Source of the DNA: Panagrolaimus kolymaensis
Lineage: Eukaryota > Nematoda > Chromadorea > Rhabditida > Panagrolaimidae
Assembly: GCA_028622995.1 (NCBI GenBank)
Contig: JAJQJQ010000013.1
Span: 3,596,001 to 3,660,000, forward strand
Reading direction: 5' to 3'
DNA length: 64,000 bases
The notes under the pieces: generated by a model
Database searches by the model: none
What the model was told of the DNA's origin: nothing
Seen by the model: only the letters and a program-made list of their open reading frames with translations
Program-made: the position numbers and the translations under genes
Shown: piece by piece, positions 1-64,000 of the stretch
Layout of the letters: the number at the start of each line of letters is the position of its first letter
How positions within the stretch are numbered: position 1 is the stretch's first letter

Positions 1-1640
1 AAACCAAATGACGCTGCAGTTGGAATTAAAAATGTTGCTAAAGCTGATGCAAAGCCATAACAAGTAAAAAGGTATCTGGAAAAAAGCCAAGTACAGCGTA
101 AAGCATAATGTTTTTTAACTTTTATCTTTTTTTTTCTCATCCAAAAACTAACTAATCGATAAAAGAAAAGGATGATAAAGAGGTTCGAGATTCATTTTTT
201 TTCAATCGAATATAAAAATTTTGATAGGTAAATTTACTCGTTTTTTAAAGATGAATATTAAAAAAATAAATACTAAGTTCGAATGTTTTTTGCTTCTTTT
301 TTTTAAATTTTAGCCCTCAACAATTGAATAAAAAAAAAATAGAAAAAAAAACAAAGAAAATTGTTTAAAAAATTGAACATAATCATTTTGGAGCAGAAAA
401 TTATAAAACAGAATTTTTTTTTTATCGATCGAATAGTGTTACGACTTTTTTGCCTCACAAAAAAATTAAGCTTTGACAAATCAGGGTTTTTTGATACTTT
501 TTGAAACAAATTTCAAACTTTTGACTTTCAAATATTCTGGAGGCAAAAGTGGAAAGTAATATTATTAACAAAAATTTTACCTTATTCCATATTTCCCTGT
601 AATATATGGAATAGGAATAGTTCCAAGCATATTTCCAATAGCCACAGCAGAAAATAACCATCCTTGTTCGGACGCGGAATAAGTATATTTTGGTTTATAT
701 AATTCTGTTGCATTATTTAAAACTGCTGAATTTTTTGCTTCAATATCGTCATTACTCATGCAAATTACAGTAAAATTAAATACTAAAGTATTGGATAATG
801 ATAAAGTAAAACATAAAATTGATAAACATAAAATAAAATATCGAGTTGAATGACCAAAATAAAAACTTTTTTTGGTTGTCGTTGTTGTTGGCAAATTTTC
901 TTTTCCTCGACGTTCCATGGTTTTGTTACATAAATCCAAAACTGCTGTTTGGCTGGTTCCATCACTAATTTTTGATATCCCAGTAACCATTGTTGCTATA
1001 ATTTTGGTGTTTTTTTCAAATAATGAAAAAAATATTATTACAGCATCAACAAAGCGAAAGAAAACAAAATAAAAAAAATTGAAGAGAATCAAACGTTTTT
1101 AATAAAATAAATCGTTTTTGTTTATGCAATTTATGTTAATTTTTTTTATTTCGAAAAGAACAAATGGACGAGTTGATTTTTTTGACCACAAAACAGAAAT
1201 AAAACAGTTTTATTTCGTGTTGGATCATTGAATCATCAAAAAACTGCTTTTGCCAACATTAAAAAAATGTTTTTTATTAAAACCTGTGTAAAAAAGTATA
1301 GGCGAAGTAATAAATACATACAACCGAAGTAAAAAAAATTTTAAGTTAGTATAAAAAATAATCTTAGCTATTGAAGAATTTATTTCCTATGACACTCTGG
1401 TATCCAAATTGATTAATAGCGTGAGAAAGCTTATTTAGAATTAAAAAAAGATGTTTTTCTTGGTAAAATCAAAAAATTAAATAAGCTTGTGATTTGATTC
1501 ATTTTTGTCGTTGACTTTGGGAGTCTTTACTGTTTGTTTCAAATTTTTTACTCATGATGGTGGGTGTTGTTCTCAACTTTGCCTAACAACGGCTTATTTG
1601 ATTGTTCTTTATCAGTTGAGTTTTGTTTTTTTGTTGCCAT
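1..1640 (-). CDS. SLC17-type MFS transporter, 5' part
   Basis: The gene runs off the left edge. The supported exons are 964..581 and 75..1: the donor GTAAAA at 580 and acceptor TTTTTCCAG at 76 join in frame and read GIR-YLFTCYGFASALATF. The protein shows a short cytoplasmic N-terminus, a first membrane segment (TRYFILCLSILCFTLSLSN), a loop with N-glycosylation sites, and then the second and third membrane segments with SEQGWLFSAVAIGNMLGTIP and LIPTAASFG. This spacing matches SLC17/VGLUT-like anion or phosphate cotransporters of the major facilitator superfamily. A tentative first exon 1640..1552 encodes MATKKQNSTDKEQ...KPLLG and splices in phase to an acceptor at 965, but that acceptor (AAAAATTAG) is weak. 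Without it the start would be the ATG at 991. The two introns (about 590 and 505 bases) are long for this window. Substrate cannot be told. Confidence 0.6.
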
Positions 1641-1865
1641 TATTTGTTTGACCTTTTTTTGAAAAAAATGAACAAGGAAGTTCTTGTCCTTAAATAAATA
1701 CCCCGGGTGCTTCACTACATTGTTGTCAATTTTTCTTTTCATCCGTCGATGCCTATATTTTATGAATGATCGAAAGTTCAAAAAGAAAAAATAGTTTTCA
1801 AGTTTTTTTGAACTAAACCAAACGAAAAAAATGATGATTTGAAACTAACTTTTTTTGATTTTTTA

Positions 1866-2030
1866 ATAAATGATGTGCACAAACTCCATTCACTCATTCT
1901 CTCTTTCAAATAAAAATAATTGCTTTTAAACCTGTCCATCCATTTTTTATTGTTAAAAAAAAGAGATATTACAAAACATAAATAAATTAAGAGCAAGGAA
2001 CATAAAATTTTGTGGAGTTAAAAACATTCA
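1866..2030 (+). repeat. Duplicated GST upstream block, left copy
   Basis: About 165 bases resemble 9062..9240 upstream of the second GST gene. Shared landmarks in the same order are a TGATG(T)GCACA-AAACTC segment, CTCTCTTTCAA, GATTTTAAACC-like and TTACAAAACATAAATAAA, followed by AAGAGCAA(G/A)GAAC and TTTTGTGG. The duplication therefore carried upstream DNA as well as the coding exons. Confidence 0.6.
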
Positions 2031-2108
2031 AATCTCAATTATATGTGTTAAAAATCGATTGCAACTATTTAGAATTTATTTCATAATTTTTCTAAAGGTA
2101 AAAATAAA

Positions 2109-2969
2109 AAGACAAAATTAGAACTTATTTATTTCCCATCTAATGGAAGATCAGGTGGACAGCGATTATTATTGGATTATTTGAAGGTTCCTTTAACCGA
2201 CACACATATCACAGATGAAGATTGGCCTAAATACAAAGCATGTAAGTTAATTCTAAACACATTTCCTCAATCCCTATGGATCCAAAAAAAGATAGATAAT
2301 ATTAAATTTTTCCATATGTTTCAGCGATGCCATTTCGACAACTTCCAGTTTTGGTTGTAAATGATGAAATAAAAATTTCTCAAACTATCGTTATTTATCG
2401 ATACATTGGAGCTAAATTTGGCGCCATCGCTGAAACCCTCGAAGATCAAGCAATTTGTGATGCATTTGGGGATCACATAAATGATTTGTTCAGTAAAATT
2501 CGAGCTTTTTATTTCTCAAAAATGCAAAATTTCCCTGAAGAAAAAGTTTGTTTTCTAATATATATTTTTATGCAAATTTTAAACGAGTATTTTATTTTTA
2601 GCAAAATCACTACTTGAAAGAATTTATCACGTTTTTTGCTGAAAAATTTCTTCCTGTTTTCAATAAACAACTTCAAAAAAATGGCGGAAAAATTGTTGTT
2701 GGATAAAAGGTATGTTTTTAGTTTGCATACATGATTTTTATAAAAGATTTTTTTTGCAGATTACTTGGCTCGATTTTCTTCTTGCTGATGTTACCGATAT
2801 CATGGCAATTCATGTCACGCCCGAACTTGAAAAACTCTTTGAATCATTAAAGTCCCATCGTGATTATATTTTTGGTTTACCTGGTCTTGAAAAGCGTTTA
2901 AAGGAGCGTGAAACTCTTAAAAATAATACCATTTATAAAGGTGATGCATCCAATTATGAGCCAGCATAA
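2109..2969 (+). pseudogene. Sigma-like glutathione S-transferase, dead copy
   Basis: Four exons, 2109..2241, 2325..2545, 2602..2709 and 2760..2969, have exactly the same lengths (133, 221, 108, 210) and phases as the intact GST at 9604..10478. Two lesions kill it. The ATG at the homologous position reads AAG (2109-2111), with no in-frame ATG between it and the upstream stop at 2080-2082. Codon 2704-2706 in exon 3 is TAA where the intact copy has AAA. The exon 2 donor is also weakened to GTTTGT. The thioredoxin-like half (LIYFPSNGRSGGQRLLL, then [22 protein letters not shown]) is otherwise preserved, so the loss looks recent. A sequencing error cannot explain both lesions easily. Confidence 0.85.
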
Positions 2970-3200
2970 AACAGACTTTCTTAACCTTTATTTTTGTATT
3001 TTATTATTTCAAAAACGTATATCAAAGGGTTCCGTTAATATGTAATTCAAGTTTTATCCAATCTTCTTGTAAAATAAAGAAAAATTTCTCCGTAAAAATT
3101 GTTACAAAAACACATTTATTTAAAATGTAACTAAACGACTTTTAGAAAATAATTTATATTAGCAATATATTAAGATTATTAAAATCAAAAATTGATTAAA

Positions 3201-3838
3201 TTAACGATTATAAAGAACGTTTTTCTCATTTTTGATATCATTTTTAACTTCGTGGTAAAAAATGATGGCTTTCAAGCCAAATGTGATTGCAATAGCAGCT
3301 ACATCAACATATGATTGTTGTTGGATCTTTTCGATAAGATCTTTTGAGCATTCAACCGCATCAGCAAAAAATTCAAAAGCTTTCTTGTATTTTTCCTAAA
3401 ATTTAATTTTCATTTATGAAAATTTATAATAATCAATTTTGGAAGTGCAAAATCGGATATTTCAGACAATTTTAGAAGACAAAAATTTTTTTTAAAAAAA
3501 CTCACAAAATTTCCATTATCCCAATAATAAAGGATGACATCAGTAGATGTAATGCCACGATTAACATACACGGCACATTCTTTACCTTTAGATGTTTGGA
3601 AAAACTTTAAAATATTGGAACCACGCAAAAGTCCTTTGCTTTGGTTATTAACATCCGCGTTAACTTTGCTTCTAAAGGACATATCTTCAAGAGCTTCTAC
3701 ACCAAAGCAACTGCTCGCTAGTAAACAAAATTTTGACAATGCTTTAATTGCAGGGGCTAAAATCTTGTTGAATCGAAAAATTTTTTTTATCATGAAATCA
3801 TTAAAACATGACAGAAATAAAAGATTTTTTTCTTTCAT
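3201..3838 (-). CDS. Hypothetical protein, two exons
   Basis: Exon 1 ends at 3506 (donor GTGAGT) and exon 2 is 3395..3201, joining in phase 0 to read YYWDNGNF-EKYKKAFEFF. The C-terminal part is amphipathic: a helical segment ADAVECSKDLIEKIQQQSY, then a hydrophobic stretch VDVAAIAITFGLKAIIFYH and a charged tail ending in NEKNVLYNR. The middle has Cys residues and a YVNRGITSTDVILYYW motif. The start is uncertain; I chose the ATG at 3838 (MKEKNLLFLSCF), which gives a hydrophobic N-terminus that could be a signal peptide, but 3802 or an upstream exon is possible. I do not recognise the family. The plus-strand ORF over the same place is its shadow. Confidence 0.55.
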
Positions 3839-4217
3839 TTTTAGATAAGCTTGTAAGAACTTTTTTTTATTACCCTTCAACGACACGTTTCTTGCTTTCT
3901 TTTTTTCGGTGAGAATAAAGCCATTCAACAGAAAAGCTTTATTTAAAGGGAACTGATATGAAAAACGCTGATGTATGTAATTCTTTTTTTCTCTCAATAA
4001 AGCGCATCAATGTGAAGGATTTTTTTTGTTGAATACAACAAAGTCAAATGGAACAATTATAAAATAAGTAGGAAAATAGCAACTATTAAAATGCTTCAAT
4101 TCAAAAAGTGGTCTGAGGATACATTGTCAAGCGGGTGATTCCTTGGTAATCCCATGAACATATTTAATAAATCAGAATTCATTTCCCCATATCAAATTAC
4201 ATAAATTTGTGAAAGTT

Positions 4218-5388
4218 TTAGATTGGAGCCACAGCCGCGGCCGATGTCCCTGAAGTCGAAATTGGGTAAATGAGTGGTACAACTTGATTGAATTTGAATC
4301 CAAGTTTGGTTAGAATTTTTCTCATAGTTTCAATGAAGAAAATTCGATAAGCTCGAATAAAATAAACCATAGTTATAAAATCAGCCAGGGCATGGGTGGA
4401 CATAATCATAACAGCAAAAATACAAGATTTTGATGACCATCGTTGGCCAAACAAACAAGCAGTTTGAAAAATATAAAATGGGATGAGCAATAAAATGACA
4501 ATCAATCCCATTTGAATATAAAGAGCTTTGAATAACACCAACTAAAACAAAAATCTGTTAAAAATATTAGAGATTAATAAATTTTACATATATTTTCCTT
4601 TTGTTTTTAATTTCCCTAACCTGTAATTGATAAGTTGGAGCCGACATAAAAGATTTATTCTTTTTCAATATTCTTAAAAAATTAAAATATAAAAATACCA
4701 CGAAAATGAAGAATAAAAACATGACTAAAAGTATTAGGGCTATAAACAAGTTTGTTAATTTTCCATTCAGTTCTGGATCAAATCCAAAAAGGGAAGGTTC
4801 TCGATAAAAAAATTGTTTAAGGTTGCTATTTTGATTTACCAAGGATTTTTTCATGGCTTCAAAATCTTGCGAATTGAAGGCTATGGGAATGCAAAATGCA
4901 GCTTGAAGGGATACAAAAACAAAAACATATACAGCTGCTCGAATTGGAATCGTATCATAAATTTTATATGTAATTGAAAATGGTGAAGCTTGAAAATATC
5001 GATGAACTAAGGATATGCCGATAGCGAAGCCCATTCCCACTGCGACGTTACACAATAATACAATTTGATAAATTCGATAGGTTGGAGAAAAGTGCCTAAA
5101 TATTCCTTCACTGTAGCCTAAATAAAATGGAAACAATGGAATAACTTTCCATAAACTCAAATATAAATCAAATAAAAAGCTCCAAGCAATTTGATGAACT
5201 AAATACCATTTATACCCACCCATTTCTGGGCTAGATTTAAAAATAATTATATACAACATCAAAAATAATAAAATTGTTGTAATGATAGTTGTCACATTCC
5301 AATAAATACTGTAAACTTTATTTAAAATAGGGTCGTAAAGATCATCGATGGTATAAATGGAATAATTTACACCCAAATCCATTTTCAT
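4218..5388 (-). CDS. Serpentine 7TM chemoreceptor, Srh/Sri-like
   Basis: Exons 5388..4621 and 4541..4218 join in phase (CAG-donor GTTAGG, acceptor GTTTTAG) to give about 363 residues, the usual size for nematode chemoreceptors. Seven hydrophobic segments can be counted. The first intracellular loop has SSPEMGGYKWYLVHQIAWSF, the second membrane segment continues FDLYLSLW, and the last segment ends TMVYFIRAYRIFFIE before a basic tail; that arrangement (P-x-M-x-x-Y-K after TM1, and a YR after TM7) is that of the Srh/Str/Sri superfamily. Such receptors sit in ciliary membranes of sensory neurons and couple to G proteins; the ligand is unknown. The start is ATG 5388 (MKMDLGVNYS); the longer frame upstream has no ATG. 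A tail-only copy lies just upstream at 5614..5928. Confidence 0.8.
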
Positions 5389-5613
5389 AAAAACATTAAA
5401 AATAATTGGTAGGTTTTGGCAAAACAAAATTTTTTATGACGCCAATTTCTATATTTCTATTCTAAAAATGGCAGGCAGATGAACTTTCATAGTCTTCGAA
5501 AATATTAATTTGAAGAAAAAAATAATAGCTGTTATTATTAGCATAGAAAATTTTATTTCAGGGTATGAAAAGGATAACGTAAGAACATGAATTACTAAGA
5601 AAAAAATCTATTT

Positions 5614-5928
5614 TCAACTTGGCACCGCCGATGTCCCTGAAGTAGAAGTAGGAAAAATGAGTGGTACAACTTGATTGAATTTGAATCCTAATTTAGTAAG
5701 AATTTTTCTCATAATTTCGATAAAGAAATTTCGATAGGCTCGAATAAAATAAACCATTGTTACACAATCTGCTATGGTATGAGTGGACATTAACATAAGA
5801 GTGAAAATACAAAATTTGGATGACCATCGTAGGCCAAACAATGCTGTTATTAAAAATAAAATCAATGGAATAAGAAGTAAAAATACAACTAATCCCATTT
5901 GAATATAAAGTGCTTTAAATAAAATAAG
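5614..5928 (-). pseudogene. Tail-only copy of the adjacent Srh/Sri-like receptor
   Basis: This is a copy of just the last exon of the receptor at 4218..5388. It keeps the acceptor (ACTTTAG before 5928) and reads LILFKALYIQMGLVVFLLLI, then STHTIADCVTMVYFIRAYRN and a closing SGTSAVPS. Nothing resembling the first exon lies upstream as far as the plus-strand gene at 6231. It is a 5'-truncated duplicate and cannot encode a receptor alone. Confidence 0.8.
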
Positions 5929-6230
5929 CTAAAGTATAGTATTTTGTCGAAAATTGATGAGTAATAATTTATGTTGCAATTAGCTATAATTGACAAACCT
6001 CCTTTATAGACAATATGGATGCACCCAGTTGTTGTAGGATAGTCTTTTTGAACTGCACCCTTTTTTGAAGAACCCAATAATTATACATATTTCCCATTGC
6101 TAGGGTGCGTCAAGTCTAAATTATTTGTCTATAAATAGTTTATCAACAAATAAGCGATTCTTTGCATTGTGTAGTAGTATTCTCTGAGTTGATCATTTTT
6201 TAGCTCTAATTTTTTTTCACTACCAAACAA

Positions 6231-7257
6231 ATGGAAATTATAATGTTATTTAAAAAGTTATATGTTAAAGCTTGTAAATTATCCAACTCTTCTACAACCA
6301 TCGTCAAATTTGATGATGTTTACAAATTCACTGTAAGACTTTTGGAATCAGCTGAAGGCAAATGCAAATATCAAATTGAAAATATTCATGGAAATTTAAA
6401 AATTGTCAAAATCACTAATCAAGGTTCTTTTTTATTTATTTTTTGAAAATATCTTTTATTCTAAAAATAATTAATTTTTAAAGGTACTGACGATGAAATT
6501 CCATTTGATAGCGAAACCAAAACTTTCGCCGTTAATGCTGCATTCTTTCACCTCGAATTTGAGTTTTTCATTGAAACGGAAGAAGAATTGAAAGAATCTT
6601 CTCATGTTTTTGCTTCGTATCAATTAAATTTTCAAAAACATGCCCTTCAATTGTTACCCGTAATGGAATATTATACCCATGACATCATTTTGACCAATTA
6701 TGAATCATTGAAATTACAATGTTTCATCAAAAAAATGACCGAAAACAAAATTGATTTGTTTATTCCAAATCTCTATGAAGACGCTTATATCGAAGGTAAA
6801 TATTTATAAAAAAAAAAGCCGGCTGATAGAACAACTTTTTTTATGAATATTTTCCCAGATCAGGCGAGGGTTTCGACTGGAAAACTGCAAATAATGAAAC
6901 TTTAATTTATTTTTTCAATGAAAAAACTAAAATTAAAAAAATGCCTATATGAAAGTATCAAGTTTTGCTGTTTTTCCAGTTGAGATCTTTGCCTGATTTG
7001 GAGCATAAAAAAGTTTGTGATTTAGCTCAAACTTTTTATAAACAAAATTTCTTCTTTTTTTTTCTTTTGGTTTCTAAAAATGCGTTACCTTTGATAAAAA
7101 CGATTTCAAAAAATTTTGGTAGACTAATTAATGCTTCTTCTTTTTTTTAGGAGAAAAGGGTGATTACCATTTTGAAATCAAGCCTGATGCTGATTTAAAC
7201 AAAACCATATCTTTCGTATTTGATCCAAAAACTGCATTAGCGGAGAAAGAAAATTGA
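6231..7257 (+). pseudogene. Four-exon hypothetical gene with one in-frame TGA
   Basis: Exons 6231..6423, 6484..6795, 6864..7118 and 7151..7257 join in phase to about 288 codons with a normal end at the TGA 7255-7257. Exon 3 has one internal TGA at 6950-6952 (after KIKKMPI), and the frame continues unbroken into SLPDLEHKKVCDLAQTFYK. No splice donor between them could remove it; the only GT nearby would make an intron of about 25 bases. The N-terminal half is a soluble-looking domain (KFDDVYKFTVRLLESAEGKC, LEFEFFIETEEELKES); the C-terminus ends DLNKTISFVFDPKTALAEKEN. I do not recognise it. Either it is a recent pseudogene, or a shorter protein ends at 6952, or the base is wrong. Confidence 0.5.
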
Positions 7258-7419
7258 GATGCATTGATTTACTAAATTTTGGTTGATGAAAATAAAATTA
7301 ATGGTTTTATGCGTCTGTTTATTTCAAAAACATTTTCTTTAATTTTTTATTCAAATGTCATTTTTATGAAAAATTTATTATTCAATTATAATTTGAAATT
7401 TTTTTCAATGAAAAAAAAT

Positions 7420-8436
7420 TCATTTAATAAAGGATACAGTAACAGTGGGTTTTTTATACAAATTTTTTCTTAAAATATTTAAAGGATAAAAAATTGCATC
7501 TCGATAAGGTTTAATGAAAATAATAGTGAAAACTGGATCATATAAACCAAAGGAAAATAAAATTCGAAAACAATAATTCGGTATATTACTTGGATATGAG
7601 ATGAAGAAGAATGAAGCAAATAATACACAACCGGGAAGACTTAAAAGAAAAAAATATCCAAAAGATTGAATATAAATTATTTGACGAAGAATTTCATTAG
7701 CTTTTTGGTTTTGTGTTGATAGCTGATTTTGTAATAGACTCATATGATGGGATTGTTTTGCATTAAGATAAATTCCAAATGAAGCTAATCCAACTCTCAA
7801 AAATACATAAAAAGCATAAAATAATAAATATATTGGATTATTAATTACAATTAAAGTATCTATTTGTACAATCCTTTCAAGACCAGGGATAAGATTATTG
7901 AGATATGAGCTCACTTCATTTTGAGGAATTAAAACTATATCTCGAAAAGGTTGAATACAAAGACACACACTCCCAAAAATATATATAACTCCATTGGAAA
8001 TCAATAAAAATATATATAAATTATAGGGTTTATTTGAGGTTGACCCAATCAAAGCATAATAACGCTCAAATATAATTGCTATACTGCAATCCAATAAACA
8101 AATGGCACACATAGCACCAAAAAAATAAATGGGAAATAAAATTTTAGGATTAAAAAATTTTGATATTCCATTTGGTGAAATAATTAAATATGGATGAAAT
8201 ATTGTAAATGGCGTAAGTGTATATACAAATTCATAAAGCATAGCAAAACAAGCATATTGAATAATGTAAAATTTAAATTGTTTCATACTTTTTGGAGTTT
8301 TTTTTACAACAATCATCAAAAAAAGAATTGAAAATAAAATAGCTAAAGATGAAATTAATTCAGATATGTAAATTATCGAGGATGATATTCTTGAATCATA
8401 AATTTCACTAATATTATACCTTTTTGGAATTTCCAT
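7420..8436 (-). CDS. Serpentine 7TM chemoreceptor, Srh/Str-like, single exon
   Basis: An uninterrupted frame of 338 residues starts at ATG 8436 (MEIPKRYNISEIYD). It has seven hydrophobic segments. After the first comes VVKKTPKSMKQFKFYIIQYA, the first-loop pattern of the Srh/Str group; the fourth region has IIFERYYALIG; the last membrane segment ends PVFTIIFIKPYRDAIF, the KPYR motif typical at the cytoplasmic end of TM7. It lies on the same strand as the receptor at 4218..5388 but is only distantly similar and lacks introns. A chemosensory role in neuron cilia is inferred from the family. Confidence 0.8.
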   Translation of the reverse strand: MEIPKRYNISEIYDSRISSSIIYISELISSLAILFSILFLMIVVKKTPKSMKQFKFYIIQYACFAMLYEFVYTLTPFTIFHPYLIISPNGISKFFNPKILFPIYFFGAMCAICLLDCSIAIIFERYYALIGSTSNKPYNLYIFLLISNGVIYIFGSVCLCIQPFRDIVLIPQNEVSSYLNNLIPGLERIVQIDTLIVINNPIYLLFYAFYVFLRVGLASFGIYLNAKQSHHMSLLQNQLSTQNQKANEILRQIIYIQSFGYFFLLSLPGCVLFASFFFISYPSNIPNYCFRILFSFGLYDPVFTIIFIKPYRDAIFYPLNILRKNLYKKPTVTVSFIK

Positions 8437-9603
8437 AATTTTATTTTATTTTTTTAAATTCTGATAAGTTTTTAATAATAAAACTTTAAAAACTTTGAAG
8501 AAAAAAAATTTTCTGTTAACCTTACATCATACATCAGCAGCAGCAACCGTTTGAAATATATTTCACCTGTTGTTTTACTTACTTGATTACTTTCTTTGAA
8601 TATATGAAATTCTAATTATTAATTTTTTCTTAAACGAATTTTTAAACAAAGTACGCCTGTCACGTCAATTTTAAAAGGGCACCAAGAAATGTGACATTTT
8701 TTTAATGACTCACTCTCCTTCAAATTATGCAAGGTTTTTGTGTGGAAAATTGTTAAATTTAAAAGTTTCTTTTTTTGACAACTATTTAGTGAAAATTTTT
8801 ATCGTTTTGCCAATGAGTTTGAAGTTCTAAAGCTTAAATTATGTATGCTTGGCAGTGGAAGAGAAATCTTCATTTTTCCTTAAGAATTTTCTTGGCAACC
8901 AAAACATCAACGACAAAAAATTCAGCACTATTTTCCAGAATTTTTAATCAAAAAATCATAAACTTAGATTTGTTTTTTTGTAAGACTAAAAGTAAAATTT
9001 CTGTGTTTTTTAGGAAAAAAACTTATTTTTGAACTCAATTAAAAACTTTAACAAAAAAAAGATGATTTGCTATAATTGATGCACATAAACTCTACTCTCT
9101 CCTTCTCTCTTTCAATTAAAATTAATTGATTTTAAACCAGTCTATTCATTTTTTAGTGCTGAAAAAAAGCGACGCTACAAAACATAAATAAAAAAAGAGC
9201 AAAGAACACATAATTTTTGTGGTATAAAAATAAATCAATTTTGTGGCGATTGCAACTAAAAGGCGCATAAATTGACACTTTTTTTATTCTTTATTAGTTT
9301 TCTTGCTTTATTTAAGTTTTGTAAAAAAAAACCCCACATTCACGAAAGAAAAGTTTTGTATAATTGAGTTTCAACAAATTTTGGATTTTTTTGGCTTTTG
9401 TTGAAATTTGATGTTTTTCTCTTTCAAATTTAAAATTTCTGGAAGAATTGTTTTAGAATTTTGTTACCCCAGAATTTAGCTCTAAAAATTTTGTCGAGTT
9501 TTATTTGCGAATTAAAAATTGTTTTACTTTTATTAATTTTGTCTTTTTTACTTCTGAATTAAACTCATAAATTCTTTAAACTTTAATTTTTTAGGTAATA
9601 AAA
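8437..9603 (+). other. Intergenic; promoter side of the intact GST
   Basis: No convincing gene. Positions 9062..9240 repeat the block at 1866..2030. The sequence TTTTTTAG ending at 9594, ten bases before the ATG at 9604, is a good acceptor, so the GST mRNA may be trans-spliced there or have a 5' untranslated exon. Confidence 0.5.
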
Positions 9604-10478
9604 ATGACAAAATTGGAGCTTATTTATTTCCCAATTAATGGAAGATCAGGTGGACACCGTTTGTTATTGGATTATTTGAAAGTTCCTTTCATTGATACCC
9701 ATATTACTGATGAAGATTGGCCAAAGTTTAAAGCATGTAAGTTAATTCTGACCTGAATTATAAAATTCTTTTGAGGGCAAAAAAATATATGTGTAATCGC
9801 ATTTTCCAATATATTTCAGCGATGCCATTTCGACAACTCCCTGTTTTGGTTGTAAATGATGAAATAAAAATTTCTCAAACTATCGTAATTTACCGATATA
9901 TTGGAGCTAAATTTGGCGCCATCGCTGAAACCCTCGAAGATCAAGCCATTTGTGATGCTTTTGGAGATCACATAAATGATTTTTTCAGTAAAGTTCGAGC
10001 TTTTTATATGGCAAAATTACAAAATTACCCCGAAGAAAAGGTGAGTTTTCTTTTACAAAAGCATTTTTTTTATGCAAATTTTATTTATTTATTTTCTTTT
10101 TAGCAAACTCAATACATGAATGAATTTATCACGTTTTTTGCTGAAAAATTTGTTCCAGTTTTTAATAAACAACTTTTAAAAAATGGCGGGAAAATTGTTG
10201 TTGGAAAAAAGGTATGCTTTTTGTTTGCATTTTTTGTTTGGAAAAGTTTGATTTTAATTTTTCTGCAGATTACTTGGCTCGATTTTCTTCTTGCCGATGT
10301 TACAGATTTGACTTCCATTCACGTCAAACCAGAACTTGAAAAACTCTTTGAACCTTTGAAATCCCATCGAGATCACATTTTTGGTTTACCCGGTCTTGAA
10401 AAGCGTTTAAAGGAGCGTGAAACTCTTAAAAATAATACCATTTATAAAGGTGATGCTTCCAATTATGAACCTGCATAA
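9604..10478 (+). CDS. Glutathione S-transferase, sigma-like
   Basis: Exons 9604..9736, 9820..10040, 10104..10211 and 10269..10478 encode 223 residues, the normal GST length. The N-terminal thioredoxin fold shows the presumed catalytic tyrosine in [19 protein letters not shown], the cis-proline motif QLPVLVVND, and the glutathione-contacting [16 protein letters not shown]. The helical C-terminal domain has [13 protein letters not shown] and ends [15 protein letters not shown]. The layout fits the nematode-expanded sigma class (related to prostaglandin D synthases). It should conjugate glutathione to reactive compounds in the cytosol. The start is ATG 9604, just after a TTTTTTAG site. Its twin at 2109..2969 is dead, so this is the only working copy here. 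Confidence 0.9.
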
Positions 10479-11820
10479 AAATATTTAACATTATTTCTAT
10501 TTTTCGCCTTTGTAATTTTATTTAGTTTTTTCAAATTGTGTCTATAAGTTGTATACGTATTATTTGTTTAAAATAATAAATTTTGAAAAATGAAAACTTA
10601 AATTTTTGTTTGTTTACAATTAATTTGAAACCATTTCTATTACATTTTTGATTATTTTTGTTGCTTGTTTGCTTTTATTTTTTATCAATGTTATAAAAAA
10701 ATCTAACAAATAGAAAAAAATTACAACTACTCAGCATTTTTTTTATTGTATTACTTTGACAAAAAAAGTGCTATCTTTTTTCTTCATTTTTAAAAAAAAA
10801 AGAAGAGTATTTTTGAGTTATTGATTTTCTTTTGAATATTTTATTTATATTTTTTTTCAAACCTTTTGAAAGAATTATTTTTAATGCTAATCTTTTGAAC
10901 ATTCTAAATTACAAAAAATTGAACAATTTAAATCATATTTAAATAAATTTAAGTAAGAACCAAATAAATTTTTTTGTTAAATATTCCTTTTTACTGGATT
11001 TTTAGACAAATCAATAATCAATCAAAATTTTTTTGTCATGAAAGAATGGCATGGCGATCATATTAAAAAAGAAAAGTAATTAATAAAATTTTATTGTTTC
11101 TTAAATTATATTCTTATGGCAAAATTTTTTATGAGCTTTTCATCGATTTTTATTTCAACTCATGTCAGTTGGATCTAATCATGGACTTCGAAATTTTTTT
11201 TATTAACCTTAATAATTATAACTCGTATTTAAACTAAAGGAGTATTTCGCGGCATGTTTCCTACCATTTTCTCGCTTTTTTGAACCGTAAAAACTATGTC
11301 ACGCTCCTACAACCCAAAATATTACTGACATACCTCGAGAAAGGGCTAGGGACTTTTTGGAGGGAGGGGCAGGAAGGGGTCAAAAAAGGTAAGGTAATTA
11401 ATTATACGTTATTTGTTTTTTGAAAAAAAAAATTTTTCATTCTTAACACTTCGAAAAAAAATTTTTACGTTATATTTTTTTTTTGAGAAGGGGGAGAGAG
11501 ATGGGGATCCCCAGCCCATCTCGACCTATGATTACTGTGTATTTTGATGTGTATTGAAGTTTGATGTATACAAACTTTTTAACAACCCCCGTATTAAATC
11601 TTTTATTTGTTTTCACTTTACATTTAAAAAATATTTATAAATAAAATAAATAGTTGTAGTTTTATAAAGTTCAGACTGTTGTATAAATGAAAAACTTTCT
11701 TCGCCTTAATCTTAATAATAGTGTTAAAGAATGTTTTTACGTTCGGTAATTACATATGAGAGGATAATTTTAAACATTTTCCAAAAAAATAAAAAATAAA
11801 AACATTTCCTTTTTTTCAAA
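10479..11820 (+). other. Intergenic with a G-rich patch
   Basis: No gene seen in about 1.3 kb. Around 11240..11545 the base composition changes: runs such as GGAGGGAGGGGCAGGAAGGGG and GAGAAGGGGGAGAGAGATGGGG stand out from very AT-rich surroundings, between two A-run/T-run segments containing ACGTTAT. It might be an old transposon remnant; I could not find terminal repeats. Confidence 0.4.
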
Positions 11821-12975
11821 ATGCTTATTTTTTTTCAACTCTTCATATTGCAAGAGCGAAGCGGAGAAAAAATGTTGTACTTAACTTTAATAACCTTAGT
11901 TCATCATTGTCTAGGATTTTTCCTTATTTTATGGTCATTAAGGTTTTCAGTGTTAGTTTTATTCCGAAAAAAATTATTTATTGGCAACAGCTCGTCAAAA
12001 TTTTCTTCAGTAATAAGTATTTATTTTGTGTTCTTATTTGTTTATAGCATCACATCGCTAATGAATTTTACATATTTAATAGCATTTTGGCGGCCTGAAG
12101 AAAACTTTTATAATAGCTATGCAATATATTTTTTGGGTTTACTTCCATATATGATGGGTAATGTGGGAACTGTAATCGAAATATTCCTTTGTATAGATAG
12201 ATGTTTAACAATTATTTTTTCTGTAAAATATTCATCCAAACATCAAATGTTGTGCTCTTACGCAGCCGCAATTGGAGTTATTGGAATGATAATCCATATG
12301 CTTTGGGTCGTAAATCTTATAGGAGTTATCCCAATTCTTGGAACACCTATAACAACAAAATGTCGAATTTTTAGTTGTTTACATGCATTAAATGTAAGCA
12401 AATATTTAACTGAAACAAAAGCTTCATTATTTATTATTAATTTTATTGGCGGAATTTTATTATATTGTTTAATTAGATTTTTACGTAAAAACAATAATAA
12501 TAATAATAATGTAAATAATAAGCGAATAAGTAAATCAGTAGTAATTATTATTATATCTACTACCATGTTTGATATTATTCCAACGGTTATTTCGCAACTT
12601 ATTTATGCAGTAAGTATGGGTTCTCATTTTTTTAGACAAATGTCAATGACTTTTTTTCTCGACGTGTATCCTTTTTTAAAAAACATTTTTTGTGTCAGAG
12701 ACAACGAAGAAGAAAAAGAAAAAATGTAAAGTTCAGCAGCTTACTTCATAAAAATTTTAAAATTATAGATATTTAAAATATTTGTAAATGAAATTATTGG
12801 TCCTTATGGAGTTACTGTAGCCGTAATGAATATATCTATTTGTGCAACAATTTATTCAAGAGCTTATCTTAAATCTTTTAATTACGCTCCATCAAGCATT
12901 TTCAAGCTTCAAAGCAGTAGAAAAATTGGATCAATAAATATTGCATTAAAAGTGACTCGTGAAAATATTAAATAA
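11821..12975 (+). CDS. Serpentine 7TM receptor, WRP-x-E-N group
   Basis: Exon 1 11821..12609 (donor GTAAGT) and exon 2 12769..12975 (acceptor AATTATAG) join in phase 0 to about 331 residues. Seven hydrophobic segments are visible. The hallmarks shared with the receptors at 20361 and 57085 are AFWRPEENFYN after TM2, a conserved ICxDR-like LCIDRCLTIIF after TM3, KCRIFSC in the second outer loop, and NEIIGPYGVTVAVMN in TM7. The third inner loop has an Asn run from an AAT microsatellite. It belongs to a nematode serpentine group that I cannot assign to a named family. The start may instead be ATG 11872 (MLYLTLITLVHHC). Confidence 0.75.
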
Positions 12976-13880
12976 ACATTTGGGTTTACTTTGTAATAGT
13001 TTTGTTTTTAAAATAAAATATTTGAAAATAAATTTAATATAATTTTTATTTTTTTGTATGTCAAAGTTTGATGTAATAAATTCAAATAAATTTTGAATTA
13101 ACTTTTTGTTGGTTTTTTAGTTTTTTTTTTACTGAAAATTGGAAGAAAAAAAGAAACAAAGAAAAAGAAAATACAGCCATTAATTTTTTTTGAGAAAAAT
13201 TTTTGTTATCTTTTTTCCTTTATTCTTTATTTACCTTAAAGAAATAAAGCGTACCTATTTTCCATATTGATTTTTTTGAATATTTTATTCATCCTTTTTT
13301 ATCATTTCAAACTTTTGGAAAGGAATTTTTTAATGTATTACTAATCTTTTGAACAAATAAAATTATTTACAATAAAAATCAAAAATCTTTAATAATCCAA
13401 AAAAATCGAAGAATAAAAAAATTTATAAAGAAAAAATCATTGGAACAGTATGCACCTATGTTTATTGACTAATCCATTTTAATCAATTTCTTCAAACAAA
13501 TAAATCTATTTTTTTTTTGTAATGGAGAAGTGACACGTAAAAAATTAAAAGGATAAAGAAATAAAATTAAAATATTACAATGCCTTAAATCTAATTCGTC
13601 GGGAATAAATTTTTTTTTTGGTTTTTCTACATACATCCATTTTCATTTTGACTCATTTCAAAATAATTAACGTCAATTTTTTTTTTCATCCTAACCATCG
13701 AAAAAAGGTTTTACTTTGTCATTATTTTCTAAGGAATAACCTTTGAGAGAAAGATCAAATTTACACATAGAATTATGCATTGTTTATTCAATTAAAATAT
13801 GTCTATTTTTTGCATATTTTGTTTAAACTTTTTTTATTTGTTTTATTCATGATTTTTACATATTTTTTAAATTACAAATT
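12976..13880 (+). other. Intergenic
   Basis: About 0.9 kb of AT-rich DNA between the 3' ends of two converging genes. I see no gene or clear repeat. Confidence 0.5.
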
Positions 13881-16263
13881 TTAGAAGATTAATTTAAAAA
13901 AACAAAACCAAAAAATATTAAGCAAACCAAACAATTTAGTTGTTGCATTATTTTTCTTTGTTGTTGTAGCTTTTGTAATTTTTGTGGTAGTCGTTGTTGA
14001 GATATTTATATTTTGATTTATGGTGAATGTTTCAGTAAATAACGTTGTTGGATTTGATTCACCTTTATTTGGAATTGTTGAAGATAAAATTGTCGTTGTT
14101 GTTTCTTGATTTTGAGAGGTGGTAGGAGCTTCAGTTAACAAAGCTGCTAATGTGGTTTTATGCTCATTTGGCCCGATTGTAGTAGGTATTGTTGTCGTTG
14201 TTGTTGTGCTTTCCGCATTTGGCTCAGTCATAAAAACGGATGGTGTTGTAGTTTCATGTAAATTTTCTTTAACCGTAGTTGAGGCTTTTGTTGTAAATTG
14301 CTCATTGGTTGTTGTGATCGTTGTTGTATCTTCGTCTCGACTTTGTGTGGTGGTGGATGTTCCTGGTGTTGATGATTCAGTAAAAATAGTTTGCTTGGTG
14401 GGTTCACTCTCATTTGGGATTGTTTTTGTTATCGGTGATGTCTTTTCATTCTCTTGATTTTGAGTTGTAGTTTCTAGTAATTCAGTTGATGGGGTTGTAG
14501 TAGGTTCATTGGGTTTGAATGTTGGTAGCAATGTTGTACTTTCCTTATTTGGAGCTGTAGTAGTCTTAGAAACAACAACGGGAGTTACTACTGTACTTTT
14601 TTCATGTGGTTCCGTTGTTGAAAAGGAGGATGTTCGGCTTTCATGGAGAGTTGTTTGTCCATTAATAATAGTCGATGTAATAATCAAAGGGCTCGTCTTT
14701 ATTGTTGAAAGACTATCTTTTTCTGAAGTAATTTTAGACGTTATCGTCGTAATTTCTTGGTGGTTTTGGTCATCTGTAGTGATAGTTGTAATCAAAGGAC
14801 TTGTCGCAGTTGTTGAGGAATCATCGGTTGTTGTTACATCAATAATTGTGTATTCAATCAGAAAATAATCATTTTTTGGATCTTTAGGAAAATATGTCAC
14901 TTTTATATTGTTACCATTTAAAGTACGAGTTTTATTCACATCTGATGTGGTTAATCTGGAATGTTAAAAGACTTTTTTAAATCTTTGTTGTTAAAATTTA
15001 CATACGATAAACCTGATCCTTTATCACCTTTGATATCAACAGTTACATCTCCATTTATTTCCTTTACTTGAAATGATGTAGATAAATCGAGATTGTTTTC
15101 ATTTTCAAAAACAAAAAAAGACGTAAATTCAATATATAAATTCATTCCGCCATAACTTGGAGAAGCAATGATACCTTTTTGCCCGATATTACATACATTG
15201 ATTATGGGTTGTCCCAAAGTCGAGATAGATCTTCCATCTGAGCTATCAATATATAAAGTGGCGTCTGCTTTTACGATAGCAGTTATAACAGGTGTATATA
15301 TTAAAACACTTATCCAATCCAAAAAATATTTAGGTCTATAATTAAATTTATATAAAAAAAATCACTTAACAAAACTCAAAACCATTTAAAATAAAGCTTT
15401 AGAAAGTTATTTTAACTTACTTAACTTCAAATAAAGGTTTATCATTCAAACCACTTTTAAAAACCATATTTTCATTTGAATTAAAACCAAAACTATTTAT
15501 TTTGATATTCGGAGTAAATGATGGGTTGGCTAGAATAATAGCTTCACATTCTCCATCAGGTGATGCAGAAAAAATATCGAAAGCGGATTCATCGGAAGTT
15601 GAGGCGATGGCAATATTTTCATTCAAGCAATTTTGGGTTTGAACTTCTTTCCATCGAAATAAAATAGCGTTTTTTTCATTTTTGTTCCCATTGTTTTGAA
15701 TTGCAAAACAGCCAGAACTGGCTATAGTGTTTTTATAAGTTTTATAACTGTCATCGATGGTAGTAACTCTGCTTAATCTAAAATAATATAATATTTTTAT
15801 ATAATTTTATTTTAAAGTTTACAATTACTTACGCCACACTAGAACCGTCTGAATCATACAAAATGAACATAGATAAGCGAGAATTTGAGAGATTAGGAAT
15901 AAATAGTTCCAAAGTTCCATTTAATTTTCCATTATTTTCGATGCAAACCGATATATTCGTATTTATTTCAATATCAGATAGACTAATCGCAAATATTGAG
16001 TTAGTTTCAGTTAAGATTATTTTTGATAAATCATCAAATTTCAAATTATTTAAAATCTTTTTAGGCGACATCGTGTAGCTTTGTCGTTGAAATTTGGAAG
16101 AAGCTTTAATATTTTTTGAATATAGTTTTGAATCACTAATTTCTGGTGCTGGTGAAGGACAATTTCTACTATCCATTTGGCTAAAAGCTTTGTAAACCAA
16201 ACTTTTTGACACCACAAAATTCAATAATAAAATAAATATCAGAGATCCTGAAAAAATCATCAT
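13881..16263 (-). CDS. Secreted Thr-rich protein, probably GPI-anchored
   Basis: Exons 16263..15833, 15777..15421, 15335..15006 and 14955..13881 join in phase to 730 residues. It has a signal peptide (MMIFSGSLIFILLLNFVVS), then about 370 residues of globular domain with paired Cys residues (SGCFAIQNNG, GECEAIILANP, PIINVCNIG). The last exon is a Thr/Ser-rich, mucin-like stalk of about 330 residues with degenerate repeats (TQNQE, IPNESEPT/IPNKGESNPT, FTES/FTET). The extreme C-terminus is hydrophobic (LLNIFWFCFFKLIF) after NNATTK, as in a GPI-attachment signal. I infer a heavily O-glycosylated surface or cuticle-lining protein. The globular part resembles CUB-like secreted proteins in layout only; I do not claim that family. 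A disrupted paralogue lies at 29342..31105. The Val-rich ORFs on the other strand are its shadow. Confidence 0.75.
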
Positions 16264-16828
16264 TTTTTTTTCTTCAAAGAAATATGAAAAAAAGTTGTTA
16301 AATTACACGGCTTTAAATATGTGTTGAAGAGCTTATTATAAAAAAATGGGAGCAGCAATTGAAAAAAAGAAAAAATTCTTAAGAAACAAAACATTTTTTT
16401 CTTTATCAAAAATTTTTTAGCTCTCTAAAGCTTTTAATTACCCAAAAACACAATTTCTGAAGCCTTGATGAAATTCAAAGAAAGCCGATTAAACCACCTA
16501 AAACAAAATCATGGTATTATAAAAAATGCTTATGTATGCACTTTCTTTTATTTTCTTTTAGTTCAAGTTAGAATTGTGTAAGTAAGTTTAAGCTGGAGAA
16601 TTAAGTTTAATGCTTTAAAAATTTTTATCAAAGAAATTTATTTCCTTTTCTGAATAAGTCGACAATGATAGTAAACAACTTAATATCTCAAATTTTTTCA
16701 GCAAAAAAATTAAAGTTCGAAAAATTAAATAATTTATCGGTTGTTTTTATTTATAAAATAAATAGAATGGATATTGAATTTCGAATCATCAAAATGCAAA
16801 AATATATATAAAAAAAACTTATAGTAGT
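16264..16828 (-). other. Intergenic
   Basis: About 565 AT-rich bases between the start of the Thr-rich protein gene and the end of the zinc-type gene. It should hold the promoter of the former. No motif stands out. Confidence 0.4.
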
Positions 16829-19295
16829 TCACTTTTTAAATTTGTATGGCTCACATCGATGTTCTTTACTTCCAATAGTAACATAAAGCTCTCCATTATC
16901 TCTTTTGTAAAGTTTTGCTGGGCAATAATGTTTTCCTTCATTGTAACATCCACGACATTTATAAGAAATTCCTCCATGAATTGGATAAAAATCATAATAC
17001 AAATTTTTATTGGTTGGATGAAAAATAATTAATGCTGGATATTTTTGAGTTTTTTCATTTGTTTCGAGTTTAAATTGAGTCGAGTTTAATTCAATTTCTT
17101 TAAATTCATCTTCACAAATATGTTCATTAATAGGGCTTAAATAAACCGATTCAATACCATCCCTGTCTTTAATAATTTTAGCAGTAACACCTTTTTCGAG
17201 TCTATCGCATGCATTGCAAAAGAAATTTCTTCTGTTGACATTATATGAATATGAATAGCATAAATTTTTGTTAGTTGGATGATTGACAACCAAAGTTCTA
17301 GCTTCATTATTGGAAGTACGAATAATAAAATTTGGAGGTTTTACAATATTTTGAGACATATCACTTGGAATAAATTCCTTTAGTTCACATTGATGTTGAT
17401 TTCGACTTAATTCAACATGATCATTATCGCAATCATTTTCATCTTTGATAATTCTTGCTGTAACATAAATTTTATGTTTCTTTTGACATTCCGTACAAAA
17501 ATAAAGGGTTTTAGCCAAATTATATTCATGGCATAAGTTTCGGTCTTTTTCATTTTCATCAAAAACAACCAATTTTGTGGTTATTTTTCCATGATATCGA
17601 CGGTCCACGAATTGAAAATAAGGCTTTTTAACAATTTTTAAATCCATAATTTTATATTTTTCTGGACAATATTTAACAGGTTCACAAATATGTGACTTTT
17701 TTGGGAAACTTAAATAATCTTCTCCATTTTCACCATTTTTATGAACGAACACACTATATCGCAATCCATTTGTACAGCATTTACAACAGCTCCATAATTT
17801 TTTACGAGGAACATAAGTGAATTCATAACAAAATTCTTTTGCTAAATCTGTGAAAATAACCAAACGTTGGGATGGAGCTTTACGATATTGATAATTATGT
17901 ATTTCATAAAATGGTTTAAAGATCTTTTCATCATCTTCATATTTTTTTGAATCATATTCCTTGGGTTCACATATATGCTTTTGATTACGAAGCTCAACAT
18001 GATCTTTTTCTCCATCCTCTTCTCCATGATACAATCGTGCAAAAACAGTACGCCTTTGTTTATGAATACTACATGCCGCACATAAATAATAATCCCTTTC
18101 AGTATTATAAAAAAATTCATAGCAATACTTTTTGTCATTGGCATTTGGAAAAATTATTAATCGCTTCTTTGAACATCTGCCTATTTTGAAAGTTACTAAC
18201 TTAAAATTTTCTTCAGTAATTATTTGATTTTGACCATTTTTTGAAGGCGATTTATCCGGAGTTTTACTTTTTTTGATGGTACCCCTAAAAACTTATTTTT
18301 ATATATGCAAATTAATGGTTGGTATTTTAGCACATTAATTTTGGCTTATTTTAAATATAAACATTTTTGCATCGTTTTTAACCAAAAAAAGAAAAAAAGT
18401 TATGGAATAATATGTTACTTACCTATCAGAATCACTACCATCTAATTCTGAACCAATATCTTCGAGGTCGCTATTATAGTCAACTTCGCTATTCTCATCA
18501 TTTTCAATTGATTCAGCTCTGATCCTTAAATATCAAAAATAAATGTATATCAGATTACTTTCGGCCATAAAAACACACCTTTTTAACTGACTCGAGGAAC
18601 TATTTTTTTCTAACTGTTTATCATTTATTTCCACAACGGCGACATTTTCAATTTTCTCTAAAACATTTTCCTGGTTTGGCAAAGGTTCTTCTATTGTTTG
18701 AGAATATTTCAGCAAGGTAGTCAAATCATTTTTCAAATGCTTTTTGAGTTCTTCATTTGCACGGATGCTTTTAGAAAATGGCAATAAAAATTTTTGGGAA
18801 AACATTGAATAATCTTCTGAAGTCTCAAGTTCCTAAAATAATCAACGCTTGAAATGAAAAAATGGATTTCTTTTTTCAAATTACCTTTATTTTCTTTACA
18901 ACTTGAAACACCTTTTCATATTGTGATTCGCGTTGAAAAATTAAAATGAAATCTATGATTTCTTTTTGAGCCATAAAAATGAATAAAATATTCTAAAAAA
19001 ATATTTTTTTATTAGTAGCCTATTGTCAAAAGAGAGAAAAACTCAGAATATTCTTAGAATATTGGAGGTTACTTACTTTTTGATGATACATTTTTTGATC
19101 AAAGCTGGCTGACATCATTTTAAGATCTAAAGTTAATCGAAAAATTAATAAAAAAGAAACATTTATCTTTCTTTCGAAAGTTTTACCTTCATCAATAGTT
19201 TCTACGATTAATTGTTTTGAAAGAGTATTGACCGTAATTTTACATTCACCAAAATACCAAATTTTTTCATTTACATCCAACCGAATAAATTCCAT
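16829..19295 (-). CDS. Protein with six C-x2-C...H-x-C repeats
   Basis: Six exons, 19295..19187, 19126..19077, 18992..18885, 18832..18579, 18524..18423 and 18284..16829, join in phase to 692 residues. The N-terminal 190 residues are helical with an acidic, Ser-rich stretch (ENDENSEVDYNSDLEDIGSE). The large last exon carries six repeats of about 60-70 residues. Each reads roughly hydrophobic-F/H-P, K-x-L-C-Y-E/S-F/Y, then x-C-x2-C, 20-28 residues, a (Y)-x-x-L/F/I-x4-H-x-C, for example KYCYEFFYN, YLCAACSIH, NQKHICEP. The Cys/His set suggests one zinc per repeat. FLYWCH fingers have a similar hydrophobic frame but a longer Cys gap and H-x-H. A DNA- or protein-binding role is inferred only. A relative with four repeats is at 54444..56153. 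The second copy's 'N-L-x-Y-D' shows repeats losing the first Cys. Confidence 0.75.
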
Positions 19296-20360
19296 TTTTT
19301 AGAGGAAATCAAAAAAATAGCAACCTTAAAAATATATATATTAAAAATTTGGCATGAGTTTGAAAAACTCACCAAAAAACTTTGTGAGCAAAATAAAAAA
19401 AGTGGCGAAGTGTGTTGTTTTTTGTTTGTTGATACGTCTGCTCTTTTTTTGGTATTTTTATTGATCAGCTGAAATAGTTGGGCAAGGCCATATTTATTTT
19501 CAAAAAAATAAATGCAAAGATATGCCCCTTTGAGTGAATAAAAATATAAATGAAATACATTATTTTTTAGTTTAAAGAACAAATGAAACTGCATGAGTTC
19601 CATCAAAAATTGCTTATAGTTGCAAATCATCATAGAATGTTTACTTTAATTAACTATGATTATAACACCATTTTAAAAATGTAGTGGATACTCTTATAAA
19701 ATGTCTGGGCCTCTCTGAGTCAAACTTATTTTTCTTTTATGTAATATTTGGTTTATAATTTCTAATTTTAATCACTTTACTTAAAATTGTTTTTTTATCA
19801 ATTATAAAGGTATATTAACATTTAGGTTTTCCTGAATATTTTTCCTATTTTATTTGTTAATTGTTTTAAGTAGCTTTCATGTTTATTTTACAGTTATATT
19901 TATGAATAAATATTGTCATCAAAATTTTTGATAAGGTCTACTTTTTTAATTACTCAAAGAACTGAAAGTCAATTTTTATAAACTTTCTGACTTTTAAAGT
20001 TAAATAGCCGTAAAGTACAGGAAATAATTAGCTTACTTTTTTAATTAAAAAAAACATACATCAAGTAAAAATTCTTAGAAAACGACGATAAAGCCTACAT
20101 AGTAATAAATTTTTTTAAAAGAAATTATATATAAGCTTATTTAAATAAATAAATCTAACTGATGCGAAAGAAAAAGTCGTCTGGCGAAAAAAATATTTAC
20201 GGTATTAATTTTTTTTATTACTCTTTTGTTTTAACTACACAAAAACCATTCTTTGTATTTTTCGATTTGTTTTGAATACACTAAAATCATCTCCTTGTGA
20301 TTTCCAAAAAAAATTATTTCAAACCTTGGCTAGTAAATATAAGAATTAAAAATCATAAAA
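19296..20360 (+). other. Intergenic
   Basis: About 1 kb between two divergent genes (19295 minus, 20361 plus), so it should contain both promoters. A long minus-strand frame at 19271..19633 only reads across the first gene's start and has no coding character. Confidence 0.4.
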
Positions 20361-21276
20361 ATGGTATTTTTTCCATACCTTATTTTGTTATACAATATCA
20401 TCGACGTTATTTTAATAATTTTAACAATAATTTTATCATATTTTGGTTTAAAATATCAAAGAAAACTTTCGCGCAAGGACCAAGGATTTTCGCCCCTTAT
20501 TACTGTATTTTTTGTTTATATGCTAATTTATTCTTTTACTTGGATTTTATATATTGGATATTTATTTATTTTTTGGAGACCCAACGAAAATATATATAAT
20601 GTTCAACTATTTTTTTGGTTTGGTATTCCCCGGGTGGTTGTTAGTTATTTAGCAGCCGTGATCGAAAGTTGCCTTGCAATTGAAAGAATTTTTACCATAA
20701 TTTTTCCTGTCAAATATGGAAAAGAATTGAAAAAATTATTCAGTATTTTCACTATTATTATTTTAATTATTTCTTTGATATTTGTTTCTTGGTTTACTGA
20801 AACATTTCACCATATCCCTACTTTTACAACCACCGAATGTTACTATTTTGATTGCTTTAATTTGTATCTCAAAAGGAAATATACTTATGAAACCAAATGC
20901 TTTTTTTGCGGAATGAGTCTAATTTTTGGGATTATTTTATTTTTATTATTCAAATTTAACAATAAAACTTCAACCAATAAATCCACGATACGAATAAATA
21001 AAATTATGCTTATAATGGTTTTTTCTTCATTGATATTTGATTTTGTTCCAATTTTTTTAAATCAATTTTTACAAATGGTAGGTTTCTGATTTTTCGTTAT
21101 TTCAGATTAAAATAATCATTTTTTAGTTTAAATTTATTCCACAACCATTGGGAGTTATTATAGGTCCATATCAAAGTACTCTCATGCTTTTTAATAATAC
21201 AATTTGCATTTGGATTTATTATCGAGCAATTAAAAAATCTTCTAGAATAATCTCACCAGGAGTCACCACTTATTAA
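20361..21276 (+). CDS. Serpentine 7TM receptor, WRP-x-E-N group
   Basis: Exon 1 20361..21077 (donor GTAGGT) and exon 2 21127..21276 join in phase 0 to 288 residues. Hallmarks are FIFWRPNENIYN after TM2, CLAIERIFTIIFPVKYGKE after TM3, TTECYYFDCFN in the outer loop, SSLIFDFVPIFLNQF in TM6, and LGVIIGPYQSTLM in TM7, with a short tail ending SPGVTTY. It is clearly related to the receptor at 11821. Directly downstream are a frameshifted partial copy (21386..22094) and a faint third remnant near 22490. The role as a sensory receptor is inferred from the family. Confidence 0.8.
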
Positions 21277-21385
21277 ACCCATGACGTAAATACATATGTA
21301 AATTTTATTGTTTCGCATGAATACATTTTAAATTAATTATTTTCTAAAATGGAACTTTAAAGCAATAAAGAGGGTTTTTAACCAT

Positions 21386-22094
21386 TTTTTGGAGGCCCAA
21401 TGAAAATATTTATAATGTACAAATATTTTTTTGGGTTGGTATTATAAGATCTGTTGTTAGTTATTTACCATCGGTTTTGGAAACTTGCTTAGCTATAGAT
21501 CGGATTTTTACAATAGTTTTTCCGTTTCGATATGGAAAAAATGCGAAAAAATATTTTAACATTTTCACAGTTTTTTTCTTTATTTTTGACTTTGTTTCTT
21601 GTTGCTTGGATCACAGGGGTTTTTGAATCTATTCCAACTTTTACTCACACAGAATGTTTATACATGGATTGCTTAAATTTATATTTGAAACGAAGAAATG
21701 CTTATGAAACTAAATGCATTTTATGCGGAATAAGTTTAATTTTTGGGATTATTCTGTTTTTATTATTCAAATTTTATAATAAAATTTCAACTAATAAATA
21801 CACGATACGAATAAATAAAACTTTACTAATGATTATTTTTTCTTCATTGATATTTGATTTTGTTCCTATTTTCTTAAATCAATTTTTACAGATGGTAAGT
21901 TTCCATTTTTATCTAAGATAACAATAAAAATCAATATTTTTTAGTTTAAAATAATTCCTCAACCATTGGGTGTTATTATTGGTCCATACCAAAGTACTTT
22001 AATGTTACTAAATAATACAATTTGCATTTGGATTTATTATCGAGCAATTAAAAAATCTTCTAGAATAATTTCTCCTGGAGTCACTACATATTAA
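21386..22094 (+). pseudogene. 5'-truncated, frameshifted receptor copy
   Basis: Homology to the receptor at 20361..21276 starts abruptly at about 21388 with FWRPNENIYNVQIFF, so TM1 and TM2 are missing. The frame then shifts inside a run of seven T (21571..21577): before it reads FNIFTVF, after it TLFLVAWITGVFESIPTFT. One T fewer would restore a frame of the same length as the parent. After the shift, TECLYMDCLNLYLKRRNAY, the splice donor (GTAAGT at 21895) and the last exon (from 21945, IIPQPLGVIIGPYQST to SPGVTTY) are intact. The truncation makes it a pseudogene whatever the status of the T run. Confidence 0.8.
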
Positions 22095-23060
22095 ATTGAC
22101 GCAGGTTTACACATCCGGACCAATTATTTATCAAAAGTGTTCTAAAGTCAGCTACTCTGTTTGGAAGTAAAAAAATGTAAAAGTAATAAGCTTTTTATGT
22201 AAAATTTAATTTGACTTTAAGCTTTGTTAATGCGATATTTATTTTGACCATAAACCTATGTGATGATACCCAAACAAAGTCGTAAAACAAAATATATACC
22301 ATATGAACTTTCGGAAATTTGCTTTATTTAAAGGAAATTGCATAAATCTGTTTGCACAAAAATCGGAAATTTATTGTTTTAAAACAATTTATATTTCTTT
22401 TGGTCCGCGAAAAAGGCCTTCTATTTTTTAATTATAATTTATCTTGCCTAAAAATAAATATAAATTTTGAACACTTTGGTACAGTAATTTTTGTTCCCAA
22501 TCATTGTGCCTTAGTGTCCTATAGAAACAGATTTTTTAATTTAAAAAATTATCGAGCAATTAAAAGATTTTCATCATCTAATTCAATTGCTTTTCTTCAG
22601 AGGTTTTTAATTATTAAAAAAACGTAAACATAATTTTTATGCTCGGCTTGATCGACTTCAAAAAAAATTATTTTTTGATTTACTATAAAATTTGCTTCAC
22701 TTGAGAACAAAAGATTAATTTTATGTACTTTATCGTCTATGTAAAACTAATTTATTATTTGTTATGTAGCTGATGAACCACATGTTTTTACCTTCTTTAG
22801 TTCAGCAATTAATTTCGATGACGTTTTTTAAAAAAGTGCAAAAAAACGTTCTAAGCCTAAAGTTTTTTCTAAAAATGTGTCCAAAAAAATATTTTTTTCA
22901 ACAAATTTTTTCTGATTTCTTAATAAGAAAAAGCTTTTAGAGCCATTCTGCATAACAATGCTTTCAAAACTCTAGTTTGCTAAAATGAACCTTAAAAAAA
23001 GCATATAAAAATTGTTTGAACATTTTCTCAAAAAACCAAAATCATAAATATTTGAAAAAT
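22095..23060 (+). pseudogene. Intergenic with a faint third receptor remnant
   Basis: Within this stretch, about 22478..22580 reads GTVIFVPNHCALV, then NYRAIKRFSS. This matches in order and spacing the last exon of the receptors at 20361 and 21386 (GVIIGPYQSTLML, then YYRAIKKSSR). Only the stretch TTATCGAGCAATTAAAA is identical. The remainder holds no gene. Its right end (22929..23010) contains the upstream element of the first Cys-rich peptide gene. Confidence 0.45.
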
Positions 23061-23323
23061 ATGAACTTTATCGCTCTCTTCTTTCTTCTCGTTGCCTCCT
23101 TCTTGGTTAATGGTAGTGATGCTTTTTCTGACAAAAGAATCGTTGTAAATTTTTTTTTGATTGATATCTGACTTATACAATTTTAATAAACATTTTGTAG
23201 GGTAAAGCTGGAGCGGATATTCCAGATGGATGGAAACCATGTTTCGGTGTAGACTTATATTGTCCTCGAGGCACAGCTTGTTACTTCAGTAAATTTGGCG
23301 GTGAAGCTCGTTGCTTTAGTTAA
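23061..23323 (+). CDS. Small secreted Cys-rich peptide 1 (four Cys)
   Basis: Exons 23061..23144 and 23201..23323 encode 68 residues. Exon 1 is a signal peptide (MNFIALFFLLVASFLVNGSD) plus the start of the propeptide with KR; exon 2 is the mature part with four Cys (KPCFGVDLYCPRGTACYF, then ARCFS). A TATAAAA box lies 57 bases upstream at 23004..23010. It is the first of four tandem genes that share the signal peptide, the intron position and an exon 2 of 123 bases. The four-Cys spacing (C-x6-C-x6-C-x10-C) matches no family I know. An antimicrobial or host-directed role is possible but not shown. Confidence 0.75.
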
Positions 23324-24046
23324 ATGGACACTAATAACAATTATGTCATCTAAATTTCATTTGATAAAATTTTAAAATAAAAATAAATAATTTTTTTAAA
23401 CGTGTTTTATTTGTTACAGCCCAAATATTTAAAGTCATTTTTTGAAGAAAAAAAAAATGGAGATTGTAAATGAAATTAAAATAGAAAATTTTCGCATGTT
23501 GATACAGTAATTTTTGTCCTTTATTTTTGTGCTATAATGCTTTCGAATAAAACATTTTAATTTGAATCAAAAACTTGAAAATAAAAACTTTTTATTTCAT
23601 TTATTTCTTCCTCATAAGTTATAAGAAAATTAAGTAAATTTCCATTTTTCGATTGAATAAGCAAATTGTAAAAAAAATTATCTTTTGAAAGTACTTTAAA
23701 TTTTATTTTTTAATTGTATTAAACTTATTTTTTTTACTGTTTAAATAAAAAATAATTATTGTTTGTTCAGTAATTAACCAGCCACGTTAAGTTGTTAGTA
23801 TTTTTTCTAAAAAAATTTTTTTCACGATGTTGCCATTTTTTAAATATTTATTAATAAATTTTAAAAAATTGATATATAGTTGGTTGGTTTTTGAGTCAAA
23901 ACAATATTTTAATGGCCTAAAAAACTTATCAAAAGAAAAAACGTAATAAAATGCTTTTTTGATGTCTAAAATTTTTTTCAGAATTTTTAATGATCAAAAT
24001 CTTTTAACACCATTTTACATAACAAAAGCCTTTATTAAATCACTGC
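23324..24046 (+). other. Spacer with upstream element of peptide 2
   Basis: AT-rich spacer without a gene. The part around 23979..24035 (CAGAATTTTTAATG, ATCTTTTAACACCATT, TACATAAC) is the counterpart of the element conserved upstream of the other peptide genes. Confidence 0.45.
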
Positions 24047-24092
24047 AAAAAGCGTCTTAAAAAATTTTTATAAATTTTTTAAGACGCTTTTA
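24047..24092. repeat. Near-perfect 21-bp-stem hairpin
   Basis: Two 21-base arms (AAAAAGCGTCTTAAAAAATTT and its complement) flank a four-base loop TTAT. It lies 29 bases before the ATG of peptide 2 and overlaps the place where the TATA box should be (TTATAAAT). It may be a tiny transposon footprint or a structured 5' region. Confidence 0.8.
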
Positions 24093-24120
24093 AAAAAATC
24101 AAAAAATATTGAATTGTAAA

Positions 24121-24395
24121 ATGAACTTCTTCGCTCTCTTCTTTCTTCTTGTTGCCTCCTTTTTGATCATGGGTAATGATGCTTTTGCTCGCAAAAGCCA
24201 CGTATGTTTTTTCTTTCTTAAATTAGAAATCAAAAAACTATAATTAATAATAATAAAAAAAAGTTTCTTTAGAGTGAAGGCGAAATTGATTGGAAACTTT
24301 GTACTACATTAGACCAATTTACAACGTGTCCTCCAGGTAAAGTGTGTGAAGTCAATGATCAAGGCAAAGTTCGATGTAGTGGATTAAAAAAATGA
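24121..24395 (+). CDS. Small secreted Cys-rich peptide 2 (four Cys)
   Basis: Exons 24121..24201 and 24273..24395 encode 67 residues. The signal peptide (MNFFALFFLLVASFLIMGND) is almost the same as in peptide 1; the next residues AFARKSH include a basic site. The mature part has four Cys (WKLCTTLDQFTTCPPGKVCE, then VRCSG) and ends in KK. Signal peptides are conserved while the mature parts differ strongly, the pattern of fast-evolving secreted effectors or defence peptides. The hairpin at 24047..24092 sits in its promoter. Confidence 0.75.
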
Positions 24396-25020
24396 GTTGT
24401 TGTTCTACATTTCTTTACAACAATGTCTCTTGTTTAAAAAAATTGTATCAGTTAAAATAAATTAATTTTAAGTTACGGCAACCAAAAGATTACACATCAA
24501 TAAATAGAATTCATTCGCGTTTTTTAAATTTTGCTACAAAAAAATAGAATATTTTAGGAAAAGCTCAGAAATCAGATAGCTATAAATTTAAAAAAAATAT
24601 ATACTAAAATTAGGAGTTATTTACCAAAAAATATAATTTATTTCGATTGATATTAAGTATGTACAATGCTTGACACTTTACCTAAGTAAAACAGCCATTC
24701 GTGGGCTTTATAAAATTCTTATCCATGGCACAGCGTAATCATAATCAATAAAAGGCGAAATACATACAAATGGCCAAACGCATCGTGCAATTTTTTGATT
24801 TATTAATAACACTTTTTTAATCGTTAACGAAAAATTAAAAATTTGGGAATGGGTTTAAAAAAATCTGTCACAGCCTTTTTTCGAGTTAAATACTCTTCTA
24901 TTTTTTCGTGCAAACAAATTCGAATTTCATCCACAAAACAAAAAATAGCTCTAGAGTAACTTTTTTCCCACCACCTCTTTTCCGCCATGATTACGCTGTA
25001 ATGGGCAAATTTTTTTTTTA
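24396..25020 (+). other. Spacer between peptide genes 2 and 3
   Basis: No gene. The segment TTTATAAAATTCTTATCCATGGC near 24709..24731 recurs as TCTTATAAAATTCTTGTTCATGGC near 25741..25764, before peptide 4, so the duplicated unit includes distant upstream DNA. Confidence 0.45.
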
Positions 25021-25130
25021 CAAAATTTTCCAGAATTTTTAATGTGGAAAAGCTTTTATCGTTATTATGCATAACAATAGTCTAATTCTGTTTAAAAAAT
25101 ATAACACATTTAAAAAATCACTTATATAAA
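25021..25130 (+). promoter_or_regulatory. Conserved upstream element of the peptide genes
   Basis: An element with AAAAGCTTTTA, then CGTTATTATGCATAACAAT and TAGTCT, ends in a TATATAAA box at 25123..25130, 63 bases before the peptide 3 ATG. Counterparts lie at 22929..23010 (peptide 1), 23979..24075 (peptide 2) and 25799..25886 (peptide 4). The spacing to the ATG is similar in all four. In the damaged peptide 4 the box has become TATAGTAA. A shared promoter driving the same tissue is inferred. Confidence 0.55.
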
Positions 25131-25192
25131 AGTGAATGACAAAATCTTTTTTTATAAAAAAATCATTCTCATTGAATCAAATTTAAGAAAAA

Positions 25193-25472
25193 ATGAACTT
25201 CTTTGCTATCTTTTTCCTTCTCGTTGCCTCTTTCTTAATCATTGGCAGTGATGCTTTTGCACGTCGCAAAATCAATATTGTTAGTTTCTTTTTCTTCCTC
25301 CTTTTTTTTTAAATCCCAATGAGACATTTTTATAATGAAAGTTTAACAGGTTTGTAAAGACGGACGTGATACTCCTTGTGTAATGGGTTATCAATGTGGT
25401 CTTGGAACTTATTGCAAATTGATGCTTATTAATGGAAGCTGTCAACCTAAATGTGTACCTTACGATGTCTAA
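25193..25472 (+). CDS. Small secreted Cys-rich peptide 3 (six Cys)
   Basis: Exons 25193..25279 and 25350..25472 encode 69 residues. The signal peptide (MNFFAIFFLLVASFLIIGSD) is shared with peptides 1 and 2; AFARRKINI follows, with a basic cleavage site. The mature part has six Cys (VCKDGRDTPCVMGYQCGLG, TYCKL, SCQPKC) in place of four, so the scaffold changed within the array. Exon 2 is again exactly 123 bases. The donor is GTTAGT. Function is not known; a disulfide-stabilised secreted peptide is certain only at the level of sequence pattern. Confidence 0.75.
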
Positions 25473-25938
25473 AAAAATGATGTAATAACATCTACCAATC
25501 TTTTTTATATAAGTTTAAAAAATTAAATTATTTTAAAGCTGAATGTTTTTATAACTAATAAAAATTCAATAATAAAATTATTTTGTTTCAAAAAATTGTT
25601 TCCTTCTTTTTTTTATGACACGATCTTACGATATGAATAATTTAATACTTAATTGTGTTACCGACTGATCAAACTCTGTTTGATTTTCAACCAGTTTTGC
25701 AGTGAATATAACTTTCGTTCAAACCTTTTTTTGTGTGCCTCTTATAAAATTCTTGTTCATGGCCTAAAATTTCAGCAAAATTTTGCAGAATTTTTTATGT
25801 GGAAAAGCTTTTAGCGTCATTATACATAATAATAGTCTGAAATTCGTATTAAAAAAATAACACATTTAAAAAAATCGCTTATAGTAAAGTGACAAAAATT
25901 TTTCTTTGAAAAAAATCATTGAATTTAGTTTAAAAAAA

Positions 25939-26264
25939 ATGAACTTCTTCGCTGTCATCTATCTTCCTCTTTGTTGCTTCTTTTTTGGCTATTGGAAGTG
26001 AAGCTTTTGCACGTCTAAAACGTCAAGATATTGTAAGATTGATTATTTCGTAAATCCAAAATTATTTCAATAATGAAATTTTAATAGGATTGCGTCCCTT
26101 CTCGCTCTCAGGAAGCTTGTAATGTTGCTTATCATTGTGGCGAAGGAACCGAGTGCAAAATGATTATTATTGATGGTAAATGCCAACCTTATTGTTATGC
26201 TATTGTCCGCCAAAACTTGATAGACATCATCAACAAATTTTTTTTATTAAATATATTTTTTTGA
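25939..26264 (+). pseudogene. Cys-rich peptide 4, frameshifted signal exon
   Basis: Exon 1 25939..26032 is 94 bases where the pattern requires 93: after MNFFAVIY one extra base shifts the frame to a stop at 25999. The other frame shows the expected VASFLAIGSEAFARLKRQDI. Exon 2 starts at 26088 in the right phase and keeps six Cys (SQEACNVAYHCGEGTECKM, then KCQPYC), as in peptide 3. Its normal stop is lost, and the frame runs on about 18 residues to a stop at 26262. The TATA box is also degraded (TATAGTAA). Three independent defects make a pseudogene likely. Confidence 0.75.
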
Positions 26265-27345
26265 TTTGAAAAATCAAACTATTTTTTTTAACGTTTGTTT
26301 AAATTTGCGAATAAAATATTAATCAAAAAATAGGGGTTTTAAAATAACAACTTTTTTCTTCTTTTTTTTAAACGACTTGATTCTACAGTATAAAAAATTC
26401 AAAGGATCCAAATGTTTAATGAAAAAATCAAATAATTAAAGCAAAACACACACATCATCAACTTCCCCTTATTCCTTTTCTTCCATTCTTTACGAATGCA
26501 AATAATAATTCTTTCTATTGTTTAAGCTTCAAGGATTCTTTTTTTTTTTTTTTTTTTGCAATACTACAAATAAAAAATACGTGCATAAAAGCATCCACGC
26601 AAGATCATGCTCATTTTTCTCTTCTTCTTTTTTTGTCTTTTAGAATCAGAAGAAATTCCTTTTTCTTTTCTTCCATATTTTTGTTAACAAAATATAAGAC
26701 AAATAACCAAATCACAAAATTCTGCCACTTAATAATTTTTTCCCTACAATACCTCGAATTTTTGGGTTTAATGCATTCATTTAGTAAAAATATATGTATG
26801 TGTTTTATTTGTTAGTTTCCAAATTTCCACATTTAATTTTTTTATGGAACAAAAAAGACGCGTAGGCTAGGTTTAAACACTTTGTGCATATCCTTGAATG
26901 GAAATGGAGGTGTAGCATCAAATATCTCCTTTTAAAAATGTTCGTAACCTATGTTTTAATTAAAAAATTTTTAATTTACATAAAAAAGCTGATCTGCGGA
27001 AAACTAAAGACGCTTTGAGTAAAAGAAATTTTAAATATTAAACTCCTGAATGCCAGTACGGTAAAATCTAAAATTCTATGATTCTGGTTTTTTTCTAGGT
27101 ATCAACTTGTTTCTTTAATTAAAATTTTTATTACTGTTTATAGCTAAATTTTGAAATTATAAAATGTAATGAAAATGTCAAATCGGACAGGTGTTTTATG
27201 TATTTTCATAAATTTAATACATAACTTCTAATAACAATTTTTTTTATTAAAAATACATAGATTATTAATTTGTTATACTAAACAAATGACTAACATCTTT
27301 TAATCAGTGAATTTTGTTGTTCCATTGAAGGCAGTAAATTTTATC
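26265..27345 (+). other. Intergenic
   Basis: About 1.1 kb without a gene. It has a pure T run of about 22 near 26538 and general low complexity. The short plus-strand frame at 26633..26815 has no coding character. Confidence 0.4.
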
Positions 27346-28389
27346 TCATTTTTTATTTGTACCTACATATGACACAATCTTTGATTGAACAGGTGTTATT
27401 AGAGTTGTTTTCGGTTTAAACGAAAACTTCATAGTTATTATTTCTTTCACCACATTTCGATATGATTTAACCACAGAAACAACTACGATGACATCAATAA
27501 TTGGGAAAAGTTGAACGATGGAAGATGCAATTAAGATTACTGTTGGATAATTAACATCATGCAAAAGTATTAGCACTATCCATAAACCTAATGTTAAACC
27601 AAGACAAAGCGAGACACTTATTTGAGCAAGGAAAGTTTGAAGCATTAAAGAAAATTGTTGTTTAGTTTCTTTTGAAAGTTGAAAATGGGTATTTTTTCCA
27701 TAATTAAAACTTTCTTTAATTAGCCAAATTATTATAATTATATGAAACATAACAGTCATTACTCCAATAAACATAGGTGCTATAAAGTTAAAATCCATTT
27801 GAGATTTAATTAAAAATAGTGATGGTTGAGAATCGAGTAAGAGATTCACATTTTTAACATTTTGAGTTAAAATATCTCGAGCTTTAGCATCATCAATACT
27901 ATTCAATGCAAAATTAATTAATGATACAAAAATAAGTATGGCTGTCAAAACCATGCAACCATAAACTAATATACGAAGGTATTTAGCTCGAGTTTTAGAA
28001 GAATAAACACGAATAATTAAAAAATGCCGTTCAGTCATAGTTGCAAGAAGAATATGAATCATTGGAAAAATAAAGAACACCATCATTACACAACTTAAAC
28101 CAGAAGTTGCCGATGAAAGTGGAGCTGCTATACCCATAGGATAAATAATATTAAATGGAAAAAGTTTAAAAGGTTTTATCAACATAAACATCATTTCTAA
28201 CATTATTGCAATGAAAATGTACGCTAACATAAGAATTCGAAAGGTAAACATTTGTTTTGTGGAACAATGGATAATTAAAAATGCATAAAAGCATTGAGCC
28301 AATATGCTTAAAACAAATGAAAAATAACTACAAATTTTATAAATGTTAATAGTTTCAAAATTTATTATATCTGATACATTATAAATCAT
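27346..28389 (-). CDS. Serpentine 7TM chemoreceptor, Srh/Str-like, single exon
   Basis: An uninterrupted frame of 347 residues starts at ATG 28389 (MIYNVSDIINFETINIYK). It has seven hydrophobic segments. TM3 is followed by TMTERHFLIIRVY, TM6-TM7 read TVILIASSIVQLFPIIDVIV, and the protein passes through VVKSYRNVVKEI into a basic tail. This is the Srh/Str superfamily layout. A fragment containing only the last part lies upstream at 28846..29163, on the same strand. The role as a neuronal chemoreceptor is inferred from the family. Confidence 0.8.
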   Translation of the reverse strand: MIYNVSDIINFETINIYKICSYFSFVLSILAQCFYAFLIIHCSTKQMFTFRILMLAYIFIAIMLEMMFMLIKPFKLFPFNIIYPMGIAAPLSSATSGLSCVMMVFFIFPMIHILLATMTERHFLIIRVYSSKTRAKYLRILVYGCMVLTAILIFVSLINFALNSIDDAKARDILTQNVKNVNLLLDSQPSLFLIKSQMDFNFIAPMFIGVMTVMFHIIIIIWLIKESFNYGKNTHFQLSKETKQQFSLMLQTFLAQISVSLCLGLTLGLWIVLILLHDVNYPTVILIASSIVQLFPIIDVIVVVSVVKSYRNVVKEIITMKFSFKPKTTLITPVQSKIVSYVGTNKK

Positions 28390-28845
28390 TGAAAGAAGAT
28401 TTGAGAGAAATGGGAGTGTAAATTACAAATAAATAAAATTTTTAGATTAACTATTTAGCTTAAAAGCCTATGTGACGATGTGCGTCTATCTATGTAGCTT
28501 TGAAATGAAACTCACACATTAAACAAATAAAAATAGTCACGAGTTTTATATCACCTGTTTTTTTTTTCTGTTAATTCTATAAAAATTTAAATTTTTATTT
28601 TATATAAAATAAAATACACATGCCGTTCTAATAAAATTTGAGAAAGGTGTGACGGCAGTTTCTGTCAAAAAAGAGGCATCTAGTTAGTCATATCAAAAAT
28701 TAAAAACTGTATTTCGAATTTTTTTAATTAAATGTTGTTGATCTATTAAAATTTGAATCCCCAGCTTTGTAAATAATAAATATGTGGTTTTTTTAAACAA
28801 ATAATATTGTTAATTTGAAATTTGAAATTTATTTATCACTTTTTT
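28390..28845 (-). other. Intergenic
   Basis: About 450 AT-rich bases between the receptor start and the tail-only copy. It should hold the receptor promoter. Nothing else seen. Confidence 0.4.
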
Positions 28846-29163
28846 TTATTGAATACGCTTCACAAAAATTGAATTTTGTTGTTTGATCGAAAAGTTTAAA
28901 GTTAGCATTTGTTTCACAACTTTTCGATATGGTTTAACAACAATAATAACTACAATAACATCAATAAAAGGATATAGAAGCATTATACTCGCGGCAATTA
29001 AGCATAATGTTGGATAATTTACATTTGGGACAAGTATTAAAGTTATCCATAGAACAATTGATAAACCCACAGTAAGAGCTGTAACCCCGATACTTATCGA
29101 TGCGATCGATACGATAAAAATTACGTGATTTCTGGAGAGAAAAAATTTTGAAAGTCCATTCAT
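28846..29163 (-). pseudogene. Tail-only copy of an Srh/Str-like receptor
   Basis: The frame reads TVGLSIVLWITLILVPNVNY, PTLCLIAASIMLLYPFIDVI and VVKPYRKVVKQMLTLNFSIK, matching residues of about 235 to 325 of the receptor at 27346..28389. Everything before TM6 is missing, and the upstream sequence (SRNHVIFIVSIASI) is not homologous. It ends normally (VKRIQ stop). A 5'-truncated duplicate. Confidence 0.75.
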
Positions 29164-29341
29164 CTAAGACAAAATTAGGGGAAAGATTAAAAGCTTTAAA
29201 CAGCTAAAAACAATTAACTATTGATAAAGAGAAAAAAGGTGTGTTTCTTAATCTTTTTTTACTTTGCTGTTCTCATTTCTCTTTTAACACATATTTAAGC
29301 CCTAAAAAAACTGATGAAATTTTTTATTACCCTTGAAAACG

Positions 29342-31105
29342 ATGATTTTTTTAAGATCTCTGATTTTATTTTCAATTTTGAACTTTGTTATTTCTGAAAG
29401 CTTGGTTTACAATGATTTCAAACAAAGCAATGTTAGTCAAGATTGTCCAGTGCAAACCAAGGATTTCAAACAAAAAGATGTTTTTCAAGATTGTCCAGGA
29501 CCCACTCCACAACTCAATAATCCAACAACAAAGCTTTTTCCGAAAAATAATAAAATTTCTTCTAAATCAAAAGTGACGAATAAAAATGATGTTTTGAATA
29601 ATTTACGATTCAATGGTTCAAAAATAATTTTAACTAAAGCTAACCCACGATTTGCGATTAGTTTATTTGATATTAAAATAGGTACTCCATTAACTGTTTG
29701 CTTAGAAGATTTACAAAATTTTAATGGACCTATGGAACTCTTTATTCCTGAAGACGTAAATATCTTGGCTTTAACTCAGTACATTTTGTATGATTCTGAT
29801 GGGGTAAATAATTCAAAGGGGCAGTCGTAAGTTATAAATATTTAAATCTTACAAAATAACTTAATAAAATAATCAAATTAAAATTTTAGATTAAGCTTTG
29901 TTAAAACTATCGATAATAATTATTTTGTTTATAAAAACACTATATCAATATCGGGATGCTTTACAATTAAAAACATTGGGGATAAAAATGAAGAATATGC
30001 AGTTTTATTTCGATGGAAGCAAATTCATACCCGTTATTGCATGGGACAAAAAAACATTGGAATCGCTTATATTTTAAGTGATGATTGGATCAAGTTTGAA
30101 GCTACACCGGATGGAGACTGTGAAGTTATAATATTAGCCGATCCATCATCTTTGCTTGTAACTAAAATATTTAGTTTTGGTTATAATTCTGAGGATAATA
30201 TTGTTTTCAAAAGTGGTTTGAATTAGTGTTAAATTACCGACCGAAAAGTCGGTAATTACCGACTTACCGACCGACTTTTTACCGACCGATTTACCGACCG
30301 ACCGTTTTTTTATACCGACATTTTACCGACTTTACCGACCGACAAAATTTTCTACCGACATTTTTTTCTCAAGTTCTTATCAGAATTTGTTTTTCTTAAA
30401 AAGTTAATTGAAATACTAATTTTTTCGATGTTATTATAACTTTAGTATTAGAAAAAATGTATTTTTGACTAAAAACCGAAAGTTTTGTTTATTTTTTAAC
30501 TCGAAAAATTTTTTTATACCGATTTATTACTGACCGATTTACCGACCGACCATATTTTTATACCGACTTTTTACCGACTTTACCGACCGAGAGCAATTTC
30601 CATACCGACAATTTTTTGAATTTACCGACTTTTTTGTCGGTCGGTCGGTAATTTAACACTAGTTTGAATGATAAAACTTTATTTGAAGTTAGGTAAGTTT
30701 AAATATTTTCTTAAACCATTTCAAAACATGTTTGAAGGACAACGACCAGTTAGTTTTTAAGATACTGAAAAAGGGGGGAATTTGATTTAATTGTTGCATG
30801 GCGGGGAAATATTATGCATAGTTTAACGATCCACTTTACATCTGTGGTTTTGTTGTCCATTTTTTCCAACTCTATTATCGTTTGCGATATTTAGTCCGCG
30901 GGTCCTTCGGTTTTTTGTACTTCAAAAAATTAGAAGAAAAAAAGTTTTCACTAATTCGATGCAATTTTTCAATTTTTAAAAAAAACCTTGGTTTTCCTTA
31001 TATCAAAATATTGGGCTTTCTCTAATCTTCTGAAAAATTAATATTTATAGCCAATCAAATATTTCGGAATGGATTAATATTAATGTCCACACACCAGTTT
31101 TGATG
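29342..31105 (+). pseudogene. Broken paralogue of the Thr-rich secreted protein
   Basis: Exon 1 29342..29826 (signal peptide FLRSLILFSILNFVIS; two copies of DFKQ...QDCP) and exon 2 from 29891 match the gene at 13881..16263 with the same intron phases. Exon 2 is cut at SGLN by a 438-base MITE (30224..30661) that supplies a TAG at once. After the MITE the exon resumes exactly (DKTLFEV) and ends at a good donor at 30692. An exon 3 remnant from 31051 reads SEWININVHTPV, then homology stops at about 31105 where it meets the 3' end of a broken serpin-like gene on the other strand. The stalk and anchor exons are absent. Confidence 0.85.
30224..30661. mobile_element. hAT-like MITE inside an exon
   Basis: A 438-base element has perfect inverted ends of at least 21 bases starting TAGTGTTAAATTACCGACCG. 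It is flanked by the 8-bp duplication GTTTGAAT (30216..30223 and 30662..30669). Eight-base duplications and a TAGNG start are features of hAT elements. The inside is rich in ACCGACCG tracts in both orientations and has no ORF. It sits within exon 2 of the gene at 29342, and removing it with one GTTTGAAT copy gives exactly the exon seen in the paralogue. Confidence 0.9.
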
Positions 31106-31106
31106 C

Positions 31107-32009
31107 AGAATACACAGCAACGTCATCAAAGCTTGTATGAGCAGCCATAAAATCGCCTGTTGTATTCTAAAAAAAAAATATAAAATTTTTAAAAAAAACT
31201 TTCGTTTTCAGTAAATAAAAATGTTGCTTTGTCTTGTTAAATTTTTCTTTATTGTTTCCAAAAATTTAATTAATAACTTACTCCAATTACAAACCGGTGA
31301 TCATGAAGTTGGTGGTTGAGTTTTTAGGAAATAAAGAATTTTTTATGGCCTTATAATACATAAAAGTATCTTCCATATCTTGAGCTAAAAAATGACTTAA
31401 AATAAAATATTTAAAATTTAAATTTTTCTTACTTCCAAAATATTGATTCATAATACTTTTTTCTTTTAATCCGCCAAAATATCCAATAAAACTTAGCATA
31501 TAATCTAATGCAAAGGGAGAAAGAGCCCACGATCCTGATTGTTTTTCCGTAAAATAATTTAAATCACCAAAAACTTTAATTTCTTTTTCATGAAATGGAG
31601 TTGGAACAGAAGTGGTAGTCATCATGGCTGTAGGTGTGAAACCAACAATCGAGGTTGTAGAACCATTTGCTTCTGATAAAGATGAATTTTTCACAAAAAT
31701 TTCATTTTCGTTGGGCGAAACAGTACTCAACCCAAAGAATGCAAAAACAAGAGCAAAAACTATAGCCGTAAATAGAAAAAAGCAGCAACAGATAAGAGAA
31801 ATTAGAAGTATCCGTCGTTGAGAAATTAATTTTTGTTTTTGGGTTTCAGATGATTGTAGAAGAAAAATAAGGTTGACTTCTTCTTCATTAGCAACAATCG
31901 AACTTTCACAAGTTTCATGCAAGATTTCAGGGACCTCCGATGATGATCTTTTGCTGATATGACTTGGATTTGAGTAGGAAGCTTTAACATCAAATTTTTT
32001 CTTTGTCAT
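31107..32009 (-). pseudogene. Serpin-like membrane protein, broken copy D
   Basis: Exon 1 from ATG 32009 (MTKKKFDVKASYSNPS) has a cytoplasmic segment, a membrane anchor (RILLISLICCCFFLFTAIVF) and the first serpin helices (GDLNYFTEKQSGSWALSPFA, LDYMLSFIGYFGG) and ends at 31433 with the family donor. Exon 2 starts at 31389 (QDMEDTFMYYKAIKNSLF). One base is missing near 31300, so TNFMITG runs into TAA before the expected FVIG donor. An exon 3 remnant (TTGDFMAAHTSFDDVAVYSA) stops at about 31107; the remaining serpin domain is gone. Copies A, B and C are intact. Confidence 0.8.
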
Positions 32010-33288
32010 ATCGAAGAAAGAGAAAACTGAAAAAAAAAGTAAATTACTTTTTCTTGTAAAAAAATTAAACAACGTGATATTTGGAAATGTAACGGAAAAA
32101 TATAACCACCTTTAAAATTTTTACAAACTCATATTAAAAATATTTATGAATCATTCTTTAAAAAAATCTCCTATAGCTGGCCACTTCCATTTTCGTTCCT
32201 TAAAGCGCAAAGATCAAAAAATCTTATTTAAACTAGCAATCAAAAACAGAAAAAAATGGGACAAATTAACTTTAATTAAGTAATTTTTGGAAAAAGTGCG
32301 ATCCTTATGGAAAATATACTTCAGGAAATACAACAAAAAAATTGGGTAGTTATTCTAAAAGTTTGAATTTTATTTTTTAAGATGGATGTGTGTTCCCATT
32401 TTTTTCTTATTTAAAAAATCTTCTTTCAAAAGCAGCGAATTTTAAAGGAAGAAAAAAGATCGAAAGCAAATATGTAATGATTATTTTGGTTGCCTTTTTT
32501 ATGCGAAAACGAATTTTTTTTGAGCTCAAAAAACTGCCGATATTTTTTTTCTTCATCGCAACACAAACTTTTTTTTGTTTTATTTATTTCCAAATATAAA
32601 ACGACAAACAGACAAGAAAGAAAAGAAAAAAACAATTTGGTAAAAGATCATTGGCATAAAAGAGAAGAGATATTTTTAACATACATATTTTTAAAAGAAA
32701 TAAAAAATACAACAGCAATAAAATTTAGTTGCTGGTTAGCAAAAATTTTTTTTGCATTACTCCATTATTTAAAATATAGATAAAAAAGTGCAGAGAAAAT
32801 ATATAAAAAATGGTAAAATATAAAACTATCAAAAGACAAAGGTTTGAAACAACGATACATGAAAATCAAGAAGGTAGTTTTAAAAATTGTGCATTACAAC
32901 AAAGAAAAATAAAAATTCTTAACATTTTTACGACAGTTTATAAATTTGCTTATTTAAAATGTTTTTCCCCAAAAGTCACTTTTTTATTCCCAACATGACA
33001 CCCTTTTTTAAAAGTCTAATTAATATTTTCAACAACAACTTTAATATTTTTTTTGATTGCATTAATGATAAGTTTACATTCGAAAAATTAATTAGCTTTT
33101 TTTCTTTTGTTTTTCTTTGGCCTTTTTTGCCAATGTCCCTTTCAAAAAAATGATTGATTTTTTTTTTCTTCATTTTGGCGCCATTTTTTCTTTATTTTGT
33201 GCACAGGTGGCCGGCCGGCGACGGCGCATTGACTTTTTTTTTGTTAGTTGATATTGTTTCTATTGTTTTTGATTGTTAGTCTAAAAAA
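32010..33288 (-). other. Intergenic; old promoter of serpin-like copy D
   Basis: No gene. Around 32490..32640, a seg­ment with CGAATTTTTTTTGAGCTC, AAAACTGCCGAT and CAACACAAACTTTTTT parallels 48590..48680 upstream of copy C and 43660..43760 upstream of copy B. Another oddity is a short GC-rich patch at 33206..33233 (GTGGCCGGCCGGCGACGGCG). The several plus-strand frames here look like AT-rich noise. Confidence 0.4.
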
Positions 33289-34379
33289 ATGATTTTGTCT
33301 TTTTTAAAGAAGCTTTTATTTAGTAGAGATCCGCCGCCGACTATTACTTTACTTGATATTAATGATAAAAACAATTCTTCTTCTTCTTCCGAAATTCTTC
33401 CAAACAACAACCAAAAAATAAATTTTGAAGATACTTTAAAAAATCAAAAATTTGCTTTACCTGAATATATTCTTGAACGATTATTAAACACAACAAATGG
33501 AGAACTTTATGATAAACTTATTCGAACATGCAAATATTTTTATTCACAAAATCGCAAAGTTACTGTAAGCCATTTTCGAATTAGTTATTCTGATTTGCCT
33601 TCGTCCTTAAAAAAATCTTATGTTAAAAGGTTTTCAACTTGTTCTTATTCATTGCCTCCAAAAATTTGGATAATCGACGAGTTTCATTTTAATTTATACG
33701 AATCCTTTGAATTGAAAAAAATTATTCCAAATATTTATCGATGCGATGCCGCTTCGGTCTATTTTGGGAATGCAAAATTATCCGAAAATGAATTCAATTT
33801 TATTATTAATCCAAACACGGTGAAAGATCTTTATTTGGATTGTGTAAAAGTTTTTGATTCTAATGGTTGCGAACTTAATCTAACTCAAATTATTTCAAAA
33901 GTTCCAAATGCAACAAAAATTGGGTAATCAGCTTTTTTTATTATTGTTTTTGGCGCCCAAAAATGATTGAAAAAATGAAATGACAAACATAAAATCTCCT
34001 TTCAAAAAATGCATATGTAAAAGTCTTTAAGTTTTTTTAGTTTTTATCTCGGCTTTGGACTTCCAAACCAAACAGAAAATTTTTCATCGATATTATTGAA
34101 TGCCAAAATTGAATCATTTTAAATTGTTAATGTTCGAGAAAAGTTTGATGTGGCTGATTATTTTCAGTTTCTTGAAGTATGTTTTTTTCTACATAAAAAA
34201 ATTATAGACCAAAAATAACTTCGACTTTATTTTAGGAAAACATTGCTGAAAAAGGAAACCTTATCCTTCATTATCATCCTGGAGCGAGTGAAAAAATAAT
34301 TCAAAATGCTAAAATTGCTTTCCGCGATTTCACAAACAAATCACAAAATAAACCGAAAATTAAATTCGATTGTCAGTAA
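33289..34379 (+). pseudogene. F-box-like family protein with one in-frame TAA
   Basis: Exons 33289..33923, 34041..34176 and 34236..34379 join in phase. The protein starts MILSFLKKLLFSRDPPP, has an F-box-like helix pair (FALPEYILERLLNTTNGELY, DKLIRTCKYFYSQ) and then the family core (IIPNIYRCDAASVYFGN, LSENEFNFIINPNTVKDLYL). Exon 2 contains TAA at 34120-34122 (AKIESF stop IVNVREKF) while everything after is open and well conserved (KFDVADYFQFLE, GNLILHYHPGASEKIIQNA). F-box proteins recruit substrates to SCF ubiquitin ligases; in this expanded nematode family the targets are unknown. Either a recent pseudogene, a truncated product or a wrong base. Confidence 0.6.
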
Positions 34380-34451
34380 TTTTTTTTTTTATATGTGTTA
34401 ACAACAAAATGTTTTATTATTGTAAAATCAATTTTTTTATGTTGCTTTTTA

Positions 34452-35872
34452 TTGGGTGTTTCGGAAATTTCGTTCCGCGATAAAATCGAATGGCTCTGTA
34501 CGATGAGCAAAGGAGTTGAAATATGGTTTTATGTTATTTTTAACACATTTAATTGTGGTAAAAATGAGCTCTATAGCTTTTACATACTCCGGTCAGAGCT
34601 TTGCGATATATCGAATATCGATATCGAATATCGAATATCGATATCGAATATCGAAATATCGGGGCTTTTTTTGGATATCGAATATCGAATATCGATATCG
34701 GAAAAATAAATTTTAATATCGAATATCGAGTATCGATATCGGTTTTTGTCCGATATATCGACAAAATCGATATTTTCATTTGATTATTTTCCGAAAAAAC
34801 TTAAGCATTTTTTGTTCATTTTTTAGCTCTGAATATTTATTTTCACTTAGTTTTTTACAGCAAACTAAAGCAAAGAAGCAACTATTTGAGTTTAAAGTGA
34901 AGAATTGCCTCCAAAGCAAATGGGTAAAAGTTGGTTTCGAATATTGGTTCAAAATGAATAAAATTTTCGCAATAAAAAAGAATGCAAATGTTTTACTAAA
35001 AGATTCTTTTTCTTTTTTTAAGAACTTTGCCATAAAGAATTTCCAAAAGAGCGATTACAATCAAAATTACTAGGAATAAAAAAAATTGATTGATAATAAG
35101 ATTACCATCAATTTTGCTAGCTTCTAAGCCATTTATTTCTTTGAATTTTTGGTTTTGTCTTTTTGCGTAAAAAGACTTAAAAAATTTCAAGAGAATTAAA
35201 ACTTTTTATTTAAAAAAAATTCTATTATAACCCCTTACTTAACCGTTAAAAACAAAACCAAAAAAAAAATTTTAAACCCAGACTTGATAATAATAAAAAA
35301 GTATCGAATATCGATATCGAATATCGAAATATCGGGCATTTTTTAGATATCGAAATATCGAATATCGATATCGAAGAAAAAAAATTAGATATCGAATATC
35401 GATATCGGGACTTACAAATATCGATATCGCAAAGCCCTGACTCCGGTATCTCTTTTCCATTTTTAGCATTTTTAGAAAAGGGGCGCAAACAAGGGGCTTT
35501 TCAAAAATTCTGCTATTTCTTTCTTCGATACCTTTATTTCTTTGTGAGATACATGTTAAAAAAGTTAAAATTAAACATTATTTAAAGAATTCATAAAATT
35601 TTGAAGCCATTTCATAAAAAAAAATAGTTAACTAAACCCCAAAAATAACGAAATAAAAAAATTATTTTAATTTTTTCCTTTGATCAAATTTTGGTCATTT
35701 ATTAAAAAATGCTAAAAATGGAAGAGAAATAGCAGAGTATGTAAAAGCTATTGAGCTCATTTTTACCACAATTAAATGTGTTAAAAATAACATAAAACCA
35801 TATATCAACTCCTTTGCTCATCGTACAGAGCCATTCGATTTTATCGCGGAACGAAATTTCCGAAACACCCAA
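34452..35872. mobile_element. Foldback element, Tc1/mariner-like, host of a nested MITE
   Basis: The ends TTGGGTGTTTCGGAAATTTC and its complement are flanked by TA on both sides (34450-34451 and 35873-35874), as for Tc1/mariner-type insertion. The inverted arms are long: the left arm is 34452..34593 plus 35448..35475, the right arm about 35705..35872. They share landmarks GATAAAATCGAATGGCTCTG, GAGCAAAGGAGTTGA and AGCTTTTACATACTC. No transposase is visible, so it is non-autonomous. A second element (34594..35439) has landed in the left arm. Confidence 0.8.
34594..35439. mobile_element. hAT-like element nested in the foldback element
   Basis: The 846-base element begins CAGAGCTTTGCGATAT and ends in the complement of CAGGGCTTTGCGATAT. 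It is flanked by the 8-bp duplication ACTCCGGT (34586..34593 and 35440..35447), which fits hAT. Subterminal regions at both ends are dense ATCGAATATCGATATCG repeats, the middle is AT-rich and no transposase is seen. Joining the two flanks gives a left arm that matches the right arm of the host element, so this insertion came second. Confidence 0.85.
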
Positions 35873-36279
35873 TAATTAACTCAAGAAATTATGGAAAAAT
35901 AAATACTTTTTACATAAGAAAATAATTATTGACTTTGCAAAAATTTAAGCAGAGTTTATTTTTAAACGCTATATTCCTTACCAAAACACACTTTTCGTTT
36001 AATACATTTAATTAAAAAAATTGCTATAGCAACGATTAAGGGAAACCAAAAATATATGTTTCAAAGGTAGCAAAATAAATAAAAATAAAAATTTTTTTAT
36101 TGATAAACTTGCATTTTCTCAGTAAGCTTTTTGAAAAATAGTTTTTTTTTCAGTGTATGACCCTTGCATTTGCTTATTAAAAAAGTGCAAAAAAAGTTTT
36201 ATTTTTTGTGAAAATGTAAAAAGTTTATTGAACAAAAAAAATTTGCTGATAAGAAATTTTTCAAAAGGAATGTCAATTT

Positions 36280-37155
36280 TTAGTAACGTCGGGAAGTTTT
36301 ATATGCAGTAATTAATTCATAATCTTCTCCACATGGCGACATAACCGTAACAAGACTTAATTTCGCAGAAATTTTCCAAAAATAACGATTATCTCTTTCA
36401 GTATCTTGTTCGATAAAATTTCTTGAGATAAGTTTATTTTGAAGATAATTTATAATCCTTTCTTCATCGCCGCCAAAATCATTTCCATGTCTAATGCGAA
36501 CGTGCGTGATTCCACGTTTGGTGTTGTTGATCGCTGTGTAAAGCTAAAATAACTACTTATAATTTTGTTCAAAACTTAATAATTTTTCTTATTTCTTAAT
36601 GGTTGCAACTTTTCTATTAAATAAAAGTCCAAATAAAATTAATACCATTACAAATTTTTAAACTTAACTAGACTTACATTTACGTTGTTTCCAAACAAAT
36701 GAGAAGGTAAGGAACAAATTAGCCTTTTGGGTTCTCTTTTTCTTCGGGAATTTTGTGGAGGTGGCAACGATCTTGATTTCAATATATTTCTTTCGATTTT
36801 CACTTTGTGTTGTGGCTGACAACTATGATTCCTACCTGAAATTTTAAGATTTTATCAAAAATATACATAGCTAAAAGTCCACAAAAGTTAAAATAATAGT
36901 AATAATAAACTTACCTGCAGTGGAACCGGTAATAACAGAAATATGAGGACGTTCTGGCAGTTGTACATTACAATGTCCTTTTTTAGCTTCATTATCATTC
37001 ACTCTCTGCCGAGAAGAAGAAGGTAATGAAGGGGTAGAGAAACTTTCAGTCGGTGAATATTTATCAAACGAATATTTTTTATCGTCTAGCTTTTTTTCGT
37101 TATTGGGAAAAGATGTCAATAAAATTAATTCATTTTCGCAATAAATGTGTTTCAT
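36280..37155 (-). CDS. Hypothetical protein, three exons
   Basis: Exons 37155..36915, 36835..36678 and 36543..36280 join in phase (GSTAG-RNHSCQ and FGNNVN-LYTAINN) to 220 residues. The first part is low in complexity and Ser-rich (SFSTPSLPSSSRQRV), followed by a strongly basic segment (SRRKREPKRLIC) and a compact C-terminal domain (GITHVRIRHGNDFGGDEERI, DRYFWKISAKLSLVT-like). The basic stretch could be a nuclear signal. I do not recognise the family. Its start overlaps the 5' part of the plus-strand gene at 37113. Confidence 0.55.
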
Positions 37156-38016
37156 TTTTTGAAGGATATAGCTTCGAAGTAAATACTCGCGCTAAAGAAT
37201 TCTCATTTAAACCCGCCGATGGTGAAGAAGAAGGAGGTTTCAGCGCAGGTTTTCATGAAATTTATGTGAAGCAAAATGTAAGTTTTTTTTAGCATTTTTT
37301 TATTTTTTTCGGATTCAATTATCATCGTTAAACTTTATTTTTAGAATATTATTTGTATTTTTGATTCGAAAACAAACGATTGTCGTTTAGCTGCGATATA
37401 CTTTGATCAAAGGGAATGTGATGGTGATTTTGATTTTATTGAGCGAAAGGTTAGAGTTTTTAGCTTCTTTTGATTTATATATAAAATTTACTCATTTTAC
37501 ATTTTTTTGCAGACATATACCAAAATTGATGAAAATCAAGAAAAGAATTTATATAAAAATAACTTTATTTTATTTTTAATTGGTATTTTAATTGATCAGC
37601 CTTTGACTTTTACACCTGCATTAAAAAATGTTTTAATTCAAATCCTTGGATTAACAACAACTCTTCCTTTGCCAATTATTGGAGCTTATGAAATCGTAAA
37701 CATTTCTGTGGCAGCAATTTCAAATAATATTGTTAATAATGAAACACCACCTACAAAATTAGAAACTCGTGGACCATCTCTCTCACCAACAAATGTTTCC
37801 ATGGAGTAAGTCAAACAAAAATGTTTTTAATTTTTTAATTATTATTTGTTATTGTTTTTTAGTTTACCACCTTTGTCTTCTGAAAATAACAGTTCTACTA
37901 CATCTTCTTATTTTTCACGTCGAGAAGAATTTGGGAATGAAGCAGCACCGATTGGAATTCTCTTTTTTGCATTTCTTGTTACTTTTTTATTAAAAAAAAA
38001 CAATAGAAAAAATTGA
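37113..38016 (+). CDS. Hypothetical single-pass membrane protein
   Basis: Exons 37113..37277, 37345..37449, 37513..37805 and 37863..38016 join in phase to about 238 residues. The N-terminal half is a soluble domain with Cys residues (YSFEVNTRAKEFSFKPADGE, NIICIFDSKTNDCRLAAIYF); then come a hydrophobic region (FILFLIGILIDQPLTFTP), a Thr/Ser/Pro segment, and a C-terminal membrane anchor (AAPIGILFFAFLVTFLL) with a basic tail KKNNRKN. No signal peptide is seen at ATG 37113, so the true first exon may lie elsewhere; the chosen start also overlaps the minus-strand gene by 43 bases. Family not recognised. Confidence 0.5.
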
Positions 38017-38109
38017 ATTAAAAACCAAAAACTAAAATGCAAAAGTAAACTTGAAATTTTTTGGAAAACAAAGTAAATAACTGGCAAGCATGATCAAGAA
38101 AAATATATT

Positions 38110-40001
38110 TTATGCATAAACGCCATAATAAATCAAAACTTCAGTTTCATAAACTACTCCATAAATAAATGGATTATTGATAACATGGCCTGGAAGAGAA
38201 GAAGTCAGAGATTCATATGGTTTTGATTGTGGATGATTGATTCCATCGACGGAAAGATCGAAACGAAGCTAAAAAATTAAAAATAAAGATTGTTAGATCT
38301 TTTTTTAACAAAAAACTTGATAAAAAAATTTTTGTACTTACAGCTTGATAAAATTTAATTAAATCATATTTAATTTCTCCCGGATTTGGATGATTGAAAG
38401 GTGCATAAATCGATAGTTGTTGTTGGTTTTTCAAACTTTCTTTAAAATATACAGAAAAATCCAAAGCATTTTGTTGGGAAAAATGTGGAATCCAAACATA
38501 TTGTAAATCAGTTGGAGAATTTAAAACTATTTTTAAATTATCCAAAATTTCTGATGGATTTGTTTCACGAATGAATTTATTATCCTAAAATTAAATGTAA
38601 ATTTTTGAGCGACGATATTCCTAATATTTTTGTATAGTTATTTTTATTTTTGAATATCAAACCTTAAAATTCGTAACAATAAACATATCAAAGCTGGCAA
38701 TTTTGAATTTAATTGCATGAAGATCATAGTGGCCAAATTCAGCAAATTTTGAAAGGGTGGAAAATAAATTAACCTGAAACGAAAATAATTATAAAAATAT
38801 AAAATATTTAGAATCAAAAAAAGCTCCTAAAAAACAAACATATTTATCTCCTTTTAATCCATGAAAGATTTGATTTCTTGCAAGTCCAACCCCAACTTTT
38901 TCAAACTCTAAACCATATTTAAGAAAGGTGAACCCAACGACCGTGTTTCTGGGGGTTGTAAAGTTTTCTGGAGAAAAAAATTTAGCTTTATAATCGTTGA
39001 GTCGTTTACGAAACATTTCATTAAAATGATGAGAATAGCTTCGATTTGAAGCAGGATAAACTGAGACATCATCAAAACTTGTGAATACATTCATTGAATC
39101 ATCGGTTTCATTCTGAAAAGAATTTGAAAAAGAGTGATTATTTAATTTTATATTTTCATTTTAGTTGAATTTTAAAAAAGCCTTACTCCTATAATAAAAT
39201 TGTTTATCATGGAGTTATTGGTGGCTTCCATATGAAATAATGAATTTTTAGCCGGTTTATAGTAATTATAAACATCAGCTACATTGGTATCTAAAATTGC
39301 AAATATTTAAGCAAAAGATAAAAAATTTAGATCAAACACTCACTTTCAAAATATTCATTCATTGCTGATTTTTCCTTAGAACTTCCAAAATTTCCAATAA
39401 AACTTAAAATATAATCAATTGCGAATGGAGAAATCACAAAATTAGTTGTTGATTGATTTTTCATAAAATAATTCAAATTTCCATGAACTTTATTTTCCTT
39501 TTGATTAAATGGAATAATTGTGTTTGAGGAAGCTGTTTCATCAGCATCATCGATGGCTGTCAATTGCGTGGCGGCGGAAGGAGAGCTAGATTCGTCTTCA
39601 GTTAAAGTTTCATTTCGAATATTATTTTCCTGATCGCCACTCGAAGAAAGAAGAGTGCCCAATAAATATCCAAGTCCAAATGCAATTAAAGCAGTAAGAA
39701 GAATGCAGCAAAGAATGGGGAGCCACGCAAATTTTTTAGAAGACGAAGTAATCGTTGTCGTTGTTCGCTTCTTGTTGGGTTTTTGTTGATGATATTCCGC
39801 CGTAGTTGTAGTTGCTTCTTTAATAACAATTAATCGATCTTTTGCTTCATCAGTATTCCCAGTAATTCCAAGTTCGGGTTCAGGTGAAGTTTCAGTTACT
39901 TCCGAATAGTTTACATCTCTGCTATGGATTGGATAATCATTTCTGCTGCTGGTATTTGGATTTGGATAATAAGTTTTAACATGGGCTTTTTCTTTAATCA
40001 T
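38110..40001 (-). CDS. Membrane-anchored serpin-like protein A
   Basis: Six exons, 40001..39344, 39290..39187, 39112..38840, 38773..38663, 38584..38342 and 38268..38110, encode 515 residues. About 105 N-terminal residues are cytoplasmic (AHVKTYYPNPNTSSR, later a Lys/Arg-rich stretch), then a membrane segment (LPILCCILLTALIAFGLGYL) and a Ser/Thr stalk. The rest follows serpin order: GNLNYFMKNQSTTNFVISPF, ILSFIGNFG; GFTFLKYGLEFE; VWIPHFSQQNALDFSVYFKE; SVDGINH; NNPFIYGVVYETEVLIYYG, the last like the serpin C-terminal 'HPF...' strand. The loop hinge lacks the small residues (T-E-A-A-A-A) of inhibitory serpins, so it is probably non-inhibitory. It is one of four related minus-strand genes with identical intron phases. 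Confidence 0.7.
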
Positions 40002-40585
40002 TTTTTATTTTTGGGTGAAAGAAAAATAACAAAACAAATATACTTCTTTTTTTTGTTGTTGGTATTTTTTTCTCGCAAAAAAAGGAAAAAGAGAAAAGAA
40101 AAAGTGAAGGTCAAAGAATTAACCAAAAAGTTAGACGTTGTCAATAAAAATAAAAACAACAGGTTTAAAGAAAAAAAACTAATCAACAACCAACAGAATA
40201 TTAAAAAAAAGTGTTTACCTTTTCTTATGTGTAAAAAAGATGATGGCCCAAACTTGATTGATTTGTAACCTTTAATGTTTAATATAAAATAAAAACTAAA
40301 ACAAAATTTTTGGTTATTCTCACACCGGTTTTTATTTTTAAGTTACAAAAGTAAAATATTCTGCGCAACTTCAATATGGAGATTTTTCTCAAAATTATTT
40401 GTTGTCGTTTTGTTTTTCTATTTTTTTTTGTTTATTATTTTTTTTATTAAAAAATTAAGACAATTAAGAATTAAAGAAAACCAGAAAAAAATGTTTGACA
40501 AAAAAAATAAATGAAAGTTCAATTAAAAAAAAGTGTTACAGAAGCGTAAAACTTTTATTAGGAAAGCAGAGCAACAAAAAAAATT
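40002..40585 (-). other. Intergenic
   Basis: Short spacer between serpin-like A and B, AT-rich with A/T homopolymers. It should hold the promoter of A. The overlapping frames on both strands near 40000..40270 are low-complexity noise. Confidence 0.4.
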
Positions 40586-42862
40586 TCAAGCATAAACGCC
40601 ATAATAAATCAAAACTTCTGTTTTGAACACGATTCCATACATGAAAGGCTTGTTAATAATATATTCATTGTTGGAAATGCCGGATGGATAATCTCGAGTC
40701 ATTGGACGGTTGAGACCTTCACCAGAAACATCAAAACGAAGCTAAAAAAATTAATTATAATCGAATTCTAATTTGCAGATAACCCTTTTTTGTCGCAAAA
40801 ATAAAAAAAGCCTTAAATTTGTTTTTGTATTTACTTGCAATTTTGTAGCCTACAAATTTATAATTTAAAAAAACTTACAGCTTGATAAAAATTTTTTAAA
40901 TCATATTTATCCTTGCCTGGGATAGTTTCATTGAAGGGAGAATAAATTGCAAGAGTTTGATTTAAAAATTTTTCTAAATATGGAAGAATATCAATTGTAT
41001 TTTGTGATTGAATTGTTGGAACACAAATGGAACTGTATGAAGTTTTAATTTTGCCAATTGCCATGGATTTCAAGTTTCTTAAAATTTCATTTGGTTCAAT
41101 GAAAGGAATTGAATTATCCTAAAAAAAAAGTAAGACCCTTAATTTAAGGAACCATTTTTATATAATTAAAAAAAGTAAGAGCTTGCCTTGAGATTTTCCG
41201 CAATAAACATATCGAAACTAGGATTAGTGAATTTGATTTGATGTAAACGATATATGTCAAAATCAGCTTGATATGAATTTGTAACGAATAAACTAACCTA
41301 AAAAAATAAAAAATATTATCAAGTTTTTAACTTTTAAATTGAAAGTTTGATAAAAAACATTTATGAATGATTTACTTTATGAATTCATAGAATTTTTAGG
41401 CAGAGTTTAAATTATCAAAACAAATTTTTTGAGGTAAATAAATTGTTAAAATCCATTGTTTTTGAAAATGTTGCAAAACGCGCATTGTGATTTTAAAAAT
41501 AAAGTTTGAAAGAAAGGCACAAAAGAAAATTAAATTTTAGAAAAGTTCCAAAAAATTTAGAAAAAAATAAGTGTTTGATTTTTGGTGATCTTATAAAGTT
41601 TTTGAGAAAAAATCCTTACATATCTTTCTTTTCCATCATTTCCATAAAATTTTTCATGCCTGTTGGTTTTATTTTCAATTTGTTTGAATTGAAGTTCAAG
41701 CTTAATATGGGAAAAGCCAACGGCAGTATTTACAGGGGTGATGAAATTTTTTTTAGAAAAAAATGGAATCTTGTTTCTACTCCAAACTTGACTTCGCTTT
41801 CCCAACATATCATTAAAATAATCAGAATATAAATAATCGGATGCAGGATATACTGAGACGCCATCAAAAGTGGTTAGTTCATTCATAAATTCTTTAGTTT
41901 CATTCTGAAAGACAGCTTTTGGACATTTGAGATTGAAAATTTAGTATTGGAGGAAATTGTTAACTTTCAAGATGTCCCTATCGGAATATATTTAAAGAAA
42001 TTATTGGGATTTCATGCTCCTCGAAAGTCAAAAAAAAATTAAGTTTTAATTTTACATGGAAACTTTGAAAGAAAAAAAAGTGTTTTGGCCCGAAAAAAGT
42101 TTGGTTATTCCCTTTTTTTTACTTTGGCTTTCTTTAAGAATATGTATATTTAAAAAGAACTTACGCCTGTTATGAAGTTCGAGATCATGAAGTTGTTTGT
42201 TCCTTTCTTGTCAAAGATTGATTTTTTAGCAGCGTTATAATAATAATATAAATCACCAAGATGGGTTGCTGAAGAAAAAAACTTTCAAATAAAAAAACAC
42301 ACTAAAGTTTTAAGTTTTAAATTTTTCCTTACTTCCAAAATATTCGTTAATTGCTGCCTTTTCTTTTGGGCCACCCACATTTCCAATGAAGCTGAGGATG
42401 TAATCTATTCCAAAAGGAGAAATAACGGCGGAGGTATGATTCTTAAAAAAATTATTTAAATTTCCATGAACTTTGATTTCTTTTTTGTAAAAGGGCATTG
42501 TGGTGGTTGATGGAAGTGGTGTGGGAGATGTGGCATTGGAAGATGATAGCTCAGAGGTGGAACCATTAAGATAGTCTAAAAATGAATTATTTTCATAAAT
42601 TCCTTGGAAAATAAGGAAAACCACCTAATCCAAAAACTAATGCAAAAACCATAGCAGTGATGATGAGGCAGAAGCAAGATGGAATGATGACCCATTTTTT
42701 AGTAATTCTTTTTGCAGGTTTTTTATCGTGTTTATAACGAATACCGATGGCCCTATGCTTTTCACGACGGGAAGGGATTGCGAAGTTTTGAGTATTTTCT
42801 CCATTGTGGCCGCTATTTGGATTAGGATAATAGGGCTTCGCTTCGAATTCTTTGATTAGCAT
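40586..42862 (-). CDS. Membrane-anchored serpin-like protein B
   Basis: Exons 42862..42625, 42575..42333, 42268..42165, 41904..41620, 41297..41187, 41118..40879 and 40741..40586 encode 458 residues. It has the family N-terminus (FEAKPYYPNPNSGHNGE), a membrane segment (WVIIPSCFCLIITAMVFALV), a short Ser/Thr stalk and the serpin-like domain (GNLNNFFKNHTSAVISPFGI, ICVPTIQSQNTIDILPYLEK, KPFMYGIVFKTEVLIYYGVY). Two oddities: a 49-base intron (42624..42576, GTGGTT...TTTTTAG) in the stalk that A and C lack, needed to keep the frame, and a GC donor (AAG-GCAAGC) after 41187. The reactive-loop hinge reads SGEGLNR, again not the inhibitory type. It is the most shortened of the three intact copies. Confidence 0.65.
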
Positions 42863-44148
42863 TTTTGTAGAAAGAAAAAACTGAAAAACTAATTTATAAA
42901 ACTTATTTAGAATCAGAGAAAACCAAAATTGCCAAAAAATAAAACGCGCTTAAAAGAACTAGGGAAAAAAAGGAAGCGGATTTTCAAAAGGTTTATATAT
43001 GTATTTTTAGATTAAGTCTATGTATGAATCATTTTTTTTAACTGTGCGCATCTTTTAAAGGCGGCACTTTGACCTTTTTTGTTTCTTTCATAAAGCTTTC
43101 GCATTTATTAAAAAAAACCAAACATAAAAAATACTAAAAGAAAGCATCCGTTAACGCCGCTACTGAAAATTATCGTGATCAACAACATTTTTTTTTGTTT
43201 CGGGGGAAATGAACTCCAATAAAGGCAAAGATCGAAAAAGATTTCATATTTACAGAGTAAAGAATATTTTGTATTCCTTGAAATAGCTTTTAAAAATTTG
43301 GTAGTTTTGAATTGTAAAATAAGCAATGCATATAAAATCAAATTATTTTAAAAAATTTTCCGGCGTCAATAAAAAACAAACTGAATATTGAGAGAAGAAC
43401 AAAAAATTGGACCAATCTTGTAGCTCAAAAAAGACGAAAGTTTGTAATTCGAAAAAGGGTAGAAAAAAGATTTTCAGCTTCTAAAAGCGTCGAAATTTTT
43501 TTTTTCGCAAATTTAGACTAACTTTTTTTATTTAAAAATAAAGTTTCATCATTTCCTAAAAAAGTAACTTTTTTCAAAAAAACAGAAAAAGAAAAGAGCA
43601 GCGAAAAGCCAATACGTGATGAAAGTCTTATTGCTTTTATTCTAGCAAAAAAAACTAATCACTTTTTGGTTCCTTCAAAAAAGAATAAAAGCTGCCGATT
43701 TTTTTTTATTCAGCGCAAAACCAAACTTTCCTTTTTTCTTATTTCCAAAAATATCGACAAAAACAAACAAAAAATTGTAAAAGATCAGCAAAAATAAAGA
43801 AAGAAAAGGATATTGGTTGATGGCAGACATCTTTTGAAGAAAATAAAAATGCAGCACCTAGTGAAAAAGATGTTGTTTTCGTTGTCAGCAGATGAATAGA
43901 ATATACGAACTATGCAACAACAAAAAAACAAAAAATATGCCGAATTTTGCATTTTGAAAGTTTCTCATTTAGCAAAAAAAAAAAATAAAAATTTCCTGTG
44001 CCAAAAATAATTAACGAACGCTGTGACAATACTGAAAAATTCACCTTACTTTCATTGATAACATGGCCGTTTTCATTCCTTTCATTATCATTTTGAGGAG
44101 CTCTAAAAATCAACGAAAGTTTTAAAAAGTCAGAAAAAGGAAAATCTT
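42863..44148 (-). other. Intergenic; promoter block shared with serpin-like C
   Basis: No gene. Blocks recur in the same order upstream of copy C: TCTATGTATGAATCATTTTTT at 43018.. and 48010.., CTTTTAAAGGCGGCAC/GCCGGCAC, AGCTGCCGAT...CAAACTTT(T/C)C, ATATCGACAAA/CCAAAC, AAAAGATCAGC(A/G)AA, TTGGCAGACA and GCAGATGAATAGA/GGATAGA. About 0.9 kb of upstream DNA was duplicated with the gene. Confidence 0.55.
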
Positions 44149-44887
44149 TTACGGGTTTTCAGTTTCTTCGACGCTTTGAGGTTCTTCTTTTGCAAAAACA
44201 AAGTCTTCCACTTTTCTCCTTTTTAAATACTTTAAAAATGCATCTTTTTCATTTCCTTCATAAGCATTCCAAAAATCTTTTAAAATTTCTTTGAAAAACA
44301 TTTCAGGATTTAAAGTGTCATTTATTGTCTTGCAAAGTGGAGTCAAAAATTTATTATAAAACTTTTTTTTGGATTCTTCAGACGAAAGCTAAAAAACTAT
44401 TTTAAAAAGAACTAATTAAAGAAGCCGATAATTTACCTTTGGATTGTTTTTTGAAATATAATTATGAACCTTTTCACAAACAGCTTCATTGTGAAAAACC
44501 AAGGCAATATTACACTTTTTATCTTTATCAAATACACATAAAATATGCTAAAAGCTAATAATTTTAAAAGCACATAAAAAGTTATTTACTTACTTTATGA
44601 AGAATATATAAACTTTCAAAAGATACAATAACATCATTGGGTTTAAGATCTAAAAAAATGAATTTTTAGGTAATAAAAAAGTTAAGAAAAATAAACCTTC
44701 TGTTTGAGGTGAAACTGTTAAATAATATGACCCAAAGTTAATTATTATTTCACATATTCCTTTATATTCTATTCTTTCATGACGGGTTATCATTAATAAA
44801 TGTTTCATTTTACTCTAAAAATTTTTTTTATAAATTATTAATAAACGTAAAAAAAATAAGAATTACCGGATTTGAATTTTCTTCCAT
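44149..44887 (-). CDS. Hypothetical protein, five exons
   Basis: Exons 44887..44867, 44814..44697, 44649..44594, 44547..44437 and 44388..44149 join in phase to 181 residues. The tiny first exon reads MEENSNP. Residues 10-100 look like one small mixed domain (HERIEYKGICEIIINFGSYY, DVIVSFESLYILHKHILCVF); the rest is helical and charged (LSSEESKKKFYNKFLTPLCK, EMFFKEILKDFWNAYEGNEK) and ends with an acidic tail (EEPQSVEETENP). The strand pattern of the first part could be PH-like, but that is a guess. No signal peptide or membrane segment. It sits between serpin-like B and C and looks unrelated to them. Confidence 0.65.
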
Positions 44888-45585
44888 TATTAATAAAAAT
44901 TAGAAGAAAACTTTTTTGGATTTCCAAAAATGCGAATAAAAAAATAATGAAAATAAATAAATTAAATCTTGAGATAAAAACAAATAACTTTTCGCCAAGG
45001 ATAGAACTATAAAAAGTTTTTTTGCAAACAATTCTTTCTTTGTGGGCGAGAAAGTAATATTTTAAGCTATTTTGCACTTTTGAGATTTCTATGGCAGCAA
45101 CAAAATAGGTCACGAAGAAAACAAATAGCTTGAGTCAGATTTTTTTCATTTTATTTTTAGTGATATGAAAATGTGCCGCCTCTGTTCGATATATCTTTTC
45201 TAATAGAATGTGAAGCTGTACTTTTGTTTCGGCATGGTTTGTGCCTTTAATTATCCATGGCTGAAATAGTCAAGTTAAGGTCCAACAGTAATTTAGAGAA
45301 TCAACATTTTTGAGGAAAGTTGCTATTATTATATACGTGGCAAAAAAAAAGATGAGAAAAATTTGTTTTTTGTTATTGAACTTTTTTTAAACTTATTTTT
45401 CTAAGTTTTATATATATATTTTTTTTATTAAATCAAAAAAAAAGCTAAGACAATTAAAAAAAATGTAACAAATCTTAAAAAAACCAAATAAATCTTAAAA
45501 TTTTAAAATAAATGCAAAACCGAAATAAATTTTTATTAGGAAAATGTCAGAATTAAACTGGCGAAAGAAGAGCAAACAAAAAAAA
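44888..45585 (-). other. Intergenic
   Basis: About 700 AT-rich bases between the five-exon gene and the 3' end of serpin-like C. I see no gene; the frame at 44838..45113 is mostly the first exon and upstream DNA of the neighbour. Confidence 0.4.
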
Positions 45586-47853
45586 TTAAGCATATAAGCC
45601 AAAGTAAATAAAAACTTCATTTCGAAAAACCACTCCATAAAGGAATGGATTATTGATAGCATGTCGACCGAAAGAAACCCATTGTTGAATAGGCTTTGAT
45701 GGATCACGATTGACACCTTCAACGGATAGATCGAAGCGGAGCTGAAAAAAAGAAAATAGGATAAATCGAAAGTTTGTTTTTCGAAAATTAAGTAATTAAA
45801 AAAAAGTAAAAATTATACTAATATTTTAATAGAGAAAAGAAAAAAATACCATAAAACTTTTTCTTTTGTGAACTTTCCAAATTTAAAAACTTTTTTGAAC
45901 TCCACAAATATTTTTGGAACAGTTTTCAGGGATTAAAAAAAATTACAAAAAACTTACAGCTTGATAAAATTTGTTGAGAACATATTTATCTTTTCCAATA
46001 TGTGTGGCATTGAAGGGAGAATAAATGGCAAGAGTTTGATTTAAAATATCTTTAAAATAAGGAGCAACATCGATGGTGGTTTGTTGACGAATTAAAGGGA
46101 CTTCAATGGTTTTTTCGGTAATATTTGAGGCTTTAAGGGATTTTAATCCCTTTAAAATTTTATCAGGATTTACAACAGGAATGGAATTACCCTAAAAATG
46201 GATAATGTATTTAATCAAAAAAGAAAAAGCAAGATTCTGGATTTTCTAACCTTATAATTCTCAACAATAAACATTTCAAAATCTTTATTTTGGAAAGAAA
46301 TGGCATGAAGGTGATAATTTCCAAAATCAGCACTCTTTGAATTTATTCCAACTATTGTGACCTGAAATGGAATAGAAAAAAGTTAATGAAAAATGTCTTT
46401 TAAATGCAGAAAGTTAAAGAAAAAACTTTATTTTTTAATAAATCTAAACCTTACCATTTTATCTTCTTTGATTCCATGAAACATCTTTAATTTTTCATAA
46501 ACATGTGGAGCACGAGCAAATTTAAAAACTAAACCAAATTTAATAAAAGTGAATCCAACGACAGTATTTTCAGGGGTTGTAAAATGATCAGGTGAAAAAA
46601 ATTTTGTTGCTTTATCATTGTTGTTGAGTCGCTTTCGAAACATATCATTAAAATAATGAGAATATGATCGATCGGAAGCAGGATAAACTGAGACATTATC
46701 AAAAGTAGATTTTTCTATCATGAAATCACCTTCATTCTATAAAAAAAATAAAGACATTTTTATCAAAAAGTTGGGGTGTTGCAAAGAAGAAGAAAAAGAA
46801 AAATGGACTTTAAATCCCAAATTTAACCAAAGTGAAAATCACCAACAAAATGTCCAAAAACAAATAAAAGCGTTTAATTTTTTGAATTTGAGATTTTTAT
46901 AAAAAAAGATTTTTCATAAAAACAGGGATTTCTACCCTTCGATTTTCTGTCGATGAAAAAAATAATCTTAAAAATAAACACTCAAAACTCACATTACTTT
47001 AATCTCAAAATTTAGAAACAAATCTTTTTTTAGTTTCCCTTCAAAATTCTCTTATCTAACTTTTTATTTTTCTCTTATTTTTGTTAGAGCTTTTAAAAAT
47101 AAAAAAAGAAAACATACACCGGTAACAAAATTACTGAGAATAAAGCCGTCATTCTTTTTGAATAATACATTTTTGAGGGCATTAAAATAGAAGTAAGTAT
47201 CAGAAATAGGGGAATCTAAAAAAAGCGAAGGGTTAACAAAAATTTTATGTACTATGTAAAACTTTTTAAATTTTTAATTACTTACTTCCAAAATATGCAT
47301 TGATCGCTGCTTTTTCTTTTGGGCCACCCACATTTCCAATGAAACTCAAAATATAATCCATTCCAAAAGGAGAAATAACAAAAGATGTTTGATTGGAAGA
47401 AAAATAATTTAAATTTCCATGAACTTTGATTTGCTTTTGATGAAATGGCTTTGTGGTGGATGTTGATGGAAGTGCAGTGGTGGGAGTTGTAGAAATAGAA
47501 GAGGGAAGTTTCGAGGTGGTTGGATCAATGAATTTTCCTGAAGAAGAAGAAGTATTGCTGATAATTTCGCCGTCATCTGTGGAAGAAGTAAAATAAGTAC
47601 CACCAACACCAAAAACAAGGGCAAAAACAATAGCTGTGATGATGAGGCAACAACAGCAAGGTAATAAAACCCATTTTCGACAAATTCCTGCACCAGACCT
47701 ATGTGGTTCAGCAGTTTCTTTGAGGAAGACGATTTTCACTTCTGGTTCTATAAGCGAATCGGTTGCTAAGGCTTGGGCAGCTTCCGATGTTCCATTTTCT
47801 CTGCTGCTGGGATTTGGATAATACGCTTTAGCGTGAAAGTTTTTCTTTAACAT
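45586..47853 (-). CDS. Membrane-anchored serpin-like protein C
   Basis: Six exons, 47853..47286, 47215..47118, 46736..46455, 46361..46251, 46191..45958 and 45741..45586, encode 482 residues with the intron phases of copy A. Order: cytoplasmic start (FHAKAYYPNPSSRENG), membrane segment (WVLLPCCCCLIITAIVFALV), Ser/Thr/Pro stalk, then the serpin-like domain (GNLNYFSSNQTSFVISPFGM, DYILSFIGNVGGPKEKAAIN; DNVSVYPASDRSYSHYFNDM; VVGFTFIKFGLVFKF; NNPFLYGVVFRNEVFIYFGL). The Cys cluster at the membrane face could be palmitoylated. The hinge reads SVEGVNR, not inhibitory. The serpin domain would face the outside (type II topology, positive charges before the anchor). An ectodomain role at the cell surface is inferred. 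Confidence 0.7.
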
Positions 47854-49362
47854 TTTTGGAGAAAGAAAAAACTGAAAAAAAAAAGTAATTAGTTTTCAAC
47901 CTTTTAAAATTGCCTAAAAAATAAAACGCGCATAAAAAAGCTACCAAGAAAAAACGAAAGAAAAATACAATTGCCTATCGAAGGGTTTATAAACTTTTAC
48001 AAAAGTCTTCTATGTATGAATCATTTTTTGTACGAAAAAATCTTTTAAAGGCCGGCACCTTCACTTTTTTTTGGTTCTTAAAAAGCTCGATGATTCACGC
48101 ATTAGTTAGAAAAGCCAAAAACAAAAAAGCGAAAAAAGCAAAAAAAGAAAACATCCATTTGCGTCACTGAAAATATCGCGATCAACAAATTTCATTTTTT
48201 GGTTTGGGCAAAATAAAACTTAAAAAAAGGGAAAAGGCCAGAAAATATCTTATCTTTTTTTGCACATTTTCTAATATGTAGATAAACCCAAAAAAAACTT
48301 GCGCAAAAAAGCTTTCAATTCAAGTAATTTTTAGAAATTTCCGAAACAAAAAAAGAAAAAATGTGATCAAACAAGTAGGTCATAAAAGCGAGATATTTGT
48401 TGCGTAAAAATAAATTATAAAATCCGCCTCAAAAAGTTCAAATTTTTTTTACAAACTCTGCAAAATTTTTTTTAATAATTTACGAATCACCATCTCCCAA
48501 AAAAGCATCCATTTTTATAAAGACAGACAAAAAAGAAGATCGTAAACGACGAACACGCAATGAATGTTTTATTGCTTTCATTTGTACAAAAACGAATTCT
48601 TTTTTGGTTCTTTCAAAAAGCTGCCGATGTTTTTTTTTCAACGCAAGCCAAACTTTTTTCTTTCTTTCATTTTTCCAAAAATATCGACCAAACAAAAAAT
48701 TTTTTGTAAAAAAGATCAGCGAAGATGAAAAAAAAGAAAGATGTTATTGGCAGACAATTTTTTTTTTTTGAAAAATACAACACCAAGCGTTAAAGATGTT
48801 GTTGTTGTTGTCGGCAGATGGATAGAAAGATACGTACGTACATTGCAAAAAGAAAAAATGGAAATATACCGAATTTAGCATTTTCAAAGTTTTTTTTTTG
48901 GTTAAAGATCAAAGGAATTTAGAAAGAGAAAAAATAATTTACATCTTTTTTTGACTTGCATACTTTTGTTTTATTAATGAAAAAGTTACTTTTGCGAAGA
49001 AAATCAAAGAAAAAATGCAAATGAGAATCGCTGGCTTATGGCTTATAATTTTTCTTGTCCATCTTTGACTGGACTTCTGAAAAATGAAAAATAGATCGGC
49101 ATTTTTTTGCTCATTCTATTTCAAAAATACATTTTTCTATCATAAAACTTTTTGTTTATTCATTTTCCTTTTAAATGGACCACTTATAGTTTAAAATGTG
49201 AGATAAATTAACGTCAAAATGAATTATTTTTTATTTTTGCTTTATTTCGATTCAAAAATAAACTTTCTTGTTTATTGGAAAACCAAAAAAATATGTACGC
49301 ACAATATTTAAAAATAAAGTTTTTTAGTTTTACATTCATATTTTTACAATAACATTCCGTTC
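47854..49362 (-). other. Intergenic; promoter block shared with serpin-like B
   Basis: About 1.5 kb without a gene. The first 1 kb repeats the order of blocks seen at 42863..43900. The rest is AT-rich. The plus and minus frames near 48480..48700 fall in the duplicated block and are not conserved as proteins. Confidence 0.5.
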
Positions 49363-51154
49363 TTAATAATCATCTTCATCACTTTCATCACTTGTATCGA
49401 AATTAGAAACATTGGTGATAGTGAATAACAATTTTCTCCTTTGATGATTCAACGAGTTTAACTTTTCCTTCATTTTTATTTCAAATAAAGCCAAAAGTTC
49501 TTCATCAACTGTCCCAATAAATGTTATAATTACTGAAGCTTCAGGTGCAAGCGTTTGCTTAAATTCAAAAATGGTAAACAATTTTTTAAGTTTAAAAATA
49601 ATCACTTACCTTAATGAAAGTATAAAATACTTCAGCATTCATTGATCCGTTAAGGATTTGAACTTCAAGCAGCTTAAGTTTAAATTTTATTGAAACTATT
49701 TGCTGATAATTAGCTCCATCATGGACTTTAGCACTACAAAAGCATTAGGTTTATGTATTATTAAATGAAAAGTTTTTTAATAAATTGATACCTACCGAAA
49801 ATTTTCAACGTTGGGAATATGTAATAGTAATGCCTCAAGGGAAATAAGGCTTTCATCATCATCCAAGACATCGGCATTGTATGAATCCCATTCCTTAACA
49901 AAACCAAATTTTGTGAGAATCTTCAACTCATTCGCTGAGAGAACAATTTTTCCCAAAACAATTTTTTTAGCATCACAACGATAAACATGTTTTAGCATTT
50001 CTTTGTCATCATAAATCATTAAATTAGTTATCCAAAGTTTGCCAACATCAGAAGTTTTTATACCATAATAAACATGATCGCTTTCAATCATGTAAAAGCT
50101 GCCGTGTTTTATATCAACATCGCTAACTACGCAAAATCGAAATTTACTGTAAAAATATTTGCATGTTCGATGTAGTTTTTTTCATTATACGACCATTTGT
50201 ATTTTCAAGAATAAATCGCATGAAAGTTTGACGAAATGGAAATTGTTGTTGTTGCTGCATGTTTTGATTATTCCAGGTAATGTTTTGCTTGAAACCATCT
50301 AAAATAATTTGAATTATTTTTATACAGAAAAAAAGTACTAAGGTTCCTACAATTTAACTTCCAGCACAAGTAACATCTTTCAAAAAATTTCGGAATTCTT
50401 TCACGAAATTTATCCACTCTTTCGTTGAAAGCTTTTTCGAATATCCTAGTTGCGTTATAACTTGAAAATGTAAGACGAATAGTAGCATTTCGAAAAGCAT
50501 TCTTCTGAAAATTTGTATGAAACGATGCATATTTTGTGTTTAAAAAAACTTTACTTTTATAAATTTATAACACGAATTGACATCCAAAGAACCAGTCATT
50601 CCACTAACTTTAAAATATCGAAACTTATGTTTTCTTGGAATTGTGAGCAATGTGGTCATGGAATGTGGAGAAACTTGACAACTTTCTATTCTGAAAAAAA
50701 AGAAGATACAAATATCTTATGTATTGCCTCATAAACAAACTAGCTGCATACTCAATGTTTTGCGCCGAAGGGAGAAACGCTTCAGTACCATTTTCTTTTA
50801 AAACAGAATTGCATTCAAAACGTTCGACTTTTCCAGATTTTGTTAACATTTTGAATTTTTCATACGATATCTTGATTACTATAGAAATACAAACTGCGTC
50901 ACATCGAACAACTTTATTGAAAAGTTGAAGATGGCTTAAGTTATGACATCGCAACCATAATTTATTTGTAACCCATATGTTTTGAATATTTCCTGATTTA
51001 AATTCTTTATAGCGACCGGAGCCGCCCGGTAATAAACCAAAATGGGTGAACTCACTCGCAATATATCCTTTATATCTTTCTTTTCTGGTCTTTCGCGTAA
51101 AACAATTAATCTCAAGATCATTTAAATAAGGATGGGTTTTGTTATGACAGCGAA
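49363..51154 (-). CDS. F-box-like family protein with two joined units
   Basis: Exons (from the 5' side) about 51154..50752, 50690..50555, 50504..50351, 50298..49796, 49733..49610 and 49557..49363 join in phase. Unit 1 has HFGLLPGGSGRYKEFKSGN, VVRCDAVCISIVIKISYEKF and ATIRLTFSSYNATRIFEKAF; its F-box start is missing. An in-phase splice then leads to unit 2: FPFRQTFMRFILENTNGRIM, HRTCKYFYSKFRFCVV, HVYRCDAKKIVLGKIVLSAN, and a C-terminus with PEASVIITFIGTVDEELLAL, ending DTSDESDEDDY. Between RIM and HRTCKY one extra A in a run of seven (50176..50182) breaks the frame. The units match the protein at 33289..34379. Either two genes were fused by splicing, or two damaged tandem genes only look joined. 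The start is not found. Confidence 0.5.
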
Positions 51155-51590
51155 CTATTGTCGTACATCACATGGCACGAAGAATGATCGAAAATACCTT
51201 TAAGATATTTTTCCTGTCACACTTAAGAAAAATAGTTGGCTTGTTTTTCAGTAAAAATGAGCAAAAAGACAATAATTGTGAGATACCTCAGAAGACAATA
51301 TTCTCACTATTTAAAAGCCATTTTTTAAATATGTCACTTCTCTGTGTAATGTAAATAAATATCGAAGTGTCGTAGTTAATTTTTTATGTCATGTTTTTTG
51401 AATTTACTAATAAAATAAGTAAAAAAATTTTAGAGCCGCTTTAATAATTTTTCACTTTATTCTCTCACCATTTTGAATTTATTCAGGGGCTTACAACAAA
51501 TTAAAAGTCTTTATTTAATTGTTTCTACGAAATAAAATAAGCAGTAAAGCTATTTTTATATTAGACAATAAATAATTAATGGAATTTCCT
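51155..51590 (+). other. Intergenic
   Basis: About 430 bases. A plus-strand frame at 51172..51354 starts with a proper ATG (MARRMIENTFKIFFLSHLRK) but has no recognisable features, splice partners or paralogue, so I do not call it. Confidence 0.35.
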
Positions 51591-53776
51591 TTAAGAATTA
51601 CGCTTAAAATATGTAAGAAGTGATGTTTGTGTTTTCACGCCTGAAGATAATTTTTGCTTTTTTGGAGCTGGGGGTGAGCATGAATTGTTTGATGGTCCAG
51701 CTAAACTTGAATTGCCACTTTGAGTGTGCATTGATAATGAGTTCAAAGCAGAAGTATTTAATGAATCTGTTGATACATCAGGGAAGCCTTCAATACTTGT
51801 GATTGGGTTTGAATCGGTCTCAGAGGTAGAAGAAGGAATCAAAACCTGGCTGGAACTTGATGATTGAGAATTTTTTGGTGCATTTGAAGGCAAATTAATT
51901 TTACGTTTTTTTCGTTTGATAAAAGACTCATTTTTTACCCATTCAAATTCTGCTTTGAAACCAAGATTTTTAAGTTCCTTTGTTGCATTATAAAATAGAA
52001 CTAAAGCTGGAATACGTAATACTTTTTCATTTCCATCCATAATTACAGCAAAATGTGTAGTTAAGTTACTAATATTTTGTTTAATACCATCGACAAATTT
52101 TTGACCTAAAAGAATGGTCAAAACCAGGATCACTTAAAAAAAACTTGCTTCCATCATTTTTTAAAATTTTGTTTAACGCTTCTTGTTTTTTGTTTACTAA
52201 AAAAGTTGCAGAAAGAACACCTTGGTCAAATAAACGACCGAGTTTTGATGTGTCACCATAAAATTTTACATGAATAAAATGTCCATCATCCGTTAATAAA
52301 TCGCAATTTTCGTATTTATTTAAATTTCTTAGTTTAGTCCCGACTCCAGTTGTTTTACAATCAAGTAATAAATAATCCTTTGTATTTGCAACATATTTAT
52401 TATATTCAAATTCTCTCCTTGTCAATAAAAAGTTTCCATTTTTGGTTATTTCTTTCAAATTAAAGGGAGGCATTTTTGATTGTTGACTGTTAACAGTTTT
52501 TTCTTTCAAATTATCTTTTAACTTTTGAAGAAAGTCGGGTTGCACCTTATACCAAACACCATCGCTGTGTACATACTGACAACCTAAATATGCAAAATTA
52601 TATTCGTAAAATACATTTAAAGTAATTTTTACCTTGGTATATGGTTTCAAATGATAAACATCTTTTTACACTCCATGACAATGGCTTTTTATTTGTTGCA
52701 AAAGCTTTAACCTTATGCTTTTCTAATTGTTTAATAATTTCAAAATAGTTATTGCTGGCATAAAGATTTCTTTCACGTTGGGTTAGCATTTTCAAATAAT
52801 CTTCAATATCTAATTTTTCGAAAAAGTCTTTTTTCTTTTCACCACATTTCATAAATTTTATTTTTTCATAATTGTAAACATTTTTTGTCCAAGGAATAGT
52901 CAAAGCTAAAGGTTCTTGCTCGAGATCATCGTTTTTGACGAATTCGTTGATGGCGTTCATTAATTTTTGTTCCAAAGTTTCTAAAGTGTATTGGTTGTAC
53001 ACTTGTTGAAAATTTGTTAAAAACAATTTTTGATTTTCTTTAAATTTTTCATAAAATCTTTTGCATTCTCCTGGAAGTTCTTCAAAGCTTTTTTTAACTT
53101 TGAATCGTACTTTTAACATGTCACATCCACTAATTCGTTCCCCAGCATTGACTTCATTAGCTTTAGCTCTACCGGTTAATCCTTAAAAAAACGTTTAAAA
53201 AGCTCATTGTTGAATTTTTTTAATATCTAACTTACTTTTAACGACATCCATTTCACCAACACGCAATTCATCCTTGGTACCGCCGGAAGGATTATGACCA
53301 CTAAAAGAACGAAGCTTGGATATCATGGTTATTGTATTAATATTAGTAATGTGGTCAGGATCAATAGTGTTTGTTACCACCAAAAATCCAAAGTTGCGCT
53401 CCATATAATCCAAGTTTAGCTGTTGGTATCCGCTTCCATGACAAATAACCATCCATCTATGCTTTTTTGATAGTGGATGTACACAGCTGTTATTATCAGT
53501 TTCAAGAATTTTTTCAGCATCTGTTTGGTCGACATCGAATTTGACAAAAAACAAGCAGTAGGACCGCGATTCCTTAAGACTTTCATCATCAATATCGTAA
53601 ATATCAGCCCAAGTAGGCACGTCACATGGAATATTTCCAAATTTTATCAAAAAATTATCATTATCTTTGAATGGTGGGATTTTTTTAGGTTTTTTCATTA
53701 CCTCATCAGGTATTTTGTCTTCTTTCAATAAATATAAAGAAATTTCTTGATGTTTTTTATTTTTATTGCTGCTCAT
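51591..53776 (-). CDS. TIGR04141/DUF6119-like protein with nuclear tail
   Basis: Exons 53776..53236, 53181..52633 and 52583..51591 join in phase, about 695 residues. From memory the blocks follow the bacterial 'sporadically distributed' TIGR04141 (DUF6119) family in order: SLYLLKED (residue 12 on); RNFGFLVVTNTIDPDHI (126-142); LTGR...GERISGCDML (182-203); VWYKVQPDFLQ; KYENCDLLTDDGHFIHVKFY then LGRLFDQGVLSATFL; HFAVIM, and FYNATKELKNLGFKAEFEWV near 590. The tail adds about 100 Ser-rich residues, two basic nuclear-type signals (IKRKKRKI, PPAPKKQKL) and a final QTSLLTYFKRNS, a PIP-box pattern (Q-x2-L-x2-Y-F). The family's function is unknown; a nuclear, PCNA-linked role is inference. One extra base in an A run (52098..52102) shifts the frame after HSFRSK; with one A fewer both halves join. 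Confidence 0.65.
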
Positions 53777-54443
53777 AATTTCCTGAAATATTTTTTATAT
53801 TGAAAATGACATAAACATGATCATAAAAGAAACTATAAATTAACTTGATTGGATGCTCACGAAAGTTAACATTCGCGCAAAATTCTTACACTATCATCGT
53901 CATTTTTAACTTTTGAAATAAACAAAAGCAAATCAATAGAAGCTTTTCGAGAACGTGTGTCAAAAAAATATTATCAAATTGTCAACTTTATTTTTTAAGT
54001 AAGTAAGAAAAATACTGGAATTTTAGATTAATTTATTTGGGTTTTGGAACATTTTTTAAATATTTTAAAACATAATATAATTTTAGAAATAAGTTTTTTA
54101 TATCGATAAGAAGCATTAAAAAAATCTTTTATTTTGTTGACAAATTAAGCTTTTTCGTCTTTTTTGTAGAAGAAATGGAGTGGAACGCACTTTTTTGAAT
54201 CATAGCCATCTATCTATTTGCTGGTTGTGCTAATAATCCATTTTTTAAAGATCTTATCATTTTTAATCGATTGATGTGAAATAAACAAATGTCCTTGCTT
54301 TTTTCTAAAGTTTTATTCGAACAATTTTTTTGTTTGTTTGTTTTACCATTTTCCGTGTATATAAAAAAATGGTGTTGCGTCTTTACAAAAAATTATTGAA
54401 AAGATTTTTATTTTCAAAAAATTAAGCAAACATAAATTAATTT
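53777..54443 (-). other. Intergenic
   Basis: About 670 bases between two minus-strand genes, AT-rich. It should hold the promoter of the DUF6119-like gene. No mobile-element ends or GC change that would mark a transferred segment were seen. Confidence 0.4.
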
Positions 54444-56153
54444 TTAACTTTCATCAAAAATGGATTTTATTTGTAATGAAGAAAAAGTTAGCAATTCACA
54501 AATATGTTCTTTTACACCCAACATAACATAATTTTCATGGCCACTTTGAGTTTGACACAACCATGCATAATTATATAAATCGATTTTTTTACATTCTCGA
54601 CAATAATAACAATTTGCTTTGTGAAAATCATATGCATAACATAATTGATAATTTCCATTAATTGGAAAAATAATTAATAATTTTTCGCCATTTTCTGCGT
54701 TTTTAATAATAAAATTTTCTTGTTTTATTATATCATTTTTGATGGAAGAATTGATGGGATTTTTTCTTGGTGTTAAACTTTTACTCGAGCATGGCCTTGA
54801 TTCATCTGGGCATTGGGCCACCGAAATTTGTTCCTCTGGAATATGAATGATTGGTGTGCATCGATGTTTTTCTGAACCCAAAAGAATGTAAGCTGGAGCA
54901 TCGATGCGTTCCATCAATCGTGCTGAAACCACACATTTAAAATTTTTTTCACAAGAAAAACAATAAAAACATTTGGTTTTATCATTCCAAAAATATTCAT
55001 AACATAAATTTTTATCTTGAAAACAAAAAAGTGTGAGTTTTTGAGGTGTATTTGAGCCAAATGCAAATTCATTTGAAATTTCATAATTGGGGGAATATAC
55101 AACTTTTTGATCAACATATGTGTTGTCGTCGTCGTCACAGTTATCATGGCTATCTTGAGTTAAATTAAATTGAATTTCATCAGACATTTGAATTTCAGAA
55201 TTCTCAAAATAATTATTATCGTTTACTACTTCTTGAGTTTGATCCAAAAATTCCATTTCTTCATCGATAGTCTCTTCAACGGGAATATTGTTGCTGTAAT
55301 CAATATTCGAGGTTTTTAAAGGTTCACAAATATGTCTATTTTCACCCAAATCCAAATATTCTTTTCCATCCGTCGAATCATAACAAAATGTCGCTTTAGT
55401 CCAATGAGTTTTTAGTAAACATTTGGAACAAAAATATCCATTTTCCGAAGGTGAAAAATAATATTCATAATGTAATTCGGGCGAAATATAAACTAATAAT
55501 CTTTTAGTTTTTAATCCATTTCTATTGCAATTTATTAATTTATAGCTTATTGAATTATTTACTGTTATTATTTGTGATGGATTTGGAGGAGCTGGAATTT
55601 GAGCCATTGAGGAGGATGGAGAACTAAATCCCGAGCTAATTCCATTTGTTCCAAAACCATTTTGAGCCGGTGAGGTATTGGAATTATTTTTTTTAGTTTT
55701 CCTTATTTTTGGTGAAATTTGATGATTGGATTGTTTTTGAGGAGGAATAAATCCAGAACTGATTCCATTTGTGCCGTTGTTGCTGCTGCTTCCTCCATTT
55801 TGGCCAAATAATGGAGAACGAGAAATAAGAGTATTAACAGCTTTATATCCCTCAAATGGATTATATAAAATTAAATTACAAATATGCATATTTTTATCCA
55901 ATTGTAAATTATATCCAGCTATATCAGGAGATTGGACTAATTTGGCACTAACATTTTTCCATTTTCTTGCACATTCAGAACATAAATATTCATTGTCTTT
56001 GGATTTTCGATAAAGATATCCAAATTTTCTTTCATTATTTAAAAATAAAAATATTTTTGAATTATTTTGTTTTCCATTTATTTTGTTTTTGGTAACCTCA
56101 AAATTTCGATGATGGATAATATTTTTCGAAGTCTCAGATGATACAACATTCAT
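54444..56153 (-). CDS. Protein with four C-x2-C...H-x-C repeats
   Basis: One exon from ATG 56153 (MNVVSSETSKNIIHHRN) encodes 569 residues. Four repeats like those at 16829..19295 are centred near residues 45-105 (YLCSECARKW, KNMHICN), 220-280 (YFCSKCLLKT, ENRHICEP), 370-430 (FYCFSCEKNF, SEKHRCTP) and 490-555 (YYCRECKKID, KEHICELL). Linkers are Gly/Asn/Ser-rich (GTNGISSGFIPP, repeated as GTNGISSGFSSP) or acidic (DDDDNTYVDQ). Each repeat probably binds one zinc. A nucleic-acid or protein-binding role is inferred. The frame is open upstream of the ATG and continuous with the last exon of the damaged receptor at 56151..57085, so a 102-base longer, receptor-fused reading also exists. Confidence 0.7.
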   Translation of the reverse strand: MNVVSSETSKNIIHHRNFEVTKNKINGKQNNSKIFLFLNNERKFGYLYRKSKDNEYLCSECARKWKNVSAKLVQSPDIAGYNLQLDKNMHICNLILYNPFEGYKAVNTLISRSPLFGQNGGSSSNNGTNGISSGFIPPQKQSNHQISPKIRKTKKNNSNTSPAQNGFGTNGISSGFSSPSSSMAQIPAPPNPSQIITVNNSISYKLINCNRNGLKTKRLLVYISPELHYEYYFSPSENGYFCSKCLLKTHWTKATFCYDSTDGKEYLDLGENRHICEPLKTSNIDYSNNIPVEETIDEEMEFLDQTQEVVNDNNYFENSEIQMSDEIQFNLTQDSHDNCDDDDNTYVDQKVVYSPNYEISNEFAFGSNTPQKLTLFCFQDKNLCYEYFWNDKTKCFYCFSCEKNFKCVVSARLMERIDAPAYILLGSEKHRCTPIIHIPEEQISVAQCPDESRPCSSKSLTPRKNPINSSIKNDIIKQENFIIKNAENGEKLLIIFPINGNYQLCYAYDFHKANCYYCRECKKIDLYNYAWLCQTQSGHENYVMLGVKEHICELLTFSSLQIKSIFDES

Positions 56154-57085
56154 TTTATATGTATTTCGATATAATAAAGCGCATAAAAACGAATCTATGA
56201 AACCCATTACAGTTGACCAAGGTCCAAGATAGGATACTAACATAATTCCAAATGCCTGAAACATGTTGTTTTACATTTATTAATAATAATCGAAGCCAAT
56301 TAAAAAATGTGTCGTCGTCAAATTTCTCTTACCCCTAAAAACACTGAAGCAAGGACGTGCGGGACAAAATTGAAAATAAAATTAATGATCAATGTTTTGA
56401 ATATAATTTTATTTGACTAAAATTTAAAAAATATTCTTTAATTTATTTTTGAATAAAAAAACTTACATTGCCTTTAACATTTTTTGATAAATGAATATTT
56501 ATTCTATTTCGAAAGAGCCATAATAACCAAACACAAGTGCAAAGAATAAGAGCACAAGTAAAATATAGAATTTGAATATACCATGAGCGCGGTTGAATTC
56601 CTATACATTTCTCTAAATTGCAAAGTGGAAACATTGGAATCATAATATACAATAAATCATAAAAGTCAATAATAAAAATAATTATAATCGCTAAATATAC
56701 TGGCTTCATGGATGGTTTTTTATATCTCAATGGATACATAACACAAAAGCATCGATCTAATCCAAGCGTAAATGATGCAATGGGTAATGCCATAAATGAA
56801 AATTTTTGTATAGCCATAATAAACCACCATAAATATCCATCAAAAATTATATAAATATTAAGCCAAAATAAAAAAATATCCAAGAAATATTAGGGTAGTA
56901 AATGAAGTCAAAATTTGTATGAAAATATAAAATTGCAGACTTGGTGAAAATTCCACTGTCGTAGCATGTCGTAGTAATCCACGAACATTATTATTTTGAA
57001 GACGACGAAGAAAAAGTATTTTTTTAAAAATGTAAACACTCACTGAACTAAATAAAATAGATAAAATAAATTCTATTTCGGGTAT
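56151..57085 (-). pseudogene. Damaged 7TM receptor, WRP-x-E-N group
   Basis: The parts are 57085..56467 (TM1 to TM5), 56416..56333 (TM6, NKIIFKTLIINFIFNFVPHV) and 56255 onward (TM7, LVSYLGPWSTVMGFIDSFLC), joined in phase 0 by good splice sites as in the receptors at 11821 and 20361. The first part begins without an ATG: the expected start reads ATACCC after a TAA. One extra base in a run of seven (56870..56876) breaks the frame between LIFLGYFF and NIYIIFDGYLWWF. The core ALPIASFTLGLDRCFCVMYP and the CNLEKC loop are kept. The last exon has no stop of its own and reads straight into the zinc-type ORF. Probably a pseudogene; the run could be an assembly error but the missing start could not. 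Confidence 0.6.
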
Positions 57086-57274
57086 AAAATTTTTTTACAA
57101 ATATTTTTATTTGGTTTATTTATTTTTTGTGTTTAATTTTACAAAAAGCTTTTTTATTTAAAATTTTTCTTTCCACTTTAATCCCAAATCGAATTGGAGC
57201 CTAAAAATTATTAAGCCAATAATTAAAAAGGTTTTAAAAAATTCTTTTTTTCTTTCAAAACTCACATAACGAAC

Positions 57275-57526
57275 CATACATGGGCACAGGGTGTGTTTGG
57301 GTGTGTTTTGACACACCCTGACATAGCTACATAGCGCAGAGGTTTTTTTAAATTTTAAAAATATCCACAGGGAAGACTAAGGAAATTTTTTTCGAGAAGT
57401 CACGACATAGCGCTTGATTTTAATCGAAAAAAATAATAGCAAAGAGGGGAGACCCTATGAAAATTTTCAATAATTTTGACATAGCGCTAGTAAAAAAATT
57501 TTTTCACACCACCTTGCCCATGTATG
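57275..57526. mobile_element. Small MITE with 8-bp target duplication
   Basis: The 252-base element starts CATACATGGGCACAGGGTG and ends in the complement of CATACATGGGCAAGGTGGTG, imperfect inverted ends of about 20 bases. It is flanked by TAACGAAC on both sides (57267..57274 and 57527..57534). Eight bases suggest hAT. Inside, CATAGCGC occurs three times. No ORF of substance. Confidence 0.75.
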
Positions 57527-57919
57527 TAACGAACACCATTTTCAAAAAAATTTTCTTTACATGTCTTGGGGTCGCTTCCTTTTCAGTTATTAGTTTTATT
57601 ATTCTAAAAAGTAGGAACAAGGAAAATATTTTTTTATTTTGAACAATTTTGATTTTGACTTTTCTTTTTTTTAAATTATTATTTCTATGTAAATTAATTT
57701 GTTTTTTTTATTGCTAAAATGAGGAAACATTATTTTTTAAAAAAATGCTTTTATTTATAAAAATTTTACAAAACCATAAATAAATGCACCATACATAATA
57801 TTATTTAGCTCTAATGGTTAGAATTAAACATTAAAAAGTACAGAGTAAATATTTATAAAAAAACCCCTTTTACAATTTCCAACTTTCGAAATTAGAAGTG
57901 GAATTGAGTTTGAAGCATT

Positions 57920-58222
57920 TTATGGATGAACAACGATTTGGTCTTTGTTGATTTGGCTTTTGACGATTAGGTCTTTCATGAATTGTTCTTTGGCAATTCG
58001 ATTTTCATTGAGACGAAGTTTGTTGAATAACATGGGTTTAGGTGGGCAAAAAAAATTTTCATCGCTGCAATCATCGGCTTGGCAATCACATTCTCCATCA
58101 CATACAAATGATTGAGGAAGGCAAACATGAGTATCAAAACATGTGAACATAAGTGGTTGACATTCAGCTGAGATGTTTAAAATTAAGCAAAACAATGCAG
58201 CAGCAAGAATAAGAAGCTTCAT
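57920..58222 (-). CDS. Small secreted LDL-receptor class A protein
   Basis: A single exon from ATG 58222 encodes 100 residues: a signal peptide (MKLLILAAALFCLILNISAE), then one LDL-receptor class A module with six-plus Cys in the usual order (ECQPLMFTCFDTHVCLPQSF, VCDGECDCQADDCSDENFFC). The calcium-binding acidic set D-G-x-x-D-C...D-D-C-S-D-E is present. The remaining 40 residues are charged and helical (NENRIAKEQFMKDLIVKSQI). LDLa modules bind calcium and mediate protein or lipid contacts outside the cell. The partner is unknown. It stands alone between the receptor cluster and a long spacer. Confidence 0.85.
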   Translation of the reverse strand: MKLLILAAALFCLILNISAECQPLMFTCFDTHVCLPQSFVCDGECDCQADDCSDENFFCPPKPMLFNKLRLNENRIAKEQFMKDLIVKSQINKDQIVVHP

Positions 58223-60162
58223 ATTTTAATTTAACTAACAATAGTTAAAGAAAGTAAACTGATGATGAATGCTTTTAACTTTCTGGGTGGTCTATTTATA
58301 CTAAAAGATAAGGCTTGCACTTTTACACGTTTCACGCTTTTAATGTAAAAATGAATGAAGACCACCCAGTTTTCAAAGATAACAAATAACAAAGAACAAA
58401 AATCATGGTGTGTTTTTTTCGTTTTTTGTTTCTTAATGCTGAAAAAGTTTTTTTCTATTGTATTTTTTTTTACAATCAAGTATTGTATAAACCAAAAAAA
58501 AAAGCAATATGGAGAAGGAAAAAGACTTGTAAATTTAATAAATTCATTTTTAAAAAAAGCCTAATTGCCATGTGCCACCTTTTTTCCTCAAGCACCGATA
58601 TATTTCACAATAATGGGGCTCGAATTAGTGAAACCTATGTTAGCAGCAAATATTTTTACATTAGAGAATAAGATTTAAAACAAAAACAAATGTATTTAAA
58701 AGTTTTTTGCAAATTATAAAAATAATATCAAAAGTACAATATTTACATCATTGTAATCAGCAGCAATGCCATTCCAAATTTCATATATGTAAGTGCAGTT
58801 TCGACTCACTAATCAACATATAAATATTCATGGCAACATCTCAGGGTCCATTTCGATGGTATCAAGAGAACTTTGAATTTTTTTTTTGTAAAGCACTTAT
58901 TATACTTGCGTTAAATTATTTGTTTTACTGCTAGTGTATGTATTTTTTTCTCTCCTTCATTTTATGATTTGGCTTTAGCAATAAAAAAATGAAACGTGAC
59001 AGCTAACTGTTTTTTCATATTTATTTATTTATCCATTAATGATAGCATTATATAAACCAACAAGACTTTTGTATCATTTCATGGATAATTTTGGCCCTTT
59101 GAGTTCGCCAATTTTATATTATCACTAACTTATAATAATTAGTTCGTTCTTGTTAACCCATGATTAAAATTCAGCATTTTTTTCCAACATGTTTATGCTT
59201 TACTGAAATTAATTTGTTGACAATTTAACCCCAAGAAATCCTTTATGTGGTTTCAAATTTAGTTCACCAAAGTTTATATGAGATGGTCCAATTGTTTTTT
59301 GTTCTTCTTTAATGAGCCCTTGATAAAATAAAATATTTTTTGTTTAGGCTAAACATCAAAAAAAAACTTTATGTGTGGTCCCTCTTTAATGTGTTTTATT
59401 GATGTCAAAAAAAAAAATCGAACAAAAGATAAGAAAAACTTGTGTGTGTTCCTTCCTATCATAAAACTTATCAGTAATCCTAAAGTACAATGCTTTTTAA
59501 TGTGCAGACTTTTTTGCCTTTAATAGTACATCATCATAAAAAAAATTATTCAAAAAAATGATAAAATAAAAAACATTCATTTTTTTCTAGAAAAATATAT
59601 AAAAAAATTAAAGACTATTCCTTTTTTAATTGAAAAATTAAAATGTTTGAGTTTTTTTTACAATAAATATTTTTTATTCCATTTAAGAGTTCAGAAATTC
59701 GAAAAATAGGCCCCAACGGAAAGGAAATAAAAAATGGCAACAAAACTAGCTTGTAATAAATAAATCAAAATATATAATGAAGAATTTTAAATAAATCAAA
59801 AAAAAATTAACAAATTTATTAATAAATAAAATCTTACACAAAAAAACGAGGAAATTATTATTAAGCATTTGTACTGCTACAAAATCAAATAATGTATTGT
59901 TGGGAGTGCTTGCCATAATCGGAGAAAGCGCATAAAATAAATTTTTGGAACTCATCGAAAATAAAAAAAGTTATTAATTTTTTTTCCACTTTTTGAAGGT
60001 GGTTTTTAATTTTTATAAAGTTAAGAAATTGCAAAACATGGAAACGGGAAATAGTTTATACAAAAATCAAATTATTTATAAAAAAAAGAAAATAAATTAA
60101 GCTATTATTCCTCTTGATTAAAGCATAAATACATATTTCGTGTTTTTTAAAATTTATTTCGA
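58223..60162 (-). other. Long intergenic region
   Basis: About 1.9 kb without a gene I can support. Frames at 58355..58671 and 59746..59955 lack splice partners, paralogues and coding character. Just upstream of the LDLa gene (58300..58313) there is TATTTATACT as a possible TATA region at 58290..58299. Confidence 0.4.
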
Positions 60163-61354
60163 TTACTTAACAATTATGATAGCTGAACGTACTCCATTAT
60201 TAGTGTTTGAAATGCTGGAAATGGAGGATGATTGAGATTTGTACCAAGGAAAAAACTTTAAAATGAAATTTAATTTATAAAAAGTTAAATATTTTTGGCG
60301 GAATACATTTCTAAAAATATTTTATTTAAATAAAGTCAATTTTTTTATTTAAACTTTTTTACAGAAAACTAAAATTGCCTTTTGCGAATATTTGATTTTC
60401 ATCAAAGTTATTTATCTAATTATTATGTAATTTTTCTTTTGTAAATTTAAAAACTTACGAAAGTAAAAATAATAAAATCAAACTTGAATAATGATAAAAT
60501 GTATAAAGAATATTGCTTATGCAAGCTAAAGCCATTTGCAAATTTAAGATTCGGGTAGTTTCTGAACCTTTACTTGAATTTTCTTTTAATGTATTCATAA
60601 ACGATAGCCATGTGAAAGTTGAAGATAATACTAGACAAATGGAAGAAAAAAAGGATTGGGCCAATAAAATTAATTCAAATCGTTGAATTTTTACTTGAAA
60701 TTGTTTACTTCGAAATAATTGACAAAATGCCGCAATGAAACAAAGGATAGTTGAAGATATAGCATTAGCCAAATCAAGGGTAGGTAAAAGCATTAAATCA
60801 AATGTGGTAAGGCTATATGATTGGCGAACTGTATCGGGACAAAAATTGCTGCCTATAATATTACACAAAAGTCGTTGAGGTTTATAAAGTTCAATTAAAA
60901 ATGGATATAAAAGTAAAATAACACAAATAAATGCGGTTTTTCGTTTGGTCCAAAGTTGCTTAAATTTATAATAAAATACTATAGCTGTAAATCGATTTAA
61001 CGCAAGTATAGTATTACCAATGGCATTGAAATTTCCTTGATACCATTGAAATGGAGTCGTAAAATATTGGAATATTGGAAAGCTAATATAATTATATCCA
61101 ATAAGAAAGAATTTTGGTAATGCATGAAAACTACATCCAAATGTAAAAATAACAAAATATGGTGTACGGTATTGCGATTTTTGACTTAATAGTTGTGACA
61201 AGAAAAAAATAATAAAGGTTATCTCAAAAAATACTCCAACATTATTTATCCAATTTGTAACTGCTTTTAAATTATTTGAAAATTCTCTGCTTATATTCCA
61301 ATCTAAGCTTCCAAAAGATGAAGAAAAAGAAGATGTTGAAGAATTAGAACTCAT
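60163..61354 (-). CDS. Serpentine 7TM receptor, Srg/Srv-like
   Basis: Exon 1 from ATG 61354 to 60457 encodes about 299 residues with seven hydrophobic segments; the N-terminus is Ser-rich (MSSNSSTSSFSSSFGSLDW). Marks are YRTPYFVIFTFGCSFHALPK after TM1, ALNRFTAIVFYYKFKQLWTK after TM3 (an R-T/F-x-x-I-x-W-pattern of the Srg/Srv group), and FCPDTVRQSY in an outer loop. Exon 2 begins at 60255. As spliced it ends at 60174; the neighbouring frame (FFPWYKSQSSSISSISNTN, stop at 60163) looks more like a receptor tail and would need one more T in the run at the acceptor. Either C-terminus leaves the seven helices intact. Confidence 0.7.
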
Positions 61355-62298
61355 AGTAAAAAATTCAGGGATAAAGAATAAAATAAACTTTAATTTATTT
61401 TAATTTTTTAAAAAAGCATTAAAAGTTCCAGGGATAAGAAACTCTTTTTTTCAACTTTGTTTTGTATTTATTATTGTCTCTCTTATTATATTCTAAAAAA
61501 ATTGCATTTTTGGAGAAAAATAATAAAAAAAATTACTTAAATCCTTTATTTTTGAGAATAAAATTTTATTTATAAATACAAAAAAAAAAATGGACAAAAA
61601 CATCCGTGCAAAGATTGTTGCGTATATAAAGTGAGAAAACAGAGGAATCTCACGCAAATTTTACAGTATCTTAACCTTTTGTTTTTGTTAATTAAAAATA
61701 AAAATGTTGCATTTTTCATTGTTTTTGCGAAATTTGAAGTCAAATTTTTTTTGTTGAAAGCCCCCGTTTTTTTTCTCGTGAAAATTAATAATTTATTTTA
61801 TGATATATTATTATAAATATAAAAAGCTGGATGGATAATAGGATCTTGGACGATGATTCGTATTTTGGGAAGTTGGGTTTTATTCTAAACAAGAGGTTAA
61901 AATTAAAATTCGATTTCAATACCATTACGAAAAATGAATGATACGTTCTTTGTCATATTTTCCAATAATGACTAAAAAACACTTATTGAAGCTAACTCTT
62001 TTTCAGACCTCAGACTGAAATAAATGCATCTAAGTCATACTTGGACACATTCGTTTTTAACAAAAATCAAAAAAGGCACAAAAAATGACATAGAAACTTT
62101 TGTTTTGTTTTTGTTTAGACGTACATATGATACTTTTTTAATTTAGTAAATATCCTAAAGATTTTTTTTTAATATTGGCAAAATGAAACAAAATAAAAAA
62201 TGTTTTCACAAAATCTAAATTTTTTGCTTTTCTTTACTAATTTTATCAAAGCTTCATAAATTTATTATTGATCCTCCAAAGAAAAAATTGCTAATTTA
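61355..62298 (+). other. Intergenic
   Basis: About 0.9 kb between divergent genes, so promoters of both should be here. The frame at 61631..61816 is AT-rich noise. Confidence 0.4.
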
Positions 62299-62805
62299 AT
62301 GATGGCAGCTTTCTCAACTCGCGTTATGTCAAATCAACCTCCTACTCCGAACTTTTTTATTTTTGAACAACCACTTCGCTGCCAAGAATTTTCATTATCA
62401 AAAACCATTGTTCATTATTGTATCAAGAAAATTGTTAAACCTGAAGAATGTTACAAATTCTCTAAAACTTGTGCGTATTTTGCTTTGAAAGTTAAAAAAC
62501 CTTTCATCGATGAAGCATGCAAAATTTGGAATGGATATGAAAAAAGTTTGACTTCCGTTGTGGATAAACATTTTACAAATATTACTGAATCACTTTATAT
62601 TACTCGAAATCCATATTTCTCGAAAATCTTAGATATTTTTTGCTTTTATAGTTTTAAAAATTTAAATATTACTAATATTTTTTTATCTTGGAGTGAATTT
62701 GATTTATTAGTTTCTAATCCAAAAACCAAAGAATTAAGTTTAACGAATTTGTTTATTCTTGAATCAAATCATTCTGTCGGGACTATGGTATCAAAATGTT
62801 TTTAA
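62299..62805 (+). CDS. F-box-like family protein, cut by satellite
   Basis: The frame from ATG 62299 reads PNFFIFEQPLRCQEFSLSKT, then an F-box-like helix pair (IVHYCIKKIVKPEECYKFSK, TCAYFALKVKKPF) and part of the family core (FKNLNITNIFLSWSEFDLLV, SNPKTKELSLTNLFILESNH). It resembles the proteins at 33289 and 49363 in layout. The last codons (MVSKCF stop) come from the satellite unit that begins at about 62787, so the original C-terminal half was replaced or displaced by the array. The family's ubiquitin-ligase adaptor role is from general knowledge. Probably non-functional unless an exon lies beyond the array. Confidence 0.5.
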   Translation: MMAAFSTRVMSNQPPTPNFFIFEQPLRCQEFSLSKTIVHYCIKKIVKPEECYKFSKTCAYFALKVKKPFIDEACKIWNGYEKSLTSVVDKHFTNITESLYITRNPYFSKILDIFCFYSFKNLNITNIFLSWSEFDLLVSNPKTKELSLTNLFILESNHSVGTMVSKCF

Positions 62806-64000
62806 ACTTTTCAGGATTCAGCATCCATTTCTTAACAAAATGGTTTGATTTTTTAAAGAACAAATCACCTTCTTCACACACGAAAATAGCTCAAATTAAA
62901 ATTAAATAAAAGGTTTCGATTCGGCCATAAATTTAAGGTATCAAAATGTTTTTTAACTTTTATGGATTCAGCATCCATTTCTTAACAAAATGGTTTGATT
63001 TTTTAAAGAACAAATCACCTTCTTCACACACGAAAATAGCTCAAATTAAAATTAAATAAAAGGTTTCGATTCTGCCACAAATTAAGGTATCAAAATGTTT
63101 TTTAACTTTTCAGGATTCAGCATCCATTTCTTAACAAAATGGTTTGATTTTTATATTAACTAATAACCAACGCCAATCGCGAAAATATCTCAAATTAAAA
63201 TTAAATAAAAGGTTTCGATTCGGCCATAAATTTAAGGTATCAAAATGTTTTTAAACTTTTCAGGATTCAGCATCCATTTCTTAACAAAATGGTTTGATTT
63301 TTTAAAGAACAAATCACCTTCTTCACACACGAAAATAGCTCAAATTAAAATTAAATAAAGGGTTTCGATTCTGCCACAAATTAAGGTATCAAAATGTTTT
63401 TTAACTTTTCAGGATTCAGCATCCATTTCTTAACAAAATGGTTTGATTTTTATATTAACTAATAACCAACGCCAATCGCGAAAATATCTCAAATTAAAAT
63501 TAAATAAAAGGTTTCGATTCGGCCATAAATTTAAGGTATCAAAATGTTTTTAAACTTTTCAGGATTCAGCATCCATTTCTTAACAAAATGGTTTGATTTT
63601 TTAAAGAACAAATCACCTTCTTCACACACGAAAATAGCTCAAATTAAAATTAAATAAAGGGTTTCGATTCTGCCACAAATTAAGGTATCAAAATGTTTTT
63701 AAACTTTTCAGGATTCAGCATCCATTTCTTAACAAAATGGTTTGATTTTTTAAAGAACAAATCACCTTCTTCACACACGAAAATAGCTCAAATTAAAATT
63801 AAATAAAAGGTTTCGATTCTGCCACAAATTAAGGTATCAAAATGTTTTTTAACTTTTCAGGATTCAGCATCCATTTCTTAACAAAATGGTTTGATTTTTA
63901 TATTAACTAATAACCAACGCCAATCGCGAAAATATCTCAAATTAAAATTAAATAAAAGGTTTCGATTCGGCCATAAATTTAAGGTATCAAAATGTTTTTA
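62787..64000. repeat. Tandem satellite, 149/150-base units
   Basis: The landmark GGATTCAGCATCCATTTC recurs at 62814, 62964, 63113, 63263, 63412, 63562, 63711 and 63860, giving periods of 149 or 150; the array runs off the window. There are two unit types: A contains AAAGAACAAATCACCTTC, B contains ATATTAACTAATAACCAACG. The order is A A B A B A A B. Copies of one type are almost identical, which points to recent expansion or homogenisation. Confidence 0.95.

Follow-up and report, generated by a model that had tools for sequence, protein, structure and literature searches.

The window analysed here is a stretch of 64,000 nucleotides of the nematode Panagrolaimus kolymaensis and lies in a contig of 4.72 Mb, in an assembly of 265.8 Mb and 807 contigs. 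The genome paper, in its available text, reports 266 Mb in 856 contigs, 49 of them mitochondrial, and the removal of bacterial contigs (PMC10374039). On the reverse strand of the window, a gene of the DUF6119/TIGR04141 family extends over 51591..53776 from ATG to stop and codes for 679 residues in four predicted exons; the gene and its conserved blocks are found where a previous sequence-only reading had placed them. Exon 1, with the start codon and the N-terminal part (53236..53776), is followed by intron 1 (53182..53235; GT-AG, 54 nt), exon 2 (52633..53181), intron 2 (52584..52632; GT-AG, 49 nt), exon 3, which holds the candidate active-site residues (52149..52583), intron 3 (52106..52148; GC-AG, donor GCAAGT, 43 nt) and exon 4 (51591..52105), which codes for the end of the DUF6119 domain, a low-complexity linker and the tail. 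All three predicted introns are in phase 1 and recur at the same places in six loci of this genome, the sites of introns 1 and 2 being common to the window gene and five others (one of these, L012, was read by eye).

Intron 3 deserves attention. At first sight, the break near 52106-52148 resembled a frameshift or a tiny intron. GCAAGT is the donor consensus of GC-AG introns. Two GT-AG alternatives of 19 and 28 nt also rescue the frame in the window copy; on reading, they fail in the copy on contig C60 (L010), which is one base longer at this place, and the GC-AG intron restores the frame in both copies (43 and 44 nt, respectively). In four further copies (L009, L011, L012 and L013), the intron there is of GT-AG type and in phase 1, again read by eye in L012. 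Since the GC-AG option fits both copies and the paralogues have phase-1 introns at the same place, the earlier count of two spliceosomal introns missed one, and three are predicted. By this reading the window gene would be intact.

The gene is AT-rich, with a base composition like that of its surroundings. Among nine window proteins scanned against Pfam, one, an Srh chemoreceptor, scored above the cut-off. Two long open frames (54447-56270 and 16829-18292, reverse strand) contain repeated Cys/His blocks that look slightly like FLYWCH zinc fingers by eye and had no Pfam match; the former sits directly upstream of the window gene and is also found upstream of the C60 copy. Several similar open frames at about 31300-47900 (reverse strand) combine, by eye, a membrane-anchor-like start with a serpin-like stretch, and for the single frame tested Pfam gave no hit at 1e-3.

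Family-model and protein searches of the assembly revealed at least six distinct DUF6119 loci, together with two small contigs repeating two of them. Pairs of places about 350 kb apart are occupied on both C12 and C13, and single copies lie on C60 and C26, a layout that suggests two loci across three subgenomes. Locus II comprises the window gene on C12, L012 on C13 and L010 on C60; locus I comprises L011 on C12, L009 on C13 and L013 on C26. The two subfamilies are about one third identical. Because the introns share places and phase despite this low identity, they predate the split of the subfamilies. The gene is under purifying selection: between the window copy and L010, dN is 0.065 and dS 0.199 over 674 codons (ratio 0.33), the ratio is 0.26 for L009 against L011 and 0.40 for L009 against L013, and no comparison made reached 0.5. 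The first exon of L011 contains a frame change. Exon 2 of L012 is interrupted by an insertion of about 2.5 kb in which a gag-like (retrotransposon) open frame was seen by eye. Between the L012 region (G000:C13:3457501-3466500) and window positions 48000-56300, flanking stretches of about 1 kb are 85-88% identical, and amid these conserved surroundings exons 1, 3 and 4 of L012 are strongly diverged from the window gene (dS 0.86-1.73).

Membership of the family, proposed earlier from conserved blocks, was borne out by profile searches. The spliced window protein matches DUF6119 (PF19614) at 5.8e-75, scoring 253 bits where the curated cut-off is 27 and covering positions 69-524 of the 524 in the profile, and a 687-residue variant of the gene model matches TIGR04141 (NCBIfam) at 3.5e-59, with 200.7 bits against 35. 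The same variant retrieved 20 relatives from 5.8 billion proteins, all of them DUF6119 proteins of 22-29% identity. The family was not found in any of 14 control genomes. A search with exon 3 returned two fragments: P0021, about 51% identical to the window locus and diverging near the intron-3 site, likely comes from another nematode or other animal, and P0022 is nearer to the bacterial rows. No PADLOC model matches the nematode protein; four of the models gave weak hits among 20 bacterial members, each to one or two of them and with E 0.006 at best. Solved structures searched by sequence gave a single meaningless row at E 0.72. A possible homology of the N-terminal region to RdgC was seen in structural rows only and obtained no support from profile comparison. 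The open-access literature yielded no study of the DUF6119 or TIGR04141 family, and in it DUF6119 is named only by a paper on wheat MADS-box genes.

Residue conservation delineates a candidate nuclease active site formed by E421, D438, E455, D458 and H468-x-K470 (52264..52413, reverse strand). They are shared by 96-97 of the 97 non-nematode rows, by all five nematode copies aligned and by L012, and the near-invariant bacterial set E, D, E, D, H-x-K, Q is likewise complete in the five nematode copies compared. Of two further bacterial invariants, a histidine is kept in one of the five and a serine, as aligned, in none. The canonical D ... (D/E)-x-K motif is absent: D458 is present and H468-x-K470 replaces (D/E)-x-K, as in bacteria. 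Judged by this motif, the protein is not filed as a canonical PD-(D/E)xK member. The C-terminal third of the bacterial protein would fold like restriction nucleases, with H-x-K instead of the usual (D/E)-x-K, and the nematode protein is a predicted nuclease with a putative cleavage activity.

Among the bacterial relatives, the order hsdS-hsdM-hsdS-DUF6119-hsdR-sprT, mostly in overlapping frames, occurs in three of six plasmid regions viewed; the other three contain NACHT in one, IS110, UvrD, Shedu and TIR in another, and no annotated defence system in the last. This six-gene type I arrangement, in which hsdS and hsdR flank DUF6119 and an SprT-like protease gene follows hsdR, is observed in L114, L117, L120 and L092; the last was placed there by tblastn and gave no HsdS match. 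The arrangement suggests that DUF6119 is a working part of the type I restriction system in these four. At the Mesorhizobium sediminum locus, HsdM, HsdR and SprT matches surround the DUF6119 gene, and four of the seven rows of the branch containing the nematodes lie among type I genes. More broadly, among the 80 prokaryotic loci, selected as the best of 182 relatives, similarity to one query set revealed a type I restriction gene in 16 and none in 64, some of the flanks being short. A scan of 138 neighbour proteins at 37 of the 80 loci, frames above 900 residues being left out, gave type I methylase and specificity subunits as the commonest PADLOC/Pfam neighbours among the matches listed, with 4 to 7 members for each; single matches to BrxL and to YhcG and two to NERD were listed as well. 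Relatives occur on 31 plasmid records and one phage record. In the latter, Pseudomonas phage vB_PaeS-D14B, a distant relative (38375-40084) lies beside an integrase gene near the end of the phage genome. The proposed link to mobile elements, and one to defence, is supported for part of the bacterial family. At least part of the family appears to be a nuclease-like component of mobile defence gene sets.

Phylogenetic trees of bacterial rows and of the nematode copies of this genome were inferred from three samples. The first, of 104 rows, omitted L025 (a 216-residue frame); for the second, 33 of the 104 rows were dropped as near duplicates and six alphaproteobacterial plasmid rows (of 31) and one phage row were added, giving 78 rows; the third used 42 of the 78, picked by hand. 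All were built without L012, whose exon 2 is interrupted, and L011 was taken from an internal methionine. With 78 rows, the nematode copies group together (100/100) within a branch (99/99) that also takes in seven rows from rhizobia and rhodobacteria; the neighbours of the nematode clade are Mameliella, M. sediminum and Paracoccus aminophilus (99/94). The 42-row tree, under a mixture model, recovered the same sisters (100/97), and M. sediminum was again next to the nematodes in the quick 104-row tree, which held only one of the seven rows. An AU test rejected a topology holding the seven rows together without the nematodes (p 0.022), for a group that was picked after a tree had been seen and of which six rows are plasmid records chosen from 31. 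Other alphaproteobacterial rows (L069 and L090) fall elsewhere in the tree. The nematode sequences are nested among Alphaproteobacteria under two models. Because the nematode stem is long, the tested group post hoc and the plasmid rows hand-picked, the donor class is likely rather than certain: a nematode ancestor likely acquired the gene from an alphaproteobacterium. Horizontal transfer itself is well supported by these sequence comparisons, and its domestication, as the sequence-only reading had it, agrees with the shared predicted introns, the dN/dS below 0.5 and the copies at corresponding places on several contigs. Of the outcomes named in advance as contradicting that reading, neither a missing profile match nor a tree with an old eukaryotic family devoid of bacterial branches turned up in these comparisons, whose eukaryotic sampling hardly extended beyond this genome. 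A viral or transposon-borne origin was considered and set aside, a pattern scan of viral contigs having given 75 stretches of which none was confirmed by tblastn; that C12 and C13 carry copies in matching positions argues against a mobile nematode gene. Panagrolaimids were reported to carry transferred genes containing introns, according to the available part of a study of such transfers (PMC6889759), whose candidates may already include the window gene.

The region following the DUF6119 domain sets the nematode protein apart. It contains, in order, a first basic cluster KRKKRK (residues 572-577; 51900..51917), a Ser/Asn-rich linker, a second basic cluster PKKQK (residues 656-660; 51651..51665), both nuclear-localisation-like, and the terminal QTSLLTYF-KRNS, all on the reverse strand. 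The two nuclear-type clusters and the terminal Q-x2-L-x2-Y-F motif had been recognised before and are indeed present. QTSLLTYF (residues 668-675 of 679; 51606..51629) fits Q-x2-[ILMV]-x2-[FY]-[FY], the consensus of the PIP box, which interacts with PCNA, the ring that keeps enzymes of DNA copying and repair tethered. In the remaining two copies of this locus, the ends read QTAITDFF-KSSPS and QKKITDFW. The PIP pattern is conserved within this genome: the anchors are constant across the three copies and the remaining letters differ, the last aromatic residue being W in one. Such a motif is expected in about 1 in 1000 random tails of 20 residues of the protein's composition, and anywhere in the shuffled protein in 4.4% of cases. 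Among the other stop-to-stop frames of at least 60 residues in this AT-rich window, 2 of 206 (about 1%) carry one in their last 25 residues. The last 30 residues of the 99 non-nematode homologues are free of it; a single homologue has it elsewhere. The three locus-I models are without a PIP-type motif; basic clusters were seen near the C terminus of two of them (L009 and L013). The two subfamilies, PIP-tailed locus II and locus I, may be divided in role. A search of the protein database with exon 4 and the tail gave no match at E 0.01. PCNA docking and the tie to replication or repair are predictions from this motif.

Altogether, the window gene is best read as an animal member of the bacterial DUF6119/TIGR04141 family that likely stems from an alphaproteobacterium and codes for a predicted nuclear DNA-cutting enzyme, which PCNA would recruit to DNA by way of the C-terminal tail; the probability of this reading is estimated at about 0.6. 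The bacterial protein would be a nuclease acting alongside defence genes, type I restriction enzymes among them. In the nematode, the domain would have retained its candidate active-site residues and acquired, besides a linker, basic signals for the nucleus. Docked on PCNA by the PIP-type tail, at replication forks or at repair patches, the protein would most likely process or cut DNA in replication-coupled repair, or else attack foreign DNA. The second-locus copies, with basic clusters and no PIP-type tail, would act elsewhere in the nucleus. P. kolymaensis survives freezing and drying, as stated in the available text of its genome paper (PMC10374039), and a role in DNA repair or genome defence is therefore directly testable in this animal. 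In a bolder version, possible and decidedly tentative, the nuclease of an alphaproteobacterial restriction operon, formerly an anti-phage cutter, was rewired through its short end motif and became a PCNA-guided guardian of the genome that polices or repairs DNA at the replication forks of a cryptobiotic, parthenogenetic nematode.

A protein of the same bacterial origin could instead serve as a weapon against mobile elements or viruses, PCNA docking the nuclease on replicating transposon or viral DNA in a restriction-like manner. The position of bacterial relatives in restriction operons and near Shedu, TIR, NACHT, AbiE and BrxL genes would suit such a role, as would the C13 copy, far more diverged in its exons than in its flanks. 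A diverged copy in conserved flanks is the pattern of some fast-evolving defence loci. Self-protection is left unexplained, however, and the ratio of dN to dS stays under 0.5 throughout the comparisons made, which makes this role somewhat doubtful.

Less probable is a protein that no longer cuts DNA and persists as a scaffold binding PCNA or DNA. The replacement of (D/E)xK by HxK could be taken for such a loss, as could the fate of the further bacterial-invariant histidine, replaced in four of the five nematode copies. Yet HxK is also the bacterial state (H in 96 and K in 96 of the 97 rows), and all six core positions persist in all five nematode copies despite the 22-29% identity to the best database proteins, so a scaffold is unlikely.

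It is quite improbable that the tail is mainly a degron, in which the PIP motif and TD would direct PCNA-dependent destruction by CRL4-Cdt2 in S phase and keep the nuclease off the forks. The C60 and C13 copies, with the motifs QTAITDFF and QKKITDFW between them, do carry TD at the positions of the PIP degron consensus. That consensus also asks for a basic residue four places beyond the motif, which all three copies lack, and the window copy has LT in place of TD. Finally, bacterial contamination, an assembly artefact or a decaying insertion is extremely improbable. In its favour are the frame break, which at first suggested decay, the interruption of one locus out of six and the frame change in L011. 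Against it, the gene lies in a multi-megabase contig and has introns, a nematode neighbour gene and the AT-rich composition of the rest of the window; in two copies a GC-AG intron accounts for the break, and dN/dS is 0.33.

The preferred reading, a PCNA-recruited enzyme of bacterial descent, can be compared with several known systems. Like bacterial DUF6119/TIGR04141 proteins, the nematode protein has the E..YN..D..E-x2-D..H-x-K set, and it matches most of the family profile; the bacterial copies are mostly about 520-570 residues long and devoid of a PIP-type tail, in contrast to nematode copies with three introns, basic clusters, a linker and, at the window locus, the PIP-type terminal motif. 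The alphaproteobacterial type I operon described above holds two of the three nearest bacterial relatives (L114, and L092 by tblastn) as well as L117 and L120 from the same branch as the nematode copies, whereas the third nearest relative (L119) is outside such an operon and only the DUF6119 gene is recognised at the nematode locus. With PD-(D/E)xK nucleases (HamA of Hachiman, Cfr10I, EcoT38I, PspGI, Shedu SduA and CdiA-CT), the C-terminal domain of a bacterial DUF6119 model may share a similar topology, with D and K positions available. For this family, a functional hypothesis is offered, that of a nuclease-like partner of type I restriction systems. PIP-box proteins include FEN1, p21, POLD3 and UNG2. 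The nematode tail likewise has Q-x2-h-x2-aromatic-aromatic near the C terminus beside basic residues, attached in this case to a bacterial-type domain and predicted to bind PCNA. Among animals, N4CMT of bdelloid rotifers is, in the available text of its report, a captured bacterial DNA-acting gene fused to a eukaryotic targeting part, a chromodomain (PMC8885841); it combines a methyltransferase with chromatin targeting, where the nematode has a nuclease-like protein bearing a PCNA motif. DNA ligase E, also from bdelloid rotifers, is described in the available text of its report as an enzyme gained from bacteria by horizontal transfer, again in an animal tolerant of stress, although it is a ligase and its effect on damage tolerance was demonstrated (PMC10665377). 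If the preferred reading is true, the window gene would join these animal captures of bacterial DNA-acting genes given a eukaryotic targeting part, which here would be a terminal motif of about eight residues with fixed anchors and otherwise variable letters.
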